Source: Natrialba chahannaoensis JCM 10990 | Lineage (GTDB): Archaea; Halobacteriota; Halobacteria; Halobacteriales; Natrialbaceae | Assembly: GCF_000337135.1 (NCBI RefSeq) | Contig: NZ_AOIN01000008.1 | Coordinates: forward strand, 1 to 60,575 | Reading direction: 5' to 3' | Length of the DNA stretch: 60,575 nucleotides | Part shown: piece by piece, positions 1 through 60,575 of the stretch | Layout of the letters: each line of letters opens with the position of its first letter | How positions within the stretch are numbered: the first letter of the stretch is position 1 | Made by a program: the position numbers and the translations under genes | The notes under the pieces: model-generated | Databases searched by the model: none | What the model saw: only the letters and a program-made list of their open reading frames with translations | Told to the model about the DNA's origin: nothing

Positions 1-6
1 CCTAAC

Positions 7-28
7 GGACACCGCTGACGCGGTGTCC
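7..28. repeat. Perfect inverted repeat at the 5' edge
   Basis: GGACACCGC and GCGGTGTCC form a perfect 9-base-pair stem around the loop TGAC. The loop contains the in-frame stop (16-18) that closes the methyltransferase reading frame upstream. A GC-rich hairpin here could be the subterminal hairpin of an IS200/IS605-type element inserted in the gene, or a terminator. The window starts too close to it to decide. Confidence 0.6.
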
Positions 29-2424
29 TTGCTCTCTTCGATTCCACAGCGACAACTGACCAGTATCAACAATCTCCTACAGAAGAGCGCATTACAAAAG
101 TCGGTCTTGAATACGCTGCCAACATCGGTTCACTTCAACCAGAACTGGAAGAGTATCGTGACAAGATACATAAAGAGGCAAAAAAGAATATTGAACCCTA
201 CTATCCTACAGAAAAACCTGGTCATGAAATCCATAACTCCGCACTCACTCATATAATTCAGTGCACGTCTTGCGGTGGTAGCATTCCCCTTGTCCGGAAC
301 TGGTGGATAAACAGCCAATCAGGTGATGCTGTAAAGCCAACATATAATGACGGTGATATTGATTTTTCCCATATAGTTCCAGGTGATAATCCTTCAAACG
401 ACTTTGAACCCAAAGATGGAACTGTTACCCGGGGAGGTGCTGAATGTCCACACTGTGGTGTCGTCAAACAAACAGACGAGATTCGGAAAATCATTAAGAA
501 CGGTAATTTTGAGTATAAGATTTATGGTGTTAGTTATGCAGATTCACAAGGAGACTGGCACTATCGTGCAGGATCTAACGTTGACAGCGAAGGTATGAAG
601 AAGGCATTTGATCGAGTAGAATCGGATTTTGATATGTTAGATTTCTTGGCTGAACCAATTCCAAGCGGTTTCAACACAACACAAATTAAACGTTATGGGA
701 TGGACGAGTGGAAAGATATATTCACTCCACGGCAACTCATTACTCACTACGAGTATCTGCAAGCCTTCAAAAAATATGTCTCAGAAATTAGAGATAGATA
801 TGATGATAAAAAAGGCGACGCGATACTGACAATTCTAGCCCTTTCTTCAAGTAGAGTTATAGAGTTCAATTGTCGTCTAGCAAGGTGGCGTATGCGGCGG
901 GGAACAGGAAGCCGAGTATTCACTGACAATAATCTTGCTCTCAAATTTACTGCTGTAGATAATAACATCTCCGCACCAAGGAGAGGGTACATCGATAGAT
1001 CAGATCAGGTTATAGAAGCATACGAAGACCTTGTTACCCATTTGCCAAGCAATCCCACGGTTGAGACCTCTTCACTAGATGCTGCAGATCTCAACCAACG
1101 GTGGGAACAGGGAAGTGTTGACGTTGCAGTTGTTGATCCCCCATACTATAGCAGTATACAATATTCAGAATTGTCGGACGTGTTCTATGTGGTTTTAAAA
1201 AGATATCTGGGAGAGGTACACTCATCTCTCTTTTCTTCACAACTTTCTAACAAAGAAGACGAAGCAGTTGCTAATCCGACCCGGTTTGAGGGGGTTGCTT
1301 CGGATGACAAATCCATGAAAAGGTTAGCCGATGAAAAATATGAAGAGAAAATGGAAGAGATATTCTCTGAGATACATACCTTATTAGCTAAAAATGGTGT
1401 GATTACAGTCATGTTCACTCATCGAGATATGGACGCTTGGGACACCCTCTCTACTGCGTTTATAAACGCAGGGTTCACCATAACAGCAACCCATCCTGTC
1501 AAAACCGAACGGAAAGATCGGGTCGGACTACAGGGAAAGGCTAGTGCAGATAGTTCAATCCTTTTGATTGGGAGAAAGCGAAAAAAGACCTCTAACAAAG
1601 ATAGCCGCACTTTGTGGGAAGATGTCAGGCAGAGCATTCATCAAGCTGCTCGGGATGAAGCAGAAGAAATTCTTGATTCAGGATACAATATATCGAAAAC
1701 AGATACTGCTATTGCCGCCTATGGACCAACACTCCAAAGATATGCTGAGGAGTATCCAGTTGTGAACAAGAAAGGCAAAACGGTACGGCCTCGAGAAGCA
1801 CTTAGCGAAGCCCGAAAAGCAGTGACTAGTGTTCTTGCTGATCAGTTCCTTGACACTGAAGGAATTGAGGAACTTGACGCACTCACACGTTGGTATATTC
1901 TAGCGTGGCTCATTTATGAACTCGATACATTCCCCTATGATGAAGGCCGGCAACTTGGTGTTGCAGCAGGAATTGATATTGACGAAATAAAATCGTCAAC
2001 TAAGATTTGGGGGAAGAGTAAAGGAGATATCCAACTCAAAACGCACTCAGATCGGGTCCAAGATATTGTCATGCTTAAAAGCCCGAGTGCAGATAATCCT
2101 TCCTCACGAAAGTACCCCGTAAACCCCACTGAAACCAGGTTCACATATACGATTGATACTGTCCATGCAGCACTTCATGTCTACGAACGAGACGGTGCCA
2201 GAGCAGCATGGGATTGGCTCTCTGAACGAGGACTCAAATCAGATGGTTCGTTTAAAATAGCAGTCACTGCACTTCTTGAAGTCTTGCCATCTGATTCTGA
2301 CATGTATGACACACTTGTTAACCTTATTTCAGGCGAGACTGGAGAATACCTTGACGTAAACCTTGATCATATAGATATGTCTGGGATAGAGCATCAAAGT
2401 GAACTAAGTGACCATACACAATGA
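19..2424 (+). CDS. DUF1156-type DNA methyltransferase, 5'-incomplete or disrupted
   Basis: Putative defence-associated DNA methyltransferase of the DUF1156 type. The frame is open from base 19 to the stop at 2424, but the first ATG in it is at 595. The part before 595 is clearly coding: it has the family's zinc-binding segment (CTSCGG near 271, then CPHCG near 448). Motif IV, DPPYYSS, lies at 1135-1155 and is followed by the typical SDVFYVVLKR stretch. The SAM-binding motif I, expected before the zinc segment, is absent. A TGA at 16-18 closes this frame, so the upstream part is either in another frame or was cut off by an insertion; a full-length product is doubtful. The stop overlaps the next gene as ATGA, so the two are translationally coupled. 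In known islands DUF1156 methyltransferases accompany DUF499 ATPases and PLD/SNF2 helicases. The gene is much more AT-rich than the helicase gene after it. Confidence 0.8.
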   Translation, partial: RGVLALFDSTATTDQYQQSPTEERITKVGLEYAANIGSLQPELEEYRDKIHKEAKKNIEPYYPTEKPGHEIHNSALTHIIQCTSCGGSIPLVRNWWINSQSGDAVKPTYNDGDIDFSHIVPGDNPSNDFEPKDGTVTRGGAECPHCGVVKQTDEIRKIIKNGNFEYKIYGVSYADSQGDWHYRAGSNVDSEGMKKAFDRVESDFDMLDFLAEPIPSGFNTTQIKRYGMDEWKDIFTPRQLITHYEYLQAFKKYVSEIRDRYDDKKGDAILTILALSSSRVIEFNCRLARWRMRRGTGSRVFTDNNLALKFTAVDNNISAPRRGYIDRSDQVIEAYEDLVTHLPSNPTVETSSLDAADLNQRWEQGSVDVAVVDPPYYSSIQYSELSDVFYVVLKRYLGEVHSSLFSSQLSNKEDEAVANPTRFEGVASDDKSMKRLADEKYEEKMEEIFSEIHTLLAKNGVITVMFTHRDMDAWDTLSTAFINAGFTITATHPVKTERKDRVGLQGKASADSSILLIGRKRKKTSNKDSRTLWEDVRQSIHQAARDEAEEILDSGYNISKTDTAIAAYGPTLQRYAEEYPVVNKKGKTVRPREALSEARKAVTSVLADQFLDTEGIEELDALTRWYILAWLIYELDTFPYDEGRQLGVAAGIDIDEIKSSTKIWGKSKGDIQLKTHSDRVQDIVMLKSPSADNPSSRKYPVNPTETRFTYTIDTVHAALHVYERDGARAAWDWLSERGLKSDGSFKIAVTALLEVLPSDSDMYDTLVNLISGETGEYLDVNLDHIDMSGIEHQSELSDHTQ

Positions 2425-5400
2425 CTCTTCAGGACGTCTCATGGGAGCCGGTGTACGAGAGCGAGTTCCGGACTAACCGGACGCTCATGGAGACGTTCTA
2501 CCGGCCGTTCCTCGACGAAGTGATTCGGTATGACCGTCTCGCTGGGTACCTCAGTCTACGCAGCCTTGCGTACGCCCTTGAGGGTGTTGACTCGCTTCTC
2601 GAGACCGATGGAACTGTCCGCGTCATTGCTGGTGCAGACCTCCAAAAACGTGAGAAAGGAGCAATGTTCCCTGATGCGGATGAGCCCCTCGAACCGTGGG
2701 TCGAATCCCAACTCACGATTATTGCTACCCTCCTCGATCGCGGTGACCTCCAGATTAAAGTCGGTAATCCAAAAGGGGGTGATGGACTCTTTCATCCGAA
2801 GCTCGGCATCGGCGTTGATCGCGAAGGCAACAAGATCAGCTTCGAAGGGAGCATCAACGAGACGCTCAGCGCGTGGCAATACAACTACGAACGCTTCAAA
2901 GTCCACCGATCGTGGAGCCGTGGTGAAGCGAAGTACGTCGACGAGGACATCTCCACGTTCAACGCTCTCTGGAACGGGTTCCATCCCTCTGTTAATGTCT
3001 ATCCACTCGACGAGGCCGCCCGCCAGGACCTCATCGAATGGAAAGACACCGATGGATCGCTCGACGAGCACGTCGAACGCGTCAAGAACCACGATCCCCA
3101 GACGACGGTTCCAGAAGACGATACTGCTGGTGTCGTCTCACTTGCTGGACGGACGCCTGGTGGAATACATCTCGCGGAGGAGATCAGTACTGTCACGCCC
3201 TGGCCACATCAACGGACGATCTCCGATACGGCAGTCAGTATCTACCCAAACAACCTCCTGTTCTGTGATGAAGTCGGTCTCGGGAAAACCATCGAGGCGG
3301 GCCTGACGCTCTCACGGTTGATGCAGATCGGCGAGGTGGAGAACGCCCTCTTTCTGGTTCCTGCCGGACTAGTTCAGCAGTGGCAAAACGAACTCCTTGA
3401 TCGGTTCAATATCCACGCCTACTACCACGAACGATCCTACGACGGCGACTATATGATCGGCCCCCTTGGAAGCGCAGAAGCCGACCGGATACCAACGACC
3501 GGGACCGTTGACGCGGACGACTGGGAAAACACGCCGATCGGATCGTTCGTTACTGGGAGAGACGAGCGGACCGTCGTGATCGAATCGTGGCACACTGCCC
3601 GCCGTGAGAACAATCAGGAACACGTTGGTCCCGAGATCGACGAGGACGTGTGGGATCTTACGGTAGTAGACGAGGCACACAGTGCCCGCGAAGAGACGAA
3701 ACTCTATGACCTCCTTGGACAGGTTGAAGACGTCTCACAGTGTCTCTATGCCCTCACAGCGACCCCTATGCAGTTGAACATTGGCGAGCTCTATGATCTC
3801 CTCAGACTGTGTGACCTCCCCCCAGGTTGGGACGACAAGGAACGGTTCGTCGAATTTTTCGAGACACGGCAAGCACTTGAGGATAGTCTCGACACCGTCG
3901 GCTCTCGCTATCAGACCCTTATGGATGGACAGCAACAAGTCCTCCAGCAGTTTCGGAAGGAACTAGATCTCGAAGAGGGAGAAGGACGGCCCAGAATCAA
4001 ACGCTTCGGACAGCTGCTCCACGAACACCTTACGTCGAACCCTGGCTACGACGACCAGGCGAACGATCTAGTCGATTCGACGGAGACAGCGTCGATCCAA
4101 CAACGCAAAGCCCTCGAGAAACTCGTCGGCGTGCGAGAGACTTCGGCTCGGTTCGACGATCCGCGCTCACTCATATTCGACTGTGGCCCAACGGAATGGG
4201 CTGCCCTAGTTGAGGCGTCCCAGTGGGCGACACCGGTTCAGTCCCGAATTTTCCGGAATACTCGTGCGGTTTTGGAACAGTGTCAAGACCTTGGGTTACT
4301 CGATGACACTGTCCCAACACGCAATGTCGAGACGAAACGGATCGAACTGGGGAATGCAGAGCCGCTGTATGACCAAGTTGAGCAGTACATCGATGAGACG
4401 TACAAGCAGTCACAGAAGGTACTGACCGGGAAGGAGAAGCTCGCGTTGGGGTTCGTGATGACAACGTACCGCCAACGCCTGACGAGCAGTCTACACGCAA
4501 TCAAGCAGAGTCTCCAGCGCCGGATGGAGAAGCTTGATGAGAAGGTCGAAGACATGACTGAAGAAGTCTCCGAGCTGAGCAAGGACGCTGGTGTGACGGA
4601 GGCGACGATCGACGAATCGATCGGCCAGGCATCTCTAGACGCGTATCAGCCAAGTAGCCGTGGGGCAACGGATGTGGTTCAGGCTGAACGGGCTGCCCTT
4701 CAGGAATTCGTCGACGATCTTAAGCAGGCTCATACTGATCCGAAAGTAGCTCAACTGCGGCGGGACATCCGCTCGCTCCGACAGAGCGCTCGGGACAACA
4801 TTATCATCTTCACACAGTACCACGACACCCTCGAACATACTCGTGAAACCTTGACGGATACGCATCCGAATGTCGGTACATACAGTGGCGGAGGCGGGAT
4901 GCAGTACGATGAGACGACAGGCGAATGGGTTAACGTCGGCAAAGAAGCGATCAAGCGTGATTTCACTGATGGGGACACCAATATCCTGATCTGTACAGAC
5001 AGCGCGAGTGAAGGGTTGAATCTCCAGACTGCAGATGCATTGATCAACTTTGACTTGCCGTGGAATCCGATGCGTGTCGAACAACGTATCGGTCGAATCG
5101 ACCGCATTGGACAGAAAAACAAGGTAGTGAAGATCATCAATTACGCGTACAAAGACAGCATTGACGGCGACATCTATGAGGAACTGGAGGGCCGTTTGCA
5201 GTTATTCGAGAACGTAGTCGGCCCGATGCGTCCCGTTCTGAACAGCATTGAACAGGATATCAAAGAGGCCGTGATGGGTAGTTCAGACACGAGTGACTCT
5301 CAAGAGCCTAGTAAACAGGTCGTCGAAGAGGCGGACTCTCGAGCGCAACGTGCTCAACAAAAAGCCGAAGAAACCGGTTTGGCGGGTGAAGAAGATAGCG

Positions 5401-6059
5401 TAGCGACGAAAGAAGCGATTATCGAGAGTGCTGGACTTGACGGTTGGGAGCCGTACTGCTATCCAGCATTCGACGAGATCGGGACCGGCGATCGATCGTA
5501 TGAGCCCTTGGTGAGCTTGGAAACAATCGAGACACTCCTTACGCAGAGCAATGAGCTCGAAGAAGCTGGGTGGACATTCACTGCTCTCCGAAATCATGCT
5601 CGCGCTGAGGACTTCGACGGCATTGTCGATGACGCGTATGTGCTGGAGTTACCAGATGATAGCGTGATACGGATGCCGGAGTCGCTGGACGAGACAGCAC
5701 AGGCAGAACTTGGAGATGGTAACGGTATTGTGATAACGTTCAATCCAAAGATCGCAGAGCAGCTTCCATCGATCCGATTACTACTACCGGGTGATCCGCT
5801 CTTTGAGGCACTCATCCGAGAGGTCACTCCTGAGGTCGTCGATAGCCTGGAGTTTATTTGTGGGAAGCCTGGACCGGGTGGATCCTCAACTACTCGAAGT
5901 AGCCGCATAGCTGAGATAACACAGGCAGCTGTGGTAGAGCCAGCAGTAACGAGCGAAGCAGAGAAACATCTGTTAGGTGGAACACGCCCGATTTCGGATC
6001 CCGATGATGCTGAGCAGACTGTCCTCAATTGGTTATCGGAGTTACCTGCAGCAGATTAA
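2421..6059 (+). CDS. PLD-like nuclease/SNF2 helicase, 1212 aa
   Basis: Large defence-type ATPase likely acting on DNA together with the coupled methyltransferase. The N-terminal region has a phospholipase D-like half-motif (HPKLG near residue 126, FEGSIN near 143), suggesting a nuclease. The SF2/SNF2 helicase core follows: Walker A DEVGLGKT near 283-290, DEAH near 416, then LTATPMQ. The second RecA lobe has IIIFTQYHDT, SEGLNLQ and the arginine-finger motif EQRIGRIDRIGQ. A basic/acidic helical region lies between the lobes. The C-terminal 250 residues have no motif I recognise. This architecture resembles the helicases of DISARM and DUF499/DUF1156 systems, but no DrmA, DrmB or DUF499 gene is visible. 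The start ATG overlaps the methyltransferase stop. Higher GC than the preceding gene suggests the pair is a mosaic. Confidence 0.85.
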   Translation: MTLQDVSWEPVYESEFRTNRTLMETFYRPFLDEVIRYDRLAGYLSLRSLAYALEGVDSLLETDGTVRVIAGADLQKREKGAMFPDADEPLEPWVESQLTIIATLLDRGDLQIKVGNPKGGDGLFHPKLGIGVDREGNKISFEGSINETLSAWQYNYERFKVHRSWSRGEAKYVDEDISTFNALWNGFHPSVNVYPLDEAARQDLIEWKDTDGSLDEHVERVKNHDPQTTVPEDDTAGVVSLAGRTPGGIHLAEEISTVTPWPHQRTISDTAVSIYPNNLLFCDEVGLGKTIEAGLTLSRLMQIGEVENALFLVPAGLVQQWQNELLDRFNIHAYYHERSYDGDYMIGPLGSAEADRIPTTGTVDADDWENTPIGSFVTGRDERTVVIESWHTARRENNQEHVGPEIDEDVWDLTVVDEAHSAREETKLYDLLGQVEDVSQCLYALTATPMQLNIGELYDLLRLCDLPPGWDDKERFVEFFETRQALEDSLDTVGSRYQTLMDGQQQVLQQFRKELDLEEGEGRPRIKRFGQLLHEHLTSNPGYDDQANDLVDSTETASIQQRKALEKLVGVRETSARFDDPRSLIFDCGPTEWAALVEASQWATPVQSRIFRNTRAVLEQCQDLGLLDDTVPTRNVETKRIELGNAEPLYDQVEQYIDETYKQSQKVLTGKEKLALGFVMTTYRQRLTSSLHAIKQSLQRRMEKLDEKVEDMTEEVSELSKDAGVTEATIDESIGQASLDAYQPSSRGATDVVQAERAALQEFVDDLKQAHTDPKVAQLRRDIRSLRQSARDNIIIFTQYHDTLEHTRETLTDTHPNVGTYSGGGGMQYDETTGEWVNVGKEAIKRDFTDGDTNILICTDSASEGLNLQTADALINFDLPWNPMRVEQRIGRIDRIGQKNKVVKIINYAYKDSIDGDIYEELEGRLQLFENVVGPMRPVLNSIEQDIKEAVMGSSDTSDSQEPSKQVVEEADSRAQRAQQKAEETGLAGEEDSVATKEAIIESAGLDGWEPYCYPAFDEIGTGDRSYEPLVSLETIETLLTQSNELEEAGWTFTALRNHARAEDFDGIVDDAYVLELPDDSVIRMPESLDETAQAELGDGNGIVITFNPKIAEQLPSIRLLLPGDPLFEALIREVTPEVVDSLEFICGKPGPGGSSTTRSSRIAEITQAAVVEPAVTSEAEKHLLGGTRPISDPDDAEQTVLNWLSELPAAD

Positions 6060-6154
6060 CCCTTCATCGATTTCACTTCGTTTTCCTCTATCAGCGGAGC
6101 GGATCAGAAGCCGAGAACAGCTGAAAAAGAGCGTGGATGTGATTAAATATACAA

Positions 6155-8086
6155 CTAATTCATGACGGGAACGGTATCTGTCGCTAAGTCATCATACAGC
6201 GTCAATTCTGATTTCAACCGATCCAGAAGTAAGTCCTCTCGCTCATTCCAGAATTCCCCAAACCGATCATACGTATACCTCTTAGATACTAACCAGGGGA
6301 GACAGTGAATCTCAGCGAGTGTCTCCAACCCTTTCCTATCCGTACTCACTTCCTGAAGCCAGTCCGCCGGATCAGTATCACCCTTCGATTGGTTCTCTGG
6401 AATGAGTTGGAGATTACCCAACTGGTGACGATTATCTTGGTCAGTGCTTTCGAGATCTCGCTTCTCCAGCTCAGAGTCCTCGTCAGGGTTTAGCTTATTC
6501 TGTGGGTATATGTGATCGACTTGTATCTGACTGGTAGCATTATCACCCACTTCAACGAGTTCGCCGCTGATCCGTGAGTCCTGGGTAGCTCTCGTAAGCA
6601 AAAAGTGTTTGACGGATCCACTGTGGTAGTCTGTCTCCTCTACGAGCGTTTCTAAGCGATCTTCTGTGAGTTTTAATTGGATTCCACGGCCCTCAAACTC
6701 GCCAACTATGTCTAAGACAGGAAACGAATCTTCGGTGATGTAGTCTTGGGCTCGCCGAAGCACAGTATCAGAACCAAGTGTGAATAGGTTGTTACAGACA
6801 GTAACTGACAGCCAGTACTCCATTCGGTCCAGAATCTCTTTTGATGGATTTACGCACGAACGATCCGTGTCTGTGAGCGTTAGATAGCAATAGTAGAGGA
6901 TGGGAAGCATTGCATTGTTTGACGTCAGGCATTTTCGACCTAACCCGAGTTCGTCAGTAACCAGACGGAACGCCTCGGACATCGCCTGTTTGTACGCCTC
7001 ATCAACCCAGATGTCCTCTAACTTCTCAATGTTATTCGGAATAAGGTACTCCCGTCGGAAACTTGGAGAAGTGTCTCCAGTCAGCATCAACAGTGATCGA
7101 ATAATGAACCCCTTGCTGAATCCGAAGCCATAGGTTCCCCAGTCCGCTTCAAGATCATCCACGTAAGATTCGATGGCTTCCTTTGGATCATCGTCTTCAA
7201 GCGTCCAATAAACGCTCATCTGAGAGAAGGCGATGTCCGAGTTACTGAGTGACTCACCGCCATCATTCCGCCGTACAAAAAGATGCAATGCGATTTCACT
7301 CTCCATCTCTGTAACATGCTCAATTACGAGATGGTCGTCTTCATATATCGCTTCGTAGAGTCGAGAAAGGTTTGACTCAATTGCATGCTCTTCTTGAGGG
7401 GACTCAGCAACCTCCGCTTGAAGATTATTGATCTCAGTGTTGATATTGTCGAGTTCCCAGAGCTTGGTTACTGGCCACCAGAAGTTGCCGGCACTGGTTC
7501 TTTGGCCGCCTGAGGTTCTGAATTTGAACTCGTATCGCAGGTCGGATTCGGTTGTGTCGTACTCTGAAGGATATGAGAGGAGGTTGAGATACAGTTTACG
7601 CTCAGTGTAGGAGTGTAGTTTCGTTCTGTATTTCTGGCCTTTGTATCGATAATGGGTACCTCGGAGACCAATAAGGAAAGAGGTCAATCGTTGCTGGCCA
7701 TCCAGCGCAAATGTGTACTGATCAGGGATCTTGTCACTATTAGTGAGCTGTTTGCTCTTATTCCGGACGTATCGGTCGTCCTTCTCGTACTTTTTCTGGG
7801 TTGGATAGGCGGATTCTTCAGCGTAATGTTTAATGAACTTATAGGAGGCTTCATCTGCGGCAGTGCTTCCACTTACTTTCCAAAGGAGAAGCGAACCAAG
7901 AGGAAGGCCGCGAAGGAGGGAATCGAACAGTTTTTCAATTTGAGTATGACTCCAACAGAACTCACGCTGGAGCGACGGAATGTATATCGGATTGTCTAGT
8001 TCGGTCTTGGTGGAGTCGTTCTCATCGGCGGCAAGGCGTTCAACAAGGTCAGCTACAGATTTTGACTGTGGGGTGAAATATATCAT
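6155..8086 (-). CDS. DUF262/HNH endonuclease, GmrSD-like
   Basis: Probable type IV-like restriction nuclease of the GmrSD (DUF262 plus DUF1524) class, which in known members cuts modified phage DNA using NTP hydrolysis. With the start at 8086 the product is about 643 residues. The N-terminal DUF262 domain shows IPSLQREFCW near residues 36-45, a SLLRGLPLG helix and the signature DGQQRLTSF. The C-terminal HNH domain shows VDHIYPQNK, then GNLQLIPENQSKG; the His and the later Asn residues are the expected metal-binding set. An upstream in-frame start at 8131 would add 15 residues that do not resemble the family, so ATG 8086 is preferred. It converges with the helicase gene, 95 bases away. Confidence 0.88.
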   Translation of the reverse strand: MIYFTPQSKSVADLVERLAADENDSTKTELDNPIYIPSLQREFCWSHTQIEKLFDSLLRGLPLGSLLLWKVSGSTAADEASYKFIKHYAEESAYPTQKKYEKDDRYVRNKSKQLTNSDKIPDQYTFALDGQQRLTSFLIGLRGTHYRYKGQKYRTKLHSYTERKLYLNLLSYPSEYDTTESDLRYEFKFRTSGGQRTSAGNFWWPVTKLWELDNINTEINNLQAEVAESPQEEHAIESNLSRLYEAIYEDDHLVIEHVTEMESEIALHLFVRRNDGGESLSNSDIAFSQMSVYWTLEDDDPKEAIESYVDDLEADWGTYGFGFSKGFIIRSLLMLTGDTSPSFRREYLIPNNIEKLEDIWVDEAYKQAMSEAFRLVTDELGLGRKCLTSNNAMLPILYYCYLTLTDTDRSCVNPSKEILDRMEYWLSVTVCNNLFTLGSDTVLRRAQDYITEDSFPVLDIVGEFEGRGIQLKLTEDRLETLVEETDYHSGSVKHFLLTRATQDSRISGELVEVGDNATSQIQVDHIYPQNKLNPDEDSELEKRDLESTDQDNRHQLGNLQLIPENQSKGDTDPADWLQEVSTDRKGLETLAEIHCLPWLVSKRYTYDRFGEFWNEREDLLLDRLKSELTLYDDLATDTVPVMN

Positions 8087-8158
8087 TAGTATACATTTCT
8101 GCCAGCCAATGTTAAAACACTGATTGTACACAGTCGCTGATTACGGGCGCTCCAGACC

Positions 8159-8404
8159 TTACTGCGGTTCGGATGTGGATGTGAATTTTGGGGACCACCA
8201 CACCATTCCTCGAGCACCAACTTTCTTGCTATCAAGTACTCCTTCTCGCTCAAGTTTCTCCAATCGATCTCGAACACCGCGATGCGTGATATCAAAATTC
8301 GAAGCCACTTCTGACGTAGTCAGAACGGGATCAGAACTCGAACGAAAGACATCGAGGATATCGTCATCAGTGACTGTAGGTTTCCGACCAGGGCCATCGC
8401 TCAT
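8159..8404 (-). CDS. Small winged-helix transcription regulator
   Basis: An 81-residue DNA-binding protein. The fold follows the haloarchaeal one-domain wHTH pattern: a helix at residues 13-20, TTSEVASNFDITHRGVRDRLEKLEREG as two recognition-type helices (about 29-55), then a wing with GARGMVWW. It probably represses itself and perhaps the nuclease gene downstream on the same strand, whose start is 72 bases after its stop. The three-half-site operator at 8452-8487 lies just upstream of its start. Confidence 0.8.
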   Translation of the reverse strand: MSDGPGRKPTVTDDDILDVFRSSSDPVLTTSEVASNFDITHRGVRDRLEKLEREGVLDSKKVGARGMVWWSPKFTSTSEPQ

Positions 8405-8451
8405 TATGAAAATCCCTGGTTAGATCGTAGTTAGCCATTTATTCTCTTGAG

Positions 8452-8487
8452 AGAACTAACTATCATTAGTTCTTTCAAAAGAACTAA
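8452..8487. promoter_or_regulatory. Three-half-site operator
   Basis: AGAACTAA (8452-8459), TTAGTTCT (8466-8473) and AGAACTAA (8480-8487) are perfect 8-base half-sites in alternating orientation. Each pair is separated by exactly 6 bases, giving a 14-base period. The site lies 48 bases upstream of the start of the winged-helix gene, next to its likely TATA region (ATAAAT on the minus strand, about 8437-8442). Such a lattice fits cooperative binding of dimers by that regulator. Confidence 0.65.
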
Positions 8488-8589
8488 TTTGGTGAATGGG
8501 TTTGCAAACGTCCATGCAAGAGACCACTTTGAAAATCCCCTTCGGAGCACAGCCGACCCGCTCTCCCAAGTCCAATCAACGAATTCACT

Positions 8590-8955
8590 ATGGGACGTAA
8601 CAACTGCGGTGACGACTATCTCTCGAGGGTGTATCACTCCCTCAGAGCGCCACGACGCCGTTATGTGATTGAGTTGGTTGCAGAGAGCGATAACGACCTC
8701 TCGGTTCGCACGCTCGCTCGAGAAATCGCTGCTCGAGAACAAGATGTCCCAATGGACTGTGCAACCGGTGAACCGTACCGCAACGTGTACAACGCGCTCT
8801 CCCAAACGCATCTATCGACGCTTTCGGACGCCGATGTTATCATCTATGACCCCGAGCGCCAGACCGTTGCTCCAGGCCCAGATCTCACAATAGCTCTCCT
8901 TCTAAGCAATCTTAATCAGGCTGCGTTTCAGACGCTTCGGAATCTCGAGGAGTGA
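8590..8955 (+). CDS. DUF7344-type haloarchaeal protein
   Basis: A 121-residue protein of a type very common in haloarchaea (DUF7344), thought to be a winged-helix DNA-binding family. The signs are the opening segment VYHSLRAPRRRYVIELV, the helix SVRTLAREIAARE, and the family ending LSDADVIIYDPERQTVAPGP. A hydrophobic tail helix follows. It is divergent from the regulator at 8159-8404, with the operator between them, so the two may be co-regulated. Target unknown. Confidence 0.75.
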   Translation: MGRNNCGDDYLSRVYHSLRAPRRRYVIELVAESDNDLSVRTLAREIAAREQDVPMDCATGEPYRNVYNALSQTHLSTLSDADVIIYDPERQTVAPGPDLTIALLLSNLNQAAFQTLRNLEE

Positions 8956-9074
8956 GGTGACCAATCTAAAGTGGCTTCGTAAAATCCTCTCCTGGTCTAT
9001 GAGTTCCTTGGAACGGCAGACACAGATTTGCGTAATAAGCATGGAATTAGAGGATATATTTTGGGTAGGTGAAG

Positions 9075-9084
9075 AAATATATGG
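9075..9084 (+). promoter_or_regulatory. TATA box of the DUF7342-type gene
   Basis: AAATATATGG is centred about 27 bases before ATG 9106, the distance expected for a leaderless haloarchaeal transcript. It supports this start codon. Confidence 0.5.
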
Positions 9085-9105
9085 GCTAGTCTCGTTGATC
9101 AAAGT

Positions 9106-9624
9106 ATGACAGACAACACACGCCGCGAAGGGCCGCCCCCATTCGACAGACCGTTCGAAGATGAGGACACGAAGCAGCGCGTATACGGGACGGTGTTGCA
9201 CGCTCGAGAGCCGATGACGGCCGCTGAGATTGCCGAGCAAGCAGACTGTTCGGCGGAGTCGGCACGGACCCATTTGTCGTTCTACGCTGACCTCGGTATC
9301 GTTATTCGGCATGAAGGGCGACCAGTCAGGTACGAGCGCAACGATGACTACTTCGAGTGGCGTCGAGTGAACGAGTTAGCGCGGGAGAATACCGTCGACG
9401 AGTTGCAGGCCCGTGTCTCAGCGCTGACCGATCGAATTGAGGAGTATCGCGACGAATACGACGTCGATTCACCCGCCGAGGTCGACGTCCTCGAGTTCGA
9501 CGCGGCGCGGATCGACGATGTGTATGTCGAACTCGGTGATTGGGCCACCGCTATTGAGGAGCGCCGTCATCACGAACGTGCCCGGAGAAAGGCCGCCAGT
9601 TCAACGACTCCGTCCCACAGCTGA
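9106..9624 (+). CDS. DUF7342-type helix-turn-helix protein
   Basis: A 172-residue protein with a winged helix at residues 22-75 (QRVYGTVLHAREPMTAAEIA, then SAESARTHLSFYADLGIV) and a long helical region ending in a basic tail (HHERARRKAA). It matches the haloarchaeal DUF7342 type. The next gene begins two bases after its stop, so they form a two-gene operon. Given the possible toxin-like nature of the partner, this protein may be the antitoxin and autoregulator; that role is an inference from gene order. Confidence 0.75.
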   Translation: MTDNTRREGPPPFDRPFEDEDTKQRVYGTVLHAREPMTAAEIAEQADCSAESARTHLSFYADLGIVIRHEGRPVRYERNDDYFEWRRVNELARENTVDELQARVSALTDRIEEYRDEYDVDSPAEVDVLEFDAARIDDVYVELGDWATAIEERRHHERARRKAASSTTPSHS

Positions 9625-9625
9625 C

Positions 9626-10057
9626 ATGGTACCAGTGAATGACGGTCGGAGCCCTGCGCCAATCGACCGATCGGTGTTAGAGCGACTTCGATCCCAATTT
9701 CTCGGCAGCCGTATGTTTCAATCGGCAGAAATCGTTACAGCTGGAAAGCTACACCTTCGTGTCGATCTGTCCGACGAGTACTACCCGAACGAAGTGTCCG
9801 CTCGCCTCGAGATCCGCTGGTACCGAAACGACGATTTTAATTTCCACTATCAGGAGGAACGCCAAGTTAGTGCGTGGAAGTGCCGATGGGATCGGCATCC
9901 AAACGCGCACAACTCGAGAGATCACTTCCATCCGCCGCCGGCTGCGAGTCGCAGTGACGCACAAAACGAGCAGTGGCCAGCTGACCATCGCGACGTGAGC
10001 CGTCTCGTCCTCGACCGCATCGAGGAGCGAATCGAAGTACTGTGGGAGCAACAATAA
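9626..10057 (+). CDS. Possible TumE-like (DUF6516-like) protein
   Basis: A 143-residue protein starting at ATG 9626, just after the stop of the HTH gene. The central part runs from DLSDEYYPNEVSARLEIRWYRNDDFNFHYQ to a His-rich block (CRWDRHPNAHNS, then HFHPPPAAS). The RWD...H...HFH pattern recalls DUF6516/TumE toxins, which work with a neighbouring antitoxin. The resemblance is partial and made by eye. A conserved haloarchaeal protein of unknown function is the alternative. Confidence 0.5.
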   Translation: MVPVNDGRSPAPIDRSVLERLRSQFLGSRMFQSAEIVTAGKLHLRVDLSDEYYPNEVSARLEIRWYRNDDFNFHYQEERQVSAWKCRWDRHPNAHNSRDHFHPPPAASRSDAQNEQWPADHRDVSRLVLDRIEERIEVLWEQQ

Positions 10058-10075
10058 GAAGAGAGAGAGGGACTC

Positions 10076-10200
10076 TGTTGAAATCCCTCTTTGGCGTCGC
10101 CAACGAATGCGCCGTCGCGCGTCTGCTGATGCCCAGCACTTCCGATATTTGGTTGCGGAAACACCCGTTGAGGGGTCTGTTGAAACCCTTAGCCGGTGAT
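10076..10200. mobile_element. Decayed IS termini
   Basis: Two similar ends lie in a 220-base gap: GACTCTGTTGAAATCC near 10075 and GGGTCTGTTGAAACCC near 10175. Related TCTGTTGA sequences occur near 24968 and, inverted, near 26650 beside a transposase remnant. They look like terminal repeats of ISH-type elements with no transposase left between them. Confidence 0.35.
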
Positions 10201-10276
10201 AGGTTTTAGGAGTCGTGCTGAATACATAGCGCATAGTCAGTAGATAGCCAGCCGAGGGTTCTACCTACACCGCTTA

Positions 10277-13200
10277 CTAATCACAGATATCTTCTTGATA
10301 TGCGATGATTCCCTTATTGATGTGCTCATAATTGTTATGTAGCTCAGATAATTCATCAGACTTTGCCTGAAGCTCTTGATGATCTAAGGTACGTTCACCC
10401 CAAGGAAGCCAAGCAATCGTCTGCTCGGTCTCCTCAAGATACTTTTCTAGCAAGTCCTTCCGAATATACAATAGCCAAGAATCGTACCGTGCGTTATCGC
10501 ATTGGAATTCCCTATAGATCGTAGCCCTGTTTCCATTTGAGTCAAATAGATCGAATGTCTCATTGTGATTAATCAGATCTATATGTTCACTCAGCGCAGG
10601 GGCGGGGAACCTCATTCCACTTACTTGATTCAGTTGGCTGTGATGTGACTCCCAGGCAAAGACATGTACTGGGATTTCTACCTCCACGCCGTTGCTACTA
10701 CCTCTGTGAGAGCCAAATGCTTTTTCCACGTTCTTCTTTGCTGAACCATTGTCTTCACGCAAATAAGACCCGTACCGATCAGACCACGGGATTTCGCCGG
10801 CGTATGTGTAGTAATCCTCCAGTGGATCCGGGATGTTCCTATTCCCTGGATATTCCGTTTCTCGCAGCTCCTGTTTCAACACAGAAACATCCTCTTCCGC
10901 TACTAGAACTCCTCTCAAGAAGGTAAATATCCTGAGTGCATCCAGGGAAGCTTGCTCAATCTTCCCATCAAGCAATACCCAGGGCCCATCCACACCATCA
11001 ACCGTATCTTTCACAAACAGGTCTTCATAACTTGGGTTTGGGCCGCCTGAAATCCAATCACAATACTCCGAATATTCTGTTTCAAATAGCTCGGGTAACT
11101 TGGGCTTCCACTCTTTAATTTCAGTTGGGAAGCTCGGATCGATGTCACAGTCCGGCGGGCGCACTTCGTTTTCATAAGTTGGTAAAACGCCTTCATCAAC
11201 ACGTTTTCCATACATCTCAAAATAGGCAATCCAAGAGTACTTTTTCCCGTACCGATCTACCTTCGTCTTATCTCTTCCTCGTGTATTTCGCCGATCAATT
11301 TCATTATCAATTGACTCGAAGTCCTCATACGTATATCCGAGATCTTGGACCCGGTTTTTAATCTGTTTTAGAACAGCTTGGTACTCGGGATGATCGTCGA
11401 CATAGTTTCCTCTATCTGGAACTAATCCGCCGACGGTATAGTTACTGAAGTCCATATGAAAAGCTGACTCAACATCTTCGAGCGCATCCTCATCAATCGA
11501 ATCAGAGTCTCGGAACGGAGAGTCAATTTGATTTAATGGAGGATCGGTCAGATCAATCTCACCCTGTGAGATGCAGTCACCGCCGATTCTCCTAGCAAGC
11601 TCAATAACACCTCCCGCATATTGCCGTGACAAGACATGTTTGGTGCCGTAATCCGAGTCCTCCTGGAACATTTTCTTAACCAGTTCTCCTGCAAACTCTG
11701 GAATTTCACTCCTTAGAGTGTCTCCGTCCGGGTCTGCCCACATCGACATTGCAACTCCATAGCAACTCGCTAGCATCCGTTCTCGGACATAAGGGTCATT
11801 GAAAGAGAGTGCTCGAAGAGTTTCTTCAAAGAGGAGTCCAGGATGGGCCAGTCCCACTAAGTACAGTTTATGCGTAACCCGGTCCCGTAGATGTCTGTCC
11901 GTAGTTGTGAGGAATGTAGACAGTAGAGTAATCGCATTCCGTGCTGTGTTCTCGGAAAACTCGTCAACCGGAGCTGTTTCTACCCATTTTATAATCCTAT
12001 GAATAGTTGAGTAATCAGTTGTTCGCCGCAGATATTCAGACCAATGCTCATCGCGTTCAGCCATCTCCATATCATCCAAATATCCATACAGCCGATCCGC
12101 ATCATATGGATGACCGGGACGAGACGCAAGACCAACCAGAACATCAAACGTTTCTCTCTGAACCCTTTCGTCTAACTCTTCCAAGTAGAAACCAACCAGA
12201 TCGTCAGTCTGGTCGGTGAAAGAATCCGCACTCCGCCAATACAGACCATCTAGGAATATATCTTTAATTGGTTCTCCATATTGGCGTTTCTTTGGAATGT
12301 AGAAAGCGAGTTCCCTTTCCTCCTTTGGGAGAACTCGCTTTACCCGTCGAGGGAACTCAACCATGATCGCCTCCGCTAGACCCGGTTCGGCAAATCGCAG
12401 ATTATTACCCACTAACTCGAATATTTGTCCTAATGGCCTGTTCACGTAGAAGCTTCGCCGCACAGCTGTTTCCGAGTCAGTCTTCAGATACTCTGCCAAG
12501 AGGTGGCGTGCAATGATGTGATCTCCAAATCGCTGATACGGAAAACGAACAACCTCCGTTGTCCCCTGGTTGCGGTGGAGTGTTTCAGCCAGTAAACCAT
12601 CGGAGATCATACGATCGAGTAAGTCCCAAGCTTCTGGATCTGAGAGAGAAGTTTCGTCTTTGATTGCATCGATAGCATCTTCCTTCGTAACGAACTCCTG
12701 CATCTCATCAGCCATGATACCAGCAATCCCTGACCTGTGGGTAGGACCTGTAGATGTCCCCTTCATTATTCTCCAACAGGCCTTTCGTATAAGGCCGAAG
12801 TCAGCCTCGATATCTTCACCTATTTCCCGAGCAAAGTGTTCCAAAATATCGGTCATACTTCGCTGGCCGGAGGCAACACTCCTCAGGTAACCCTGCTGAT
12901 CAGATTGATCTCTTCGAGTTATCGCCTCACAAAGTATTTTTAGAAAGAGTGGACGCGAGAATTCCGGTGTCAGTAGGGGTACGTGGGGTGCCGGAACATT
13001 GTAGTAATCAAAGAACTCAATCTGTGCATCAAACTCGTTCTCCTCGAACCCACGGTGTTCAACCTGAACAAGATGGTTTTCGGCCTCGCTCGTTAAAATC
13101 TGTTCATCGAACGGAGTGCGACAACTGAGTGTCAGACCAACATGAGAATAATCCTCAACCTGCTCAGCAACGGAGGCTAACTCATCTCTCCACAGTTCCC

Positions 13201-13981
13201 GATCAGCTTCGTTTATTCCATCAATTAGCAAAAGAGATCTTTTCCCAACCTCTTCGCCAAATGATTGTAGTTCGGTAAGTAGTTGCTCTGGACTCGACAC
13301 TGAATCAATTAACTGGCAGATTCCTTCAAGGGGAGGAACATCATCTGGGAGAGTTTCTGCTAAAACAAGAAGCGTTGGAAGCTCCAAATCCATCCTTATT
13401 TCAGCAAGGTCACACAAAAAGTGTGTTTTACCAGTTCCCCATTCTCCCTTGAGGAACAGGGTCTTGTCCCGTAAAAGAGGGAGTTCCGGCCCCTCAACAA
13501 CGGTAGAAACTCTTTCCAAAGATTGGGACAAATTTTGATTAAGCGAAATTTTGTTGTTTATGTCTCGCTGTTTCTCCTCATCTGCCTCACGATGCTGAGA
13601 TCGCAGTTTCTGGCTGACTTCACTGGTTTTGCCCTTAGCAAACCTTGTTGCACGTGTAAGTTGGCGGAGTTCCGTCTTGTCATCATTAGGTGATCTGTTT
13701 GATATTGACCTCAGAAGTTCGACCACCCGCTCCGGAGACTGTTTTCGACGCTTGAACGCTTCTTTTGCTTCCACCGGTGCTCTATTCCATTCCTCCCCCA
13801 ATTCATCAGCTAAATTGGCTAGCCGCTCTTCCAGTCTCTTAGAATAAGCTAACGCATCAAATGGCTGTAGAACTTCTGAGACCTGTATGTTCGGAGCTTC
13901 AGGATCAATTTGAGGAGTATATCGAGCGCCAGCGTGATTGATCTGTTCCTTATTGACTTCGTTGAGATTTGAGAGTTCCAT
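10277..13981 (-). CDS. Large P-loop NTPase, STAND/AVAST-like candidate
   Basis: A 1234-residue ATPase. Residues 14-35 carry AGARYTPQIDPEAPN, a segment I associate with large bacterial STAND-type ATPases of defence islands. A charged helical region follows (60-150), then Walker A GEWGTGKT at 179-186, Walker B LLLIDGINEAD at 250-260 and a sensor-like LTLSCRTPFD. Residues 400-1234 are mostly helical, with no recognised catalytic motif; STAND proteins usually carry target-sensing repeats there. It follows the methyltransferase-HEPN gene on the same strand after 111 bases and probably belongs to the same operon. A 7-base inverted repeat abuts its start codon. No transmembrane segment is seen, so it should be cytoplasmic. 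The subfamily is uncertain. Confidence 0.75.
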   Translation of the reverse strand: MELSNLNEVNKEQINHAGARYTPQIDPEAPNIQVSEVLQPFDALAYSKRLEERLANLADELGEEWNRAPVEAKEAFKRRKQSPERVVELLRSISNRSPNDDKTELRQLTRATRFAKGKTSEVSQKLRSQHREADEEKQRDINNKISLNQNLSQSLERVSTVVEGPELPLLRDKTLFLKGEWGTGKTHFLCDLAEIRMDLELPTLLVLAETLPDDVPPLEGICQLIDSVSSPEQLLTELQSFGEEVGKRSLLLIDGINEADRELWRDELASVAEQVEDYSHVGLTLSCRTPFDEQILTSEAENHLVQVEHRGFEENEFDAQIEFFDYYNVPAPHVPLLTPEFSRPLFLKILCEAITRRDQSDQQGYLRSVASGQRSMTDILEHFAREIGEDIEADFGLIRKACWRIMKGTSTGPTHRSGIAGIMADEMQEFVTKEDAIDAIKDETSLSDPEAWDLLDRMISDGLLAETLHRNQGTTEVVRFPYQRFGDHIIARHLLAEYLKTDSETAVRRSFYVNRPLGQIFELVGNNLRFAEPGLAEAIMVEFPRRVKRVLPKEERELAFYIPKKRQYGEPIKDIFLDGLYWRSADSFTDQTDDLVGFYLEELDERVQRETFDVLVGLASRPGHPYDADRLYGYLDDMEMAERDEHWSEYLRRTTDYSTIHRIIKWVETAPVDEFSENTARNAITLLSTFLTTTDRHLRDRVTHKLYLVGLAHPGLLFEETLRALSFNDPYVRERMLASCYGVAMSMWADPDGDTLRSEIPEFAGELVKKMFQEDSDYGTKHVLSRQYAGGVIELARRIGGDCISQGEIDLTDPPLNQIDSPFRDSDSIDEDALEDVESAFHMDFSNYTVGGLVPDRGNYVDDHPEYQAVLKQIKNRVQDLGYTYEDFESIDNEIDRRNTRGRDKTKVDRYGKKYSWIAYFEMYGKRVDEGVLPTYENEVRPPDCDIDPSFPTEIKEWKPKLPELFETEYSEYCDWISGGPNPSYEDLFVKDTVDGVDGPWVLLDGKIEQASLDALRIFTFLRGVLVAEEDVSVLKQELRETEYPGNRNIPDPLEDYYTYAGEIPWSDRYGSYLREDNGSAKKNVEKAFGSHRGSSNGVEVEIPVHVFAWESHHSQLNQVSGMRFPAPALSEHIDLINHNETFDLFDSNGNRATIYREFQCDNARYDSWLLYIRKDLLEKYLEETEQTIAWLPWGERTLDHQELQAKSDELSELHNNYEHINKGIIAYQEDICD

Positions 13982-13998
13982 TTAGTCTACCAGACTAA
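13982..13998. promoter_or_regulatory. Inverted repeat at the NTPase start codon
   Basis: TTAGTCT-ACC-AGACTAA is a perfect 7-base inverted repeat directly before the ATG at 13981. It sits where a ribosome-binding site or a repressor site would be and could tune NTPase expression relative to the upstream methyltransferase. Confidence 0.4.
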
Positions 13999-14092
13999 CT
14001 TTGCTTTAATAGTCTTTTTCAACATTCTGGCGTAGAGTCGGGTGATCAGGAAAATGGCCTTGATGATGTCCTAAGCAACTGGTGAATCAGAG

Positions 14093-16663
14093 CTAGGTCG
14101 CTGCTGCTCCTGAATCCTGCTGTTGTGCTATTCGTACGTATTCATTCAGACAGGCGTTGCAGAGAGCGTAGAAGGAGACGAAAAAGTGGATTGACAGTGT
14201 TCGGCTATCTTCGATCACATCTCCGTGTGCTATCCTGTTTCGACGTTGTCTAACTGTCTCGTGGAGATATTCGCTGAATACGCCGTCGAAGAACTGGGAG
14301 ATCAGGTTATCCAGGTTCTTTCGCTTCTGCGAGCGATGTTTCCCTGGCATCTTGAACTCAGTCTTACCGTCCTCTTCGACGATGTCGCCCCCTGCCTCCT
14401 CTACTAGGTCAGCAAGGACTCCTTCGAACTGTAGTACGATTCCAGCGAGGAAACCTCTGTAGTGACCCTCTTCGAACTCCATAAGCAGATCATCCAGAAG
14501 CTCTCGTCTTTCCTCGAAGAACTCTACGTTCCGGAAGGTCTGACGTGCCTGGTCCAGGAGTTCCTGATCAAACCGGTCAATGACGAACTCTTGAGCCTGT
14601 TTACGATCAGATTCAAGCAGTTCCTGGAACTCATCGAACTCGGGCAGGGTCAAGAACCAAGACCAGGCAAAGTTGTCTCTGGAAGCTAAATACCGCCGTA
14701 AGGCCTGCTTCTCCCTCTCTGTCTCATAACTTTCAATCAGAATGTGGTTCAACTTGACGAGGTCGTTATCATCTTCCGGCGGGAAGAAAGGCTCCAGTCT
14801 GTCGAAGGTGTCCTCATTCAACGCCTGCTCAATGATCGGGATTTCCCTTAGCTGGGTGATGTGGATACGGTACCAGTTCAGATCCATTGACTTCGCGTAC
14901 GTTTGGAAAAACTCTCTGTATAGAGGGGTGTTCAACAGCCGGGCTAAAGCATCCCTGCGTTGTTCCCCATCAACTTGGACACCGATTACCGTCGAATCAA
15001 ACACTGCATCATCAACCTCAACAGTATAGCAGACCGGCTCGTCGAAAAATTTAGGGATTATCAAATTCGGATTCTGGAACTTACCAAGATAGTTTGGTAT
15101 GAACGAAAACCCATTTCCTTGGTGGTGAAGCGGACTACTCTCTACATACTCTACCAGTTCTGTGTAGCCGTCATTCTCCAACTCTTCAAGCACCCTTTGC
15201 TCCGTCAAATCCATTCCTTTTGCCTCCAGAGTTTCTATGTATCGAGTGAGATCCAGCAGATAGAGATTGATAACATCCTCAGAAATAGAACGTATATCGT
15301 CAGGAGGATTCTTGATGACGGGACGGAAGAAACGTTCATCGATACCTGACTCCTCCTTCTCACTCGAATCAAAGTAGAAGATATCGTTATTGCCTGTAGA
15401 CACGCCGCTCCCAATCTCGACGCCGGAAAGCTCACCAAGCTTGGTGAAACCTTCAGATGTGAGGATGTCGTAGATTGACGGGTTAGAAAGCATTCTCAAG
15501 ATATTTCTTCCTTCCAAGTCCGCGTGAGAGGTCTTCACCAATTCCGCGTCATAGTGATTATACCTGTTTTCGAGTATGGCGTCTAACGGTTGTTGGAAAA
15601 GGCCTCGTGCGTTGTCGGGCAGTTCCATCTGGTTGAATCGTGCGATTCCGGTCTTCTTGGCCTGAGGATCACGCTCCTCCTTGACCAAGGTTAGGATGAC
15701 TAACTCGACTGAGTGGGAATCTGCGAAGAGTCCCAACGGCAGTTCAACTATTCTATGGATACTGCATGATTCAGTAAGTTGGTTGAGGAGGCCGTCTTTC
15801 AGGGCCATCTTCGGGAGTACGAATGCTCCGCGCCCACCGTCTTTGAGATGGGATACTGCTTTAGCGACAAAAGCGGCAGCAAGTGAGGGCCTTGTTCCTT
15901 GGACCCATTTACTGATTGTTTGTCGCTGTTTTGGTGGCAAGAAGCTTGCTATCGGTGGGTTTCCAACGACTACATCGTATTTCCTCCGGGAATGTTCATC
16001 CGGGCGTTCCTTGACCAATTCTGATTGTTCAGGGGTTCTCCAGTCGAAGAAGTCCTTATTAATGATCTCCGCGTTGTCTATGTCCCTGACTCTGATTTTT
16101 GCTAGTTTAGCGATGAACGGGTATATTTCGACTCCAGTCAAGCGGTTTGAACCTTTTTCGGTATCGAGTCTGGTCACAGCTTGTTTGAGAAGACTACCTG
16201 ATCCTGTAGCGATATCGAGAACAGAGTCGTTCTCTGATGATATTGCCCAGCCCGTGAGAAGTTCAGCAATAGACTCCGGCGTATAGCCGTGTACATAACC
16301 AGCTTCGGATAGGATTCTTGAGGTCTCTTCGATCTTTAATTCCCTGTACACTGTCTCACCAATCAATACCCGTCTGAGAAGTTCTCCGTATTCGTGGACA
16401 TCTCCCAATTCATAGAGCAGGATATCTTCGTCCCGGAACTCAAGAAAGCCATTTTGAACAGTTATCAGTACTCGGTCCGCAGACTCCGGTATCTCCGTTA
16501 TCTGTTTATGAGGCCCGCCAGACTCAAAGATGTAGAAAGCCTGGTTCGCTGTATCGACGACTAATCCGCCACCGCGCATCTCCGCAGCATTAACCGCGGG
16601 AGAGTCCTCTACCTCTTGAGAAAGCAAATACAGATCCAGGTTAGGAGAGTGACGACTGGACAT
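14093..16663 (-). CDS. N6-adenine DNA methyltransferase with C-terminal HEPN-like domain
   Basis: An 856-residue protein from ATG 16663; a TTG at 16687 would add 8 residues. SAM-binding motif I is VLDIATGSGSLL (about 148-159). Motif IV reads GNPPI (about 234-238) instead of the usual NPPY/F/W, so the aromatic residue that stacks on the flipped base is missing. The middle resembles Eco57I/HsdM-type enzymes, including a target-recognition-like end (MDLNWYRIHITQLREIPI). The last 120 residues form a helical domain with RNRIAHG: R808-x4-H813 matches the Rx4-6H signature of HEPN domains, many of which are RNases. The fusion suggests a DNA-status sensor or modifier tied to an RNA-cutting effector, with the NTPase downstream as partner. 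The methyltransferase fold is seen; activity and the HEPN role are inferred. Confidence 0.78.
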   Translation of the reverse strand: MSSRHSPNLDLYLLSQEVEDSPAVNAAEMRGGGLVVDTANQAFYIFESGGPHKQITEIPESADRVLITVQNGFLEFRDEDILLYELGDVHEYGELLRRVLIGETVYRELKIEETSRILSEAGYVHGYTPESIAELLTGWAISSENDSVLDIATGSGSLLKQAVTRLDTEKGSNRLTGVEIYPFIAKLAKIRVRDIDNAEIINKDFFDWRTPEQSELVKERPDEHSRRKYDVVVGNPPIASFLPPKQRQTISKWVQGTRPSLAAAFVAKAVSHLKDGGRGAFVLPKMALKDGLLNQLTESCSIHRIVELPLGLFADSHSVELVILTLVKEERDPQAKKTGIARFNQMELPDNARGLFQQPLDAILENRYNHYDAELVKTSHADLEGRNILRMLSNPSIYDILTSEGFTKLGELSGVEIGSGVSTGNNDIFYFDSSEKEESGIDERFFRPVIKNPPDDIRSISEDVINLYLLDLTRYIETLEAKGMDLTEQRVLEELENDGYTELVEYVESSPLHHQGNGFSFIPNYLGKFQNPNLIIPKFFDEPVCYTVEVDDAVFDSTVIGVQVDGEQRRDALARLLNTPLYREFFQTYAKSMDLNWYRIHITQLREIPIIEQALNEDTFDRLEPFFPPEDDNDLVKLNHILIESYETEREKQALRRYLASRDNFAWSWFLTLPEFDEFQELLESDRKQAQEFVIDRFDQELLDQARQTFRNVEFFEERRELLDDLLMEFEEGHYRGFLAGIVLQFEGVLADLVEEAGGDIVEEDGKTEFKMPGKHRSQKRKNLDNLISQFFDGVFSEYLHETVRQRRNRIAHGDVIEDSRTLSIHFFVSFYALCNACLNEYVRIAQQQDSGAAAT

Positions 16664-16674
16664 CCTTACAGGGG

Positions 16675-17004
16675 TTATAACATCCAAATCACATTAACAT
16701 TAGGTCGTCCGGTTGCTCTTGATCGAATCTGCGGAGCCCTGTGCATGCAGGTATTTATCCTTCTTGTTCGAATAGTTTCTCTTGGGGTTGCTATGAGGTG
16801 TATTTGTTCGCTGGCGGTCATTTCTTCCAATGCATCTTCGTAGTGGCTTACTGTTTGGCGCAAGACGCCGATTTCTTCGACTGTGTCCAACTGCTTAGTT
16901 GTATGATTGCGTCGGATAGAGAGCGGGATTGAATCGTTCTTAGGGTTAGATAGCAGGGCTAGCGGAATAAAATGCCAACTACGCCGCTGAATGTACCTCT
17001 GCAT
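16675..17004 (-). CDS. Doubtful small ORF upstream of the methyltransferase
   Basis: A 109-codon frame with an ATG at 17004. Its middle (KQLDTVEEIGVLRQTVSHYEDALEEM in two adjoining helices) looks like a coiled coil and real protein, while both ends look random. It ends just before the methyltransferase ATG. It may be a small coupled gene or a remnant. The rest of the 600-base gap up to 17268 shows nothing I can assign. Confidence 0.3.
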   Translation of the reverse strand: MQRYIQRRSWHFIPLALLSNPKNDSIPLSIRRNHTTKQLDTVEEIGVLRQTVSHYEDALEEMTASEQIHLIATPRETIRTRRINTCMHRAPQIRSRATGRPNVNVIWML

Positions 17005-17267
17005 TCAGCACCCGGATTCTATCAGCCATCGAGGATTTCAACAAAGTCGGGAGAGAAAGAGTATCGACAACACCGCTTTAGTACGTTTTCTATCGATTGA
17101 ATCGACAGAATTGATTTGAACACCTTTGCGTAAGTAAGTCCCTTTCAGCTATCTAAATTATCGACATTACTGCCGCTCCGTAACCACAACTGGCGATTGA
17201 TCAAGTGGCTTCTCGTTGGCACTCACCTGTATGATTCGTAACCAAATCAGCAGCCGAGAGGGTCAAC

Positions 17268-18383
17268 ATGGGAGAAGTAGATAGGGAGACGACTAGAACC
17301 GGGACGTCTGAGATCAATCTGGTCGACGGAATCTCTGGGAAGCAGTTTCGAGACTGGTATCAGGAGCGGAAATTCCGGAAAAACATCGAAAACGGAAAGC
17401 CGTATTTCAACAGGCCACCGTCGGTTCCGTCACCCCGAAAACATAGTCCAAGCCAGATACTGCAGTGCCACCGAAAAATCGCATACCGTCAACACAATGC
17501 GCCGGCAGAAAAACCAAATCCAACAGGGATCTTTTGGTTTGGGTCACGGTTCGAGGAAGATCTCGTGGTGAAATTTCTCAAAGAGACTGTTGTTAACGAC
17601 CAGGAATATGTCACGAACTCGCTGTGGGTTGATTTTACTGCCCAGACGGATATCGGCGACATTCAGATCAAAGGAGAAACGGATCCAGTAATCGTGGATA
17701 CAGATGGAGAACCGTTGCTTCTCACGGAAATCAAGACCAAGCAATCGGTAGAAAACGTCCGGTCGCCCAACAAGCACCATCGAGCTCAAGCGCATGCGTA
17801 CATGAAAGGATTGTCCGAGAAATACGATCGGACAGTGTCGGAGGCCGTCATCCTGTACGGAAGCCGAAAAACGTTCAACGCCAAAGCGTTCCATATCGAA
17901 TTCGACCCATGGTTTTGGCGCAACACGGTTCTAAATTGGGTGGAGACACACACGACGTACCGTCTCAACGAAGACCTGCCACCAGCAGCCCCGGAGTACA
18001 GTTGGGAATGTAGCTCTTGCTCTTATAGAGAGCGATGCGGACGAGGTAGTGCAAGTTACGAGGACGTAGACGCTACTGGATTGCTCCCTCTCCATGAGTA
18101 CCCGGAGAGGGTGGTTAGAAGGTATTTAGAGGGTCATAAGGATGTAAAGCTCACACCAACCCTTTCAGAACGGTATCCAGAATTAGCGGACAAATTTGGG
18201 GTACACGATTGGCGATGTGAGCGTTGCGATGGAACCTATCCACACGATTCACCTGACTGGACTGGGAACGTTTCGGAACCGCCTCTCTGCCCGTCTTGCT
18301 GCGACGATGGTGTACCAGCTACGTTAAGAGGAGACTCCATCGACACTCAGAAAATAGAAGAAGGTCACCATGTCGCGGAATAG
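17268..18383 (+). CDS. Cas4-like Fe-S exonuclease with extra zinc ribbon
   Basis: A 371-residue PD-(D/E)xK nuclease of the Cas4/RecB type. The nuclease core is GETD (Asp139), then LLTEIKTK (Glu154, Lys156), then the QAHAYMKG helix (Gln174). Cys67 (ILQCHRK) with Cys248, Cys251 and Cys257 (ECSSCSYRERCG) is the four-cysteine set that binds a 4Fe-4S cluster in Cas4. A C-terminal extension carries another CxxC pair (CERC, CPSC near 313-345), an added zinc ribbon not found in ordinary Cas4. There is no cas1, cas2 or CRISPR array in the window, and the following genes are recombinase genes, so it probably processes DNA ends for the mobile element. Its end overlaps the next gene by 14 bases. Confidence 0.8.
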   Translation: MGEVDRETTRTGTSEINLVDGISGKQFRDWYQERKFRKNIENGKPYFNRPPSVPSPRKHSPSQILQCHRKIAYRQHNAPAEKPNPTGIFWFGSRFEEDLVVKFLKETVVNDQEYVTNSLWVDFTAQTDIGDIQIKGETDPVIVDTDGEPLLLTEIKTKQSVENVRSPNKHHRAQAHAYMKGLSEKYDRTVSEAVILYGSRKTFNAKAFHIEFDPWFWRNTVLNWVETHTTYRLNEDLPPAAPEYSWECSSCSYRERCGRGSASYEDVDATGLLPLHEYPERVVRRYLEGHKDVKLTPTLSERYPELADKFGVHDWRCERCDGTYPHDSPDWTGNVSEPPLCPSCCDDGVPATLRGDSIDTQKIEEGHHVAE

Positions 18384-18936
18384 TTGGCTACATCTCGATG
18401 ACCTTCGAGAGAGCTGGCTGTTCCTCATCGCTGGCGGGACTGAACAATCAGGCCAGCCAGAAGGTTCGCAGAATTCTGCTGGAGAGATTGAGTACTGGGA
18501 GATTGGCGTTGGGAACCCAGAGAAGTTAGTCGAAACAGCGGCGTCGAGTTTGGCTGGCGAACACGTCCACTCCCAAGATAATCTTCTCACCGAACTCCAT
18601 AACGAACTGAGAGCATATCGCTATCAAGACACGCTACTCGTCACACTGGACCAAGAGATGATGCAGCAACTTCGAGCGGAGCTCATAGTATCAGAGATCG
18701 AGATGCCATCCCTTCGAGGATTCACACACGTTGATATCGAGTCGCAACTGCAGACACAGTTTGGGCAGTCACTCGCTGACTATGGACTTACTGAAGAAGA
18801 GCGACGTCGACCGCGTGTAACGGATGACACGAAACAACAGGTCGTGAGCAACGGAACAGCAGAACGTGTCTGGGAGATCTGGACGCGCCTATATCGGTTA
18901 GTTCCAAGCACTGAACTCGAGGGAACACCGCTATGA
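18370..18936 (+). CDS. Unknown protein coupled to the Cas4-like gene
   Basis: A 188-residue soluble, acidic protein I do not recognise. Its start lies inside the 3' end of the Cas4-like gene, so the two are co-translated. The stretch from LLTELHNELRAYRYQDTLLV to GFTHVDIESQ, with alternating strands and helices and acidic residues, could hide a nuclease-like or RNase H-like fold, but no clear catalytic set is seen. It likely assists the nuclease. Confidence 0.65.
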   Translation: MSRNSWLHLDDLRESWLFLIAGGTEQSGQPEGSQNSAGEIEYWEIGVGNPEKLVETAASSLAGEHVHSQDNLLTELHNELRAYRYQDTLLVTLDQEMMQQLRAELIVSEIEMPSLRGFTHVDIESQLQTQFGQSLADYGLTEEERRRPRVTDDTKQQVVSNGTAERVWEIWTRLYRLVPSTELEGTPL

Positions 18937-18968
18937 TCAGAGTTAACATCCTCTCGACTCCGGTCTTC

Positions 18969-18985
18969 CTGAGTATCATACTCAG
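18969..18985. promoter_or_regulatory. Palindromic operator before the first RHH gene
   Basis: CTGAGTAT-C-ATACTCAG is a perfect 17-base palindrome ending 9 bases before ATG 18995. Ribbon-helix-helix proteins often bind such sites to repress their own operon, so autoregulation of the RHH-recombinase pair is likely. Confidence 0.55.
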
Positions 18986-18994
18986 TGAGTTGCT

Positions 18995-19528
18995 ATGAAC
19001 GAAGCAGACCCGACGTTTGTCCGTCGGAAATTCACAATCACGGAGAGACTTGACCAAACATTACAGGAAATGGCTGCGCGTCACTATCAGGGGAATGTGA
19101 GCCTGTGTCTGCGCGCAGCGATCGAAAGTCATCGAGAAACTCTCGAGGGAGATGGCCAATTTGCAGTTCGTCAAGTCGTGCGGCAGTTAGATACACTCCA
19201 ACAGGCAATGCAGGAACTCCAAGCTGATGTCGATAATGCCCTCGTGGAGAGGGACGAAGTTCAGAAGGAAACACAGCTACGTTCAGCTGTATGGGGCGTC
19301 GAGTTGACGGAGGGGATGCAGACCATAATTGATGCTTTGAACAGTTCTGGGTCACCGTTACGGATAGAGGATCTCCTCGAGCAGACCGAACTGAATCCAC
19401 CGCAGCTTCAGAAAAACCTAGGGCGGCTGGTTGACCTAGGATTCGTGGTCGAGACAACTGATGGAAAACAACGATACGGACGTGCTGGCCAGATCAATGC
19501 CTCGAAGAATCGGGGAGGGTTACAGTGA
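18995..19528 (+). CDS. RHH/winged-helix DNA-binding protein, copy 1
   Basis: A 177-residue regulator. The N-terminus (RRKFTITERLDQTLQEMA, then NVSLCLRAAIESH) is a ribbon-helix-helix domain. A coiled coil lies at about 60-95 and a winged helix (IIDALNSSGSPLRIEDLLEQ...LGRLVDLGFV) at about 107-165. The stop overlaps the recombinase start as GTGA, so it is translationally coupled to it. It may be a directionality or transcription factor for the recombinase. It is a paralogue of the protein at 21074-21634. Confidence 0.75.
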   Translation: MNEADPTFVRRKFTITERLDQTLQEMAARHYQGNVSLCLRAAIESHRETLEGDGQFAVRQVVRQLDTLQQAMQELQADVDNALVERDEVQKETQLRSAVWGVELTEGMQTIIDALNSSGSPLRIEDLLEQTELNPPQLQKNLGRLVDLGFVVETTDGKQRYGRAGQINASKNRGGLQ

Positions 19529-20529
19529 CACAAGATATCGATATCAGCTGCCGTCGAGTACCGGACAAATACGCGAAAGAGTATCTGCAGCACGCAGCGG
19601 GTCTAAAGCTGGCGTCCAGTACCACAAAGACGTACGAATCCCATCTCAGAGGATACGTTACATTTCTTCACGACGATAATACCTCTGTCCTCGAGGCGAC
19701 GTTCACAGATGTCCTAGAGTTCGTCGAGAAGTGCGTCCGGCTCGGGAATCGTCGATCGACAATTGAGGGAAAAGTAACGACGATTAGTGAGCTGTACAAG
19801 TACATTCGACTCCGAACGGAGGAAGGTGATGACCTACAATTAGAACCCTTACGGGTAGAAAATATCGATATAAGCCGCTACCAGACGCCAGAGCCGATCA
19901 AGCGAGAAGCGCTCTCTCGGGAAGAGTTACGCCGGTTGTTCGATGCCTTTGATTCCTATCGAAATCGGCTCATGGCAGTGGTTGCAGTTGAGACTGGCCT
20001 TCGAAACTCAGATTTGCGAGAACTCAAAATCACAGATATAGATTTTGATTGTTTACGAATTCACGTATCTGATCCGAAGGGATCGAAACCTTACGATGTC
20101 CCGATAAGCGACGAGTTGGTGTACGAATTGGAGTTCTGGCTTCGACATCATCGAACTGGCTATGCGAGGTCAGATGAGAGTCCATATGTGTTTCCAAGCC
20201 AGTGTGGTTTGAAATTAGAAACGAACGGTAGTTTTAATCAGATAGTTCGTGACGCAGCTGAGCAGGCTGGATTGCAAGAGGTAGTCGGTGAATCACAGAT
20301 TCAGCGGAATGACGGATCAATGCTGGAAAAGGATACACGACAATGGCATCGAGTGACACCCCATACGCTCCGCCATTCGTTTATCACTCTTCTCGCGGAT
20401 TCAGGCGTGGAAGTATCATATAGACAACTAGTGGCTAATCACGCGAGCGCAGAAACGACGCGCAAGTACACCCATCTGACTGAAGATCGTTTTTCTACGA
20501 TCCGGGATAGATTCGTGCCACCAAGGTAG
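19525..20529 (+). CDS. Tyrosine recombinase, copy 1
   Basis: A 334-residue XerC/phage-integrase-type recombinase with a GTG start overlapping the RHH gene. The N-terminal core-binding domain spans about residues 10-100 (TKTYESHLRGYVTFL). The catalytic domain is complete: Arg in TGLRNSDL, Lys in DPKGSKPYDV, HTLRHSF for the His-x-x-Arg box, His in VANHAS and the nucleophile Tyr in TRKYTHLT. It should cut and join DNA at the element's own sites. The neighbouring nuclease and paralogous modules suggest an integrative element. Confidence 0.9.
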   Translation: MTQDIDISCRRVPDKYAKEYLQHAAGLKLASSTTKTYESHLRGYVTFLHDDNTSVLEATFTDVLEFVEKCVRLGNRRSTIEGKVTTISELYKYIRLRTEEGDDLQLEPLRVENIDISRYQTPEPIKREALSREELRRLFDAFDSYRNRLMAVVAVETGLRNSDLRELKITDIDFDCLRIHVSDPKGSKPYDVPISDELVYELEFWLRHHRTGYARSDESPYVFPSQCGLKLETNGSFNQIVRDAAEQAGLQEVVGESQIQRNDGSMLEKDTRQWHRVTPHTLRHSFITLLADSGVEVSYRQLVANHASAETTRKYTHLTEDRFSTIRDRFVPPR

Positions 20530-20924
20530 GACTGGGCACCCTATAGAGGTCATACTGAACACCTATTTATCCGGTTCAGGTTTGGATTTTAAAGTTCTCT
20601 GAAACATAGTAAGGGTGTCCCAATCGACTACCTTTCCCTTATTATGATAATGGTATTTATAATAGATTTTTGAATAATTCTATTTGGCCACTTATTCCCT
20701 CCATATATTGGATTGCTCTGCCTATAGGATTTCTTTTGGAAGTTTTAATTCGCAAAACCCAACAAAAATAAGGTCCTGGGCAGAGAACAATTGTCTGTCG
20801 CATAGCGGAAACTCTGTGTGGCCATGCTCCGACCGCGCATCTCCCTTACCAATAGCCACGGGTGTGGTCTACTTGCTGGGAGAGACCGGGGTGCTACAAC
20901 ACCCCGGAAGCGGAGTCTACGATC
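20530..20924. other. AT-rich intergenic stretch with a hairpin
   Basis: This 395-base stretch between the two recombinase modules is strongly AT-rich at 20580-20770, with no convincing gene. At 20886-20907 CCGGGGTG and CACCCCGG form a perfect 8-base stem with a 6-base loop; it could be a transcription terminator, an RNA element or part of a recombination site. Confidence 0.5.
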
Positions 20925-21077
20925 ATGACAACCGAGAACTCCGATAAGGACATTCAGTTGTACAGAAATAAGCCCTACGGGCTGTATAGAAATAGCTGTT
21001 CAGAACGCCAAACTCCTACACAAAAAGTCACCAAATATCTCTATAAAGCACCGCTAAAGAAGGGTGACTTGAGTTGA
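20925..21077 (+). CDS. Small ORF coupled to RHH copy 2
   Basis: A 50-codon frame from ATG 20925. Its TGA (21075-21077) overlaps the TTG start of the next gene (21074) as TTGA, the same coupling style used throughout this cluster. The product is basic in its second half (KVTKYLYKAPLKKGD) and has no recognised fold. A short repeat, AGCCC-TAC-GGGCT, lies inside it. It may be a leader peptide that couples translation. Confidence 0.4.
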   Translation: MTTENSDKDIQLYRNKPYGLYRNSCSERQTPTQKVTKYLYKAPLKKGDLS

Positions 21078-21634
21078 CCCGGGATTTTTCACCATCGGTT
21101 GGTGTTTCTTCTGGGGACCAGACAGGGAATTCCTCCTCCGATGTTGTCCGACCAAGTGTGACGATTCTGGAACGACATATGCAATTGCTTGATCAAATGG
21201 CAACCGAGAGATATGCTGGGAATCGAAGTGCGTGTCTACGAGCGGCCATAGAGGATCATGCAAGATCACTTGAAGGAGAGAATGAATTTGAGGTTGAACA
21301 GCTAGTAGTGGCCGTACAAGATTTGGAGGAAAGAGTAAGTGATGTTCAAAGATCATTGCAAGAGAATTTAGAGGAAAAGCCAACTGGTGAGGACCTCAAG
21401 CAAACTCCCCAGCACCAGAACAAGGATTCAGAGAGGCAACATCAAATTTATGAACTCATTTCCAGTCAGGGATCAATCTCACTCAATCAGATCGCATCGC
21501 ATGTTGATGCACCTCTGGTGGAGCTCGAGAGTACACTACAAACCTTGTGTGATCGAGGTTTAGTCAATAAAACTAGCTCCTCGGGGCGCTTGGAATACGA
21601 AATTGATGTATCTGGGGTGTCAAATAATGAGTGA
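21074..21634 (+). CDS. RHH/winged-helix DNA-binding protein, copy 2
   Basis: A 186-residue paralogue of the protein at 18995-19528. It has an RHH-like segment (VTILERHMQLLDQMA, then NRSACLRAAIEDHARSLEGE), a coiled coil (residues 75-100) and a winged helix (YELISSQGSISLNQIASHV...LCDRGLV). The only in-frame initiation codon close to the upstream stop is TTG 21074, supported by the TTGA overlap with the small ORF. Its end overlaps the recombinase by 8 bases. The two copies have diverged well beyond a recent duplication. Confidence 0.7.
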   Translation: MTRDFSPSVGVSSGDQTGNSSSDVVRPSVTILERHMQLLDQMATERYAGNRSACLRAAIEDHARSLEGENEFEVEQLVVAVQDLEERVSDVQRSLQENLEEKPTGEDLKQTPQHQNKDSERQHQIYELISSQGSISLNQIASHVDAPLVELESTLQTLCDRGLVNKTSSSGRLEYEIDVSGVSNNE

Positions 21635-22658
21635 GAAAAACAGCGAGATCAAAGATGGGCTAGAGCTAAAGACGGGGTCTAAACTAGCAACTGAATATCT
21701 GCATTCTGAGTGCGGGGCAACAATATCTAGAAACACTGCGAAAACCTATCAGTCGTATTTGAGAGGGTATATCGAGCATTTAGATGAGATTTCGGTGGAA
21801 GTTCTCTCAGCAAAATCTCAGAATGTACGGTCTTACTTGAAAAAGAGAGCTCGACACGGTAGGCGAGAAGGCACACTTAGATTAGATTTAACAGTAATCA
21901 AGGGATTGTACAAATGGATTCGGTTGGAAACAGAAAAAGAGGCTCTAATTGATTATCTTTCTCTCGAGAACATTGATATTGGGAGGTTCCGCACACCTCC
22001 AACGATCGAACGAGAGCCCCTAAATAAAGACGAGTTAGAGGCTTTGTATGATGAACTGGATACTTTTCGAGATCGGCTGATGGTCACAGTTGGAGCAGAA
22101 CTGGGTCCACGTAATATCGACCTCCGAAAAATTAGAGTTGGAGACGTTGACTTTGAGGGCAGAACAATCAGCCTATCAGACTCAAAGGCACGTGATAGGT
22201 ACTCTCTCCCAATCAGTGATACCCTAGCAGTGGAACTAAAACACTGGCTGACTGTGTATCGACCAACGTATCCGTTTTCAGAGGATCACGATTACGTGTT
22301 CCCCTCCAACCAAGGCGGACACCTCTCCGATAGTCGTCTATTGGCAATTGTTAAAGAAGCTGCTCGGAATGCAGGAATACAGGAAAGTCTCGGAGAGTCG
22401 TGGATGTCTGAGCGACAAAAAGATGCACTCGGTACTGACGCAGATATTCGAGAATGGAAAAAAGTGACAGTCCATGCACTTCGTCATACCTTCGGTCATC
22501 TAATGGAAGAAGCAGGGCTCTCGCCTGAAGCCCGACGTGACGCTCTAAACCATAAGTCTACAGAAACCACTGAAAAATATTATTCAAGCAATGCAACGGA
22601 GTACAAAGAATTAATAAGAGAGTTGCTGCACAAGGAACGGGACAACGACGACAACTAA
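21627..22658 (+). CDS. Tyrosine recombinase, copy 2
   Basis: A 343-residue recombinase from ATG 21627, overlapping the RHH gene by 8 bases; an earlier in-frame ATG at 21603 would lengthen the overlap. All catalytic residues are present: Arg in LGPRNIDL, Lys in SDSKARDRYS, HALRHTF, His in LNHKS and Tyr in EKYYSS. The N-terminal SAM-like domain (KTYQSYLRGYIEHL) parallels copy 1. The gene pair duplicates the module at 18995-20529, but the sequence is AT-richer. Confidence 0.88.
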   Translation: MSEKNSEIKDGLELKTGSKLATEYLHSECGATISRNTAKTYQSYLRGYIEHLDEISVEVLSAKSQNVRSYLKKRARHGRREGTLRLDLTVIKGLYKWIRLETEKEALIDYLSLENIDIGRFRTPPTIEREPLNKDELEALYDELDTFRDRLMVTVGAELGPRNIDLRKIRVGDVDFEGRTISLSDSKARDRYSLPISDTLAVELKHWLTVYRPTYPFSEDHDYVFPSNQGGHLSDSRLLAIVKEAARNAGIQESLGESWMSERQKDALGTDADIREWKKVTVHALRHTFGHLMEEAGLSPEARRDALNHKSTETTEKYYSSNATEYKELIRELLHKERDNDDN

Positions 22659-22807
22659 CCCTATCATTCGCTTCTATACTCTTTTCATAGAGATCGCTGT
22701 CAGATAACGAACCTTAACCGCCATCTGGAGATCACCTCCCAAGATACACTTAGACAGTACCCACTGAGTGACCACTGCACTTCTACGAACATGCATTCTT
22801 GGAACCG

Positions 22808-22830
22808 GAGTGGTCACTCAGTGACCACTC
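22808..22830. promoter_or_regulatory. 23-base palindrome before the recombinase pair
   Basis: GAGTGGTCACT-C-AGTGACCACTC is a perfect palindrome with 11-base arms. A further half-site, AGTGACCACT, lies at 22767-22776. The palindrome lies 76 bases upstream of ATG 22906. It is either the operator of this operon or a recombinase crossover site; the extra half-site favours cooperative protein binding. Confidence 0.6.
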
Positions 22831-22905
22831 ATCAGAGAGCACCCTGAAATGGCATAATTTCAGCTCAAGGCTCTATCTTAGTCGAACAATTCTGGAGGTG
22901 ATACA

Positions 22906-23814
22906 ATGACCTGCTTTGAGCAGGTTGAGGGAGCGAGTGACTCTTTTGAGTCTCTTGACAGTGCAACTGAATCATATCTGAGTGAATTGTCAAGCAGTGT
23001 TCCCGACTCTACGTTTTGGTCCCATCAAACTGCAATCATTAAACTCGGAGAGTGGTTCCCAGAATCCAATTTTTCTGAAGTTTGGTTAGAAGACCATCAT
23101 CTATGCCGATTCATTGAATACTTGATAGAGAGCTCTACTCAAGATATTACTACGATCTGTGGATACATAAACTCCTTAATAAATTTCCGATCATACGTTC
23201 ACCAAGAAGATCCTACCATCCTCAAAGCAAGATTGCTATCGAGGATGAAATCATCCGATGTGATAGAGTACAGCGAGATCAATGAACACGTTCTCGGCAT
23301 CTCTACACGTGCTGACAGCCAGAATCTATCCGATCAGATTTCATCGTTGGTAACCTACCTCCGTGAGCGTCAGTTCGGTACTCGAGTTCACGCATATGTT
23401 GAACTCATACTTGATACATGTAGCCAACCTGGGTGTGTGCGATATCTCGACCTTGAGGACGTCAACTCGGATAACGTTACAGTCGTAATCTCGATCCCAG
23501 AAACGCATCTCGTAAGCAGGGCTGGTCTTGTAACACAGAGAGTTGCAAATATTTCACCAGAAACTTCGGAGGCTCTTGAAGAGTTCATAGCCTATGAACG
23601 GAAAGAGCCTACAGAATCCTCTGATAGCCCATTATTGACAACCTCCCATGGGAGGGCGAGTGAATCGACGCTTCGGCGGGAAATGAAACAAGCCAGTGAA
23701 AGTGCAGAAGAATATCCTGGTGTAACGTCACCTCTCACACGACACCAAACTAGTTGCGTCGTCCCCAGTGAAATCTGGCAGTATTCGATTTTGCAGCTCC
23801 TGGAGGAACAATGA
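22906..23814 (+). CDS. Catalytically broken tyrosine recombinase-like protein
   Basis: A 302-residue protein preceded by a full Shine-Dalgarno sequence, GGAGGTGAT (22894-22902), unusual among haloarchaeal genes and a sign of strong translation. The N-terminal half looks like a recombinase core-binding domain. In the catalytic half DTCSQPGCVRYLDLEDV aligns with the active-site segment of the next gene (NGGPRIGGVHSLDV), with Gln in place of the first catalytic Arg. The HxxR box and the nucleophile Tyr are missing because the protein ends early. It is coupled by an ATGA overlap to an intact recombinase. It may be a non-catalytic partner subunit rather than simple decay, since the frame is clean. 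Confidence 0.65.
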   Translation: MTCFEQVEGASDSFESLDSATESYLSELSSSVPDSTFWSHQTAIIKLGEWFPESNFSEVWLEDHHLCRFIEYLIESSTQDITTICGYINSLINFRSYVHQEDPTILKARLLSRMKSSDVIEYSEINEHVLGISTRADSQNLSDQISSLVTYLRERQFGTRVHAYVELILDTCSQPGCVRYLDLEDVNSDNVTVVISIPETHLVSRAGLVTQRVANISPETSEALEEFIAYERKEPTESSDSPLLTTSHGRASESTLRREMKQASESAEEYPGVTSPLTRHQTSCVVPSEIWQYSILQLLEEQ

Positions 23815-24941
23815 ACGAGAATATTGTCCGTCTGCTGTCGGAGATCGATGATCCTGAGACCATCGAAAAAGTGCTGAAGCAAATGGATGTGGACGATACG
23901 TCTCAAGAGAATTCTACTCGAAATAGCTTTGCTCGAGCCACCCTCTCTGATCTCTACAAGCGATTTCTCTCGCGCAGGCAGAATCGAAGCCCGTCAACGC
24001 GGGCCCAATACAAGCGAACGATTCCTCGATTCGTTGAATTCGCGGAAGACAACGACATTACGTACCCAGTAGAGATCTCTTCACCGTTGGTTGATGCGTA
24101 CGTCGACTACTTACAGTCGGAATATGACTCTGACTCAACGATCCTTACGTATACGAAGAACGCACGCACATGGCTTCGGTGGCTCAGCCAACGGGAACTA
24201 TGCGACGAATCAATTTACAGGATCCTCGATAAGGAGGAACTCGGTTTGACTCCAAGAGCTCGTGACGAGGCGATTCCGAAATCTGAAGCCACAGGTCTCC
24301 TTCATCGACTCCGGCGACGTCGACGAGGTTCTGGTATGCATGCTCTCACAGAACTTCTTTGGAATGGTGGACCACGTATTGGTGGCGTACACTCTCTTGA
24401 TGTCCCGGATTTTGACCCCGAGAAGAAAGAACTCCGCTTCCGTCACAGACCGGAAACAGGAACGAGGCTAAAGAACGGGAGCGAAAACTCGAACACGGCT
24501 GGTGATGGTGAACGAAACATTGTGATAAAAGACGAGGTCGTAAGCGCAATTCAATTGTATATCGAGACAGAACGGCCTGACGTTACTGACGAGTACGGCC
24601 GAGAGCCGTTATTTGCGACAGAATACGGACGGGCATCTCGGTCGACACTTCGGCGATGGGTGTACGAAGCTACGAGCTGCCGCTGGAATCCAAAAGATGC
24701 GGATGATTGCTCGTGTGATGGTAGCTGTAATCCTGATTCGAACGTATGCCCGGAGTCATATTACCCACACGCGATCCGTCGAGGATCGATTGTCAGCCAT
24801 CTCAGCGGTGGCCTCCGGAGAGAGCGAGCAAGTGAGCGATTTGACGTCTCTGTGAAGGTGATCAAGAAGCACTACGACCCTCGCACGGAACAAGATCGTC
24901 TCAACGATCGACGCGAAGCAGTCAAGCGTTCGTGGAATTGA
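23811..24941 (+). CDS. Tyrosine recombinase with cysteine-rich insertion
   Basis: A 376-residue integrase with GGAGG (23802-23806) before its ATG, which overlaps the preceding stop. Catalytic residues: Arg in NGGPRIGG, Lys in GTRLKNGS, PHAIRRG for His-x-x-Arg, and Tyr in KKHYDPR. Before the HxxR box is a cysteine-rich insert (DDCSCDGSCNPDSNVC) that probably binds zinc. A decayed copy of the C-terminus lies at 49441-49605. It is probably the active member of a two-subunit recombinase with the broken protein upstream. Confidence 0.88.
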   Translation: MNENIVRLLSEIDDPETIEKVLKQMDVDDTSQENSTRNSFARATLSDLYKRFLSRRQNRSPSTRAQYKRTIPRFVEFAEDNDITYPVEISSPLVDAYVDYLQSEYDSDSTILTYTKNARTWLRWLSQRELCDESIYRILDKEELGLTPRARDEAIPKSEATGLLHRLRRRRRGSGMHALTELLWNGGPRIGGVHSLDVPDFDPEKKELRFRHRPETGTRLKNGSENSNTAGDGERNIVIKDEVVSAIQLYIETERPDVTDEYGREPLFATEYGRASRSTLRRWVYEATSCRWNPKDADDCSCDGSCNPDSNVCPESYYPHAIRRGSIVSHLSGGLRRERASERFDVSVKVIKKHYDPRTEQDRLNDRREAVKRSWN

Positions 24942-25082
24942 GCTACGATACTATTAGATTGAAATGGCTCTGTTGAGGCCCATTCGTTCTCAACGACCGA
25001 AGGAAGCGAGTAAGGCGGGGTAGTTCACAGATCCAATCGCTGGATACAGATTGCCGGGAACTGGGGACGACGGTCCACGAAT

Positions 25083-26057
25083 TCACACTTTTTTGTTTTC
25101 TATTTCGGTTTTCAGATCCTCTATCAGTACTGGTTTCCTGTTTTGATTGATGACGTCTATCTTCGTAAGACCAATCCGTTGAGCAACTGCCACTGTTAGT
25201 TCTCCTTCAACGATCTGGTATGGCCCTGTTGGATCTGGCTCGACAACAGGCGGTGGAAGCAGTGGAATTCCATCTTCTACCCAGAATGCTAACCGTCCAA
25301 TGATCTCTTCCTCTGGTATATCTGGTGGCTGTATATATTTCGGAGATAGCTCCATGTTAGATAATTGCTCTTCTCGAACTGGCTGGGTCATGATGTATCT
25401 CTCTTCACCCTCTTCGTGGAATTCGTCCTCAGATTCCTGCCTGAACTCGTCTAATAGAGATCTATCCGCTACTGGTTCTGACCAGAATTCGAACGTTTCA
25501 TACTGGTCCATAGGATATCCAATGAGATCTGCTACGTCACGACGTACTATCCACCAGTCGTCCTCAAGATCAACATTGTACTTGTTAACATGGTGGATTG
25601 CCTCTTTGCGAAGTTCGTCACTATCTGGGCTATAATGGCCCTCACAAATGTCCTCTATAGCATCCTCAAAGAGCTCGAAATTTTGTACGAAATCAAGCCA
25701 AAAGCGCCAATCATGATCCGGCGTTTCCAAGTGCGAGACTTCGTGTGCGAGAATAACTAGATTCTTCTCAAAAGTCGATGCTCGCCACTTTCCAATATCG
25801 ATTAGCAAATGCAACTCATCGTAATCCGTGTCCAATCCGCCATGTACTGCTGCAACACGGTCTTTGTTGTCTTCCTCTCCGTCTTCTGTCTGGGTAGTTA
25901 TCTCAGAGAAGAATTTTACTATAACTCGATCTTCGACCTCTCCTGGATCGGTAATGTATCTGCAATTTGGATAGCAGATTTCGATCAACCGCTTAAAGAG
26001 GATAAAAATCTCATCACGTTCGTCCTCAGTTGGATCAGCAATCTCATCGTAGGGCAT
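25083..26057 (-). CDS. Metallopeptidase-ParB-like fusion protein
   Basis: About 324 residues from ATG 26057 (a TTG at 26084 would add nine). The N-terminal half has a zinc-peptidase motif, LAHEVSHLE, with the HExxH set near residues 105-109 and a further His in DHDWRFW, the spacing seen in SprT/YgjP-type metallopeptidases. The C-terminal half reads like a ParB/sulfiredoxin-fold domain: ELSPKYIQPPDIPEEEI, then GIPLLPPPVV, then YQIVEGELTVAVAQRIGL, matching the ParB order of position rule, outcome strand and GxxR-like box. Arg is replaced in that box (VEGEL), so nuclease or NTPase activity is uncertain. I know no named protein with both halves. It stands alone, between decayed IS ends. Confidence 0.6.
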   Translation of the reverse strand: MPYDEIADPTEDERDEIFILFKRLIEICYPNCRYITDPGEVEDRVIVKFFSEITTQTEDGEEDNKDRVAAVHGGLDTDYDELHLLIDIGKWRASTFEKNLVILAHEVSHLETPDHDWRFWLDFVQNFELFEDAIEDICEGHYSPDSDELRKEAIHHVNKYNVDLEDDWWIVRRDVADLIGYPMDQYETFEFWSEPVADRSLLDEFRQESEDEFHEEGEERYIMTQPVREEQLSNMELSPKYIQPPDIPEEEIIGRLAFWVEDGIPLLPPPVVEPDPTGPYQIVEGELTVAVAQRIGLTKIDVINQNRKPVLIEDLKTEIENKKV

Positions 26058-26234
26058 TAATTCATGTTTTAGGATGTATTCCAATCAGATAAATGAACCT
26101 CTGGAGATGTAATCATTTGACGATGGGCTGTCTTGATGACAGCGCTTGTGGAGTCTGTTGGGTTGAACTGTCCGTCCCCATTGGAGTATCGCTCAGAGGA
26201 TACTGGACCTATAAAGGGGTAGGAAATTGATGTT

Positions 26235-26354
26235 ATGCATCCGCAGAACGGATTCGATTGTACGGGTGCACAATGGATGGCACTATTGATTTTGATTCTC
26301 GTGGAAATACTGCTCACTACATTTGACATTGGTCAGCCCTGTTTAAATACTTAG
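26235..26354 (+). CDS. Possible one-helix membrane microprotein
   Basis: A 39-codon frame from ATG 26235 whose product has one hydrophobic helix (WMALLILILVEILLTTF) after a short polar start. There is no homologue I can name. It lies in a 650-base gap with IS debris and may be chance. Confidence 0.25.
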   Translation: MHPQNGFDCTGAQWMALLILILVEILLTTFDIGQPCLNT

Positions 26355-26386
26355 TAAGTTATATTTTCAGTCGGTAGTTTGCGTAG

Positions 26387-26551
26387 ATGCAGACCCTCCC
26401 AAAGTCTCGGTTGCTCCAGTTTGTCGAGGAAGCATTTTAGTTAGCGAAACACGCTGTGTCTCGATACTCCTCGAAGTTCTCGAAGCAACGCTACACGCTC
26501 CATCAGCACATCGTTCTCCTGTGTCTCAAAATTCGAACGTGTCCACGATAA
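26387..26551 (+). pseudogene. N-terminal remnant of an ISH transposase
   Basis: Reading from ATG 26387 gives MQTLPKSRLLQFVEEAF, an in-frame stop, then LAKHAVSRYSSKFSKQRYT and LHQHIVLLCLKIRT, the start of haloarchaeal IS5/IS4-type transposases. The rest of the gene is gone. The sequence GAATTTCAACAGAGCC near 26650 looks like the matching terminal repeat, so this is a collapsed insertion sequence. Confidence 0.65.
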
Positions 26552-26671
26552 CAGCGCTCTTCGTATTACCGCAATCCAACTCGGACACCCTGTTCAGTAT
26601 GCACGTGTAGTGTTCAGTAGATTCGCGTGAACAATTCTCTAAAGAAGAGAATTTCAACAGAGCCGAGAAAG

Positions 26672-26679
26672 CTTATATG
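26672..26679 (+). promoter_or_regulatory. TATA box of the KTSC gene
   Basis: CTTATATG is centred about 28 bases before ATG 26704, fitting a leaderless transcript. It lies just inside the terminal repeat of the decayed IS, so the promoter may be IS-derived. Confidence 0.5.
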
Positions 26680-26703
26680 TTACGTGACCAATAGTAGATA
26701 TAA

Positions 26704-26916
26704 ATGGACCGAACTCCTGTCTCGTCAAGTAACTTGAGGAGCGTTGGGTATGATCCGGAAAGCCAGACACTCGAGATCGCGTTCAACAGCGGAGGCGTCT
26801 ATCAGTACTACGATGTCCCGGAATCTGTCTATCGTGGGCTGATGAACGCAGCCTCCCACGGCAAGTATCACGCACGTCATATCAAGGACCGGTTTCGCTA
26901 TGCAAAGGTCGGATGA
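26704..26916 (+). CDS. KTSC domain protein
   Basis: A 70-residue single-domain protein: SSNLRSVGYDPESQTLEIAF, then GGVYQYYDVPESVYRGLMNA and a GKYHARHIKDRF ending. This is the KTSC fold, found alone or fused to nucleases and synthetases; its role is thought to be nucleic-acid binding but is unproven. It overlaps the next gene by 17 bases. Confidence 0.85.
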   Translation: MDRTPVSSSNLRSVGYDPESQTLEIAFNSGGVYQYYDVPESVYRGLMNAASHGKYHARHIKDRFRYAKVG

Positions 26917-27313
26917 TGAGTTCCTCGAGTTCGACAAAATAGACGAACCTGAGATCACAGGTGAAGACTTTGCTGATCTGTCTAACGAGGAGATCGAACG
27001 GATCGAACGTGCGGCAACGGCGCTAACTCGGTATGAGTCAGCAGTAGCAGAACGTGAACGCGCAGCTACAGACCGAGAGAGCGCACAAGCAAAGCGAGTC
27101 ATATTCGAGCGGATCGGGAAACGGTACATTCCGTTTGCGATCTTTCTTCTATCTGGGTTCCCGGCCTTCGTCTACGGTGTAACCCAGATTCTGCAATATA
27201 CAGATATCCGACTCTGGATCGGGAGTTCACTACTTGCTCTTGGCCTCCTCACTGCAATCGGATTACTGGCTGCTGCCAACCAGGATCAGATTTCGAACCT
27301 TTTCGATCGATAA
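26900..27313 (+). CDS. Two-helix membrane protein with coiled coil
   Basis: A 137-residue protein. Residues 1-75 are acidic and helical (a coiled coil rich in ERERAATDRESAQAKR-type segments). Two transmembrane helices follow (about 77-96 and 105-127). It is co-translated with the KTSC gene. It may anchor a complex at the membrane; the function is unknown. Confidence 0.65.
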   Translation: MQRSDDEFLEFDKIDEPEITGEDFADLSNEEIERIERAATALTRYESAVAERERAATDRESAQAKRVIFERIGKRYIPFAIFLLSGFPAFVYGVTQILQYTDIRLWIGSSLLALGLLTAIGLLAAANQDQISNLFDR

Positions 27314-27319
27314 GACGGA

Positions 27320-27817
27320 TTACTCGTTAGCATGAGCTTCGAGTTCGCCCTTTAGGCTCGCGAACCGGAACAGGAAGACAGCGAGTGAGACGATCGCTAA
27401 GACTGGTCCCGTTTCCGGCGTCACCTCGTAGATAAGCAAGAAAATTCCCCAGACCATCAACATCAGTCCGTACTCTAACGCCATCTCTTGAAGAGTCAAG
27501 ACGATTCGATACGTCAACGTCAGCTCGTGAGCAAATGCAGCGATCAATAGGAACCCGAATGCAGCTACGAATATCTCTATCTGCAGAACGTACTGATCGG
27601 GACTATCTGATAAAATAATTGCTAACCCTGCGAAAACCAGGCTGGCTACTGCCAGTGCAGTCCCTCGTTGATCCTGCGAGATCTCATCATAAAGATCGTG
27701 ATCTTCAACGATCCCAAATTGGTGGTCCCAGTTCAGATATAGCTTGCCGCTGATCTCGATCACGAAGAGGATCAATAGGAACCACTGAACAAACAGAACC
27801 CCAAGCTGGGAGAGCAT
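27320..27817 (-). CDS. Polytopic membrane protein, unknown
   Basis: About 165 residues from ATG 27817, with some four or five hydrophobic helices and a short acidic loop (DHDLYDEISQDQRG). It starts two bases after the stop of the zinc-ribbon gene upstream on this strand, so ATG 27817 is favoured over the frame's earlier codon at 27838. It converges with the KTSC-associated membrane gene. No family recognised. Confidence 0.6.
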   Translation of the reverse strand: MLSQLGVLFVQWFLLILFVIEISGKLYLNWDHQFGIVEDHDLYDEISQDQRGTALAVASLVFAGLAIILSDSPDQYVLQIEIFVAAFGFLLIAAFAHELTLTYRIVLTLQEMALEYGLMLMVWGIFLLIYEVTPETGPVLAIVSLAVFLFRFASLKGELEAHANE

Positions 27818-27819
27818 CC

Positions 27820-27939
27820 CTACGGTTTGTGACCGCAATTACTACACCGTTTCTTCCCCCCAGATTGGGTGAGATTTGTTGATCCACACTCAGAACACTT
27901 CCACTGACGCGCTTCCTCAGGAATCCTATCATCAGACAT
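27820..27939 (-). CDS. 39-residue zinc-ribbon protein
   Basis: Reading down from ATG 27939 gives a short acidic start, WKCSECGST, a loop with SGGKK, and RCSNCGHKP before the stop. The two CxxC knuckles make a complete zinc ribbon. It is followed after two bases by the membrane protein gene, forming a two-gene unit. Confidence 0.65.
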   Translation of the reverse strand: MSDDRIPEEARQWKCSECGSTNLTQSGGKKRCSNCGHKP

Positions 27940-27941
27940 GA

Positions 27942-28268
27942 TTAGAACTTATATCTGCACTTGCATTTTTCTTTCTGTCTCAACACACTTCGACCACACT
28001 CAGGGCAAGTTTTTGTCTTTTCTTGATGCCACGGCCCATAAGGCCAGATTGACAACAATAGTTGATAAATGAGGTTGTTCCAACGAAAGTGTATCTTTCA
28101 CAAGGACTAATCCCCCCGACCCCATTTTCCGACCGCCACGAGCATTGTGTGGGCGTTCCACTCCCGCTGTAGTGGTCGCCGAAGCCGTAGTTGCGCTTGA
28201 TGCTCAGTGGTGTATCGCCCTCTTCGAACCGGTGATCGAGCTTGTACCGCTCCCTGGCTTCAGTATCG
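27942..28268 (-). other. Zinc-knuckle remnant and otherwise unassigned stretch
   Basis: On the minus strand a frame ending at 27942 encodes TCPECGRSVLRQKEKCKCRYKF, split here as a zinc knuckle plus basic tail, with no ATG; a TTG start near 28058 would give about 39 residues. Further upstream (to 28260) another minus frame looks protein-like but is broken by frameshift. It is probably the debris of one or two genes. Confidence 0.3.
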
Positions 28269-28276
28269 TTTTATAG
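28269..28276 (+). promoter_or_regulatory. TATA box of the membrane-anchored NTPase
   Basis: TTTTATAG is centred about 27 bases before ATG 28300. This leaderless arrangement favours ATG 28300 over the upstream GTG at 28207. Confidence 0.55.
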
Positions 28277-28299
28277 TTCACGTTGTTAGTTGTTGGTCA

Positions 28300-31200
28300 A
28301 TGAGAAGTTCTCCGCCGATTCGTGGTGTGCGGTTTTACACGACGTTTGGCGGGGAAACGGACTTTTTCTCCAGCGTGTTGATCCCGACGTGTGTGATCAT
28401 TGCAGGTGTCGTGCTTGCTATTATTCAGTTTCTGCCGACGGATATCGCGTTCCACGAGGCAAATATACTGAGGATATCCACAGTCGGTGTCACTGCGGGG
28501 ATCGTGATACTGGCGTATCTTATCGGGACTGCCGGGAAGTATACGGATCAGGCGGTGTTCCACAGTTACTGGGGCGTAGTACTGTCGCTCGTGCTGTATC
28601 TGCTGATCAGTGTGGTCGCGGTGGTTGTCAGTTTTGGGATTGCGGAGTTCGTGACCGCTCAGACGCTTCTGACGTCGCTTGACTGGCCCACCGTCCTGCA
28701 CGGACTGGCTGAAGGACATATCGTCATGCTCGGGGCCGTTATCGCGACGCTGTCGTCGATCGTGTTAGCGGCCGAGAACCGGCGACGACTCGCTCAACAG
28801 TATCTTGGTATGACGGAGGTAAAACACCTCTTTAAGGAGGAAACGGAGCAGTCACTAGCTCATATCGAGAACGAGATCTCGGGGGTGGGTCATATTGAGC
28901 GGACGGAAACCAACCGCCTCCGAGAGGTGGTCAGGCAGACGGATCATGCGATGCTTCTCGGGGATGGCGGAGTGGGAAAAAGCGGGATCCTCAAGACGGT
29001 CGCGGACGACTGTGAGAAACCGATCCTGTTCTTGGATCTGACCCGGTATCCAGGGATCCAGACCAAATCCGATCTGGCGGAGAAGATCGGTGTCAACGGG
29101 AATATCGACCATGCGATCACGCAGGTTGGTCTCGATGCAGGACTGGTGGTGTTCATCGATCAACTGGACGATGTTGGTGGGACGGAGGTACAGGTCGTCA
29201 CCAACTTCGTGTTTGACACCATCGGGATAGACGGGGTTTCGGTTATCTTTGCCTGTCGAGAACATGATTTGGAAACCCATCCGGAGTACGCGTCTCTGCG
29301 TAACCCATCGGAATTCACGGTCCGCTCCACCGTCCAGCGGTTGAACCCAGCGACAGCAAAGCGACAGATAGAGTCGTTGACGGGTACAGAGCCGTCGGAG
29401 GATTTGGTTGAAGTGGGACGGAATCTCCAGTACCTCGATGTGATTGCGGAGTTGGCGGACGACGGTGTTGATCTGACGAACATTTCGGGGAAGGCCGCGG
29501 TCTGGGAGAAGTATCGGGAGAGCCTCGAAGAGGAATATCAGCCGGGCGATGATGACCGGCGTGGTGGTCGGGTACTCCAGCGTGCCGTTGACTATGCCGT
29601 GGAGGCGACCGAGGACGATTCGAATATCTTCTCGGTGCCGCCCGACCAGGACTGGGCGGACAACCAGCTCTTGAATCGTGGTGTGATCATCGCGTCTAGT
29701 ACGGAACGCGGGAACAGGCGGCACCGGTTCCGACATCCTGATTTTCAGACATACCTGTACGCGTGGGACGCGGTACAGGACGGGGAGGGCTTGAAGGCGG
29801 TGACTGACCGACTGGATGATCGTCTGGGCAAGGACGTGTTCCGGTGGATGCTGTTGCTGTATATCCAGAGTGATACGGCACTTGAGGATCAGTTCCCGAA
29901 CCTGAGTCAGACGCCGATGACCGGGGATGCAACCCAGTCGTTCCTGGAAGAACTGCTCGATGCAGATAATGGGCTGGGATATTATGCGACGACTGCAATC
30001 CTTGACGAGATCAAGACCTGGGATGCCGAGACCAATCCGGAGCTCGCGGACACGGTACTCGCAAAGCTCGAGGGACGCGAGGAACTCTACCGGTATTTCT
30101 TCGGGCCTGATACAGATCCGTCGTGGGCGTATGCCCTGCTTGAACGCGGCTCATTCGATGATCCGGGTCCCGTGGCGATAGGGTTCCTTGGTGACATCGC
30201 CCCGGAACATCCGGAAACGGTCAGTGAGCTTGTGGCTGCCGTCGAAACCCAGGATCTGGCGTTACAGGGACTTCTCATCTCTGTGATCCGCGAGCTTCCG
30301 GTCGACGACGCAGCGTCTCATACAGATTTGGTGGTGGATCTGTTTGCCGAGTCGCAGCTGGAACGCGACAGGGTCAGTTTCAGGGCCGTCCAGTTGCTGG
30401 GAGATTTTATCAAGAAGGGGCGACCGGATGCCGGTCTGGATCTTCTCGCGGTCGTTACCGAGCCGCACCGACCGGACGATGGCAGGAAGCCCGTTGCCAA
30501 GGTCGAACTTCATACACTGAGTAACTTACTTGAGGATACGCTGGAAACGCTGATCGACGAGCATCCCGTTCGGTGTATCGATGTGCTGGAGGCGAATCTG
30601 CGTGATACCGTGCGTATGGAAGCTGACTTGAAGGAATGGGAGGTGAATACTGTTGTCGGATATTCTCAGTCCCCGATCGCCAGCTCTGATTTCGACCGTC
30701 CGGGACACCATCATCTACGTGGGTTGTTAACTGGGACGTTGCGGGAGGCGTCAGAGATCTGGCTTGATGGTGAATCGGCCGATATGCGCCGTGAAACGAT
30801 CGAGGCATATCTCACGGGTATTGCTCTCTTCCGGCGGCTGGGGTTCCATCTCCTGAACCGGTATGCGGATAGCTGTCCGGATCTGGTGCGCCGAGAGTTA
30901 CAGGATCAGGAGAACTACCGGGAGCACCTGACCCAGCAGGACTTTCTCAAGCTTCTTCGGGACCAGTTCGCTGATCTGTCCGACTCGGACCACGAACAGG
31001 TTGTCCAGGTTATCTGTTCGGTCCCTGTTGAAGACGATCTGGAAGAACTTGCCGAGCAGCGAAGCGAACAGTACGAGGACTATACCGCCGAGGAGCTCTT
31101 TGAACAGCGTCGGGATCACTGGCTCCGTGAACGATTGTGGTTAATCCGGTCGGATCTACCGCAGGCGGGTGAACAGGTCCTGTCCCGTCTTCTGGATAAG

Positions 31201-32829
31201 TATGACGATGAACCCGGTGATTTGCTCTCCTCGGGCCGTGCGCGGATGGGGGCCATCTCGCAAGAGGCTCCGAGGCCGACCGACGAACTGCGGACGATGG
31301 CACCCGGGGAGTTACTCCGGTTCTGCATCGAGTGGGAGCCTGATACCAATCAGGGCTGGGAAGAAGCCGATGATGGCGGATTCCGGGAGGTGAGTCGTCG
31401 GGGACTGGCCGAGGCGGCTGTGGAGGTGATGCTTGAAGATCCGTCCCGGTACGAGGGGCAGATCCCGAGGCTTCGACAGGCTGATTCGATCTACGCGACC
31501 GAACTGCTGAACCAGGTGCGCAAGACCCTCGATGACGATCCCGAGTCGTTGCGCGACGGCTTCCCGTGGGGACCGGTGTTCGAGCTCTGCGATGTGATCG
31601 CGGCGAACCCAAGCGACTGGGATGATTCGGCACGGATCGCGGCAGCCCGTCTGCTCAAAGCAGGGGTGACGACGGATGCCTACCGGTATCTACTGGAGTA
31701 CGGGGAGCTGAAGGCGCTGCTCGTCGCATTTCTCGATGATCCGGACCCGTCACCGGAACGAGATCGGCCACCGGAGGGGCATGCTGGACACAACAACCCA
31801 TTCCAGGTCGCGCTCAATGCAGTACGGTCGCTCGCACTTGATGGTCTGATCATTTACGCCGTTCGCACCGCCACCCAGCGGGAGTTCGACGGGTACGCGG
31901 AGGAGAGAGTGTCCGGGATCGATCAGGATGTCCGGGAGCAGTTGATATCGATGCTCGACGACACGTCATTGGCTGTGAGGGCGGTATACGGCCACAGGCT
32001 ACAGAAAATCTGGTGGCTGGACCATGACTTCGTCCACGAACATCTTGAAACACTGTTCCCACGGCAACAGAACACCGAGAGCCGGAACCGGTTCTCCGCT
32101 GCCTGGGATGCCTATGTTTCGTTCAACACATTTCATGTTAACCTGTATCCTGTGCTGCGCCCGTACTATTTCCACAGTATTGATCTCGTCGCCGAAGACG
32201 CCACCACGGACATCAACCAAGCGCCCGAAGGTCTTGCGTACAACATCCTCTTGGCGTACATCCATGGCTACGAAGAGTTGGATGACACAAACAGCCTCGT
32301 CACCTATCTTTATGACCGGGATGCTCCTGACTTTGCCAGGCAGATGGCGTGGGGGGTATGGCGGTCAGGAAAAGACAACGACGAGGTCCGGCAGAAATGG
32401 CACAGGGTAGAAGCACTCTGGAAGATGCGACTCGAGCAGATCGACGATGTTGAGGCACACATCAGCGAGATACAGTGGTTCGTCGAATGGTTGACGCTCA
32501 TCCAAGAGCAGGTCGCATTTGAGGACATCTCCAAGTTGATCGGCCGTTCACTGCCTTTCATCGCGAAACAGCGGCGCATGTGGGAAACGGTCGAAAACTA
32601 TCTGGCGACGCAGGCATCTGATCATCCGGAGACCGTTGTCACTCTTTATCGGGAGCTGATGGATCAGGAAGCCAGCCCCTATCCTGTTCGTTTCAGTGAG
32701 GAGACTGCAACTGTCCTCAAGCCAGCCCTCGACGAACCCGATGTTCGCGGATACGCGCTCGATATCGCGGAACAGTTCGCCAAACACGGTGATGACGATG
32801 CGCGATCTTTTCTCGAAAACAACACCTGA
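28300..32829 (+). CDS. Membrane-anchored STAND-like NTPase
   Basis: About 1509 residues. The N-terminus has four predicted transmembrane helices (about 24-44, 58-76, 90-113, 130-148). A linker leads to a P-loop ATPase: Walker A LLGDGGVGKSG near 209-219, Walker B LVVFIDQLDD near 264-273 and an arginine-rich sensor segment (VIFACREHD). The remaining 1000 or so residues are helical, with repeated two-helix units and many acidic residues, typical of a HEAT/TPR-like sensing array. Such proteins bind an intruder signal through the repeats and respond through the N-terminal effector; a membrane effector suggests depolarisation or cell arrest on activation. It stands alone with its own promoter. GC is higher than in the neighbours, which suggests separate acquisition. 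NTPase and membrane domain are seen; the defence role is inferred. Confidence 0.72.
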   Translation: MRSSPPIRGVRFYTTFGGETDFFSSVLIPTCVIIAGVVLAIIQFLPTDIAFHEANILRISTVGVTAGIVILAYLIGTAGKYTDQAVFHSYWGVVLSLVLYLLISVVAVVVSFGIAEFVTAQTLLTSLDWPTVLHGLAEGHIVMLGAVIATLSSIVLAAENRRRLAQQYLGMTEVKHLFKEETEQSLAHIENEISGVGHIERTETNRLREVVRQTDHAMLLGDGGVGKSGILKTVADDCEKPILFLDLTRYPGIQTKSDLAEKIGVNGNIDHAITQVGLDAGLVVFIDQLDDVGGTEVQVVTNFVFDTIGIDGVSVIFACREHDLETHPEYASLRNPSEFTVRSTVQRLNPATAKRQIESLTGTEPSEDLVEVGRNLQYLDVIAELADDGVDLTNISGKAAVWEKYRESLEEEYQPGDDDRRGGRVLQRAVDYAVEATEDDSNIFSVPPDQDWADNQLLNRGVIIASSTERGNRRHRFRHPDFQTYLYAWDAVQDGEGLKAVTDRLDDRLGKDVFRWMLLLYIQSDTALEDQFPNLSQTPMTGDATQSFLEELLDADNGLGYYATTAILDEIKTWDAETNPELADTVLAKLEGREELYRYFFGPDTDPSWAYALLERGSFDDPGPVAIGFLGDIAPEHPETVSELVAAVETQDLALQGLLISVIRELPVDDAASHTDLVVDLFAESQLERDRVSFRAVQLLGDFIKKGRPDAGLDLLAVVTEPHRPDDGRKPVAKVELHTLSNLLEDTLETLIDEHPVRCIDVLEANLRDTVRMEADLKEWEVNTVVGYSQSPIASSDFDRPGHHHLRGLLTGTLREASEIWLDGESADMRRETIEAYLTGIALFRRLGFHLLNRYADSCPDLVRRELQDQENYREHLTQQDFLKLLRDQFADLSDSDHEQVVQVICSVPVEDDLEELAEQRSEQYEDYTAEELFEQRRDHWLRERLWLIRSDLPQAGEQVLSRLLDKYDDEPGDLLSSGRARMGAISQEAPRPTDELRTMAPGELLRFCIEWEPDTNQGWEEADDGGFREVSRRGLAEAAVEVMLEDPSRYEGQIPRLRQADSIYATELLNQVRKTLDDDPESLRDGFPWGPVFELCDVIAANPSDWDDSARIAAARLLKAGVTTDAYRYLLEYGELKALLVAFLDDPDPSPERDRPPEGHAGHNNPFQVALNAVRSLALDGLIIYAVRTATQREFDGYAEERVSGIDQDVREQLISMLDDTSLAVRAVYGHRLQKIWWLDHDFVHEHLETLFPRQQNTESRNRFSAAWDAYVSFNTFHVNLYPVLRPYYFHSIDLVAEDATTDINQAPEGLAYNILLAYIHGYEELDDTNSLVTYLYDRDAPDFARQMAWGVWRSGKDNDEVRQKWHRVEALWKMRLEQIDDVEAHISEIQWFVEWLTLIQEQVAFEDISKLIGRSLPFIAKQRRMWETVENYLATQASDHPETVVTLYRELMDQEASPYPVRFSEETATVLKPALDEPDVRGYALDIAEQFAKHGDDDARSFLENNT

Positions 32830-32942
32830 ACCGGTGAAACGCGTGTGTAGGGGCTGGGACAGACCGAGTATGTGACGGTACGGGAAGTACTAACTCGAAT
32901 CCAAGCGATAATCAGCTACTTCGTTGGAATCAGGCGAGAGTT

Positions 32943-34115
32943 CTAACTGTCCTGATCTGACCGAAGAACCCTCTCACACCCGTCTAAATCCAGCAAGTCG
33001 CAGAAAAACCTGATTGCGTAAATCACGGACACATCGGAGAAAACAGCTTCTTGAAAAATGGAGTGCACCAGTCGGGTATGCTCCTCGACATGGCAAGAAC
33101 GTCTCTGGGTTTCAAAACCGGTTTCTGAGTACACAGTGCAGTTTGGAAGGTCGGGTGAAATACCGGGCGCTTGCTGGTGCGGGGCGTACTCTGTTTCAAA
33201 ACTAAGTCCCTTCTCTGTCTCCAACTCTTCCGTCCGCTTATCTCTCCGCCGAGCCTCTCCCATCCGATCCAACAGACCTGAGACGTACTCTTCGCTGCAA
33301 CTGTTGAACATAATGATACTGTCAGCATTATGGAACTGTAACAGATTTACCTCATCCACCACCCTGGTTTCCTCAAGTACGACTTGTTGTTTCGAATTAC
33401 AGTCAAAACCATAGACCGCCGGATCATACAGCAATAGAACACGGTGCGGTCCGATAGGACAGAAAATCTGTAATCCACGGTTCGCTAACCCTATCGTTCC
33501 TGGTCCCCGAACCTGTTTAAATCGGAGATTGTCGTGGATTACGGGAGCGTCAGATACTACGAATTCTTTGCTGGTTGTGTTCCGAAGCATCACAGCTGAA
33601 AGATCTGATAAGCCGATAAAACCGAAAATCCCTCTAACTACGTGCTGATGGTGGATTCCTAGGAGATTACCGTCTACCAGTTGCTCTTTCTTCTCCTCGT
33701 CAGTTAGATTATCTGTCCACGTGATCTTGTCCTCGTACCTGCCGTGTTCCAGGTCGTCTTCCACTCCTTCTTTGAGAAATTCCTCCCCGGCCTCGATATC
33801 AGACTTCACGGACTTGGTTCGGAGGCGCTGAGTGGTAACGAAGGAGTACAACAATTTGAGGTACGTATCCGATAAATCGGTGAGAGAACTGGTTTTTCGG
33901 AGTTCCTTGATAGGCCAAGAATGGTACCCTTCCAGATTTGCAAGTTCTCCTTCGACGACTGGGTTGCCGTAGAAGTAGTTCCGGGCGCACACCTCGGTCA
34001 AATGCTGATTGAACACATCACCCGATTCTAAAACAAGGGTGTCTACCATTTCGTCGGTAGCCCAGGCATCCAGATAGAATTGGGGTACGTAGTGTTGGTT
34101 CTTCCGCTCCGGCAT
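32943..34115 (-). CDS. DUF4238 family protein
   Basis: About 390 residues from ATG 34115, where the family opening KNQHYVPQFYLDAW begins six residues in; in-frame codons further upstream add an unrelated stretch. The segment VFNQHLTEVCARNYFYG matches the conserved second block. DUF4238 proteins are common in defence islands of bacteria and archaea, but their activity is not settled. The C-terminal third carries charged, Cys-containing segments without a known motif. It is convergent with the NTPase gene. Confidence 0.82.
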   Translation of the reverse strand: MPERKNQHYVPQFYLDAWATDEMVDTLVLESGDVFNQHLTEVCARNYFYGNPVVEGELANLEGYHSWPIKELRKTSSLTDLSDTYLKLLYSFVTTQRLRTKSVKSDIEAGEEFLKEGVEDDLEHGRYEDKITWTDNLTDEEKKEQLVDGNLLGIHHQHVVRGIFGFIGLSDLSAVMLRNTTSKEFVVSDAPVIHDNLRFKQVRGPGTIGLANRGLQIFCPIGPHRVLLLYDPAVYGFDCNSKQQVVLEETRVVDEVNLLQFHNADSIIMFNSCSEEYVSGLLDRMGEARRRDKRTEELETEKGLSFETEYAPHQQAPGISPDLPNCTVYSETGFETQRRSCHVEEHTRLVHSIFQEAVFSDVSVIYAIRFFCDLLDLDGCERVLRSDQDS

Positions 34116-34257
34116 CGAACTTCTTATCCAGGGATTATTCCTTACCGGTATAAACCTGCGCACAATGTGTTTCTGTAGCGGTTCAGGATTCCTCTGGTGC
34201 TTGGATTGCTAACTCGTTGATCATGGTGTGGATTTGCCGCCCTTTGAACTTGAACTG

Positions 34258-34452
34258 CTACTGGATACAGATTAAGCTGAAAATGGGCAGCAATACTATG
34301 ACCGACTCAGCTACGAAGGGGTTCGGGAGCTGGTTCTGTAGGTACAATCTTGCCGCTACGGTTATTACGTAAAGCACTACCCCTACGAACAGGAGCGATA
34401 AAAGGCTCTGACTTGATATATTCTCTGGAACTTTAGTCGCTAAAAGATACAC
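34258..34452 (-). CDS. Possible two-helix membrane protein
   Basis: A 64-residue frame with two hydrophobic helices (about 16-35 and 46-63). There is no homology I can name. It sits in a 515-base gap; the rest of that gap holds no other convincing gene. Confidence 0.35.
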   Translation of the reverse strand: MYLLATKVPENISSQSLLSLLFVGVVLYVITVAARLYLQNQLPNPFVAESVIVLLPIFSLICIQ

Positions 34453-34629
34453 AGAGTATGAGGCGGGTTCTATGGTACGGTCTGCCAGATAGCAATAATA
34501 GATAAAATATTTCTGACTACTTTTAGAGTTTGTGAACTTGTAGCGGCTCTGAAGTCGATCTTATCATCATGAGTACCGACAATACCTTTATCTCTGAGCG
34601 GATTTAGACTCTATGTATACTGAGCGGCT

Positions 34630-35463
34630 ATGGGACCAACAAACGAATCTGAGACTCAAAGAAAGAGTCTGTCGACGCGGGAATCCCAAGCTCTCTCGCG
34701 ACTTGCAAGCGAGGGACGACAAATCATCACTATCGATGATATCGAGAATACATTGGACATTCCTCGAAAATCAGCGAAAGACATGGCATACTCTCTCAAA
34801 GAGAAAGGTTGGTTGGAGCGTCTCGCCCACGGGAAGTACATGATCCTGCCGCTCTCTGCTGGAGAGAATGCAGTATATACAGAACACGAGTTCGTCATTG
34901 CCTCAGCACTCGTGGACCCGATGTACATTGGCTACTGGAGCGCGATGAATCATCATGGTTTAACGGAGCAACTGTCGCGGACAGTGTATCTTGTGACGAC
35001 AGAAAGAGTGCAACCACGCGAGATCCATGGTGTTGAGTATCGGCCGGTGTCGGTCACTGAGCAGAAATTCTTCGGCTATCAACCGTCAGCGGTCGGATCG
35101 ACGCAGGTAAACATCGCCAGTATCGAAAAGACGCTCGTCGACTGCGCCGATCATCCCGAATTCTGCGGTGGAATCGATGAACTCGTCAAAGCGATGGAAA
35201 GAGCGACGGAGAAGCGTTGTTCATGGGAAACTGTCGTCGAATATCTCCACCGAGTCGGGAACGGTGCTGCAACGAAACGCATCGTCTACCTCGCTGACCA
35301 ACTCGATATCGAGCTCCCAGAGTACCGGGATCTCGTCGAGAATTTCACGACCGGATATCCACTTCTCGATCCAACCCGAGAAGCGACGGGTACCCGAGAC
35401 AGCAAGTATCAGCTGCGGCTGAATGTAGAACCTGAAGCGTTCCTTCCAGACGGCCTTACATGA
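34630..35463 (+). CDS. abiEi: AbiEi-type antitoxin
   Basis: A 277-residue antitoxin of the type IV AbiE toxin-antitoxin family. The N-terminal winged helix (RESQALSRLASEGRQIITIDDI...SAKDMAYSLKEKGWLERLAHGKY) binds the promoter in known members; the C-terminal domain (YIGYWSAMNHHGLTEQ, then IEKTLVDCADHPEFCGG) follows the AbiEi_4 pattern. It overlaps the toxin gene by four bases (ATGA). It should counteract the nucleotidyltransferase toxin and repress the operon. Confidence 0.88.
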   Translation: MGPTNESETQRKSLSTRESQALSRLASEGRQIITIDDIENTLDIPRKSAKDMAYSLKEKGWLERLAHGKYMILPLSAGENAVYTEHEFVIASALVDPMYIGYWSAMNHHGLTEQLSRTVYLVTTERVQPREIHGVEYRPVSVTEQKFFGYQPSAVGSTQVNIASIEKTLVDCADHPEFCGGIDELVKAMERATEKRCSWETVVEYLHRVGNGAATKRIVYLADQLDIELPEYRDLVENFTTGYPLLDPTREATGTRDSKYQLRLNVEPEAFLPDGLT

Positions 35464-36251
35464 TTTCCGATACACGACTAAGACAGTTAGCCAGAGAACT
35501 AGACGTTCGCCTGGGTTACGCGGAGAAGAATTACGTCAACTCGTGGATCCTGTGGGCGATCTATACTAGTTCGTATGGCGACAATTTGCTGTTCAAGGGC
35601 GGCACCGCTCTCAGCAAGCTCTACTTCCCAGAGACGTGGCGATATTCAGAAGACCTCGATCTCGGTGTCCAAGGGGACTATCAGGGTAGTGAGGAGGAGC
35701 TGGCGATTGCATTGGACGATGCAGCAAGGCGATCCGGGATCGACTTCGAAGTCACCCAACATCGCGAGTTGCGGAATGAGGGCTATCCAACTCATTACGT
35801 CGACATCGACATCCAGTATAACGCCGTTCTTGGTCACAGGAATACGACGAGCTTGGACGTCATGATTGACGAGTACGTAGCGTTCGATTCCGTGGATCAC
35901 ACGCACCAGTATGAGGACACGCCTGAGTTCACTTTGACTGCGTACAGCCTCGAGGAGATCTTTGCAGAGAAACTGCGAGCGCTCTACCAGCGGTCACAAG
36001 CGCGTGACTACTACGACCTCTATCGGATGATTACAGAAGCCGACGTTGATGATTCTGTTATCGTGCCAGCTTTCACGAGGAAGTGTGAACACGACGGCTT
36101 GGAAATCAACCTCGAGGACGGACTTCCGAGCGAGAAGCGTGCTGAGATTCGTGATGGCTGGCAGAATACGCTCCCTGATCTCGTTGCCGATCTCCCCGAG
36201 TTCGATTCTGTCTACGAAATACTCGAGGACTATATTGAATCACTGACGTAA
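35460..36251 (+). CDS. abiEii: AbiEii-type nucleotidyltransferase toxin
   Basis: A 263-residue toxin of the AbiEii family. The nucleotidyltransferase motif KGGTALSKLYF...RYSEDLDLGV (about 41-63) gives the Gly-rich box and the two Asp residues that bind metal and NTP. A second family block, FAEKLRALYQRSQARDYYDLYRM, follows near 168-190. Related toxins transfer nucleotides onto tRNA or other targets. It is coupled to the antitoxin upstream. The proteins look complete and functional. Confidence 0.9.
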   Translation: MISDTRLRQLARELDVRLGYAEKNYVNSWILWAIYTSSYGDNLLFKGGTALSKLYFPETWRYSEDLDLGVQGDYQGSEEELAIALDDAARRSGIDFEVTQHRELRNEGYPTHYVDIDIQYNAVLGHRNTTSLDVMIDEYVAFDSVDHTHQYEDTPEFTLTAYSLEEIFAEKLRALYQRSQARDYYDLYRMITEADVDDSVIVPAFTRKCEHDGLEINLEDGLPSEKRAEIRDGWQNTLPDLVADLPEFDSVYEILEDYIESLT

Positions 36252-36369
36252 CTCCGCTAGATTGAATCCGTCTGCTCGAGTGCGTTGATTGGCTCGCCAG
36301 TGAGATCAATTCGAACAGGGTAAAAGCCGCGTTTCGTGGAGGTCTGGGACTGAAACAACAGGCTCGTGC

Positions 36370-36843
36370 TTACAGATCGTCACCCGTTTTTCCCTGGTTG
36401 TCCTCAAGGTCCATGATTAGGCGCTCGGCCTCTGCGTCGACGGTTGTCGAGTCTCGGGTTTCAGCAGTAGCCGGTTCGTCGTCTGGATTGATACTCGATA
36501 GTTCCTCTTCCCATCCTTCTTTGGCGTAGGCGTCGTCGTCCGGCGTAGAATCGAAGAGTCTAACGGCTGCATCGAGCGATTCAAGTCGCTGCCGCAATAC
36601 CTCTGAGCGCTCGGGTTCGACGTAGTATGCCCCGTTCGATCGTCTGACGAGATCCTTTTCAAAAAGACGTGCCATCGTTTTCGACGCGCTTGACTTGCTG
36701 ATGTTGGTGTGGTCTGCAACCTCGAGAGGAGTGAATCCGTACTTCCGGTTGGCGACGAGGAAGCGAAGCGCTTCGTATTCGTTCGTATCTGGTTTGACTG
36801 GGAAGGGTTCGTCGTTCGTGAGTTCATCCACGGGGTCTGGCAT
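36370..36843 (-). CDS. MarR-like winged-helix protein, orphan
   Basis: About 157 residues from ATG 36843 (a GTG at 36852 adds three). The winged helix is YEALRFLVANRKYGFTPLEVA...SASKTMARLFEKDLVRRSNGAYYVEP; an acidic C-terminal tail follows. In haloarchaea such proteins often precede a PemK/MazF-type toxin gene, in which case this would be the antitoxin. No toxin gene follows; downstream only a short frame encoding FYPVRIDLTGEPINALEQ remains before the AbiE operon. Orphan regulator or antitoxin. Confidence 0.7.
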   Translation of the reverse strand: MPDPVDELTNDEPFPVKPDTNEYEALRFLVANRKYGFTPLEVADHTNISKSSASKTMARLFEKDLVRRSNGAYYVEPERSEVLRQRLESLDAAVRLFDSTPDDDAYAKEGWEEELSSINPDDEPATAETRDSTTVDAEAERLIMDLEDNQGKTGDDL

Positions 36844-37252
36844 TCTTGTCACTGCTTGTCATCGGATGTCATTGAGATTTTCGCCCGTTAGTCTTGACTG
36901 GAGATCATGGATGATTTGACTTATATTCCTCCGTAGTCCACAGAGTCTTCATCGTCGTTCCTGTTTTCGATCTCGCTATTGGTGTCAATCAGTTCGATGA
37001 TACTCTCCTCAAGTCTCTTCGAGCGAGGATTATATTCTTATAGTCATCTAGTGATTGAGCTACGTTACGCTTCAGGAACCCATGACGTTGAGTTGTGAAT
37101 GACACGAAATGTTCATGGGCTGTATCGCATGCGCCGACCCATAGAATAAATGATGAGTAACAGTCAGTTCAAATGAGGACCTTAGTCCTACCAGCAGATG
37201 CTACGAACACAGTCCGTGGAACTTCAATGTCGAATCTGAAAGGTTGGTGTCC
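36844..37252. other. Intergenic stretch, nothing assignable
   Basis: About 400 bases between the MarR-like gene and the helicase gene. I see no coding pattern, long repeat or clear hairpin. Confidence 0.5.
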
Positions 37253-40213
37253 TCAGGACACTTCCACGACCTGATCGTTGGGATCGCCAATAATGCGTAG
37301 TTCTGTATCAACCGCCTCTAACCACTCCTTGCAAGTCAGCAGTAGCGTATTGATGTTATTCCGCAATCTAGCTTTCTCGTGGTCCAGTCCAGGTTGAACG
37401 ATGTATACTCTGAAACTCCACTCATTCGGCTGAAACCGTGTCTCGATTTCATCAAACCCCTCCTCGTTTAGTTTGAAACCCTCGACACCGGTATTCTCTT
37501 GACGGTAGCGAATCCGCTTTGGAAGCCCACTGTTCTTAATCCACGCTATACTCCGGAATACCTGATCAACGACATCACGAACGTCTTCGAGACGAGCACC
37601 ACTCTTGTTGCCCTTTTTGCACGCCTTACAGTGGTAAAGGCTAATATGCTTTTGTGACGGCTCAAATTGGACATAGTCTGCGATCTCACCGCTCGAATGA
37701 TCACGGAATAGGACCTGTTCACTCTCGCCGTTTGCTTCGATAAAGTCCTCTACCCAAGCGTGAACATGAATGAGTTCTTCAGGATCTGAGTCATCATCAA
37801 TCGAGTATTCTCTCCACGTAGCACATTCTGACCAATCTATCTTTGATTCATCAACGAAGCAAGTTGACGGAACCTCTGAGAGTTCCTGTTTGACCTTGTG
37901 TCCACGCCCGTTATAGACTAGGGTCCCATCACCTGTACAGAAGTACAACGGATAACGGTTAAAAAACACATCTCCTGTCAGCTCACTTATCTTATCACCA
38001 CCATCTACCCTGAATTGACAGTTAGCGAGTTGTCCAATTAGTTTATTATCCTTAATGTTGTATGTGCCAGATAGCGATTGCGCTGTTTCTTCAGGAAGAT
38101 AGGAAAATTCGACAGCAGTGGGCTCATCGGCCCGGTAGTTGATGTCTTCCAGAACAGACTTCTTCATAGGTTGCCACCCACCCTCCTCATGTACTTCGCT
38201 TGTATCAATCTCAACGTTGAGTTGCTGAATCGCAGGATTGTGAGTTCCGTATACTGGCTTTGCGGGGAACTCGTCGATTCGGCTAATCTCGCCTAACCCC
38301 AATTTTGGTGCGGCAGACTCAAATTCATATCTTTCAAGTTTGCCAGCAAGTCCCCGGCACCACGAAATGAAATCACCAATTCCTTCTCTACCAGTGGACC
38401 ACACTCGTCCCTGATCGTTACTGATACCAATAATCTCTCCATCAACCTCTGCAACTGCATGGCCTTGAGCAAAGGCCTGTGCATCTGTTTGTCGTACAGC
38501 TCCCTCTACTCGGTCACCGAGATACATTTTATAGGACGGCAGACTCCCAGATGGCCCCAGTGCATTGGCTAGTCCTGCGACTTGGTATTCGATATCAACT
38601 TCTGCCTGCAGCATTCGGACGAGGGACTCACCACCATAGAGTTCAATCTCATCAGATACTATCTGGCTACGAATATGGCTGGCAAGCGTATCTGATGAAG
38701 ATGCCTCAAACAAGGTTTTGGTTTCGCCATGGTAGTAGTATAGATGAAGGTCATATTGCCGGTACACAAGAGGAGTCCTGGTTCCCCAGGTCGGTTTATC
38801 GACCTGCTCGGTAATTAGCCCAAGAAATACATCGTCGGATCGGGGGAGTTTGTAGACGATGGTGTCATTATCGAGTGAAACATCAGCACCCAAGTCGATA
38901 TCAGACTCTGTGCTCTTGTAGAGTCTAGTACTGCGATATGGCTGGAGGTCTTGCTCATTGACCCCTCGGAGCATGTCTTGTCCGGCAGTAGTCGCTGCTA
39001 CGTTTGTCTCAATGTATTTGTCGACGAGTTCTGGAATGAGCTGTCGCCAGCCTGCATCCTCATGGTATAATCGCTTGACAACGTCATCGACTCCAACCTC
39101 ACGCAATTTATCTGGATCGGCGATTACTGTTGCTGCGATATCTGAATTCTCCGTAGGCCGAGTGACTCGACCGATGAGCTGGAGTGTGAAAGCAAACGAT
39201 TTCGGGGGCTGATGAAGTACTGCAACTTTCAGATCAGTAATGTCTACTCCTTCTCCGAGCATGCCAACAGCAATGACTCCATCGAGATTCCCTTCTCGAA
39301 GTGCGCTGATCGTCTCCGCATTTTGCTTGGAGGTGCGGTCTGAGTGAATCGCTTCAACTTCCAAGTCGTGGTTACTATAGACCTTTTCCAGATCCCGAGC
39401 AGTATTGATCTGGTCACACCGTATTAGAAGCTTAGCGCTGGAATAGTCCGTTCTAATATCTGCCAACTTGGTAGCTGCCTCTGCTGCCAATTTGCTATCA
39501 GGATCGTCAGCGCGATGCGTTGAGACTTCAGTCAAAGACAGTGGCTGGTACAACCGTTCTTCCATCGCATTGCTCAGAGGATAGTGATACACCATCCGAC
39601 CGGGTAGCGTCTGACGGTCACGGCGAAATGGAGTCGCGGTCAACAGCACTCGCTTAGCACTATTCACGCTCTCAAGTAGCTCCATCCAGCTGGGAGCACG
39701 GATGTGATGCGCCTCATCGAAAAAGACGAGGTCAAATTTCTCTTCGGGAGGGCTAACGATAGAATTTGGATACTGGTCTGAGTCATAGACCTTGCTGATA
39801 TTGTGAGGGAGAGTAACTACTACATCCTCATCTAACTCATTCCACGTCTCCTCGTCGGTGATCCTTGAGGTAACTGTTGTAACAGAGGGGGCCTCCAGTT
39901 TGTCATCAACAACGTTGGCTTGCCTCAGTCCATCCAGTTGTTCGAATTTCGCTGCAGTTTGGGTACGAAGCACGTCAGATGCGGTCACGATGAGTACTTG
40001 CTTCTCGCTCAGTCCAAACGCCAGCAACATCATCAGTGCTGTCTTCCCAGAACCCGTTGGCATCGACACTAGCGCTGGCTCATCTTCGTATGCAGTGAAG
40101 TGACTCTTTACACCCCAGAACCCGCCTGCTTGGCAGGAACGAACCCCCTTGATACCTTCTGAGCCAAACTGCTGAAAATCGATCTGATCAGCGTGATCGG
40201 AGAAATAGCCCAT
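37253..40213 (-). CDS. SF2 helicase with possible PD-(D/E)xK-like tail
   Basis: A 986-residue DEAD/DEAH-box ATPase. Walker A MPTGSGKT is at 51-58, followed by FFDEAHHI and LLTATPFRRD. The second lobe has GMLGEGVDITDLKVAV and QLIGRVTRPTE. The C-terminal 550 residues differ from classical type I or III R subunits. Near residue 850 is YVQF, then SLYHCKACKKG and ARLEDVRDVVDQVFRSI: an Asp followed by a H-x-K strand, a pattern I associate with nuclease domains fused to defence helicases. It may be a single-protein restriction factor. No methyltransferase is adjacent. Confidence 0.72.
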   Translation of the reverse strand: MGYFSDHADQIDFQQFGSEGIKGVRSCQAGGFWGVKSHFTAYEDEPALVSMPTGSGKTALMMLLAFGLSEKQVLIVTASDVLRTQTAAKFEQLDGLRQANVVDDKLEAPSVTTVTSRITDEETWNELDEDVVVTLPHNISKVYDSDQYPNSIVSPPEEKFDLVFFDEAHHIRAPSWMELLESVNSAKRVLLTATPFRRDRQTLPGRMVYHYPLSNAMEERLYQPLSLTEVSTHRADDPDSKLAAEAATKLADIRTDYSSAKLLIRCDQINTARDLEKVYSNHDLEVEAIHSDRTSKQNAETISALREGNLDGVIAVGMLGEGVDITDLKVAVLHQPPKSFAFTLQLIGRVTRPTENSDIAATVIADPDKLREVGVDDVVKRLYHEDAGWRQLIPELVDKYIETNVAATTAGQDMLRGVNEQDLQPYRSTRLYKSTESDIDLGADVSLDNDTIVYKLPRSDDVFLGLITEQVDKPTWGTRTPLVYRQYDLHLYYYHGETKTLFEASSSDTLASHIRSQIVSDEIELYGGESLVRMLQAEVDIEYQVAGLANALGPSGSLPSYKMYLGDRVEGAVRQTDAQAFAQGHAVAEVDGEIIGISNDQGRVWSTGREGIGDFISWCRGLAGKLERYEFESAAPKLGLGEISRIDEFPAKPVYGTHNPAIQQLNVEIDTSEVHEEGGWQPMKKSVLEDINYRADEPTAVEFSYLPEETAQSLSGTYNIKDNKLIGQLANCQFRVDGGDKISELTGDVFFNRYPLYFCTGDGTLVYNGRGHKVKQELSEVPSTCFVDESKIDWSECATWREYSIDDDSDPEELIHVHAWVEDFIEANGESEQVLFRDHSSGEIADYVQFEPSQKHISLYHCKACKKGNKSGARLEDVRDVVDQVFRSIAWIKNSGLPKRIRYRQENTGVEGFKLNEEGFDEIETRFQPNEWSFRVYIVQPGLDHEKARLRNNINTLLLTCKEWLEAVDTELRIIGDPNDQVVEVS

Positions 40214-40497
40214 TGATTACTGTCAATAAGGCCGATATGTAATGAAGCTACTGTTGGGCCATTTTGCCTCACTCGGGGAGAGTCGACAGGGATATTTCGC
40301 AATTGTTAGAATATTAGTCCTCTCTCACCAATTAGGGATGGGACCTTCTTTGCGATGCATGAAATTCAGCTGATATTAGACCGAAAACAAGGAACCGGGA
40401 GAGTTGGGCTATATGGGCTCACCACCCCAGGTGAAGTCGCACGTATCATTAAGAAACGTTATCAACAATGCAATTATATTTGTCGTTACTATCTTTA

Positions 40498-40552
40498 GCT
40501 ACAGTAGTTGGGGCCACAATAGTTGAGGCTACACTATATGATGGCTATATAG
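40498..40552 (+). promoter_or_regulatory. 15-base direct repeats and TATA box of the ATPase gene
   Basis: CTACAGTAGTTGGGG, CCACAATAGTTGAGG and CTACACTATATGATGG follow each other as imperfect direct repeats with a period of about 15 bases (40499-40544). The TATA box GGCTATATAGCC is next, centred 27 bases before ATG 40575. The repeats sit where a haloarchaeal activator or repressor would bind. Confidence 0.55.
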
Positions 40553-40574
40553 CCACGGGGATAAATGCCAGAAT

Positions 40575-41987
40575 ATGTCCAAGTTCATCAACCGAGCGGC
40601 AGAACTCGCTCGTCTGAGAGAACTATACGCGAGCGACGGCGCGGAACTCGCTGTTGTCTGGGGTCGGCGTCGGATCGGGAAGACTCGGCTAGTCTCCGAA
40701 TCGCTTCGAGATCGCAATGACGCCGTATATCACCAAGCGACGGAGACAACCGCGAAATGCCAACTCAAGGCATTTGTGGCGGATGCGAGCGAAGTGTACC
40801 CAGATATTACGCGCCTCCAACATGATTGGGAGATTCTACTAGAGTATCTCGTCAACCAAGATGCGATTATCGTCCTTGACGAGTTCCCATATCTTGCCGA
40901 CGCTGATGAACAACTTCCATCACTCATCCAACGACTGTGGGATCACGACATCGTAGACTCGAGCACAACGCTCGTTCTTACTGGCTCAGCGATCGGGATG
41001 ATGCACGATCTCATTCTCAATGGGACTGCACCAATGTACGGGCGTATCTCACAAAATCCGAGCGGGAAATTTCCGATTGACCAGCTCGCGTTCGGGGCAG
41101 CTATGGAGTTTTTCCCTGAATACGATCCTGAAGAACAGATCTTCGCCTATGGCGTCTACGGAGGCGTTCCACACTACTTTCAAACAGTTGATGACACACA
41201 GTCGCTTGAAGAGAACATCACGCGTACGTTGTTGGCCCAGCAGGGTAGTCTCCACGAGGAGCCCGAGCTAACACTTCGAATGGAAGTCAATGAAGTAAAG
41301 CGGTTCTTCGCCATTTTCCAGGCCATCGCGAAAGGAAACCGGACCCGGAACGAAATCGCCGGCGATGCGGGTATCGACGCGAATAGTTCGAGCTACTATC
41401 TCGACCGATTGGAGGATTTAGAGTTGATCGAACCAGACTACCCAGTGACAGCAGATCCAACCCGCAGCCGGAAACGTCGATATCGGATTAGTGATCATCT
41501 CTTTCGTTTCTGGTTCCGGTTCGTCCACGGTCGCGGGGGACGATATGAGATGTACGGAGACACAGCGTATAGCGAACTCGTTGAGCCCGAACTCCCTGAT
41601 TTCGTGAGCGATACTTTCGAACAGCTCTGTCTGCAGGCAGTCCCAACGCTGTATCCCGACCTTCGATTTACTAATTTCCCCGGACGCTGGTGGCATCAGG
41701 AACACGAAATTGACATCGTTGGACTCACTGCTGAGGAAACGTTACTCGTGGGTGAAGTGAAGTTCACCAGCCAGCCGGTCGGGTATTCGGATCTCTCTCG
41801 CCTTCGGGCAGAAGCCCAGCACATTGACTGGACGCCACCAGCAGGCGGAGACCCCCAGTACGAATACGCATTGTTCAGTCGCAGTGGGTTCAACCAGTCT
41901 GTGCAAGAAGCAGCAACAGAGGATGAAATGTTGCGCCTCTTCACGCTGGAAGAAGTCGTAGAAGAGTTACATTCGGTTGACGTGTAG
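40575..41987 (+). CDS. Archaeal AAA ATPase with DUF234 nuclease-like domain
   Basis: A 470-residue ATPase of the archaeal ATPase/DUF234 family. The P-loop WGRRRIGKTRLV is at 29-40, Walker B IIVLDEFPYLA near 97, and a TGSAIGMM sensor near 137. A winged helix (RNEIAGDAGIDANSSSYYLDRLEDLELI) follows. The C-terminal DUF234 domain (residues 330-470) has EIDIVGL and GEVKF, the Asp and Glu-x-Lys of a PD-(D/E)xK fold. Members are abundant in archaea and are suspected mobile-element or defence proteins. Leaderless start, own promoter. Confidence 0.88.
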   Translation: MSKFINRAAELARLRELYASDGAELAVVWGRRRIGKTRLVSESLRDRNDAVYHQATETTAKCQLKAFVADASEVYPDITRLQHDWEILLEYLVNQDAIIVLDEFPYLADADEQLPSLIQRLWDHDIVDSSTTLVLTGSAIGMMHDLILNGTAPMYGRISQNPSGKFPIDQLAFGAAMEFFPEYDPEEQIFAYGVYGGVPHYFQTVDDTQSLEENITRTLLAQQGSLHEEPELTLRMEVNEVKRFFAIFQAIAKGNRTRNEIAGDAGIDANSSSYYLDRLEDLELIEPDYPVTADPTRSRKRRYRISDHLFRFWFRFVHGRGGRYEMYGDTAYSELVEPELPDFVSDTFEQLCLQAVPTLYPDLRFTNFPGRWWHQEHEIDIVGLTAEETLLVGEVKFTSQPVGYSDLSRLRAEAQHIDWTPPAGGDPQYEYALFSRSGFNQSVQEAATEDEMLRLFTLEEVVEELHSVDV

Positions 41988-42004
41988 ATCGGCTGCTGGC
42001 CTAT

Positions 42005-42448
42005 TTATCGGTCTGAATTGCTGGGAAGATATTGTCGTCGCTGTCGCAACTTCTCACGCTCAGACCGTTGATCATAATGACGGTCAAGAACTGCCCTATT
42101 AGCATCCATACGATCGCTGACTGCGTTTTCAGGAACATCTGATTGGAGAAAGTGAGTGATCGCTCCTTGATGCACTGGGTGTGGGCTGAGTGACGAAGCA
42201 CACGCGTGCGAACGCTCAGTGGGCAACGCATCACACTCCGCAAGATCTTGGTCGTGAGGACAACTATGGGTGTCTCGCCCGCTGAATTTGTTGAGATTGT
42301 CAATACCGTCCTGTTCACACCACTGCACGAATTGCTTGAGTCGATATCGGTGAGACTGGATTGTCGCGCCCGCAAGTTCGTGACTCCGTTCACCGAGATA
42401 CATCTGCATAGCCTCTGCTGGGGAGAGTGGTTCAAGGTTGTCTGTCAT
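42005..42448 (-). pseudogene. Tyrosine recombinase with in-frame internal deletion
   Basis: An intact 147-codon frame nearly identical at both ends to the recombinase at 55999-57009. Residues 1-60 keep the SAM-like DNA-binding domain up to FSGRDTH; the frame then jumps to SCPHDQDLAECDALPTE, losing about 190 residues including the first catalytic Arg and the Lys. The remaining HxxR box reads HPVHQG, so its Arg is lost too, while the Tyr of RHYDQR remains. It cannot catalyse recombination, but could still be made and bind sites. Confidence 0.8.
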
Positions 42449-42567
42449 GGTTCTCTCACTGAAGACCGAAGACAGCGAGTTCTAAACGCCACTCTTGACG
42501 CTTTTCCCACGTACTAACAGCTAGCTGAGGGCCCGAAGATTCTGGATAATCCCCGTCAGGGCCCATG
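42449..42567. repeat. Recombinase upstream repeat, copy A
   Basis: About 120 bases directly upstream of the deleted recombinase, matched by copies at 49312-49410 and 57010-57125. Shared parts include the segment around GACAGCGAGTTCTAAACGC, AACAGCTAGCTGAG and AAGATTCTGGAT. Copies A and C remain alike through AATCCCCGTCAGGGCCCAT, then diverge abruptly. It is probably a promoter plus recombination or attachment site carried with the gene. Confidence 0.65.
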
Positions 42568-42761
42568 GCACCCGTAAAATTGTCCCTGAGGCGTTGAGGA
42601 AGCTAAATTTGGCATTTTGGTCATTTCTGACCGAGGAGATCATTCAAAATTTGCGGAGTTCTGAGTCAGTGGAATTTGGCACTTTGCAGCCCTCTCGACT
42701 CGAACTCTCTCCCTATCTAGCGCGGTGAACTCGATGCGTTCAATATGGGATGCACCGAAAG

Positions 42762-42775
42762 ACACAGTATTCTGT
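42762..42775. promoter_or_regulatory. Short palindrome before VapB
   Basis: CACAG-TATT-CTGTG is a perfect 5-base inverted repeat 19 bases before ATG 42794. VapB-type antitoxins bind such sites to repress their operon. Confidence 0.35.
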
Positions 42776-42793
42776 GCACACATAGACTCCTGT

Positions 42794-43024
42794 ATGCCCA
42801 GTATCACGGTCAACGTGGATGACCACCTCAAAGAGCGAATGGAAAAGCACCCAGAGATCAACTGGAGCGAGGTCACGCGACAGGCTATTCAGGAGAAGAT
42901 CGAGGCGCTCGAAATGATGGACGAACTCACCAGTGAGAGCGAACTCACCGAGCGCGACGTTCAGGAGATCGCCGATAGAATCAACGAACGTGGACGCAAG
43001 CGCGTCGAAGAAGAGTCGGCGTAA
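42794..43024 (+). CDS. vapB: VapB-type antitoxin
   Basis: A 76-residue antitoxin from ATG 42794, where the family opening PSITVNVDDHLKERM begins; 23 in-frame codons upstream do not fit. The pattern strand, then EINWSEVTRQAIQEKIEAL, is a ribbon-helix-helix domain; the acidic, flexible tail would wrap the toxin. The PIN-domain toxin starts nine bases after the stop. Confidence 0.85.
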   Translation: MPSITVNVDDHLKERMEKHPEINWSEVTRQAIQEKIEALEMMDELTSESELTERDVQEIADRINERGRKRVEEESA

Positions 43025-43033
43025 ACGCGACGA

Positions 43034-43450
43034 ATGAAGCTGGTCATCGACGCCAACGTCGTCATCTCTGCACTCATCGCTGATTCGAAGACGCGGGAGC
43101 TCATCGTGACACTCGAACCAGATCTCTTGACGCCTGCGTTTGTCCACGACGAAGTCGAGAACTACGAAGACCTGATCGTGGAAAAGTCGGGAATGGGACC
43201 AGATCGAGTGACACAATTCATTGAGCTCTTATTCCAGTACATTGAGGTCATTCCTGCCGACGACTTCTATCCGGCTATCGAGAGGGCAGACGAAGCAATC
43301 GGAGACACCGACCCCGACGACGTGCTGTATCTCGCGTGTGCGATTGCCAGCGATGGGGCCATCTGGAGCGACGATTCTGACTTCACTGAACAGGATTTGG
43401 TCGATACGTACTCGACAGGTGACGTGGTCTCCTCGTTTGATACGTTCTAA
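43034..43450 (+). CDS. vapC: VapC-type PIN-domain toxin
   Basis: A 138-residue PIN-domain RNase. Asp6 in LVIDANVVISAL opens the fold; Glu in HDEVENY and the cluster DTDPDDVLYLACAIA, with SDDSDF near the end, supplies the remaining acidic residues that bind metal. It is of the COG1569-like subgroup rather than short VapC. Together with VapB it is a complete type II pair located in the first cargo block between recombinase copies A and B. Confidence 0.85.
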   Translation: MKLVIDANVVISALIADSKTRELIVTLEPDLLTPAFVHDEVENYEDLIVEKSGMGPDRVTQFIELLFQYIEVIPADDFYPAIERADEAIGDTDPDDVLYLACAIASDGAIWSDDSDFTEQDLVDTYSTGDVVSSFDTF

Positions 43451-43802
43451 CTCCGTGAATCCTTCTCTCAGTTTCACGTACGTACACGCAATGATGACTG
43501 AATTACCACTATACAGCGTCCAAAATAGGTCAGTATAGGGATACTATGCAATCCGCGAAGTTGAATATATAGGTCCACTGGCAAAAACAGCGTACAACAT
43601 CCAGAGTATGGGTGCGTCAATCCAACTTCATTCATTCCAATCGAACTGCGCTGAATTACATGGTCAGTAGACCTGCTGATCGACCTCAACGACAACGGCA
43701 GTGGCCGGTCCATCACTCCCTCTATCTACCGCTCGCGCAAAATGGTCAACTGTTCAGCCGCTCGGTCGGACGTCAATGAGCGCGGCGTCAACGCGATCGT
43801 CG

Positions 43803-44120
43803 TCAGTCTCGAGGTCGAGGTACCAGCGTCGACGCTCGTCTGATTGGTGAATCGTCGAGAGGGTCTGCTTCGTCACATTCGGTGTGTCGCCCCCACCGAT
43901 CGGTAGCTATCGCCGTTCTCGTGGTACTCGAGGAGTCGTCGAACGTGTCGCGGTCGGCGCTCGCCCCCGAGGCGGGGCCATCGCGATAGACCTCGACGTC
44001 TCCGAGGGAAAGGTCGCGGTGGTCGAGCCACTCGCGAATGTCTTCGACTTGGTGCTCCTCGCTATGATCGTCGGTCGAGCGTCTGAGATAGATGCCGACA
44101 TGGTCTCTGAGGTCGGTCAT
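43803..44120 (-). pseudogene. Truncated serine resolvase
   Basis: The first 60 residues (VGIYLRRSTDDHSEEHQVED, then IREWLDHRDLSLGDVEVY and SGASADRDTF) are the N-terminal catalytic domain of a haloarchaeal serine recombinase, with the Ser in RRST. After that the frame leaves the family. The flanking bases 43451-43802 and 44121-44314 hold no other gene I can support. It is a decayed transposon or plasmid resolvase. Confidence 0.7.
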
Positions 44121-44314
44121 ATCTTGCTTTCAGCTTACCACGACAGTCACTTAAAAAGAATAGTGGGCCGCTTACAGTCTGTAAATGATCCCCCGATGGG
44201 TTACCGGCTAATCCGACTGTCTTTTTTACTAGCAGACGACGGAAGTTGTACTAGCGGAAGATGAGTACCTCAGTCGAACAAAAAGAGCGGTTTGTAGGGG
44301 AATCTGATGAGAGT

Positions 44315-45811
44315 TCATGACCTATCCCCTTTCCAGAAACCAATTCTAAGGAAGGTTTCGACGATTTCCTTTCGGGTCGAATGTACAGCGAGTAGAAGGT
44401 AAGCAAACCAGAATATAACCAAAATCTGCCAAATGTGGGTCCCGGTTTCGGACACGAAACCCGAAAACGGGAGCAAGATGATGAAGACCGCACCGACCAG
44501 AAGCGTGATCCTGACATTCTTCGTGAAGAATATCTCGGTAGCATAGAAGACGAGGAGGCCAGCCATCGCGAGAATTACTAAGTTGCTGTTTACGATAGAG
44601 TAGAACACGGTCAAAAATATTCCAGCGGCAAGGTACGTCAATGAATCACTTTCTAGCCGTGGGCGGTTGCTCACTAAATAACAGCTACCCGGAATCCATT
44701 TGCGAACCAATCCGAACTCAGGAACAGCTGCGATGGAGTAAACCAAGGTTGCACCGACGATAACGAGATAAACCACTACGGACTCCGACCCCATCATTAC
44801 GAAAGCGAGCGGATTCGCTTGAGCGGTGGCCTGTACTGCCTCTGTGAGCATCAGACCGACCAATATCGGCATCAAGCTACGGACCAACGGCCTGTTCGCC
44901 GCCTGTTTCTCAAGATCATAATCGTATTTTGAACCCCCTCGCCAGTAGGTGACCGAGTCGGGAACCCGAGTCAGGAAGGACATCCAGTGAATGATAACCA
45001 CTCCAAAGAAAATCATCTGAAAGAGTGCGGTAAAGTAGAGAAGGGCTCCCGATGGACTGGCAAGCACATCCTGTGTGAAAACAAGGGAAATAAAAAATGG
45101 GAAGAGTTCGGTTAGAGTTGTGAGGTTGAGGAATAGTCCTGCATAAATCAGTCCGGACGTTGCAATTCCTTCTGGATATTTCCCAGCGAGAAGAATGGTA
45201 CGGAAAAGGATTTCGTCGGGCCCTTGTGGCAATTCGGTGCGCTCAATTCTTCCTGAAAACTTGGCGTAAAGCGCATATGCACCAACTCCAGCTAAAACGA
45301 CATCTAGTACCAATCCAAGTTCGAGTAGTAAACCTGCCGTCAAGGCGAGTAGTGCCGTCAAACAAGCGTATCGGACGCTCATCGAAAGGCTTTGCTCCGG
45401 AGTGAAGCCTACCAGAAGGAGCATCACAATCGAAAGGACAGTCAAGCCAACAAGTGAGGAAAGATAATACAGGAATCCCACTTGATGGCCAATGACAAAA
45501 GATAACAGAAGTCCAACGGTACCGAAGAAAAATGCATAGCCTTGATTCAATGTGTTCGCTTCTGGTTCGAATCTACTGATAACGATCGCTAGAAGAATTA
45601 CAAAGAGCGCAAAGTTAAGTCCCAACTCTGCACCGAACACGTCCACCGTCGGTAGATCGACAACCCACAAAGTAATTGGAAGAAGCAACTCGAGTGGCGT
45701 GAGCCAGTCGCTTAATTTCACCGTGAGACGGGCAATTAGGGCGAACAGATACGCGAAAAGGACGAAGAGAAATACGTAGTATCGGTTCATCTCAGGGATT
45801 GATCTCGCCAT
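44315..45811 (-). CDS. Polytopic membrane protein downstream of the CoiA-like nuclease
   Basis: About 498 residues from ATG 45811; ATG 45790 is a possible alternative. Some 12 to 14 hydrophobic helices are spread through the length, with a cytoplasmic loop (WRGGSKYDYDLEKQAANR) near residue 310. I recognise no transporter motif. It follows the CoiA-like nuclease gene by about 60 bases on the same strand and probably shares its transcript. It could be a channel or import component. Confidence 0.65.
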   Translation of the reverse strand: MARSIPEMNRYYVFLFVLFAYLFALIARLTVKLSDWLTPLELLLPITLWVVDLPTVDVFGAELGLNFALFVILLAIVISRFEPEANTLNQGYAFFFGTVGLLLSFVIGHQVGFLYYLSSLVGLTVLSIVMLLLVGFTPEQSLSMSVRYACLTALLALTAGLLLELGLVLDVVLAGVGAYALYAKFSGRIERTELPQGPDEILFRTILLAGKYPEGIATSGLIYAGLFLNLTTLTELFPFFISLVFTQDVLASPSGALLYFTALFQMIFFGVVIIHWMSFLTRVPDSVTYWRGGSKYDYDLEKQAANRPLVRSLMPILVGLMLTEAVQATAQANPLAFVMMGSESVVVYLVIVGATLVYSIAAVPEFGLVRKWIPGSCYLVSNRPRLESDSLTYLAAGIFLTVFYSIVNSNLVILAMAGLLVFYATEIFFTKNVRITLLVGAVFIILLPFSGFVSETGTHIWQILVIFWFAYLLLAVHSTRKEIVETFLRIGFWKGDRS

Positions 45812-45872
45812 GCTTCGAACAATATTCGTATCAGAGGTCGGGCGTATGTGCCCGGTAGTCGCATCGACCTGG

Positions 45873-47222
45873 TCACCACCACCACGATTCTTCAACCTCT
45901 ACTGAGTCAGGGAGGTGATCCTGATCGACGGTCTCGTAGCATTTAATGCATTGAACAACGTCCTTAGTCCGGCCGGTATCAGCCCAACTGTGATTACCAC
46001 CTTCGTCGCATGGGTCAATTGGAGTTTGATTCCCCTGTTGCTTCCGTTGCGAACTTTTATCCTCGATCTCAGCTGAATCGGGAAGACGCTCCCTTGTGAC
46101 GGTCGTGTAGCATCGGTTGCACTGAACCGTACCGTACTCGTTATATTTGACCCAGTTGTGCTCGATGGTATCGTGTAGGATTGAGTCGCACGGCGGGATC
46201 TCTGCGGTCGTGGTAGTGCTCTGGTTGTTGAGTTTCTGTGTAACCGATCCCGGGAGTCTATCCATGTCGACCGAGACACCACATTTCCGACAACTGGCTT
46301 CGTGCTGATCTGCCCAGTGTTCTCCCCAATCATGTTCCCCGTAGTCGCAGTCAGGGATCCCGTGAGGATCCCACCCTCCGTAGCCGTGTTGCGCTCCAGT
46401 CGTCTCCACGGTGGTCGACGACTGCGTGTTCGTATGTTCAGGGGGATCGGGATCAGGCACCTTCGGAACGTCCGGGCGCTCGAGAGGGCTCAAGAAGCCC
46501 ATGTTGTCGTATAGATATCGCGTTCGTTCGTGACTGTACGTACGGTTTATCCGGCAGCGAGCGCAGTACTCGAGCTCGTCGAACTCCTTCCAGACGTGAT
46601 CACAATCGGGGATCGGATCCTGCCAGAGGAGATCGGTCTCGGCGACGTCCTCGAGGTCGCCTTTGTTGAAACGGGAGACAGAGTGAGCGAATGCCGTATC
46701 TGATTTGAACGCTGTCTCGAGGCGATCGAATTTGAACTCCGTTTCCGCAAAATCACGGGGGAGTGCCCAGTAGACACTGTACTCGCACTCGAGGTAGTCA
46801 CGTGTCACGATCGGGATGTCTTTCCCCTTGTTCCGAAACTGGACTTCGACAATAAGACCCGACTCATAGACAGGATGTACATGATTGAACTCGACGAACG
46901 CGTCTGCTCGACGGAACTCTGCACCTGAGGCCGTATGTGATACATCGAGGTGGACCTCCGGGGCACACCGGGCGAACTCGCCGTCGAACTCTTGACGAAG
47001 CTTTGAGACTGCCAGCGATTTCATTTTCCGATGCTCATCCGATTCACCCTTTCCATCACATGAGTCAGCATCACGTGAATGGACGAAGTGACGAGCTCGT
47101 CCGTTGACGGATGGCCCTCGAGGTGACATCTTGCTTCCACACGACAGGCATGTCACCGTCTCACCATCAGAGACTTGCTCTGGAATGACTCGCTCCCCGT
47201 CGCGTTCAGCTAGGAATGCCAT
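45873..47222 (-). CDS. CoiA-like nuclease with four zinc knuckles
   Basis: A 449-residue protein. The N-terminal zinc finger (CLSCGSK, Cys25/Cys28, with RHFVHSRDADSC) and the helix SDEHRKMKSLAVSKLRQEF match competence CoiA-like proteins. RRADAFVEF (Asp107) and LIVEVQF (Glu126, Gln128) give a PD-(D/E)xK-type site with Gln replacing Lys, as in CoiA. After about residue 200 come four repeated units, each C-x(1-9)-H-x-W...C-x-x-C, at 207-223, 292-314, 345-371 and 405-428; the last three end in a RLPxSVE-like segment. The repeats look like tandem zinc ribbons for binding DNA or RNA. The protein heads a two-gene unit with a polytopic membrane protein, which suggests action on DNA entering the cell. 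Confidence 0.75.
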   Translation of the reverse strand: MAFLAERDGERVIPEQVSDGETVTCLSCGSKMSPRGPSVNGRARHFVHSRDADSCDGKGESDEHRKMKSLAVSKLRQEFDGEFARCAPEVHLDVSHTASGAEFRRADAFVEFNHVHPVYESGLIVEVQFRNKGKDIPIVTRDYLECEYSVYWALPRDFAETEFKFDRLETAFKSDTAFAHSVSRFNKGDLEDVAETDLLWQDPIPDCDHVWKEFDELEYCARCRINRTYSHERTRYLYDNMGFLSPLERPDVPKVPDPDPPEHTNTQSSTTVETTGAQHGYGGWDPHGIPDCDYGEHDWGEHWADQHEASCRKCGVSVDMDRLPGSVTQKLNNQSTTTTAEIPPCDSILHDTIEHNWVKYNEYGTVQCNRCYTTVTRERLPDSAEIEDKSSQRKQQGNQTPIDPCDEGGNHSWADTGRTKDVVQCIKCYETVDQDHLPDSVEVEESWWW

Positions 47223-48297
47223 CTCTCACCACCTGTTCGTACCAAGACATTATAAATCCAAATCAAAACTGAATCGGAATCTCCAGCCCCTTTCCGGGTG
47301 CGCTCGGTAGACAAGTGACGTGAGTCGCCATCAGTTGGAGTTTTGCGAAGATAACACCTCCCGGTAGAGACGCGATTTATTATGATCTAACGATAGATCG
47401 ATCGTCGCTCTAGTCAGTCTCGTACGGAATAACGGTTCGCTTGATGTGGAACTTCAGTACAAGGGCGAATGTCGCAGGAGATTCGGCATGGTTTACAAAG
47501 ATAGTTATTTCCCACCACGAAGAAAACATACAGGAGTAAAAGAAGCTAAGGAAGAGATATTTCAACTAATATTGAAAATGATCCCGTCAAGGCTTTTTGA
47601 TCAGTGGCTCGCACTGTTCACTCCACGCTGATCAATGCTGTCGTCTTCTTGGCACCGGGTGCGTTCGCTATGGACCGGATCACTGGCCTCAACCGCACAT
47701 CGAGAAATTCGAGGTCGGTGCCGAACTCCTCGTCAAACGGTATCCGAAGTTCCGGAACCTCTTCGGCTATCACGAGACGCCTTTCTTGTTTTCTATTCGA
47801 AATCTGCAAAAGCACGTTATACCGACAGGATGAATCTACTGATCCACTGAATGACTGGTTCGTTGACTCTGCCGTGAGACCACAGAAATGTTGGTGCTGA
47901 ACTCATCCTCTATATTTAGCAGGCGACTTTTGGCAGAGTTCGGATAGATCGATAGCCACATCAGTAACTGCTTGCCGCTCGTCGGGTATTCGTGGAGAAG
48001 GGATCAACCAGTTCGATGACATCCTCTTCCCCATCGAGTGGGAAATAAGAGTTCCCATGGGTAGTCTCACTTCCCACCTTGAGACGATCATACGATTGCA
48101 ATCCTATCTGGGGAGACCACAGAACGTCTACACGGCTACTGTATAGCGGTCTCTTGTAAGAGTAACAAATCGGGAAGGAAACATTTCCCACAGCCAACTA
48201 ACCAACTACTCACCTCGAACTATTCAGTTCGTTCTGTACCTTCTCGACCGACCGGTTACTGTTCCAATCTGCGAGACACTACGTCATCTTGTAGGTA
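47223..48297. other. Gene-poor stretch with degraded coding remnants
   Basis: About 1.1 kb with no convincing intact gene. On the minus strand two broken frames look protein-like: 47618-47815 (ELRIPFDEEFGTDLEFLDVR) and 47961-48197 (GNSYFPLDGEEDVIELVDPF). They may be parts of one decayed gene. A short AT-rich plus-strand frame (47490-47630) is unassigned. Confidence 0.35.
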
Positions 48298-49311
48298 TTA
48301 TCCATCTGGAAGGTACTGTCGGCGTTGTTCGAGTTTTTCTCGAGCGGACCGTTGATCGTAATGTCGCTCCAGTACGTCCATCCCAACGTCCATCCGATCA
48401 CTCACGATGCGTTCAGGGGTATCTGATTGGAGATGATGCGTGATGGACCCCCGACGAACAGGATGTGGACTCAGTGCTGACGGACACTTGTGAGCATACT
48501 CTGTCGGGTGTGCTTCACACTCGCCGATATTCCGGTCGTGTGGACACTTATTCTCGTATACACACGGGCGTGTATATTGGTACGTGATCGTTCGTCCGCG
48601 GTTACGGCTGAGGCGACTGCGCTTCGTCGCAAATAGCGGAGTTCGACCATGGTCATCGACTACCCCTGGATGGTTGACCTCGAGCCAGTCGTCCAGGACC
48701 AGACAGACGCGATCATTCAACGCAACCAGCCGCTCGCTTTTCGAGCCGTTCTTGAGAGAGGTCCCCTCGTCTGGTCTGTGTACTAGAGCCAGGTATTGAT
48801 CATCGGATCTGTAGTCCTCGACATCGATTCCGGTCGCAGCACCGATGCGAAGCCCAGTGTGCCAGAGTACTTCGAGCAGCGCGTGCTCGAGTCTTGCATA
48901 GCGATATCGCTCGAGGTGATCCAGAATTTTCTGAGCGCGATCTCTGCTGAGTAACTCGTCGCGTGCGTCGTCAGCTGTGGTCGTCGGCAGGATGATTTTC
49001 TCATCGAGTCCTGCTTGCACTGCATCGATACTCGCACAGAACCGGAGGAAGACACGCAAGGTCGCCAGTTGTCCCTTCATCGACGCAGTGGCGAGTTCGT
49101 CTTCGTTCCGTCGTTTGACGCGGAACCGGTGGATATCGCGTGCGGAGAACTCGTTCAGGTTGTCAATCTCCTCGTTTTCACACCACTGTACGAACTGCTT
49201 GAACCGGTACTGATGAGACTGGGTCGTCGCGTCCGTGAGTTCGTGCTGTCGTTCGTCGAGGTACATTTGCATAGCCTCTGCTGGTGCGAGGGGTTCGGGG
49301 GTGTCTGTCAT
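48298..49311 (-). CDS. Tyrosine recombinase, copy B
   Basis: A 337-residue integrase, intact. Catalytic residues: Arg in HTGLRIGA, Lys in GTSLKNGSK, HPVRRGS, and Tyr in RHYDQRS. A cysteine-rich insert before the HxxR box (CVYENKCPHDRNIGECE...KCPSA) probably binds zinc. By eye about three-quarters of its residues match the copy at 55999-57009. Its upstream 100 bases carry the same repeat as copies A and C. Confidence 0.9.
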   Translation of the reverse strand: MTDTPEPLAPAEAMQMYLDERQHELTDATTQSHQYRFKQFVQWCENEEIDNLNEFSARDIHRFRVKRRNEDELATASMKGQLATLRVFLRFCASIDAVQAGLDEKIILPTTTADDARDELLSRDRAQKILDHLERYRYARLEHALLEVLWHTGLRIGAATGIDVEDYRSDDQYLALVHRPDEGTSLKNGSKSERLVALNDRVCLVLDDWLEVNHPGVVDDHGRTPLFATKRSRLSRNRGRTITYQYTRPCVYENKCPHDRNIGECEAHPTEYAHKCPSALSPHPVRRGSITHHLQSDTPERIVSDRMDVGMDVLERHYDQRSAREKLEQRRQYLPDG

Positions 49312-49410
49312 GGTCTCTCATTGAAGGCAGAAGACAACGAGTTCTAAACGCCCGATTGAGCGTTTCTCGCGTTTACTAACAGCTGGCTGAGAGCCCCAAA
49401 GATTCTGGAT
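49312..49410. repeat. Recombinase upstream repeat, copy B
   Basis: Matches copies A and C: ACAACGAGTTCTAAACGCCC, AACAGCTGGCTGAGAG and AAAGATTCTGGAT. It diverges after GGAT, about 20 bases earlier than the A/C match. Confidence 0.65.
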
Positions 49411-49440
49411 GGATCACTCTATCCTATCAGCGCTTGTAAC

Positions 49441-49605
49441 TGTTCGATTGTCATTCATCTCAGTGGCGGACTCCGGTTGGATCTGGCCAGCGAACGATTT
49501 GATGTCTCGCCGCGAGCTTTGAAGAAGCACTACGATCCGCGTATAAAGGAGAAGCAGATGGTAGACCGATCAGATGTAGTTCGAAAAGCCTGGGCAGAAG
49601 GGTAA
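49441..49605 (+). pseudogene. C-terminal remnant of a tyrosine recombinase
   Basis: Codons from 49441 read CSIVIHLSGGLRLDLASERF, then DVSPRALKKHYDPR and a short tail to TAA at 49603-49605. This matches the end of the recombinase at 23811-24941 (SIVSHLSGGLRRERASERF, KKHYDPR). The first 85% of the gene is gone. It lies directly behind the copy B upstream repeat. Confidence 0.75.
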
Positions 49606-49728
49606 GTTTCCAACTGGACTGATTGATCCATTGTTCTTCTCTATCCTTTTGCGTACTTCGAACGGCATTTGAGTCTAATCTCCTCTAAGAAGGCAATATA
49701 CTACTAACTAGAAATCAACGCTACAAAA

Positions 49729-51699
49729 ATGGGATCATATCAATGCGATAACTGCGGTGAACCATTTTGCACACTAACTAGGCTTCGTCTCCACGAGGAT
49801 AATTGTGAAGATATAAATATGGAAATTGATAGTTCCCGCGTTACTGCACTCTCTCAAGTTGGAACTGGGAGTCAATTCCAGTCACAAATGGATCGACGAC
49901 GAAACCGGTTGGAAGAGCATGGCATCGACTCTATTACTGAGGCTGTTCAGCAGCTTAGAAGGAATATTCATGAACACGGTCCTCAAGAATTTGTTAAAGA
50001 ACTTTGGTATCATGAACTTATTCGGTCCACTTCCTACGAGATGTTAGACGAAGATACAGGATTGCCACCCAAGATGGTCGAGTACCTCTTTGGACTTGCC
50101 ACAACAATTCCACCAACCGAGCAACAATCTTCAGCGGTCAATTTCTACGATGTAATCGACTCGCTATCTTTAGTATATGATCAGCTTAGACTGAAGCAAG
50201 ACGAGGTGCTAGCTAACGCAGATTCAGCGGAGGAGCGACGAAAAGCGCACGTTCAGCACAGTCAACTGGAACGAGAACTAACCACTGGACGATTTGCTCA
50301 TGGAACACAACGTCGGGAGTTTACACGCCGAGTCTACTCACGTGTAGACGAAGAACTATCGGATATTTTGGGACTTAGTGCATCGGAGGCTGTCTCACTT
50401 GCCGATGATCTCCTTCGCTTCCATCAGGCAACACTGGGGGACAAACAACTCGCCCCAATTATACAGCACGTTGTTGACATCGGTGATGGACCGTTTCAGG
50501 TGCAATCTGAAGACGCCATAGCAAAAGCCCAAACCGATCCTCGGTCAGCTTTCCCCTCCATTTGGGTTAATGTAGCTAAATATGATAATCATCGACTCAA
50601 TCCACTAGGATCAGATTTTGAAAACGGGGAATATGAGAGATATGAAGATACATTTGGGACAATTCGGGAGGTCGTCCCTGAACTAGGGTTTACTTCTACT
50701 GAGTTCCGCGAAACGCTAGAGGGGGAACTGAATAATCTAGACTCGTTCTTCGAATCAATGAGTATCGGTATCGGCGAGTATGAAAGTAATCCAGAGGACT
50801 TGTCTGGTTCATTTTCGAAGTTTGATTACCCATTTGACCATAACCCCATTCATGAATACCCTCTTTTGAGTGATCAGGACGGTCGTTTCTATCTTGGACC
50901 TCAGAACTCCCTCTGGTTTTCTCTTTCAACCAGGTTTCGCTATAATATCCTTGACAGCAAACATGAAGGGATCGGCACAAGGAAGATTGGAGAAGGTGCA
51001 GAGGACTGGGTAGGAGAATGTCTCGAAAACGTCAATGATGAAAATGTGTGTATATTAACTAGCGTTGACTATGATTATCGGGATGGCGAATCAGATTTTG
51101 TGCTGCTATACGACGATACAGTAGTTGTTATTGAAGTCAAAACTAGAGGATTACGACTTGGCTCTCGCCTCGGTCCGTTTGATTCGTTTGAGAAAATTCA
51201 GCAAGATGCTGAAGAAGTCATTGGTGAACCCTATGAGGAACAAGCCTTGAAATTGCTTAATGGGATTAAGGATGGTAATGTAACTAACCTTCAAGGCGAT
51301 GAAGGGTCTGTTCGGGTCGATCCTGACCGTTTTTCGGATTATGTCCCCGTCCTTGTAGTTGCTCGTCCACTAGACTATGCAGGGACGATTCTCCATACAG
51401 ATCTCCTTGATCTAGGAGAGAACCCACCATATATTACAGATATCTATAGCCTGCAAACCATTTGCCAACACCTCTCTGGGAGTGGTGCCCTACTCAACTA
51501 CATTAAAAAACGAATCAAGGTTGGAGTTACTGGAAGAGCTCTCAGTATTGACGAGATCGACTACCTTGGTGAGTACCTTGATCATGGCTTAGAGTATCCC
51601 GAAGTCCCTGAAGAGGGGTTGGTCAATATAATACACGCTGGTTCTCATTTGGAAAGGATCTATGACACCGGCTTAGTGGATGACATGGAACACTTGTGA
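49729..51699 (+). CDS. Zinc-finger PD-(D/E)xK nuclease, 656 aa
   Basis: The N-terminus is a classical C2HC finger (CDNCGEPF...LRLHEDNC, residues 6-26), rare in archaea. Residues 30-400 are mostly helical with no recognised domain. The C-terminal third holds a restriction-nuclease fold: GESDFVLL (Asp456), VVVIEVKTRG (Glu469, Lys471), preceded by a helix with Glu (GEGAEDWVGECL). It resembles NERD or restriction-like proteins that act alone. AT-rich for a haloarchaeal gene. It begins the second cargo block between recombinase copies B and C. Confidence 0.7.
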   Translation: MGSYQCDNCGEPFCTLTRLRLHEDNCEDINMEIDSSRVTALSQVGTGSQFQSQMDRRRNRLEEHGIDSITEAVQQLRRNIHEHGPQEFVKELWYHELIRSTSYEMLDEDTGLPPKMVEYLFGLATTIPPTEQQSSAVNFYDVIDSLSLVYDQLRLKQDEVLANADSAEERRKAHVQHSQLERELTTGRFAHGTQRREFTRRVYSRVDEELSDILGLSASEAVSLADDLLRFHQATLGDKQLAPIIQHVVDIGDGPFQVQSEDAIAKAQTDPRSAFPSIWVNVAKYDNHRLNPLGSDFENGEYERYEDTFGTIREVVPELGFTSTEFRETLEGELNNLDSFFESMSIGIGEYESNPEDLSGSFSKFDYPFDHNPIHEYPLLSDQDGRFYLGPQNSLWFSLSTRFRYNILDSKHEGIGTRKIGEGAEDWVGECLENVNDENVCILTSVDYDYRDGESDFVLLYDDTVVVIEVKTRGLRLGSRLGPFDSFEKIQQDAEEVIGEPYEEQALKLLNGIKDGNVTNLQGDEGSVRVDPDRFSDYVPVLVVARPLDYAGTILHTDLLDLGENPPYITDIYSLQTICQHLSGSGALLNYIKKRIKVGVTGRALSIDEIDYLGEYLDHGLEYPEVPEEGLVNIIHAGSHLERIYDTGLVDDMEHL

Positions 51700-52094
51700 T
51701 TAATTTCTAAATGGGACGTCTCTAATTTGGGGGCTAATATCCCCGTTAGTGGGAAACCTGGCTTCCATGAGGGGATTTCTCTTTCCCGTGGTTTGGAAGA
51801 GGCCGCCATGCTGAACGCATTCTCTGGGCCTCGTTTAGACGCAACGGAAAACGACTCTAACGCTTTGTTCTCAAAATGTGAATTTGTACCACGAGGTGCT
51901 CGCTACTGTATTTTGCTCGGCCGAAATGACTCCTGACCCGCCCATTCGGGAGCGTCTAAACAGGACCCCATTCTCTGTATCTTACAAATTGTTTTTATCG
52001 CCTTCCTTGAACCGACCGTTCGGCGAAAAAGTTTGATCAAAAGGTGAGTCCGAAAATTCATCAATTTAAATACACCAAGGGTGTAAGAGGCGAC
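51700..52094. other. Gene-poor stretch between nuclease and paralogue genes
   Basis: Nearly 400 bases with no supported gene. A 69-codon plus frame (51727-51936) does not resemble a known family. The bases GGGGGCTAATATCCCC and GTTAGTGGGAAACC near 51730-51760 recall the structured ends of IS200/IS605-type elements, but the match is weak. Confidence 0.35.
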
Positions 52095-53036
52095 ATGTCC
52101 CAATATCAAAGATCTCCGTATAATACTCTTTGGCAGTACCATTTCCCATTTGAGTACTGGTATAACCGTCTGGAGAAAATTAACCCACATAACGACGCCG
52201 ACCGTTTAGAAGCCCTTTATTCTCTCGTCAAACTTACAGAGATTTACTCACGGGCTTTCTCAGCTGCAGTTCAAAACCCAAACCATCCTTGGTACTACCT
52301 TGATGAGCACGTTCATCTCGGCGATGTTGATGACACATTTGATATCCTGTGGACCAACGGAAACACTGCTATTGGGAGAGTACCCCAGAACTCAGATGAC
52401 ACGACTACTGTCGATGCTGAAGACGATCTGAGCCTTGATAAGGCAGACGCTATTACAGCAAGCTTGTTGGGTGTTCCTTACCAAATTGATGATACAGGAA
52501 AAGTTGAGCTACAGGAGTCACCAGCACTTCACCGCGATATCTGTCAGATAATCTTGAACGCTTTTAAGGAGCAATCTTTTCTGCATCAAAGCTTTAATCA
52601 GGGATTCTGTGTACTTCCAGTATCACCGGATACTGTTGAGGTCACTATCGAATCATTTGGACTGTTAAACGATGAGAATAGAGCGCAATTTCAGAGTCAG
52701 ATTGACACTCTCAAAGAGCGATATAACGAAGATCAATGGCCTATGACATTCGCCCAGCTCGGAAAGCAAGCCACCGATCAAGGGGAGGTATCCCAACTGC
52801 GAATCTACCAGGTTGATGTGTGGATCTGCTACAAGTTTGCAGAGGTAGTACTAGATGCACTGTTTAACCTGATTTCCCCAGGTCCAGGGATTAGGTTACA
52901 AGGTAGCCTCTCAGATGTACCAGTAGAAAATCTCGAAAAAGAAGCAAATTTCACTGAATTGATTTTTGAGGTTGAAACTCCGATTCAGGGTCAACTAACG
53001 CGTATTGTGACCGAGGAAACGTTTCAGACACAGTAG
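52095..53036 (+). CDS. Unknown protein, tandem paralogue 1
   Basis: 313 residues from ATG 52095, chosen because AAGAGGCG precedes it and the homology with the next gene begins there. Conserved between the pair: FPFEYWYNRLEKINPHNDAD, RLEALYSLV, WYYLDEH, GFCVLPVSPD, and VDVWICYKFAEVVLDALFNL followed by ISPGPG. The fold is helical and soluble, with no catalytic motif I know. It is AT-richer than its partner, so the duplication is old or the copies came separately. Confidence 0.7.
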   Translation: MSQYQRSPYNTLWQYHFPFEYWYNRLEKINPHNDADRLEALYSLVKLTEIYSRAFSAAVQNPNHPWYYLDEHVHLGDVDDTFDILWTNGNTAIGRVPQNSDDTTTVDAEDDLSLDKADAITASLLGVPYQIDDTGKVELQESPALHRDICQIILNAFKEQSFLHQSFNQGFCVLPVSPDTVEVTIESFGLLNDENRAQFQSQIDTLKERYNEDQWPMTFAQLGKQATDQGEVSQLRIYQVDVWICYKFAEVVLDALFNLISPGPGIRLQGSLSDVPVENLEKEANFTELIFEVETPIQGQLTRIVTEETFQTQ

Positions 53037-53110
53037 TCGTACGTATGCTTGGTTCAATAGCTCTTAGCCTAATGCTGATGCATAAGTTGTACTAGAAGGA
53101 ACGAAGCAAT

Positions 53111-54052
53111 ATGCACCCTCGTCAGGATTCCCCGTTCAAATCGCTCTGGCAGTCACGATATCCCTTCGAGTACTGGTCAAACCGCCTTGAGAAAATCAAT
53201 CCGTACAATCAGGCGGATCGACTAGAGGCCCTCTACAGCTTGGTCCAAATATCAGACATATATGTTCATATTTTCGCGGCCTACGCGCAAAACCCGGACA
53301 TGCCATGGTTCTTTCTTAAAGAGAACACACGTCGATGGCATATTGACGATGTCCTTGACCAGCTCCGAATGAATGGCATAATCACTGTGGGTGGCTTAGT
53401 AAACGACGGCGAGGGAACCATTACGGTCGATACCCGTGACGAGTTTGATCTTCACGAGATGGACGCTGTTGCCGCCGGTGTGCTGGGATGTCCGTACACC
53501 GTTGACGAGGAGTCGAAATCGGTCCTCTTCGAGGAGCCGCCAGAATTACATCGCGGAGTCGCAAACGCCATCCTCAATTTTGCTGATGAAAATAGAGCGC
53601 TCCTCAATGATTTCAAGCACGGATTCAGAGTACTTCCAGTAACTCCCGACGATATCGAATCGATGCTTCAGTCGTCTTTCCGACTGGATGAGGAAGATCA
53701 AGAAGAATTCAAGACTAAACTCGAAGCGCTTCGGAAGCGCCAAGAGCGGGATGATTGGGGGTTCAGCTTCGTTCGAATCCATGCCGATGAGCAAGACTAC
53801 GGCTATGATCTTCAATTGGATCTCTATCACGTAGATGCCTGGACTTGCTATAAGTTCGCAGACCTAACGTTGGTTGCACTCCACAACCTGATCAGTCCTG
53901 GTCATGGCGAACATCTCGAAGAGAGTCTATTAGAAGTGCCAATTGACATGCTGGAAGGTAACAATTCATTCATCGAGCATATCTTCGGATTCGGTCTTCC
54001 AATCCGGAACAATCCAGAGATCGTCGTGCCCTATGATGAATTTCAATCATAG
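53111..54052 (+). CDS. Unknown protein, tandem paralogue 2
   Basis: 313 residues, with an AGAAGGAACG ribosome-binding site before the ATG. It is clearly related to the preceding protein (PFEYWSNRLEKINPYNQAD, RLEALYSLV, GFRVLPVTPDD, VDAWTCYKFADLTLVALHNL, ISPGHG), by eye around 40% identical. The genes are 74 bases apart on the same strand; equal length and shared blocks suggest two subunits of one complex. The function is unknown. Confidence 0.7.
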   Translation: MHPRQDSPFKSLWQSRYPFEYWSNRLEKINPYNQADRLEALYSLVQISDIYVHIFAAYAQNPDMPWFFLKENTRRWHIDDVLDQLRMNGIITVGGLVNDGEGTITVDTRDEFDLHEMDAVAAGVLGCPYTVDEESKSVLFEEPPELHRGVANAILNFADENRALLNDFKHGFRVLPVTPDDIESMLQSSFRLDEEDQEEFKTKLEALRKRQERDDWGFSFVRIHADEQDYGYDLQLDLYHVDAWTCYKFADLTLVALHNLISPGHGEHLEESLLEVPIDMLEGNNSFIEHIFGFGLPIRNNPEIVVPYDEFQS

Positions 54053-54322
54053 CACCAAAAATCAGTCCCACAGTGGGTCGGACGATCCACGACCACACGT
54101 CGTCACTTGGTGCCTCGACCTCGCCGGCGCACTACAACGGGGAATATTTCTGGTGGCCTACGCGTGGTATGCAGGGAAACGCTGCTGCTTACGGGTGGGG
54201 AAGCCGGTGAATAGGGGTCGATCAATACTGGAATGATTGCGCGGCCGCTCTACCGTTTTGATGTGCCTTCAACACTTAATCGGAAGAACGTCAATATGGT
54301 AGATGATTATGGATAGTCACCG

Positions 54323-55957
54323 CTATTGATTAAGTATCTCAAGAATAAAGTTACTCAGCCAAATTTCAAACTCATCAGATGGTTCTGCATCTCCATCTAT
54401 AATGTCAAAACTATAGTATTGCAATTCATTATCCCTTTCAACATACCATTCAAATATTTCTTCTAGTAGAAATGGATTATCTTTACCATAAGAATTAATA
54501 GTGCGATTCATACTATTGAACCATAAATCCCAATTGGAATCGCCGTACTGTTCTACTTCTGAGAATAGGTATGCTGTTTCAAGATATAAAGCAATTAATC
54601 GTAGTCCAGATTCCTTATCACAGTTTAGATATACTGCTTCGCATAAATCTGAAAGGGCAGAACTCAGCGAGAGATGAAGGTCAATTGATGAATCGAACTC
54701 CAATGATTCATCATAAATCCATACTATAGCACTTAGTAGATTTTCCTGGACTTGTTTTAGACGGTCGCTCTCCGACTCAACCCCCGATGTGATTTTCATT
54801 CCATTGCTATTTTGATCTGGAAGTGGTATTGTTGGTAAATTATAATTCTCTGAGAGAATCCGATAAATACCTTCATACGTGGAAACCAGAGTGCTTGAAA
54901 TGTATGTGAAATTCTCCGGATCTCTCTTCCCAAAAGAGGAGTCTTGCAGTGTTTTAATAGGGAAGTGGGATAAAGAAATAATAGTACTCTTTGACACGGA
55001 CTCTAAATCATTTCTTTGGAGTTCATCAACCGCTTCATAATATATGTCCATGTACACTATCCAATTACCAAAGTTACCTGATTGTGAATGAAAAACAGTA
55101 TCAATTCTGCTTATCGACTTTGAGGTTGACTGTAGGATTGACACAGAATCATGACATGTACCTTCAACTGCAGCGGTTAGAACAATGTCTCTAAGATACA
55201 TATGTAACTCTTCAGCCTCATTATCAATGGTCAACTTCACTAATCCCGGTATTCTAGTTAGAATTAGCCTGTCAACGTTCGAGGATATCTCCCAAGGTTG
55301 ATGACCGCTCTCAGATACGACTGATTTGGCCAATGGCCTATGTGCTAATAATAGCCGTCTTCCTGTGTCGATATCGTTTCGGTTTATTGCATTTTGGGTA
55401 CCTTTCGTTGTTTCATCTATCGCTGTTTCATTATCTACCAGAGCATTAGTACTCTCAATATACCCCCTAATCGAAATCAGTCGGGGGAAAGTTGACAGAC
55501 TAGCTAATAGTAAAAATAAAGTTAAAAAGCCTAGTGATAGAACGATTGTTAAAATAAGTTCCTGATATACTCTCTGAAAATTCTGGATGAAACTATAAGT
55601 TAGAAGTTCAAACACTGTTGCTGTCACAATCATAACGATAGTCAATCTTAATATGGGAACGCTGAAGATTCTTCTAGACAGTGACGATTCTAGATTATTA
55701 CTTACATTCTGAACACCCAAAATAATGAGCGAAAATAGAATGGATAGTGTTATGAGCTGAATTGACGCTAATGTAAGTAACAAATTGAACGCTTGTTCCA
55801 GACCAATGGTCAAGCCAAGCAACTTCCCCAAAATATATGCTATAAAACTTACCACAACGACCGTAATTACAAATCCTGCGTAGCATTTTATGGGTTCCTC
55901 AAGTGCTATCTCCTCAAGTCTCGGAATGATCAAGAATTTATTATGTTTAGATAACAT
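54323..55957 (-). CDS. AT-rich membrane protein, unknown
   Basis: A 544-residue protein with four or five transmembrane helices in the first 170 residues (YAGFVITVVVVSFIAYILG and following) and a long soluble C-terminal domain rich in Ser, Asn and Ile. The layout recalls DUF2254-like membrane proteins, but the match is weak. The gene is the most AT-rich of the window and shows little of the acidic bias of halophilic proteins, a sign of recent transfer from a non-halophilic or viral source. Confidence 0.6.
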   Translation of the reverse strand: MLSKHNKFLIIPRLEEIALEEPIKCYAGFVITVVVVSFIAYILGKLLGLTIGLEQAFNLLLTLASIQLITLSILFSLIILGVQNVSNNLESSLSRRIFSVPILRLTIVMIVTATVFELLTYSFIQNFQRVYQELILTIVLSLGFLTLFLLLASLSTFPRLISIRGYIESTNALVDNETAIDETTKGTQNAINRNDIDTGRRLLLAHRPLAKSVVSESGHQPWEISSNVDRLILTRIPGLVKLTIDNEAEELHMYLRDIVLTAAVEGTCHDSVSILQSTSKSISRIDTVFHSQSGNFGNWIVYMDIYYEAVDELQRNDLESVSKSTIISLSHFPIKTLQDSSFGKRDPENFTYISSTLVSTYEGIYRILSENYNLPTIPLPDQNSNGMKITSGVESESDRLKQVQENLLSAIVWIYDESLEFDSSIDLHLSLSSALSDLCEAVYLNCDKESGLRLIALYLETAYLFSEVEQYGDSNWDLWFNSMNRTINSYGKDNPFLLEEIFEWYVERDNELQYYSFDIIDGDAEPSDEFEIWLSNFILEILNQ

Positions 55958-55998
55958 TACTATGTGTGGAATGATTGTTCAATAGTATTTGTTCTTTT

Positions 55999-57009
55999 TC
56001 AATGTGGGAGATAACGACGTCGCTGTCGAAGCTTTTCGCGTTCTGACCGCTGGTCATAGTGGCGGTCCAGAACAGTCTCGCTGGCGTCCATCCGATCACT
56101 CACGACGTTCTCAGGAACGTCAGATTTGAGAAAATGAGTGATCGCACCTCGTCGAACTGGATGAGGACTCAACGAGGAAGGACAGGCATGCGAGCGCTCG
56201 GTAGGTAGCGCGTCACAACTGTTGAGATTCCGATCATGAGGGCAGCTATCAGTGTAGACGCACGGGCGCGTGTACTGATAGACGATCGTCCGACCACGGG
56301 TCCGACTCAAGCGATCGATTTTCGTCGCAAACAGCGGCTTTCGGTCGTACTGATCAACGACGCCCGGATGATTGACCGAGAGCCAGTCATCTAATACCTC
56401 GCAGACTGGGTCACTCAGTGCGACGAGTCGTTCGCTCTTTCGCCCGTTCTTGAGAGAAGTCCCCTCCTCAGGCCGATGAACGAGTGTGAGATACTGCTCG
56501 TCAGCGTTGTAGTCTTCAATATCGAGCCCAATTGCTGCGCCGATACGAAGTCCCGTGTGCCAGAGAACTTCCATCAATGCGTGTTCTAAGCGCGCGTATC
56601 GGTATTGATCGAGAAATTCTAAGATCTGCTGGGCACGATCCGGATTCAGCAACTCGGATCGAGCATCGGCTTCGGTCGTGGTCGGAAGGATGATCTTCTC
56701 GTCGAGCCCTTGCTCTACTGCATCGATCGTCGCACAGAAGCGGAGGAACATTCGCAAGGTTGCGAGTTGCCCTTTCATGCTGGCTGTTGCGAGCTCATCT
56801 TCGTTTCGTCGTTTGACGCGGAAGCGATGGATATCTCGCCCGCCGAACTCGTTGAGATTGTCGATACCGTCCTGTTCACACCACTGGACGAACTGCTTGA
56901 GACGATACCGGTGAGACTGGATCGTCGCGTCCGCGAGTTCGTGGCTTCGTTCGTTGAGATACATCTGCATCGCCTCTGCTGGGGCGAGTGGTTCGAGGTT
57001 GTCTGTCAT
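55999..57009 (-). CDS. Tyrosine recombinase, copy C
   Basis: A 336-residue integrase, intact: Arg in HTGLRIGAAIG, Lys in GTSLKNGRK, HPVRRGA, Tyr in RHYDQRS, and the cysteine-rich insert CVYTDSCPHDRNLNSCD. It is the apparent parent type of the deleted copy A. It is the last gene before the GC-rich host-like region, so it may be the integrase that placed the island. Confidence 0.9.
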   Translation of the reverse strand: MTDNLEPLAPAEAMQMYLNERSHELADATIQSHRYRLKQFVQWCEQDGIDNLNEFGGRDIHRFRVKRRNEDELATASMKGQLATLRMFLRFCATIDAVEQGLDEKIILPTTTEADARSELLNPDRAQQILEFLDQYRYARLEHALMEVLWHTGLRIGAAIGLDIEDYNADEQYLTLVHRPEEGTSLKNGRKSERLVALSDPVCEVLDDWLSVNHPGVVDQYDRKPLFATKIDRLSRTRGRTIVYQYTRPCVYTDSCPHDRNLNSCDALPTERSHACPSSLSPHPVRRGAITHFLKSDVPENVVSDRMDASETVLDRHYDQRSEREKLRQRRRYLPH

Positions 57010-57125
57010 GGTCTCTCACTGAAGGCCGAAGACAGCGAGTTCTAAACGCTACTCTTAGCGCTTTTCGCGTCTACGAACAGCTGGCTGAGAGTCCCGAAGA
57101 TTCTGGATAATCCCCGTCAGGGCCC
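57010..57125. repeat. Recombinase upstream repeat, copy C
   Basis: Equivalent to copies A and B. It matches copy A through CCCGAAGATTCTGGATAATC and CCCGTCAGGGCCCAT, then stops matching. The A/C endpoint may mark the recombination crossover. Confidence 0.65.
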
Positions 57126-57495
57126 ATCCAGAAACTGCACGGTTCTGAGCCAACGTGTTTTTGGGATACTACGCTTATACTCCTTATTTTCTGATTTCGA
57201 GTAGTGATTGACCCTCAAGTTGTGTGCAGAGTTCATCTATAGTAACAACTACAACTATTTACACACTGATCGTACAGCTGTCGGTCGATCAGGTGTGCAG
57301 TGACTTGCAGTAGCTACTATAGCTGTTAGACGAGGGTTGATGTCGATGCGACAGAAACGGCATTCGTCGAACGCGTCGGCGAACCCGAGCAACAGTGGCT
57401 GAACACAACTCACCATCCAGTAATCCGGTCACGAACCAGTTAGCTGACTCTTATAGCTAACCAAGGGTAACTGGGTAACACATGGTGATCATATC
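57126..57495. other. Island edge, no gene seen
   Basis: AT-rich at first, GC-rich after about 57330. A plus-strand frame near 57335-57440 (VERVGEPEQQWLN) may be the end of a truncated gene. Close before the next gene are a TATA-like CTTATAGC (57449-57456) and the Shine-Dalgarno sequence GGTGATC (57484-57490). Confidence 0.4.
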
Positions 57496-58527
57496 GTGAC
57501 GGCAGCCGCCACTCAGTCGGACGAACAACGCTACGACATCGTCGTCGTTGGCGGCGGCCCGGCAGGCCTAACGACTGCCCTCTACGGGGCCCGTCTCGGC
57601 CACGAAACCGCGGTGTTCGACCGCGGCGGCGGCCGTGCGGCGATGATGCAGGACACGCACAACGTCATCGGCGTTCCCGAATCCGTCTCCGGAAACGAGT
57701 TCCTCGAGACGGCACGCGATCAGCTCCGATCGTACGGCGGGGCGTACCGCCGCGAGTTCGTGACGGCTATCGACCGCCACGGAGAGGCGTTCGAAGTTGA
57801 GACGACTGACGGATCAGTCCTCGCGGACCGCGTCGTCCTTGCGACCGGCTTCTCCGACGCACGTCCCGAGCCGCCCTTGCCACGAACCGGGCGCGGACTG
57901 CACTACTGCCTTCACTGCGACGCGTACATGTTCGTCGACGAGCCGGTGTACGTGATGGGCCACGGCGACAGCGCCGCATACGTCGCTATGATCATGCTGA
58001 ATTTCACATCCGACGTCGATCTGCTCCTTCGCGGTGCGGAGCCAACGTGGAGCGACGAGACGGACGCACTGCTTTCGGAACACCCCGTCGACATCGTTCA
58101 CGAGGAGGTCACCGGCGTCCGAAACGGTGAGGGCGGCTGGCTCGAGGCACTGAAGTTCGAAAACGGGGCAGCTCGCGACTATCGAGGCGGGTTCGCGATG
58201 TACGGTGCCGAGTACAACAACGATCTGGCGGTGTCACTTGACGCCGAACTGAACGATGACGGGACGGTTGTCGTCGACGATCACGGTCGAACGTCGGTCG
58301 ACGGCCTCTACGCCGTCGGCGACCTCACACCTGGGCACAATCAGGTCCCGGTCGCGATGGGACAGGGTGCGAAAGCGGGGCTCACACTCCACAAGAGTCT
58401 CCGCGCGTTTCCGAAATCCCTCGATGAACTCGAGACGGACGGTCGCGTGACGCAGGCTGACGTCCCCGCGATTGCCGACGCGTTGCGACGACAGGCTGGT
58501 GCGCACTCGAGTGCGGAAGGGGACTGA
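57496..58527 (+). CDS. Thioredoxin reductase-like flavoprotein
   Basis: A 343-residue FAD/NAD(P)-dependent oxidoreductase with a GTG start five bases after GGTGATC; a nearby ATG at 57482 runs into a stop within six codons, so GTG is the start. The FAD site is VVVGGGPAGLTTALYGARLG (about 16-35). CLHC (Cys138, Cys141) is the redox-active disulfide in the thioredoxin reductase position. Nucleotide-binding VYVMGHGDSA and the FAD-contacting GLYAVGDLTPGHNQVPVAMG complete the fold. High GC and strong acidic bias mark it as host-like. It probably keeps a cytoplasmic disulfide carrier reduced. Confidence 0.88.
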   Translation: MTAAATQSDEQRYDIVVVGGGPAGLTTALYGARLGHETAVFDRGGGRAAMMQDTHNVIGVPESVSGNEFLETARDQLRSYGGAYRREFVTAIDRHGEAFEVETTDGSVLADRVVLATGFSDARPEPPLPRTGRGLHYCLHCDAYMFVDEPVYVMGHGDSAAYVAMIMLNFTSDVDLLLRGAEPTWSDETDALLSEHPVDIVHEEVTGVRNGEGGWLEALKFENGAARDYRGGFAMYGAEYNNDLAVSLDAELNDDGTVVVDDHGRTSVDGLYAVGDLTPGHNQVPVAMGQGAKAGLTLHKSLRAFPKSLDELETDGRVTQADVPAIADALRRQAGAHSSAEGD

Positions 58528-58586
58528 TTATCAGGAGCGGACGGAACAGATTATTCGTCCGAAAGTACCGGTAAGTAGTCTCGAGG

Positions 58587-58868
58587 CTACTGGCTGTGTG
58601 TGCCGTTCACGATTGGCTTTCCGAGTCGGATTCCCATCGGTGCCGGACCTGGCGTCCCGTTCCCGAGAGCGTATCCGAGGTACAGGGCACTGTTGACGAT
58701 TCCGATGTGACTGAACGCCTGCGGGAAATTCCCGAGGTGCGCCCCGGTTTCCGCGTCTATCTCCTCGGCGACGAGTCCGAGCGGACTCAGGTACTCGAGT
58801 AACGCTTCGAATCGAGATCGTGCATCGTCTACGCGTCCGGAGAGCGCAAGGGCGTTGACGAGCCAGCA
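58587..58868 (-). pseudogene. C-terminal remnant of a GH15 glucoamylase-like protein
   Basis: The minus frame reads CWLVNALALSGRVDDARSRF, then EALLEYLSPLGLVAEEID and TGAHLGNFPQAFSHIGIVNS to a normal C-terminal end. This is the last part of the catalytic barrel of family 15 glycoside hydrolases. Upstream of Cys at about 58868 the frame becomes unrelated, so the front of the gene is deleted. Confidence 0.75.
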
Positions 58869-58870
58869 CG

Positions 58871-58990
58871 ACCCTCGAAGACGACATCCCGAACGCCGAT
58901 CTCGTCGGCCTGAACGATTCGAATCACTGGGTGCCGGAAGATCGGTCGGCAGCCTATCTCGAGCATCTCGAGGCGTTTCTCGCAGCATAG
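58871..58990 (+). pseudogene. C-terminal remnant of an alpha/beta hydrolase
   Basis: Codons from 58871 read TLEDDIPNADLVGLNDSNHW, then VPEDRSAAYLEHLEAFLAA and TAG at 58988-58990. The SNHWVPEDR block is the catalytic-His region that ends alpha/beta hydrolases. It abuts the glucoamylase remnant within about three bases, so one deletion removed the front of both genes. Confidence 0.65.
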
Positions 58991-58997
58991 TACCAAG

Positions 58998-60413
58998 TTA
59001 CTGCACGTGTCCGGAGAGCACCTTCGCGGCGACGAGCACCGGATCCCACGTCGTGTTGAACGGTGGGGCGTACGCGAGGTCGTAGTTCTCGAGGTCGGAG
59101 ACGATCGCTGCCTCCGTAAGCGCCGCGACGATCGCGTGGCTACGGTGGACGGCCCCCTCGCCGAACTTGCTGACGAGACTCGCACCGAGGACGCGTCCCG
59201 TCTCGCGGTCGGCGGTCAGCGTGATCGTCACCGTCCCGCCCTCCGGATAGTAGCCCGCACGGGAGTTCGCCGTAATGGTTTCGCTCACCGGGTCGAAGCC
59301 GGCCGCTCGAGCGTCATCGTGGTCCAGAAGTCCGGTCCGCGCCGCTTCAACGTCGAACGCCTTGACGGCCGCCGTGCCGGCGATCGCACCGCCGTCGGTC
59401 GGCTGTCCGGTGACCGTCTGGCCGACTGCACGACCGTGGCGGTTGGCAGTCAGTGCGAGCGGGACGTACGCTGGTTCGTCCGTGACGACGTGGGTTGACT
59501 CGGCGCAGTCGCCCGCTGCATAGATGTCGGGAGCGTTCGTCTCTCGATATGTATCGGTCGCTATTGCGCCAGTCTCACCGAGTTCGATGCCAGCGTCCTC
59601 GGCGAGCCCCGTTCGCGGTCGGACACCGGTTCCGAGCAGCGCCATCTCGACCGCAATCCGGTCGTCGTCGGTGACGACGGCTTCGATACGGTCATCGCCC
59701 GAAAGCGTCTGTACGTCGGCTCCGAGGTGTAACGCAACGTCTTGCTCCCGGAGGTGGTCCGCGACGGCATCGCTCGTCGCATCACTGAACCCCTTCAGCA
59801 CGCGATCGCCACGCTGGAACAGGTTGACTTCGAACCCGTTCGCGGCCAGCGCTTCGGCCATTTCGACGCCGATGTAGCCGCCGCCAACGATCCCGACTGG
59901 TCCGGCACAGTCTTCGAGGTATCGACAGGCCGGCCCTCTGTCGGGCTGTTGAAGCGTGCCTCCGTCTCGTGCCCTCGCGACGTATTCGCGGAGTTCCTTC
60001 CCGTCGCTCATCGATCCCAGCGTGTACACGCCCTCGAGGTCCGTGCCATCGATCGGCGGCACTACCGACTCCGATCCCGTCGCGATCAGCAACTGGTCGT
60101 ATGGCTGGACTGTCCGTCCCCCATCGGATTCGGCCGTGACCGTTTTGTCGTCGGGATCGATCGCGACGGCCTCGTGTCCCGTCCGGAGGTCGATGTCGCG
60201 TTCTTCGCGAAATTCCTCTGGTGTCACCGAAACGAGGTGTTCGAGCGACTGGATCTCGCCTTTGACGTAATATGGCAACCCGCAGGCACCGTAAGACACC
60301 CACTGCCCCTTCTCGAAAACGACAACTTCCAGATCAGGGTCCTCGCGTTTCGCTTTGCTCGCGGCGGACATTCCCGCTGCATCACCACCGACGATAACGA
60401 ACGTCTCAGTCAT
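58998..60413 (-). CDS. CoA-disulfide reductase/NADH oxidase-type flavoprotein
   Basis: A 471-residue FAD-dependent oxidoreductase. FIVGGDAAGMSAASKAKRE is replaced here by FVIVGGDAAGMSAASKA as the FAD site (about 5-21). YGACGLPYYV has the single redox Cys44 of the CoA-disulfide reductase/Nox/persulfide reductase group. The NAD(P)H site is GIVGGGYIGVEMAEAL and the second FAD motif APDIYAAGDCAE. The dimerisation domain ends with VHRSHAIVAALTEA. It probably reduces CoA-disulfide or related thiols. No rhodanese domain is fused. High GC, host-like. Confidence 0.88.
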   Translation of the reverse strand: MTETFVIVGGDAAGMSAASKAKREDPDLEVVVFEKGQWVSYGACGLPYYVKGEIQSLEHLVSVTPEEFREERDIDLRTGHEAVAIDPDDKTVTAESDGGRTVQPYDQLLIATGSESVVPPIDGTDLEGVYTLGSMSDGKELREYVARARDGGTLQQPDRGPACRYLEDCAGPVGIVGGGYIGVEMAEALAANGFEVNLFQRGDRVLKGFSDATSDAVADHLREQDVALHLGADVQTLSGDDRIEAVVTDDDRIAVEMALLGTGVRPRTGLAEDAGIELGETGAIATDTYRETNAPDIYAAGDCAESTHVVTDEPAYVPLALTANRHGRAVGQTVTGQPTDGGAIAGTAAVKAFDVEAARTGLLDHDDARAAGFDPVSETITANSRAGYYPEGGTVTITLTADRETGRVLGASLVSKFGEGAVHRSHAIVAALTEAAIVSDLENYDLAYAPPFNTTWDPVLVAAKVLSGHVQ

Positions 60414-60499
60414 CGGTGAACCCTCGCCGGGCTGTGAATTCTGGATCGAGATACAAGACAGCTGTCGTTTTGGATACAGAATCGTTCGGTAGGCACTGT

Positions 60500-60575
60500 C
60501 TAGTTTAGCACCTCCGCTGGCGTCTGTCCGTTGAGTGATTGATGTGGTCGTTGTGTGTTGTAGTAGTGTACAAAC
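60500..60575 (-). mobile_element. C-terminal end of an IS transposase (integrase-core type)
   Basis: The minus strand reads FVHYYNTQRPHQSLNGQTP, then AEVLN and TAG. This is the typical ending of rve/DDE-core transposases of the IS3/IS481 type; the rest lies beyond the window. The element's end is probably near 60497, at AGGCACTGTCTAG. Confidence 0.8.

Follow-up and report, generated by a model that had tools for sequence, protein, structure and literature searches.

A recurrent run of paired tyrosine recombinase genes in tRNA-inserted islands of haloarchaea

RIT elements consist of three adjacent, overlapping tyrosine recombinase genes (RitA, RitB and RitC) with possible catalytic motifs in all of them (PMC3414803). 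The 60,575-nucleotide stretch of Natrialba chahannaoensis DNA analysed here (the window) contains four recombinase genes in one run, and we asked whether these constitute an archaeal counterpart of such an element, a part of some larger system, or a chance collection.

Organisation and recurrence of the run

The run at 18995-24941 comprises six genes, all on the forward strand, in three overlapping pairs: RHH1-R1, RHH2-R2 and R3-R4. RHH1 (18995..19528) overlaps the XerC/D/XerA-like tyrosine recombinase R1 (19525..20529) by 4 bp (GTGA); its paralogue RHH2 (21074..21634, with a TTG start as listed) overlaps the XerC/D-like tyrosine recombinase R2 by 8 bp when R2 is read from the ATG at 21627 (21627..22658); and R3 (22906..23814), a conserved tyrosine-less protein with a recombinase fold, overlaps the tyrosine recombinase R4 (23811..24941) by 4 bp (ATGA). 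R1, R2 and R4 match Pfam PF00589 and/or SAM-like N-terminal domains. The four-recombinase run in coupled pairs claimed by the initial annotation is therefore borne out, genes and overlaps alike, and each of its three units does overlap internally, but they do not form an unbroken overlapping series, as gaps of 544 bp and 247 bp lie between R1 and RHH2 and between R2 and R3, respectively. The partner genes are likewise present. In an AlphaFold model of RHH1 (4 sequences, pLDDT 73), a two-helix segment at the N-terminus is followed by a long helix and, at the C-terminus, a wHTH; because the RHH part has no family match and the model is modest, the label RHH for this protein rests on the sequence pattern together with that model.

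Among 391 haloarchaeal genomes, the full run is present in the same order in five besides the window (G128, G189, G156, G295 and the Halobacterium sp. G072), spanning genera and families of halophiles, and a sixth (G162) has the set in rearranged form. R1 was found in 11 of the 391 genomes and R4 in 21, and eight of the 11 R1 genomes are also R4-positive, a co-occurrence well above chance (Fisher p 2e-9). The halves are also found apart, R3-R4 without R1/R2 and R1/R2 without R4, and RHH1-R1/RHH2-R2 are seen only in a subset of the R4-positive genomes; since R3-R4 persists in islands without R1/R2, the two modules are not obligate partners. The window does carry additional integrase copies belonging to one family, with att cores that are repeated, and so is an insertion hot spot in which unrelated recombinase genes could have accumulated by chance. 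Such an origin is nonetheless exceedingly improbable, since all six genes recur in identical order in other genera and families, R1 and R4 are strongly associated, and a cis site described below is shared. Members occurring only separately had been named beforehand as the sign of accumulation; separate halves do occur, but the whole run also recurs in order, and we regard it as a real recurrent archaeal unit. We found no earlier report of the arrangement in the open-access papers searched.

The conserved block and its tRNA island

Conservation extends to the left of the run. The limit of the conserved block is F9 (8168..8407, reverse strand), a small winged-HTH regulator divergent from F2 and 85% identical to its G414 counterpart (tblastn), a homologue of which has an HTH_24 match just under the Pfam cut-off and a match to PHROG transcription regulators; in four genomes the homology starts at 8194. 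The first gene of the block, F2 (8590..8955, forward strand), encodes a DUF7344 wHTH protein (PF24035 in a homologue) that is 88% identical to F2 of G128 and is present in 11 other compared loci. F2 and F1 are contiguous in G128, and in the window they are separated by an insertion (8956..17178) of IS-like DNA with genes for an Avs2-like NTPase (10277-13981, reverse strand; PADLOC Avs2, E 5.9e-182) and an N6-methyltransferase (14093-16687, reverse strand; Pfam N6_Mtase). F1 (17268..18383, forward strand), a Cas4-like PD-(D/E)XK nuclease (Pfam PF12705, PADLOC Cas4, PHROG 1706), is kept in 11 of 21 compared loci, and F5 (18370..18936, forward strand), a conserved protein of about 190 aa and unknown family with no match in Pfam or PHROG, precedes RHH1 in every collinear locus. 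On the right, homology is lost no more than about 45 bp past the end of R4, the last conserved bases (24942..24984, forward strand) being common only to G128 and G189, and the sequences beyond differ among genomes.

The block lies within a larger island. An internally deleted INT copy (42005..42448, reverse strand), matching INT residues 1-61 and 231-335 only, is followed by an att core (CCGTCAGGGCCCA, 42553..42565, forward strand) corresponding to the 3' end of tRNA-Met, which is probably the right end of the run-carrying island. An intact island integrase, INT (55999..57009, reverse strand; Pfam PF00589), belongs to the clade accompanying R3-R4, and an outer attR copy of the same core (57114..57126, forward strand) marks the border to the G+C-rich chromosome, beyond which G+C climbs to 58-66%. 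The window contains only right-end att copies, the left end being off the contig. The island order is tRNA-Met(+)...R4(+)...INT(-) with att repeats, the tRNA gene usually being tRNA-Met, and exact repeats of the tRNA end measure 16 bp in G238, 14 bp in G156, 20 bp in G162 and G175, and at least 14 bp in G072. The tRNA 3' end is thus repeated at the far border beside an integrase, as in tRNA-inserted islands. The INT clade (at least 69% identity) is present in 12 genomes, of which 11 are R4-positive, although R4 occurs in only 21 of the 391 overall. No plasmid or free circular form with R1 or R4 was found, and the empty-site check proposed with the initial annotation turned up no empty site of the run; for the G238 island, a search of the four genomes of its genus with the joined flanks gave no continuous match.

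Like RIT elements (PMC3414803), the run has several tyrosine recombinase genes side by side, with overlaps of 4-8 bp, and lies on a genomic island, where RIT elements often reside. In RIT elements, however, the three recombinases overlap directly and all have a possible catalytic motif, whereas here RHH2 parts R1 from R2, only R3 and R4 overlap one another, R3 is catalytically dead, and the units are helper-recombinase and dead-live pairs. A free-standing RIT-like transposable element, nested in islands and moved by its own four recombinases, would account for a compact recombinase-rich block whose homology stops so close to R4, with different sequence past it in different genomes. We consider this quite improbable. 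The suggested repeats were not found at the ends: left and right limits of 14 loci share only isolated 11-bp matches, none of them consistent as direct or inverted repeats, though shorter or more distant repeats could be present. To the left, the conserved block goes on through F5, F1, F2 and F9; its order and orientation with respect to the tRNA gene and INT vary little; the composite site is a single intact copy, not divided into two end sites; and the modules occur apart. The proposal of a free-standing RIT counterpart is accordingly not supported for a run that sits inside larger tRNA islands with an INT of their own.

We favour instead, giving it an even chance, the interpretation that the run is a backbone of haloarchaeal integrative islands in which R1/R2 form a resolution module acting at a 76-bp site and R3-R4 an accessory pair, while the separate INT at the far end would insert the island into a tRNA 3' end, usually that of tRNA-Met. 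Archaeal integrative islands would then gain a defined backbone of INT, a putative resolution function (R1/R2 with their site, or serine recombinases) and a constant dead/live pair. GInts (ginABCD) similarly have several recombinases and a small DNA-binding protein as an island backbone with variable cargo; three recombinases, one of which (GinC) lacks a catalytic arginine, and the small GinD lie at one island end and are followed by cargo, and GInts are reported to be absent from archaea (PMC5385486). The multi-recombinase operon of GInts itself integrates the island, however, whereas here a separate INT stands at attR, and gene set and order differ.

R1, R2 and the 76-bp composite site

R1 and R2 are 41% identical, RHH1 and RHH2 30%, and the R-K-HxxR-H-Y catalytic set is complete in 11 of 11 homologues of each recombinase. 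Among solved structures the nearest to R1 are archaeal Xer, XerA and XerD, and the best family models for R1 and R2 are XerA/C/D, with scores below the NCBIfam cut-offs. The locus thus encodes a pair of Xer-like paralogues, both with a complete catalytic set; the Xer/dif system described for archaea relies on a single XerA (PMC2958812). No R1 relatives were found in plasmids at 1e-50 or in phages at 1e-30, and those in IMG/VR are only 21-34% identical.

Downstream of R2, and 75 bp upstream of R3, is a 76-bp composite recombination-like site (22755..22830, forward strand) with 17-mer palindromes at 22758 and 22811 and a 6-bp centre, CATGCA, at 22790-22795. Each palindrome spans about 21 bp and has half-sites of 10 bp, and in 10 loci the distance between the two is exactly 53 bp. 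The inner 36 bp have dyad symmetry about the exact midpoint (90/180, compared with 47 +/- 6 in shuffles) that disappears at any other centre. The symmetry is present at distances 4-11 from the midpoint and absent at 1-3, so that inverted arms flank an asymmetric 6-bp centre as in Xer-type cores, where arms of about 11 bp enclose 6-8 bp; here the arm length past 8 bp is uncertain. The arms differ between loci, and seven of eight arm pairs have changed on both sides, slid controls giving lower values. A genome-wide covariance-model search, used because an exact degenerate pattern was too strict and missed even the window, found the site in 10 of the 391 genomes, one copy each, all beside R1/R2 and all among the 11 R1 genomes; G051 has an R1 homologue and no recognisable site. 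Read from sequence, this is apparently a previously undescribed archaeal two-recombinase site with element-specific arms. The ten known sites form a small and partly related sample.

A plausible explanation is that the two pairs RHH1-R1 and RHH2-R2 act as a heteromeric resolution module of the XerC/XerD kind, in which R1 and R2 would bind the two inverted arms and exchange strands across the 6-bp centre, with the RHH/wHTH proteins on the flanking palindromes building a synaptic complex that lets only directly repeated sites react. Dimers or tandem copies of the element, excised or replicating, would probably be resolved to monomers in this way. XerC/XerD at dif or cer/psi and XerA at dif (PMC2958812) share a 6-bp centre, inverted arms and a paralogous Xer-like pair, and cer/psi also have flanking accessory sites, but here the recombinases are element-encoded with RHH partners, the arms vary between loci, and flanking palindromes take the place of ArgR/PepA or FtsK-dependent control. 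TnpS/TnpT-rst of Tn4651 and TnpI-irs of Tn4430 (PMC7157771) also combine a tyrosine recombinase and a helper protein with a core inverted repeat for exchange and a second repeat pair beside the recombinase genes, and are interchangeable with serine resolvases in related elements. They differ from the present case, which has two recombinases, two RHH/wHTH helpers and a symmetric site with palindromes on both sides, is carried by an archaeal island inserted at a tRNA gene, and has resolution as its predicted function. In other islands two serine recombinases (PF00239) and a TFIIB-like protein fill the R1/R2 position, a swap that, by analogy with the alternation of serine and tyrosine resolution systems in Tn3-family transposons (PMC7157771), may support a resolution function.

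The palindromes could instead be operators, and the site upstream of R3 could be a promoter region. An operator for R3-R4 bound by RHH1/RHH2, and perhaps R3, with R1/R2 acting elsewhere, is in our estimation unlikely, although R3 also lies near the site in the remaining collinear loci, the palindromes and half-sites are of dimer operator size, the fixed 53-bp spacing (about five helical turns) suits cooperative operators, and repressors with a recombinase fold exist (MrpR, PMC10516654). In G162, G278, G234 and G126 the site lies by R1/R2 and does not precede R3, and covarying symmetric arms around an asymmetric centre are needless for an operator. No common palindrome site was found upstream of R3 in islands without R1/R2.

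The islands carry defence cargo (Avs2-like, GmrSD, an HmaB-like methylase with a SNF2/PLD-type helicase, and AbiE), in some relatives RHH2-R2 and the site together face the opposite way to R1, and in G189 a distant homologue replaces RHH2-R2 between conserved flanks. These features would fit a use of the four recombinases and the site in integron- or invertase-like exchange or inversion of cargo, but no cassette-like repeats were seen and neither the window nor its own genome yielded another copy of the site or its core, and we regard this role as distinctly unlikely. Under the resolution interpretation, the proposed reaction can be tested directly with the 76-bp site, which would be useful for halophile genetics if active, and the defence systems of the window's island connect the backbone with the way defence genes spread among haloarchaea.

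R3 and R4, a proposed dead/live pair

R4 keeps R, K, HxxR and Y. The match of R3 to PF00589 is weak (E 2.7e-5), and all aligned R3 homologues lack the HxxR His/Arg and the tyrosine region, ending at one same motif before the catalytic tyrosine. The R3 model (pLDDT 80, pTM 0.80) nevertheless has the core-binding and catalytic domain fold, aligning with XerA 5hxy (Z 14.8, 221 residues, rmsd 18 A over both domains) and with archaeal Xer 4a8e (Z 12.9, rmsd 6.4 A), and with Cre only up to residue 303, before the catalytic residues W315 and Y324. R3 dN/dS is 0.22-0.29 in three pairs and 0.79 in one very close pair (G119-G307), in which constraint is weak or unclear. The description of R3 as a broken recombinase needs revision: the end motif kept in all homologues and purifying selection in most comparisons led us to drop the pseudogene reading. 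SPbeta MrpR/YopR-type repressors (PMC10516654) likewise have a recombinase fold without the catalytic set; R3 differs in ending before the tyrosine region and in overlapping a live-recombinase gene.

R3-R4 is found together in 21 of 21 R4-positive genomes. We propose that R4 is the live enzyme and that R3 may be a tyrosine-less subunit that binds DNA or R4, probably regulating excision or directionality. A more elaborate scheme would have R1, R2, R4 and dead R3 work on the composite site as a four-protein machine whose geometry is set by the RHH/wHTH proteins and in which R3 is a dedicated non-cleaving subunit; it would serve to exchange defence cargo or to switch the island from the integrated to the replicating state or back. 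We consider this scheme quite improbable. The coupling of a conserved tyrosine-less recombinase to a live one nevertheless raises the question of whether recombinase tetramers use dedicated non-cleaving subunits. No R4 relatives were found in plasmids at 1e-60 or in IMG/VR, and matches in phages, at only 31-36%, are to virus integrases.

The recombinase run and its recurrence

Six ORFs lie at 18995–24941 with the positions and overlaps that the initial annotation had described: RHH1-R1 (4-bp overlap), RHH2-R2 (8 bp) and R3-R4 (4 bp), where R1 to R4 are tyrosine recombinase genes and RHH1 and RHH2 code for RHH/wHTH partners. In Pfam, PF00589 membership is strong for R1 and R2, R4 is matched mainly via its SAM-like domain, and R3, which lacks the catalytic tyrosine, matches PF00589 weakly. 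Relatives mark the host as a haloarchaeon; its assembly is split into 106 contigs, and contig C8 opens with the window.

R4, R2, and R3 were searched against 146 genomes from the order, and an R4 profile against 391 from the class, an even sample whose counts carry no correction for relatedness. Together these place the R4 subfamily in 21 genomes (54–95% identity), and an R3 homologue, fragmentary in G051, is directly upstream of R4 in all 21. The whole run, with the six genes in order, is present in five further genomes (G128, G189, G072, G156, and G295); G162 also has all six, with RHH2-R2 inverted. Identities to the window are 74–93% in G128, and in G072 are 60% for R1, 59% for R4 and 31–33% for RHH2, R2, and R3. 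The R1 family occurs in 11 genomes, eight of them R4-positive (Fisher p = 2e-9, ignoring kinship of species), and R1 and R4 share a locus in seven of the eight genomes having both, being 0.5 Mb apart in G051. A distant homologue (35%) replaces RHH2-R2 in G189 (locus L108, 9566–11226), with flanks 78–87% identical to the window, and this swap is a mosaic exchange of one recombinase pair. An insertion of ~1.6 kb interrupts R4 near its 3' end in G128 (L040).

A composite site downstream of R2

Between R2 and R3 the window contains two palindromes of TGGTCACTNAGTGACCA type, 53 bp apart, within a 76 bp composite site (22755–22830). The pair is spaced at exactly 53 bp in ten loci, and is located downstream of R2, or directly after R1 in G234. 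The 36 bp between the palindromes is not fixed in sequence, and has dyad symmetry about its exact midpoint, with 90 of 180 mirror pairs complementary (versus 47 ± 6), and 62 of 120 at the true centre versus 24–37 at other centres; the symmetry does not extend to the central three positions per side. Changes occur in both arms for seven of the eight arm pairs, and the signal is lost when the pairing is slid. We considered an RNA hairpin or attC-like folded strand, but the outer elements are self-palindromic at fixed spacing, which fits protein-bound duplex DNA better. The layout matches a tyrosine recombinase core (arm – 6 bp – arm) flanked by accessory palindromes.

With strict filters, a covariance model trained on these ten sites detects a single copy in each of their genomes and none in the other 381, and only the latter absence is new information. 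Allowing up to 3 mismatches, the window's own genome has a single copy of the core. A site that is alone and intact argues against attL/attR ends, and for a putative role in resolution or regulation.

The R1 and R2 catalytic set is complete in all homologues, and both are Xer-like by family models, R1 also by structure comparison. With an adjacent dif-like core, they most resemble the TnpS/TnpT-rst or XerCD-cer systems. The RHH/wHTH proteins would be the natural binders of the palindromes. Tn3-family transposons likewise have resolution systems of either serine or tyrosine type (PMC7157771).

R3-R4 and the larger conserved block

When neighbouring genes are clustered, a block emerges in the order F9 or F6 (a small wHTH gene on the reverse strand), F2 (DUF7344), F1 (Cas4-like nuclease), F5, RHH1-R1, RHH2-R2, R3-R4. 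Homology ends on the left at the end of F9, and on the right at most about 45 bp past the R4 stop. F2 adjoins F1 in G128; in the window, 8.2 kb of inserted DNA that includes an Avs2-like gene and a methyltransferase lies between them.

Islands of G119, G307, G238, and G235 keep F1 and R3-R4, and the place of R1/R2 is taken by a TFIIB-like protein and a pair of serine recombinases. The G185 island has similar genes at another position, and a different gene precedes R3-R4 in G344, G414, and G087. The R3-R4 pair does not vary with island type and is therefore not specific to the composite site; our best guess is that its role lies in the regulation of excision or in its directionality. R3 is conserved (25–83% identity), and its homologues stop at the same V-P-S-[DE]-[IV]-W-type motif, at the point where HxxR stands in active enzymes; models from 4–6 sequences predict a Xer recombinase fold as far as this motif. 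For R3, three pairs give dN/dS of 0.22–0.29, and a fourth, of very close sequences, gives 0.79. Non-catalytic recombinase-fold proteins such as MrpR are known as repressors (PMC10516654).

In the serine module (L041, 4952–8072; related loci in G307, G238, G235, and G185; plasmid locus L136, 9001–13294) the TFIIB-like protein lies between the recombinases; the module adjoins the Cas4-like nuclease and may have its own site. F1 adjoins serine recombinases or Cdc6 genes on haloarchaeal plasmids. F1 homologues directly follow Cdc6/Orc genes at plasmid loci L135, L137, and L138, which suggests a role in replication or maintenance.

Island context and cargo

With 40–100 kb assembled around most loci, the blocks map within islands that start at a tRNA-Met gene (tRNA-Val in G175) and end at a repeat of the tRNA 3' end beside an integrase, INT. 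These are about 64 kb in G072 and about 40 kb in G238, with G156, G128 and others likewise islands; no empty site was obtained among the sampled genomes. In most of the loci with an INT located, it lies downstream of R4 and is encoded on the opposite strand; G162 and G175 are reversed. Among 116 genomes, 12 carry an INT homologue with identity of 69% or more, and 11 of these are R4-positive; in the other, G163, no core gene lies within 40 kb of it.

The window has three INT-family copies (42005–42448, 48298–49311, and 55999–57009), the innermost internally deleted, each followed by similar upstream DNA and two having att cores (42553 and 57114). From this arrangement, the window holds tandem islands accreted at one tRNA-Met site, with the deleted copy probably being the INT that belongs to the run.

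Defence-like genes at 595–8131 and 10277–16687 include an HmaB-like methylase, SNF2/PLD-type helicase, GmrSD (HEC-05-like), Avs2-like NTPase, and N6-methyltransferase. An AbiEi/AbiEii toxin-antitoxin pair is at 34630–36251, in a stretch ~93% identical to DNA downstream of R4 in G189.

Follow-up and report, generated by a model that had tools for sequence, protein, structure and literature searches.

The locus considered here raises the question of what a single gene, joining a peptidase-like half to a ParB-like half, contributes to a recombinase-rich stretch of an archaeal genome. The window, i.e., the whole analyzed stretch of 60,575 nt from Natrialba chahannaoensis JCM 10990, contains this gene on its minus strand (26057..25083), and our analysis describes it as a lone two-domain gene of haloarchaeal mobile islands with a zinc peptidase motif and a C-terminal ParB/sulfiredoxin (ParB/Srx) fold (Table 1). 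The limits 25083–26057 given beforehand coincide exactly with an ATG-to-stop open reading frame of 324 amino acids, and the corresponding plus-strand frame is broken by stops. Since both the MPYD start and the whole length recur in a colinear, 39% identical protein of another genome (P0003 from G036), the frame represents a real gene rather than a chance one, present as a single copy in its own genome. Acidic proteins and the kind of relatives retrieved point to a haloarchaeal host. The window protein is denoted below as P0001, and its fused relatives as P0002, P0003, P0004, and P0006. NCBIfam and PHROGs yielded zero matches to P0001 up to E 1, and a PADLOC match to HamA1/DUF1837 (E 0.0025, residues 137–212) was judged to be due to chance.

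Table 1. Features of the peptidase-ParB gene and of the adjacent recombinase genes (window coordinates).
Feature	Position	Strand	Basis or remark
Whole gene, 324 aa	25083..26057	(-)	ATG at 26057, stop at 25083
Predicted N-terminal zinc metallopeptidase, residues 1-193	25479..26057	(-)	profile matches to 4jiu, 5jig; minigluzincin/Wss1/YgjP-like
Active-site motif H105-E-V-S-H109-x5-H115-x3-F119-W120	25698..25745	(-)	invariant positions in alignment
Linker region, residues 194-232	25362..25478	(-)	pLDDT <50 in both models
C-terminal ParB/Srx fold, residues ~233-305	25143..25361	(-)	profile search, profile-profile comparison, model
Site of the P motif of ParB, normally GxxR; the window copy reads G285-E-L-T288 and lacks the arginine	25194..25205	(-)	alignment A6
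Tyrosine recombinase, convergent neighbor	23811..24941	(+)	Pfam SAM-like integrase domains; ~145 nt between frames
Three more tyrosine recombinases	19525-20529, 21603-22658, 22906-23814	(+)	Pfam Phage_integrase

The putative catalytic half is marked by HEVSH at residues 105–109, a distal histidine at 115, and the F119-W120 pair that follows. The sequence-only reading had placed an HExxH motif with a distal histidine in the first half, and this is borne out by the family alignment, where H105, E106, H109, H115, and F119 are unchanged in 9/9 members. In PDB, the nine-member family profile matched 4jiu (proabylysin) at E 6e-5 and 5jig (Wss1 of fission yeast) at E 1.2e-3, with the HExxH and distal histidine of the family aligned to the equivalent residues of both proteins. 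With its HExxH, downstream third ligand, and aromatic pair (x3-FW), the family conforms in its motif to the minigluzincin/WLM type; the match to minigluzincins and Wss1/WLM proteases is limited to the motif and its surroundings, a C-terminal ParB fold is added, and regions binding ubiquitin, SUMO, or Cdc48 were not observed. The same HExxH-x5-H-x3-FW arrangement is found in the YgjP-like metallopeptidases (PF01863), whose curated cut-off of 26 bits is exceeded by P0002 (27.8 bits) and P0004 (29.4 bits), but not reached by P0001 (13.7 bits, E 0.062 in a single-protein Pfam search), L055 (13.2 bits), or P0006 (15.3 bits), the match of the window protein being limited to ~40 positions at the end of the 207-position profile. 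At E ≤ 1, the YgjP-like model touches 5/5 members of alignment A2, and WLM touches 4/5. An hhalign score of 64.5 against YgjP dropped to 17.5 upon masking of the motif, with shuffles reaching up to 20.5; the similarity to YgjP is thus confined to the motif region, and the predicted peptidase assignment rests on the motif. Because the link is so confined, we would describe this half as a putative zincin of the minigluzincin/WLM/YgjP type belonging to no single named family. Structure prediction of both halves, proposed in the sequence-only reading as a check, was informative for the C-terminal half (see below) and gave a poor model for the protein as a whole. The full-length model (6 rows, mean pLDDT 51.5) displays, for all its poor quality, the order helix-strand-strand-active-site helix, and gave zero Foldseek matches at E ≤ 0.001 and no zincin match; its best VIA score (Z 5.1) was to an unrelated protein, and it was set aside as evidence. 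The VIA list for this model contained one neurolysin row (Z 3.7) and no minigluzincin or Wss1 row, an absence that excludes nothing.

The second half, initially described as ParB-like, is below cut-off for ParB_N when P0001 is searched singly against Pfam (E 0.027), and its assignment comes from combining family members. The five-member profile A5 retrieved Caulobacter ParB from PDB (6t1f, E 1.6e-4), then further chains of ParB and Noc (the list also contained calsequestrin at E 0.04–0.06, which was taken as chance). In hhalign comparisons, P0001 and P0003 together matched eight haloarchaeal ParB_N proteins with a probability of 92.8 (0/100 column shuffles reach the score), and five family members matched haloarchaeal ParB domains with a probability of 95.2 (0/60 shuffles); the P0002 and P0004 pair alone attained a probability of only 10.6 against haloarchaeal ParB_N, yet scored above all 100 shuffles. 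A model of residues 203–324 (mean pLDDT 61.4, core blocks 69–82) had ParB 7bm8 as its best Foldseek match (E 2.7e-3; probability 1.00 to both 7bm8 and 6t1f), with no match attaining E 0.001, and Noc 7ol9 as its best VIA row (Z 8.3 and rmsd 4.6 over 75 residues); among the structure matches listed for it are ParB, Noc, KorB, SerK, SbnI, sulfiredoxin, and related proteins. The agreement between profile search, profile-profile comparison, and model shows a ParB/Srx fold in the C-terminal half and speaks against the possibility, named beforehand as fatal to the original proposal, that this half would not fold like ParB or sulfiredoxin. The haloarchaeal fused form differs from canonical partition ParB in being devoid of the helix-turn-helix and C-terminal dimerization domains (no Pfam match to either in P0001), and P0001 ends ~19 residues past the fold.

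The ParB fold is a widely re-used nucleotide-binding module according to a survey based on a Pfam model (for which P0001 is below cut-off), and replacement of arginine by alanine in the GxxR motif abolished nucleotide binding in the ParB-fold proteins tested there (PMC12704722). The corresponding residues in alignment A6 are GELT in P0001, GELA in P0003, GHKR in P0002, GEKR in P0004, and GDER in P0006, i.e., the arginine is kept in 3/5 fused proteins (P0002, P0004, and P0006) and absent from P0001 and P0003. By this alignment, the window copy has lost the arginine that nucleotide binding requires in the tested relatives of the fold.

The sequence-only reading knew of no named family with both domains, a statement that does not hold in general, as fusions of zincin peptidases to ParB domains, DdrB of phage P1 being one example, are covered by a survey of polyvalent proteins (PMC5512222). 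Like DdrB, the window protein unites a zinc peptidase and a ParB/Srx fold in one mobile-element polypeptide; DdrB, as described in this survey, is a larger phage protein with an N-terminal ParB domain and a C-terminal peptidase, an order reversed in the haloarchaeal form, and peptidases of polyvalent proteins have glutamate as the third ligand, in place of which the window family has a third histidine at x5 (PMC5512222). Thus, the zincin-ParB pairing is already known, whereas for its small, reverse-ordered archaeal form nothing was found in print among open-licence PubMed Central papers. Another likeness is to ParB-CTPase-fold fusions, which also combine the ParB fold with a lineage-specific domain in a mobile setting, and from which the window copy differs in being without GxxR; the main text describing them names no peptidase partner (the word "peptidase" is absent, and "protease" occurs once, for an inhibitor tablet) (PMC12704722).

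The search for homologues with the same fusion, suggested together with the original proposal, was productive. In addition to the window genome, the fused form is present in four further genomes, G036 (P0003), G205 (P0002), G383 (P0004), and G843 (P0006), the last of which belongs to a family different from that of the host, so that two families are represented. A sixth copy, in G394 (L011), is decayed, with its HExxH gone and a stop ahead of the ParB part, and the P0004 gene (L009) contains an in-frame TGA close to the start codon end; because of these two cases, the function is considered dispensable in places. Stand-alone peptidases occur in G300, G797, G763, G048, and G742. Two of these genomes, G300 and G797, represent different families and have in common a ~3.7 kb block of 95–96% identity containing the stand-alone peptidase gene, a sign of recent transfer. 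The overall spread is patchy: with profile A1, 10/125 genomes of the host's family match at E ≤ 0.001 (six places counted as family members; four, L012–L015, left out), and in two other families 1/146 and 3/170 genomes match at E ≤ 1e-6. Beyond the named members, nearly all matches in the phylum sample (56/392 genomes) and in the order sample searched with A2 (85/392) cover the motif region only, and these were left out of the count; with P0001 alone as query, 3/392 genomes of the order sample matched. No relatives were found by tblastn with P0001 in plasmids and phages or with P0002 in plasmids, nor in the searches of the viral-contig and genome-contig sets.

The setting is that of a low-GC island (window 1–57000) with several defence-type genes, namely those for an SNF2/PLD helicase, a GmrSD-like protein, an N6 methylase, a Dsr1-like protein, and AbiEi/AbiEii. 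Four tyrosine recombinase genes stand in a row on one strand (19525–24941), with a 4-nt overlap between the last two, an arrangement reminiscent of recombinase-in-trio elements; a 28-nt inverted repeat (22762–22823, 82% complementary, 6-nt loop) lies between two of them. Distances to the nearest integrase, measured with a profile built from ten integrases, are 145 nt in the window, 398 nt in L006, 400 nt in L044, and 451 nt in L046 (decayed copy); in L005, which has the fused form, the integrase is 2.2 kb off, and the 8.7 kb contig of P0006 contains none detectable by this profile. An integrase is thus found within 451 nt in 4/6 fused-form loci (decayed copy included) vs. 0/5 stand-alone loci, counts that are small and in which L006 and L044 are not independent. 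Moreover, a part of this adjacency is expected because integrases are dense in the island (13 matches in the window genome, five of them in the window). The proposed inspection of gene neighbors produced a recurrent integrase; no partner gene common to the loci was seen in the ORF listings of those that were read. A tRNA-like 3' end precedes the integrase in L006, with 18 nt identical to the tRNA-Arg of L045; ARAGORN reported no tRNA for L006, and its sole prediction in L044 was a tRNA-Arg with an intron; Rfam found no tRNA at gathering threshold at the element end, and att sites were not established from these results. In L005, a 1615-aa sacsin-like/NO VEIN-C protein (10438–15285) is encoded divergently from the P0003 gene.

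One chromosomal site was compared between G205 and G383. The integrases at this site are identical in 313/345 amino acids, and the int-peptidase spacer (L006 9073–9467 vs. L044) is 91.8% identical over 390 nt between the two species, whereas the peptidase-ParB proteins are identical in only 131/275 positions; identity falls just inside the start of the gene and is complete again over 43 nt at the 3' end. This pattern looks like the exchange of an old allele, and a diverged gene next to a constant int fits specificity mattering in conflict, two elements being a thin base. A similar proposal for the stand-alone gene (more variable than its neighbors, L045/L101) was dropped, identity also falling in other stretches and where the shared block ends.

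The likeliest reading, to which we lean tentatively, is that of a mobile-element conflict protease, with its proteolytic activity predicted. Such a soluble protease of integrative elements would serve in conflicts with the host or competing elements, its ParB-fold half recognizing a DNA-associated or nucleotide-associated target and presenting it to the zinc site, which would cut it; the likeliest kind of target would be a DNA-bound regulatory or defence protein. In the members with GxxR (P0002, P0004, and P0006), binding could be nucleotide-gated, while in P0001 and P0003, because their arginine is absent, the ParB fold would probably act as a nucleotide-free recognition module. A bolder and quite improbable version envisions a haloarchaeal family of integrative-element proteases, gated by ParB, whose substrates would be DNA-held proteins, first of all recombinases or repressors of the element's own integration, some members being nucleotide-switched via GxxR and others, including that of the window, freed from the switch.

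An HExxH peptidase adjoining an integrase (as in 4/6 loci) also resembles int-immA in ICEBs1, and the protein might act as an ImmA-like antirepressor cutting the element's own repressor, a switch of excision or integration for which the ParB fold would sense the inducing signal. Repressor specificity would likewise produce a gene body diverged beside a constant int; nevertheless, we consider this rather unlikely, given that Peptidase_M78 (ImmA/IrrE, PF06114) is reached by one of five members at E 0.04, under cut-off, and by P0001 not at all up to E 1 in Pfam, that the ORF listings of the loci revealed no conserved repressor gene alongside, and that the window gene and its integrase are convergent, on opposite strands. 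The kinship to repressor-cleaving proteases entertained in the sequence-only reading accordingly did not emerge.

It is similarly doubtful that the gene is an island passenger whose peptidase serves a housekeeping-like role independent of the element. The stand-alone forms would fit such a role, being located away from integrases (none within 1 kb in 5/5 loci, one at 2.7 kb) and, in one pair, under purifying selection (dN/dS 0.165), but the fused form has a patchy distribution and stays in mobile settings. Finally, a Wss1-like clearing of proteins covalently trapped on DNA, including stalled complexes of the neighboring tyrosine recombinase, is suggested by the Wss1 profile match (E 1.2e-3), by the integrase neighbors, and by the finding that cells need Wss1 to survive covalent topoisomerase 1 complexes (PMC4559962), yet appears very improbable with a similarity at motif level, no DNA-binding tail found, and a constant integrase, which would give the protease no reason to diverge.

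A protease coupled to the ParB fold would represent a new output for this fold, and natural members with and without GxxR offer a ready comparison of gated vs. ungated forms; the family also suggests that the zincin-ParB pairing of phage polyvalent proteins has small counterparts in archaea. Each domain type was also encountered in other combinations. In G742 (L102 9771–11492), the peptidase family follows an isocitrate/isopropylmalate-dehydrogenase-like protein (Iso_dh match) in one frame, near the stand-alone copy; a comparable long frame with a weaker match, likewise near a stand-alone copy, is present in G048 (L080 4997–6739), Iso_dh having been tested in L102 only. An ORF at L104 1181–2560 joins the zinc ribbon of an IS1595-type transposase to a ParB_N domain.

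What the first reader, a model, noticed from the sequence alone, without database searches (positions are those of the whole stretch)
44315..47222. CoiA-like nuclease with four zinc-knuckle repeats beside a polytopic membrane protein
CoiA-like proteins help DNA uptake in bacteria. Here the domain carries four C..HxW..CxxC units, three with a shared RLPxS tail, and the next gene encodes a many-helix membrane protein. This could be an entry-linked nuclease for incoming DNA or a DNA-transfer component.
Basis: partly seen in the sequence, partly recalled or inferred. Interest (0 to 1): 0.65.

Follow-up and report, generated by a model that had tools for sequence, protein, structure and literature searches.

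The report
CoiA-type nuclease with zinc-ribbon tail
This salt-loving archaeon carries, inside an anti-virus gene island, a mobile gene for a probable DNA-cutting enzyme related to the bacterial competence protein CoiA with four zinc-binding repeats added; the membrane gene beside it looks like a chance neighbour, not a partner.

Summary
ORF 45873-47222(-) encodes a 449-residue protein with a CoiA-type zinc pocket, a complete PD-EXQ nuclease site, and four C..HxW..CxxC units (0 of 20,000 shuffles give even two; dN/dS 0.17 against its ortholog). A profile of its clade matches bacterial CoiA at 98.6% probability, including the CoiA of an spxA-mecA-coiA-pepF locus, although the protein alone gives no CoiA hit in Pfam. 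Relatives occur in 99 of 392 genomes of the order and on 65 plasmids. The units are confined to one of the family's two clades.

The proposed pairing with the membrane protein fails. The closest intact ortholog (87%) lacks that gene. DNA similarity to relatives stops at the nuclease stop codon, after which the relatives agree with each other and the window does not. The membrane gene has one distant relative in 392 genomes, with no nuclease beside it. The nuclease has its own TATA-like box.

Context favours restriction or defence: a low-GC, integrase-rich defence island here, and GmrSD restriction genes as immediate neighbours in 15 loci of the sister clade. Conjugative-plasmid settings of relatives keep a DNA-transfer role open. 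Function is inferred, not shown. New variant of a known kind.

The parts
45873..47222 (-). CoiA-superfamily nuclease with C-terminal zinc units, 449 aa
   Evidence: dN/dS 0.17 against the N. gari ortholog
47031..47189 (-). CoiA_N-like zinc pocket (invariant C25, C28, H45, H48, C55) running into the E60-S61-xx-H64 helix
   Evidence: invariant columns of 30 homologs; CoiA_N hit in 16 of 30 members
46767..47045 (-). PD-(D/E)XK-type core, residues 60-152, with E60, D107, E126-x-Q128, K134 (PD-EXQ site)
   Evidence: invariant columns; hhalign to bacterial CoiA; EXQ variant described for CoiA in PMC1189080
46554..46604 (-). zinc unit 1, CDHVWKEFDELEYCARC
46281..46349 (-). zinc unit 2, followed by RLPGS
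46110..46190 (-). zinc unit 3, followed by RLPDS
45939..46010 (-). zinc unit 4, followed by HLPDS
47251..47256 (-). TTTATA, likely TATA box of the nuclease gene, 29-34 nt before the ATG; the ~62 nt 5' flank travels with the gene
   Evidence: flank shared with N. gari up to 47284; sequences compared; promoter role inferred
45872..45873 (.). junction: similarity to relatives ends at the nuclease stop codon; L033, L035, L036 and L037 share the following bases with each other and not with the window
44315..45895 (-). polytopic membrane protein ORF (likely start ATG at 45811); neighbour, judged not part of a unit

Best explanation
A stand-alone, mobile nuclease gene of the CoiA superfamily, most likely an accessory restriction or defence enzyme. 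The N-terminal zinc pocket and PD-EXQ core (shown by conservation) would cut DNA (inferred from the fold family). The four C-terminal zinc ribbons would bind the target nucleic acid or a partner (inferred). The gene has its own TATA-like box and moves between islands and plasmids as cargo; it was recently joined to an unrelated membrane gene. That the substrate is foreign DNA is an inference from genomic company.
For: CoiA kinship: hhalign 98.6%, E 6e-16, for the clade profile and 95.3%, E 2e-8, for the window pair alone; 16 of 30 relatives hit CoiA_N and 7 CoiA_nuc. Complete active site invariant over 30 sequences. Purifying selection on core and tail alike, dN/dS 0.175 and 0.161. Island context: GC near 0.5 against 0.64 beyond 58 kb; Avs2-like, GmrSD, SNF2 helicase, methyltransferases, PDC-S27-like ATPase, PIN gene and tyrosine recombinases. 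Sister clade: GmrSD immediately adjacent in 15 loci, SNF2-type helicase adjacent in 5. A CoiA domain is among validated E. coli anti-phage systems (PMC9519451). Gene-sized mobility.
Against: No GmrSD or helicase next to this particular gene; the nearest clade lives mostly on plasmids, some beside transfer genes. No PADLOC hit. No activity data. Predicted structure unusable (pLDDT 36).
Confidence: 0.55

Rival explanations
1. A plasmid-transfer or DNA-uptake component: the nuclease processes DNA as it enters or leaves during conjugation or uptake, as was proposed for CoiA in bacteria.
For: Relatives of the same clade form tandem pairs in 8 loci; in 5 loci of the clade Exo VII (xseA) and TrbL_3/VirB6-like genes are nearby. 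65 plasmid records carry a relative, with an MPF_T call in PLSDB for those inspected.
Against: The window gene lies in a chromosome-like or large-contig defence island with no transfer gene recognised near it; the best ortholog sits next to mutS; the pairs are divergent from, not inside, the transfer operon.
Confidence: 0.25
2. Entry-linked two-gene unit: nuclease and membrane protein act together at the membrane on incoming DNA.
For: Same strand and close spacing, about 61 nt from the nuclease stop to the likely ATG.
Against: Only locus with the pair among 93; membrane gene nearly orphan; junction exactly at the nuclease stop codon; the nuclease has a promoter-like box of its own.
Confidence: 0.06
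3. A repair or recombination nuclease of mobile elements, or a decaying passenger with no present role.
For: Interrupted or fragmentary copies in at least four related genomes; mutS and integrases as neighbours.
Against: dN/dS 0.17 between intact copies; all catalytic and zinc residues kept.
Confidence: 0.14

Closest known systems
Bacterial CoiA (COG4469; PF25164 CoiA_N, PF06054 CoiA_nuc)
   Same: Zinc pocket CxxC..H.xH..C, ES..H..K helix, D..ExQ nuclease core, order of domains.
   Different: C-terminal part replaced by C..HxW..CxxC zinc units; not in a competence locus; window protein below Pfam detection on its own.
Haloarchaeal CoiA-family proteins, sister clade (GmrSD-linked)
   Same: Same N-terminal and nuclease domain.
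   Different: No zinc units in any of 60 proteins; 15 have GmrSD as immediate neighbour.
CoiA-domain anti-phage system from the E. coli pangenome (PMC9519451)
   Same: CoiA domain in a defence gene.
   Different: Sequence not compared here; mechanism there not read beyond the passages.
Haloarchaeal plasmid tandem CoiA-like pairs (e.g. Salarchaeum japonicum NZ_CP085325)
   Same: Same clade, one to three zinc units.
   Different: Two adjacent paralogs with a divergent xseAB-TrbL_3 operon; window copy is single and island-borne.

Membership tests
CoiA superfamily (CoiA_N + CoiA_nuc) | N-terminal zinc pocket CxxC...HxxH...C before the ES..H motif | tested here: met
   C25, C28, H45, H48, C55, E60, S61, H64 invariant in 30 homologs; CoiA_N hit in 16 of 30
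CoiA superfamily (CoiA_N + CoiA_nuc) | PD-EXQ active site | tested here: met
   D107, E126, Q128, aligned with bacterial CoiA by hhalign; variant described in PMC1189080
CoiA superfamily (CoiA_N + CoiA_nuc) | Direct match of the protein to the Pfam or NCBIfam models | tested here: not met
   No CoiA hit up to E 10 for the window protein; PF06054 search finds none in the genome. Membership rests on profile comparison and on relatives, which is why it is stated for the superfamily only
CoiA competence factor (ortholog) | CoiA C-terminal part and competence gene neighbourhood | tested here: not met
   Zinc-unit tail instead; island context; not filed as a competence CoiA
CoiA competence factor (ortholog) | Needed for natural transformation | not testable with these tools
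   needs knockouts
Known anti-phage defence systems (PADLOC 2.0.0) | Match to a described defence family | tested here: not met
   No PADLOC hit for nuclease or membrane protein
Two-gene nuclease-membrane unit | Conserved linkage of the two genes | tested here: not met

The most novel reading that the evidence does not exclude
Haloarchaeal CoiA-type nucleases are an unrecognised family of restriction effectors: one clade works as the partner of GmrSD type IV restriction enzymes, the other, to which the window belongs, is aimed by tandem zinc ribbons and is used by plasmids and islands against competing DNA.
Probability: 0.28. Interest if true: 0.55.

Novelty: new variant of a known kind. Interest (0 to 1): 0.36.

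Why it matters
CoiA is known as a late-competence protein whose molecular job is unsettled. A large archaeal branch without competence loci, sitting in defence islands, beside GmrSD restriction genes and on plasmids, suggests that the fold serves as a DNA-cutting module outside competence. The sister clade gives a recurrent two-gene pair (CoiA-type nuclease and GmrSD) that can be tested directly in haloarchaea.

Tried and rejected
Membrane gene as partner: rejected. Viral origin: no relative found in the phage collection or in IMG/VR by the pattern searches used; the IMG/VR pattern search is blunt, so this is weak. Structure prediction gave unusable models (membrane pLDDT 44.9; nuclease 36.4), so no fold search was run. 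PDB search with the family profile found only chance-level zinc proteins. Chromosome or plasmid nature of contig C8 (368 kb) was not settled. Attachment sites around the three related integrases were looked for by alignment: about 100-120 nt upstream of the genes is shared, no clear att site. A literature search for CoiA in haloarchaea found nothing in the held library.

Full report
What is there. The minus strand at 45873-47222 encodes a 449-residue protein; downstream on the same strand lies a 526-residue ORF, 44315-45895, with about nine hydrophobic segments. The four C..HxW..CxxC units are at residues 207-223, 292-314, 345-371 and 405-428, behind the nuclease core. Units 2-4 are followed by RLPGS, RLPDS and HLPDS. 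Among 20,000 shuffles of the tail, 123 had one such unit and none had two.

Family. The protein has no significant Pfam or NCBIfam match by itself. Its N-terminal 180 residues have relatives in 99 of 392 genomes of the order, 48 of 95 genera, and in 65 plasmid records, mostly haloarchaeal; none was found among 50,697 phage records. In an alignment of 30 relatives C25, C28, H45, H48, C55, E60, S61, H64, D107, E126, Q128 and K134 are invariant. Sixteen of the 30 match CoiA_N and seven CoiA_nuc. A relative in the tree (L093) finds bacterial 'competence protein CoiA family' genes at E about 1e-4; one of them lies in an spxA-mecA-coiA-pepF locus. Profile comparison of the window's clade with five bacterial CoiA-family proteins gives 98.6% probability, E 6e-16, and the window with its ortholog alone gives 95.3%, E 2e-8. 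The PD-EXQ site is the variant described for CoiA in PMC1189080. So it is a member of the CoiA superfamily; it is not shown to be a competence factor.

Two clades. A tree of 101 nuclease domains splits into two sides with 98/100 support. All unit-bearing proteins lie on one side, 30 of 44 rows with one to four units; none of the 60 proteins of the other side has one. The window and its ortholog have four, the most found. The tail is therefore a clade feature, with more copies here.

Selection. Against the Natrinema gari ortholog (87% identity) dN/dS is 0.167 overall, 0.175 for residues 1-200 and 0.161 for the tail. All unit cysteines, histidines and tryptophans are kept. Both halves are under purifying selection.

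The membrane gene is not a partner. It has one relative in 392 genomes (25% identity; a two-sequence profile finds no more), none on plasmids or phages. That relative, in L074, has no nuclease homolog in its 19 kb locus; upstream of it are genes for an HRQ1/MrfA-like helicase, a metallophosphoesterase and an SbcC-like ATPase. Among 93 loci with a nuclease homolog, only the window has the membrane gene. DNA similarity to N. gari runs from 47284, about 62 nt before the ATG, to 45873, the stop codon, and in L035, L036 and L037 it also ends at or within a few bases of that point. Beyond the stop codon L033, L035, L036 and L037 resemble one another for 13 or more bases, L035 and L037 for more than 400, and the window does not. 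The simplest reading is that the window lineage acquired a new downstream neighbour at this junction. The nuclease has a TTTATA box at 47251-47256 within the shared flank (function inferred). The TTG start of the membrane ORF lies inside the nuclease gene; ATG 45811 is more plausible.

Context here. The first 56 kb of the window have GC near 0.5, the end 0.64. The region holds an N6/N4 methyltransferase with an SNF2 helicase, GmrSD, an Avs2-like protein, further methyltransferase and nuclease genes, a PDC-S27-like ATPase, a PIN gene and many tyrosine recombinases. Three copies of one recombinase, one with an internal deletion joining residues 1-61 to 255-336, lie at 42005, 48298 and 55999, so the nuclease and membrane genes sit between a remnant and an intact copy. 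This is a defence island built by repeated insertion.

Context of relatives. In the sister clade GmrSD genes are immediate neighbours in 15 loci: 8 on the same strand 6-63 bp downstream, 7 convergent at 6 bp; SNF2-type helicase genes are adjacent in 5. The copies within each arrangement are closely related, so these are perhaps two or three independent associations spread by transfer, not 15. In the window's clade 8 loci have tandem pairs, and five loci have xseA and TrbL_3-type genes nearby; the Salarchaeum plasmid shows the pair divergent from xseA, xseB and conjugal-transfer genes.

How it probably works. Shown: zinc pocket, intact nuclease site, conserved zinc-unit tail, mobility as a gene-sized piece, absence of a conserved membrane partner. 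Inferred: DNA cleavage, nucleic-acid or partner binding by the units, and use against foreign DNA. A CoiA domain occurs in an experimentally selected anti-phage system (PMC9519451), so a defence use has precedent; that sequence was not compared. A transfer role remains the main rival.

Limits. Structure models were unusable. The genome sample is even but partial. Gene calls in the loci come from a simple script, so small neighbours may be wrong. The list of neighbours depends on a clustering cut-off.

Noticed in passing
42005-42448, 48298-49311, 55999-57009: Three copies of one tyrosine recombinase with a shared ~100-120 nt upstream stretch; the first has an internal deletion joining residues 1-61 to 255-336.
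   Followed up: partly
19525-24941: Four tyrosine-recombinase-like genes in a row on the + strand.
   Followed up: no
10277-13981: Avs2-like protein (PADLOC E 6e-182) in an archaeal island.
   Followed up: no
595-8131: N6/N4 methyltransferase, SNF2 helicase and GmrSD restriction gene close together.
   Followed up: no
28207-32829: 1540-residue ORF with no Pfam match at E 0.001.
   Followed up: no
43803-44120: Short ORF that reads like the N-terminal fragment of a serine recombinase (by eye, not tested).
   Followed up: no
49729-51699: 656-residue protein with an N-terminal C2H2-like finger and a NERD nuclease-related domain.
   Followed up: no
L080:8156-11767, L083:6300-9221 and similar loci: Recurrent CoiA-type nuclease plus GmrSD pair in haloarchaea, in tandem or convergent arrangement.
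   Followed up: partly
L138:13451-18378: Tandem CoiA-type pair divergent from xseA-xseB and conjugal-transfer genes on a Salarchaeum plasmid.
   Followed up: partly
L035, L034, L037: Small charged protein of about 107 aa ending in NDNRYYYWQWREGDKIKSKYKGPV near nuclease remnants and elsewhere.
   Followed up: no
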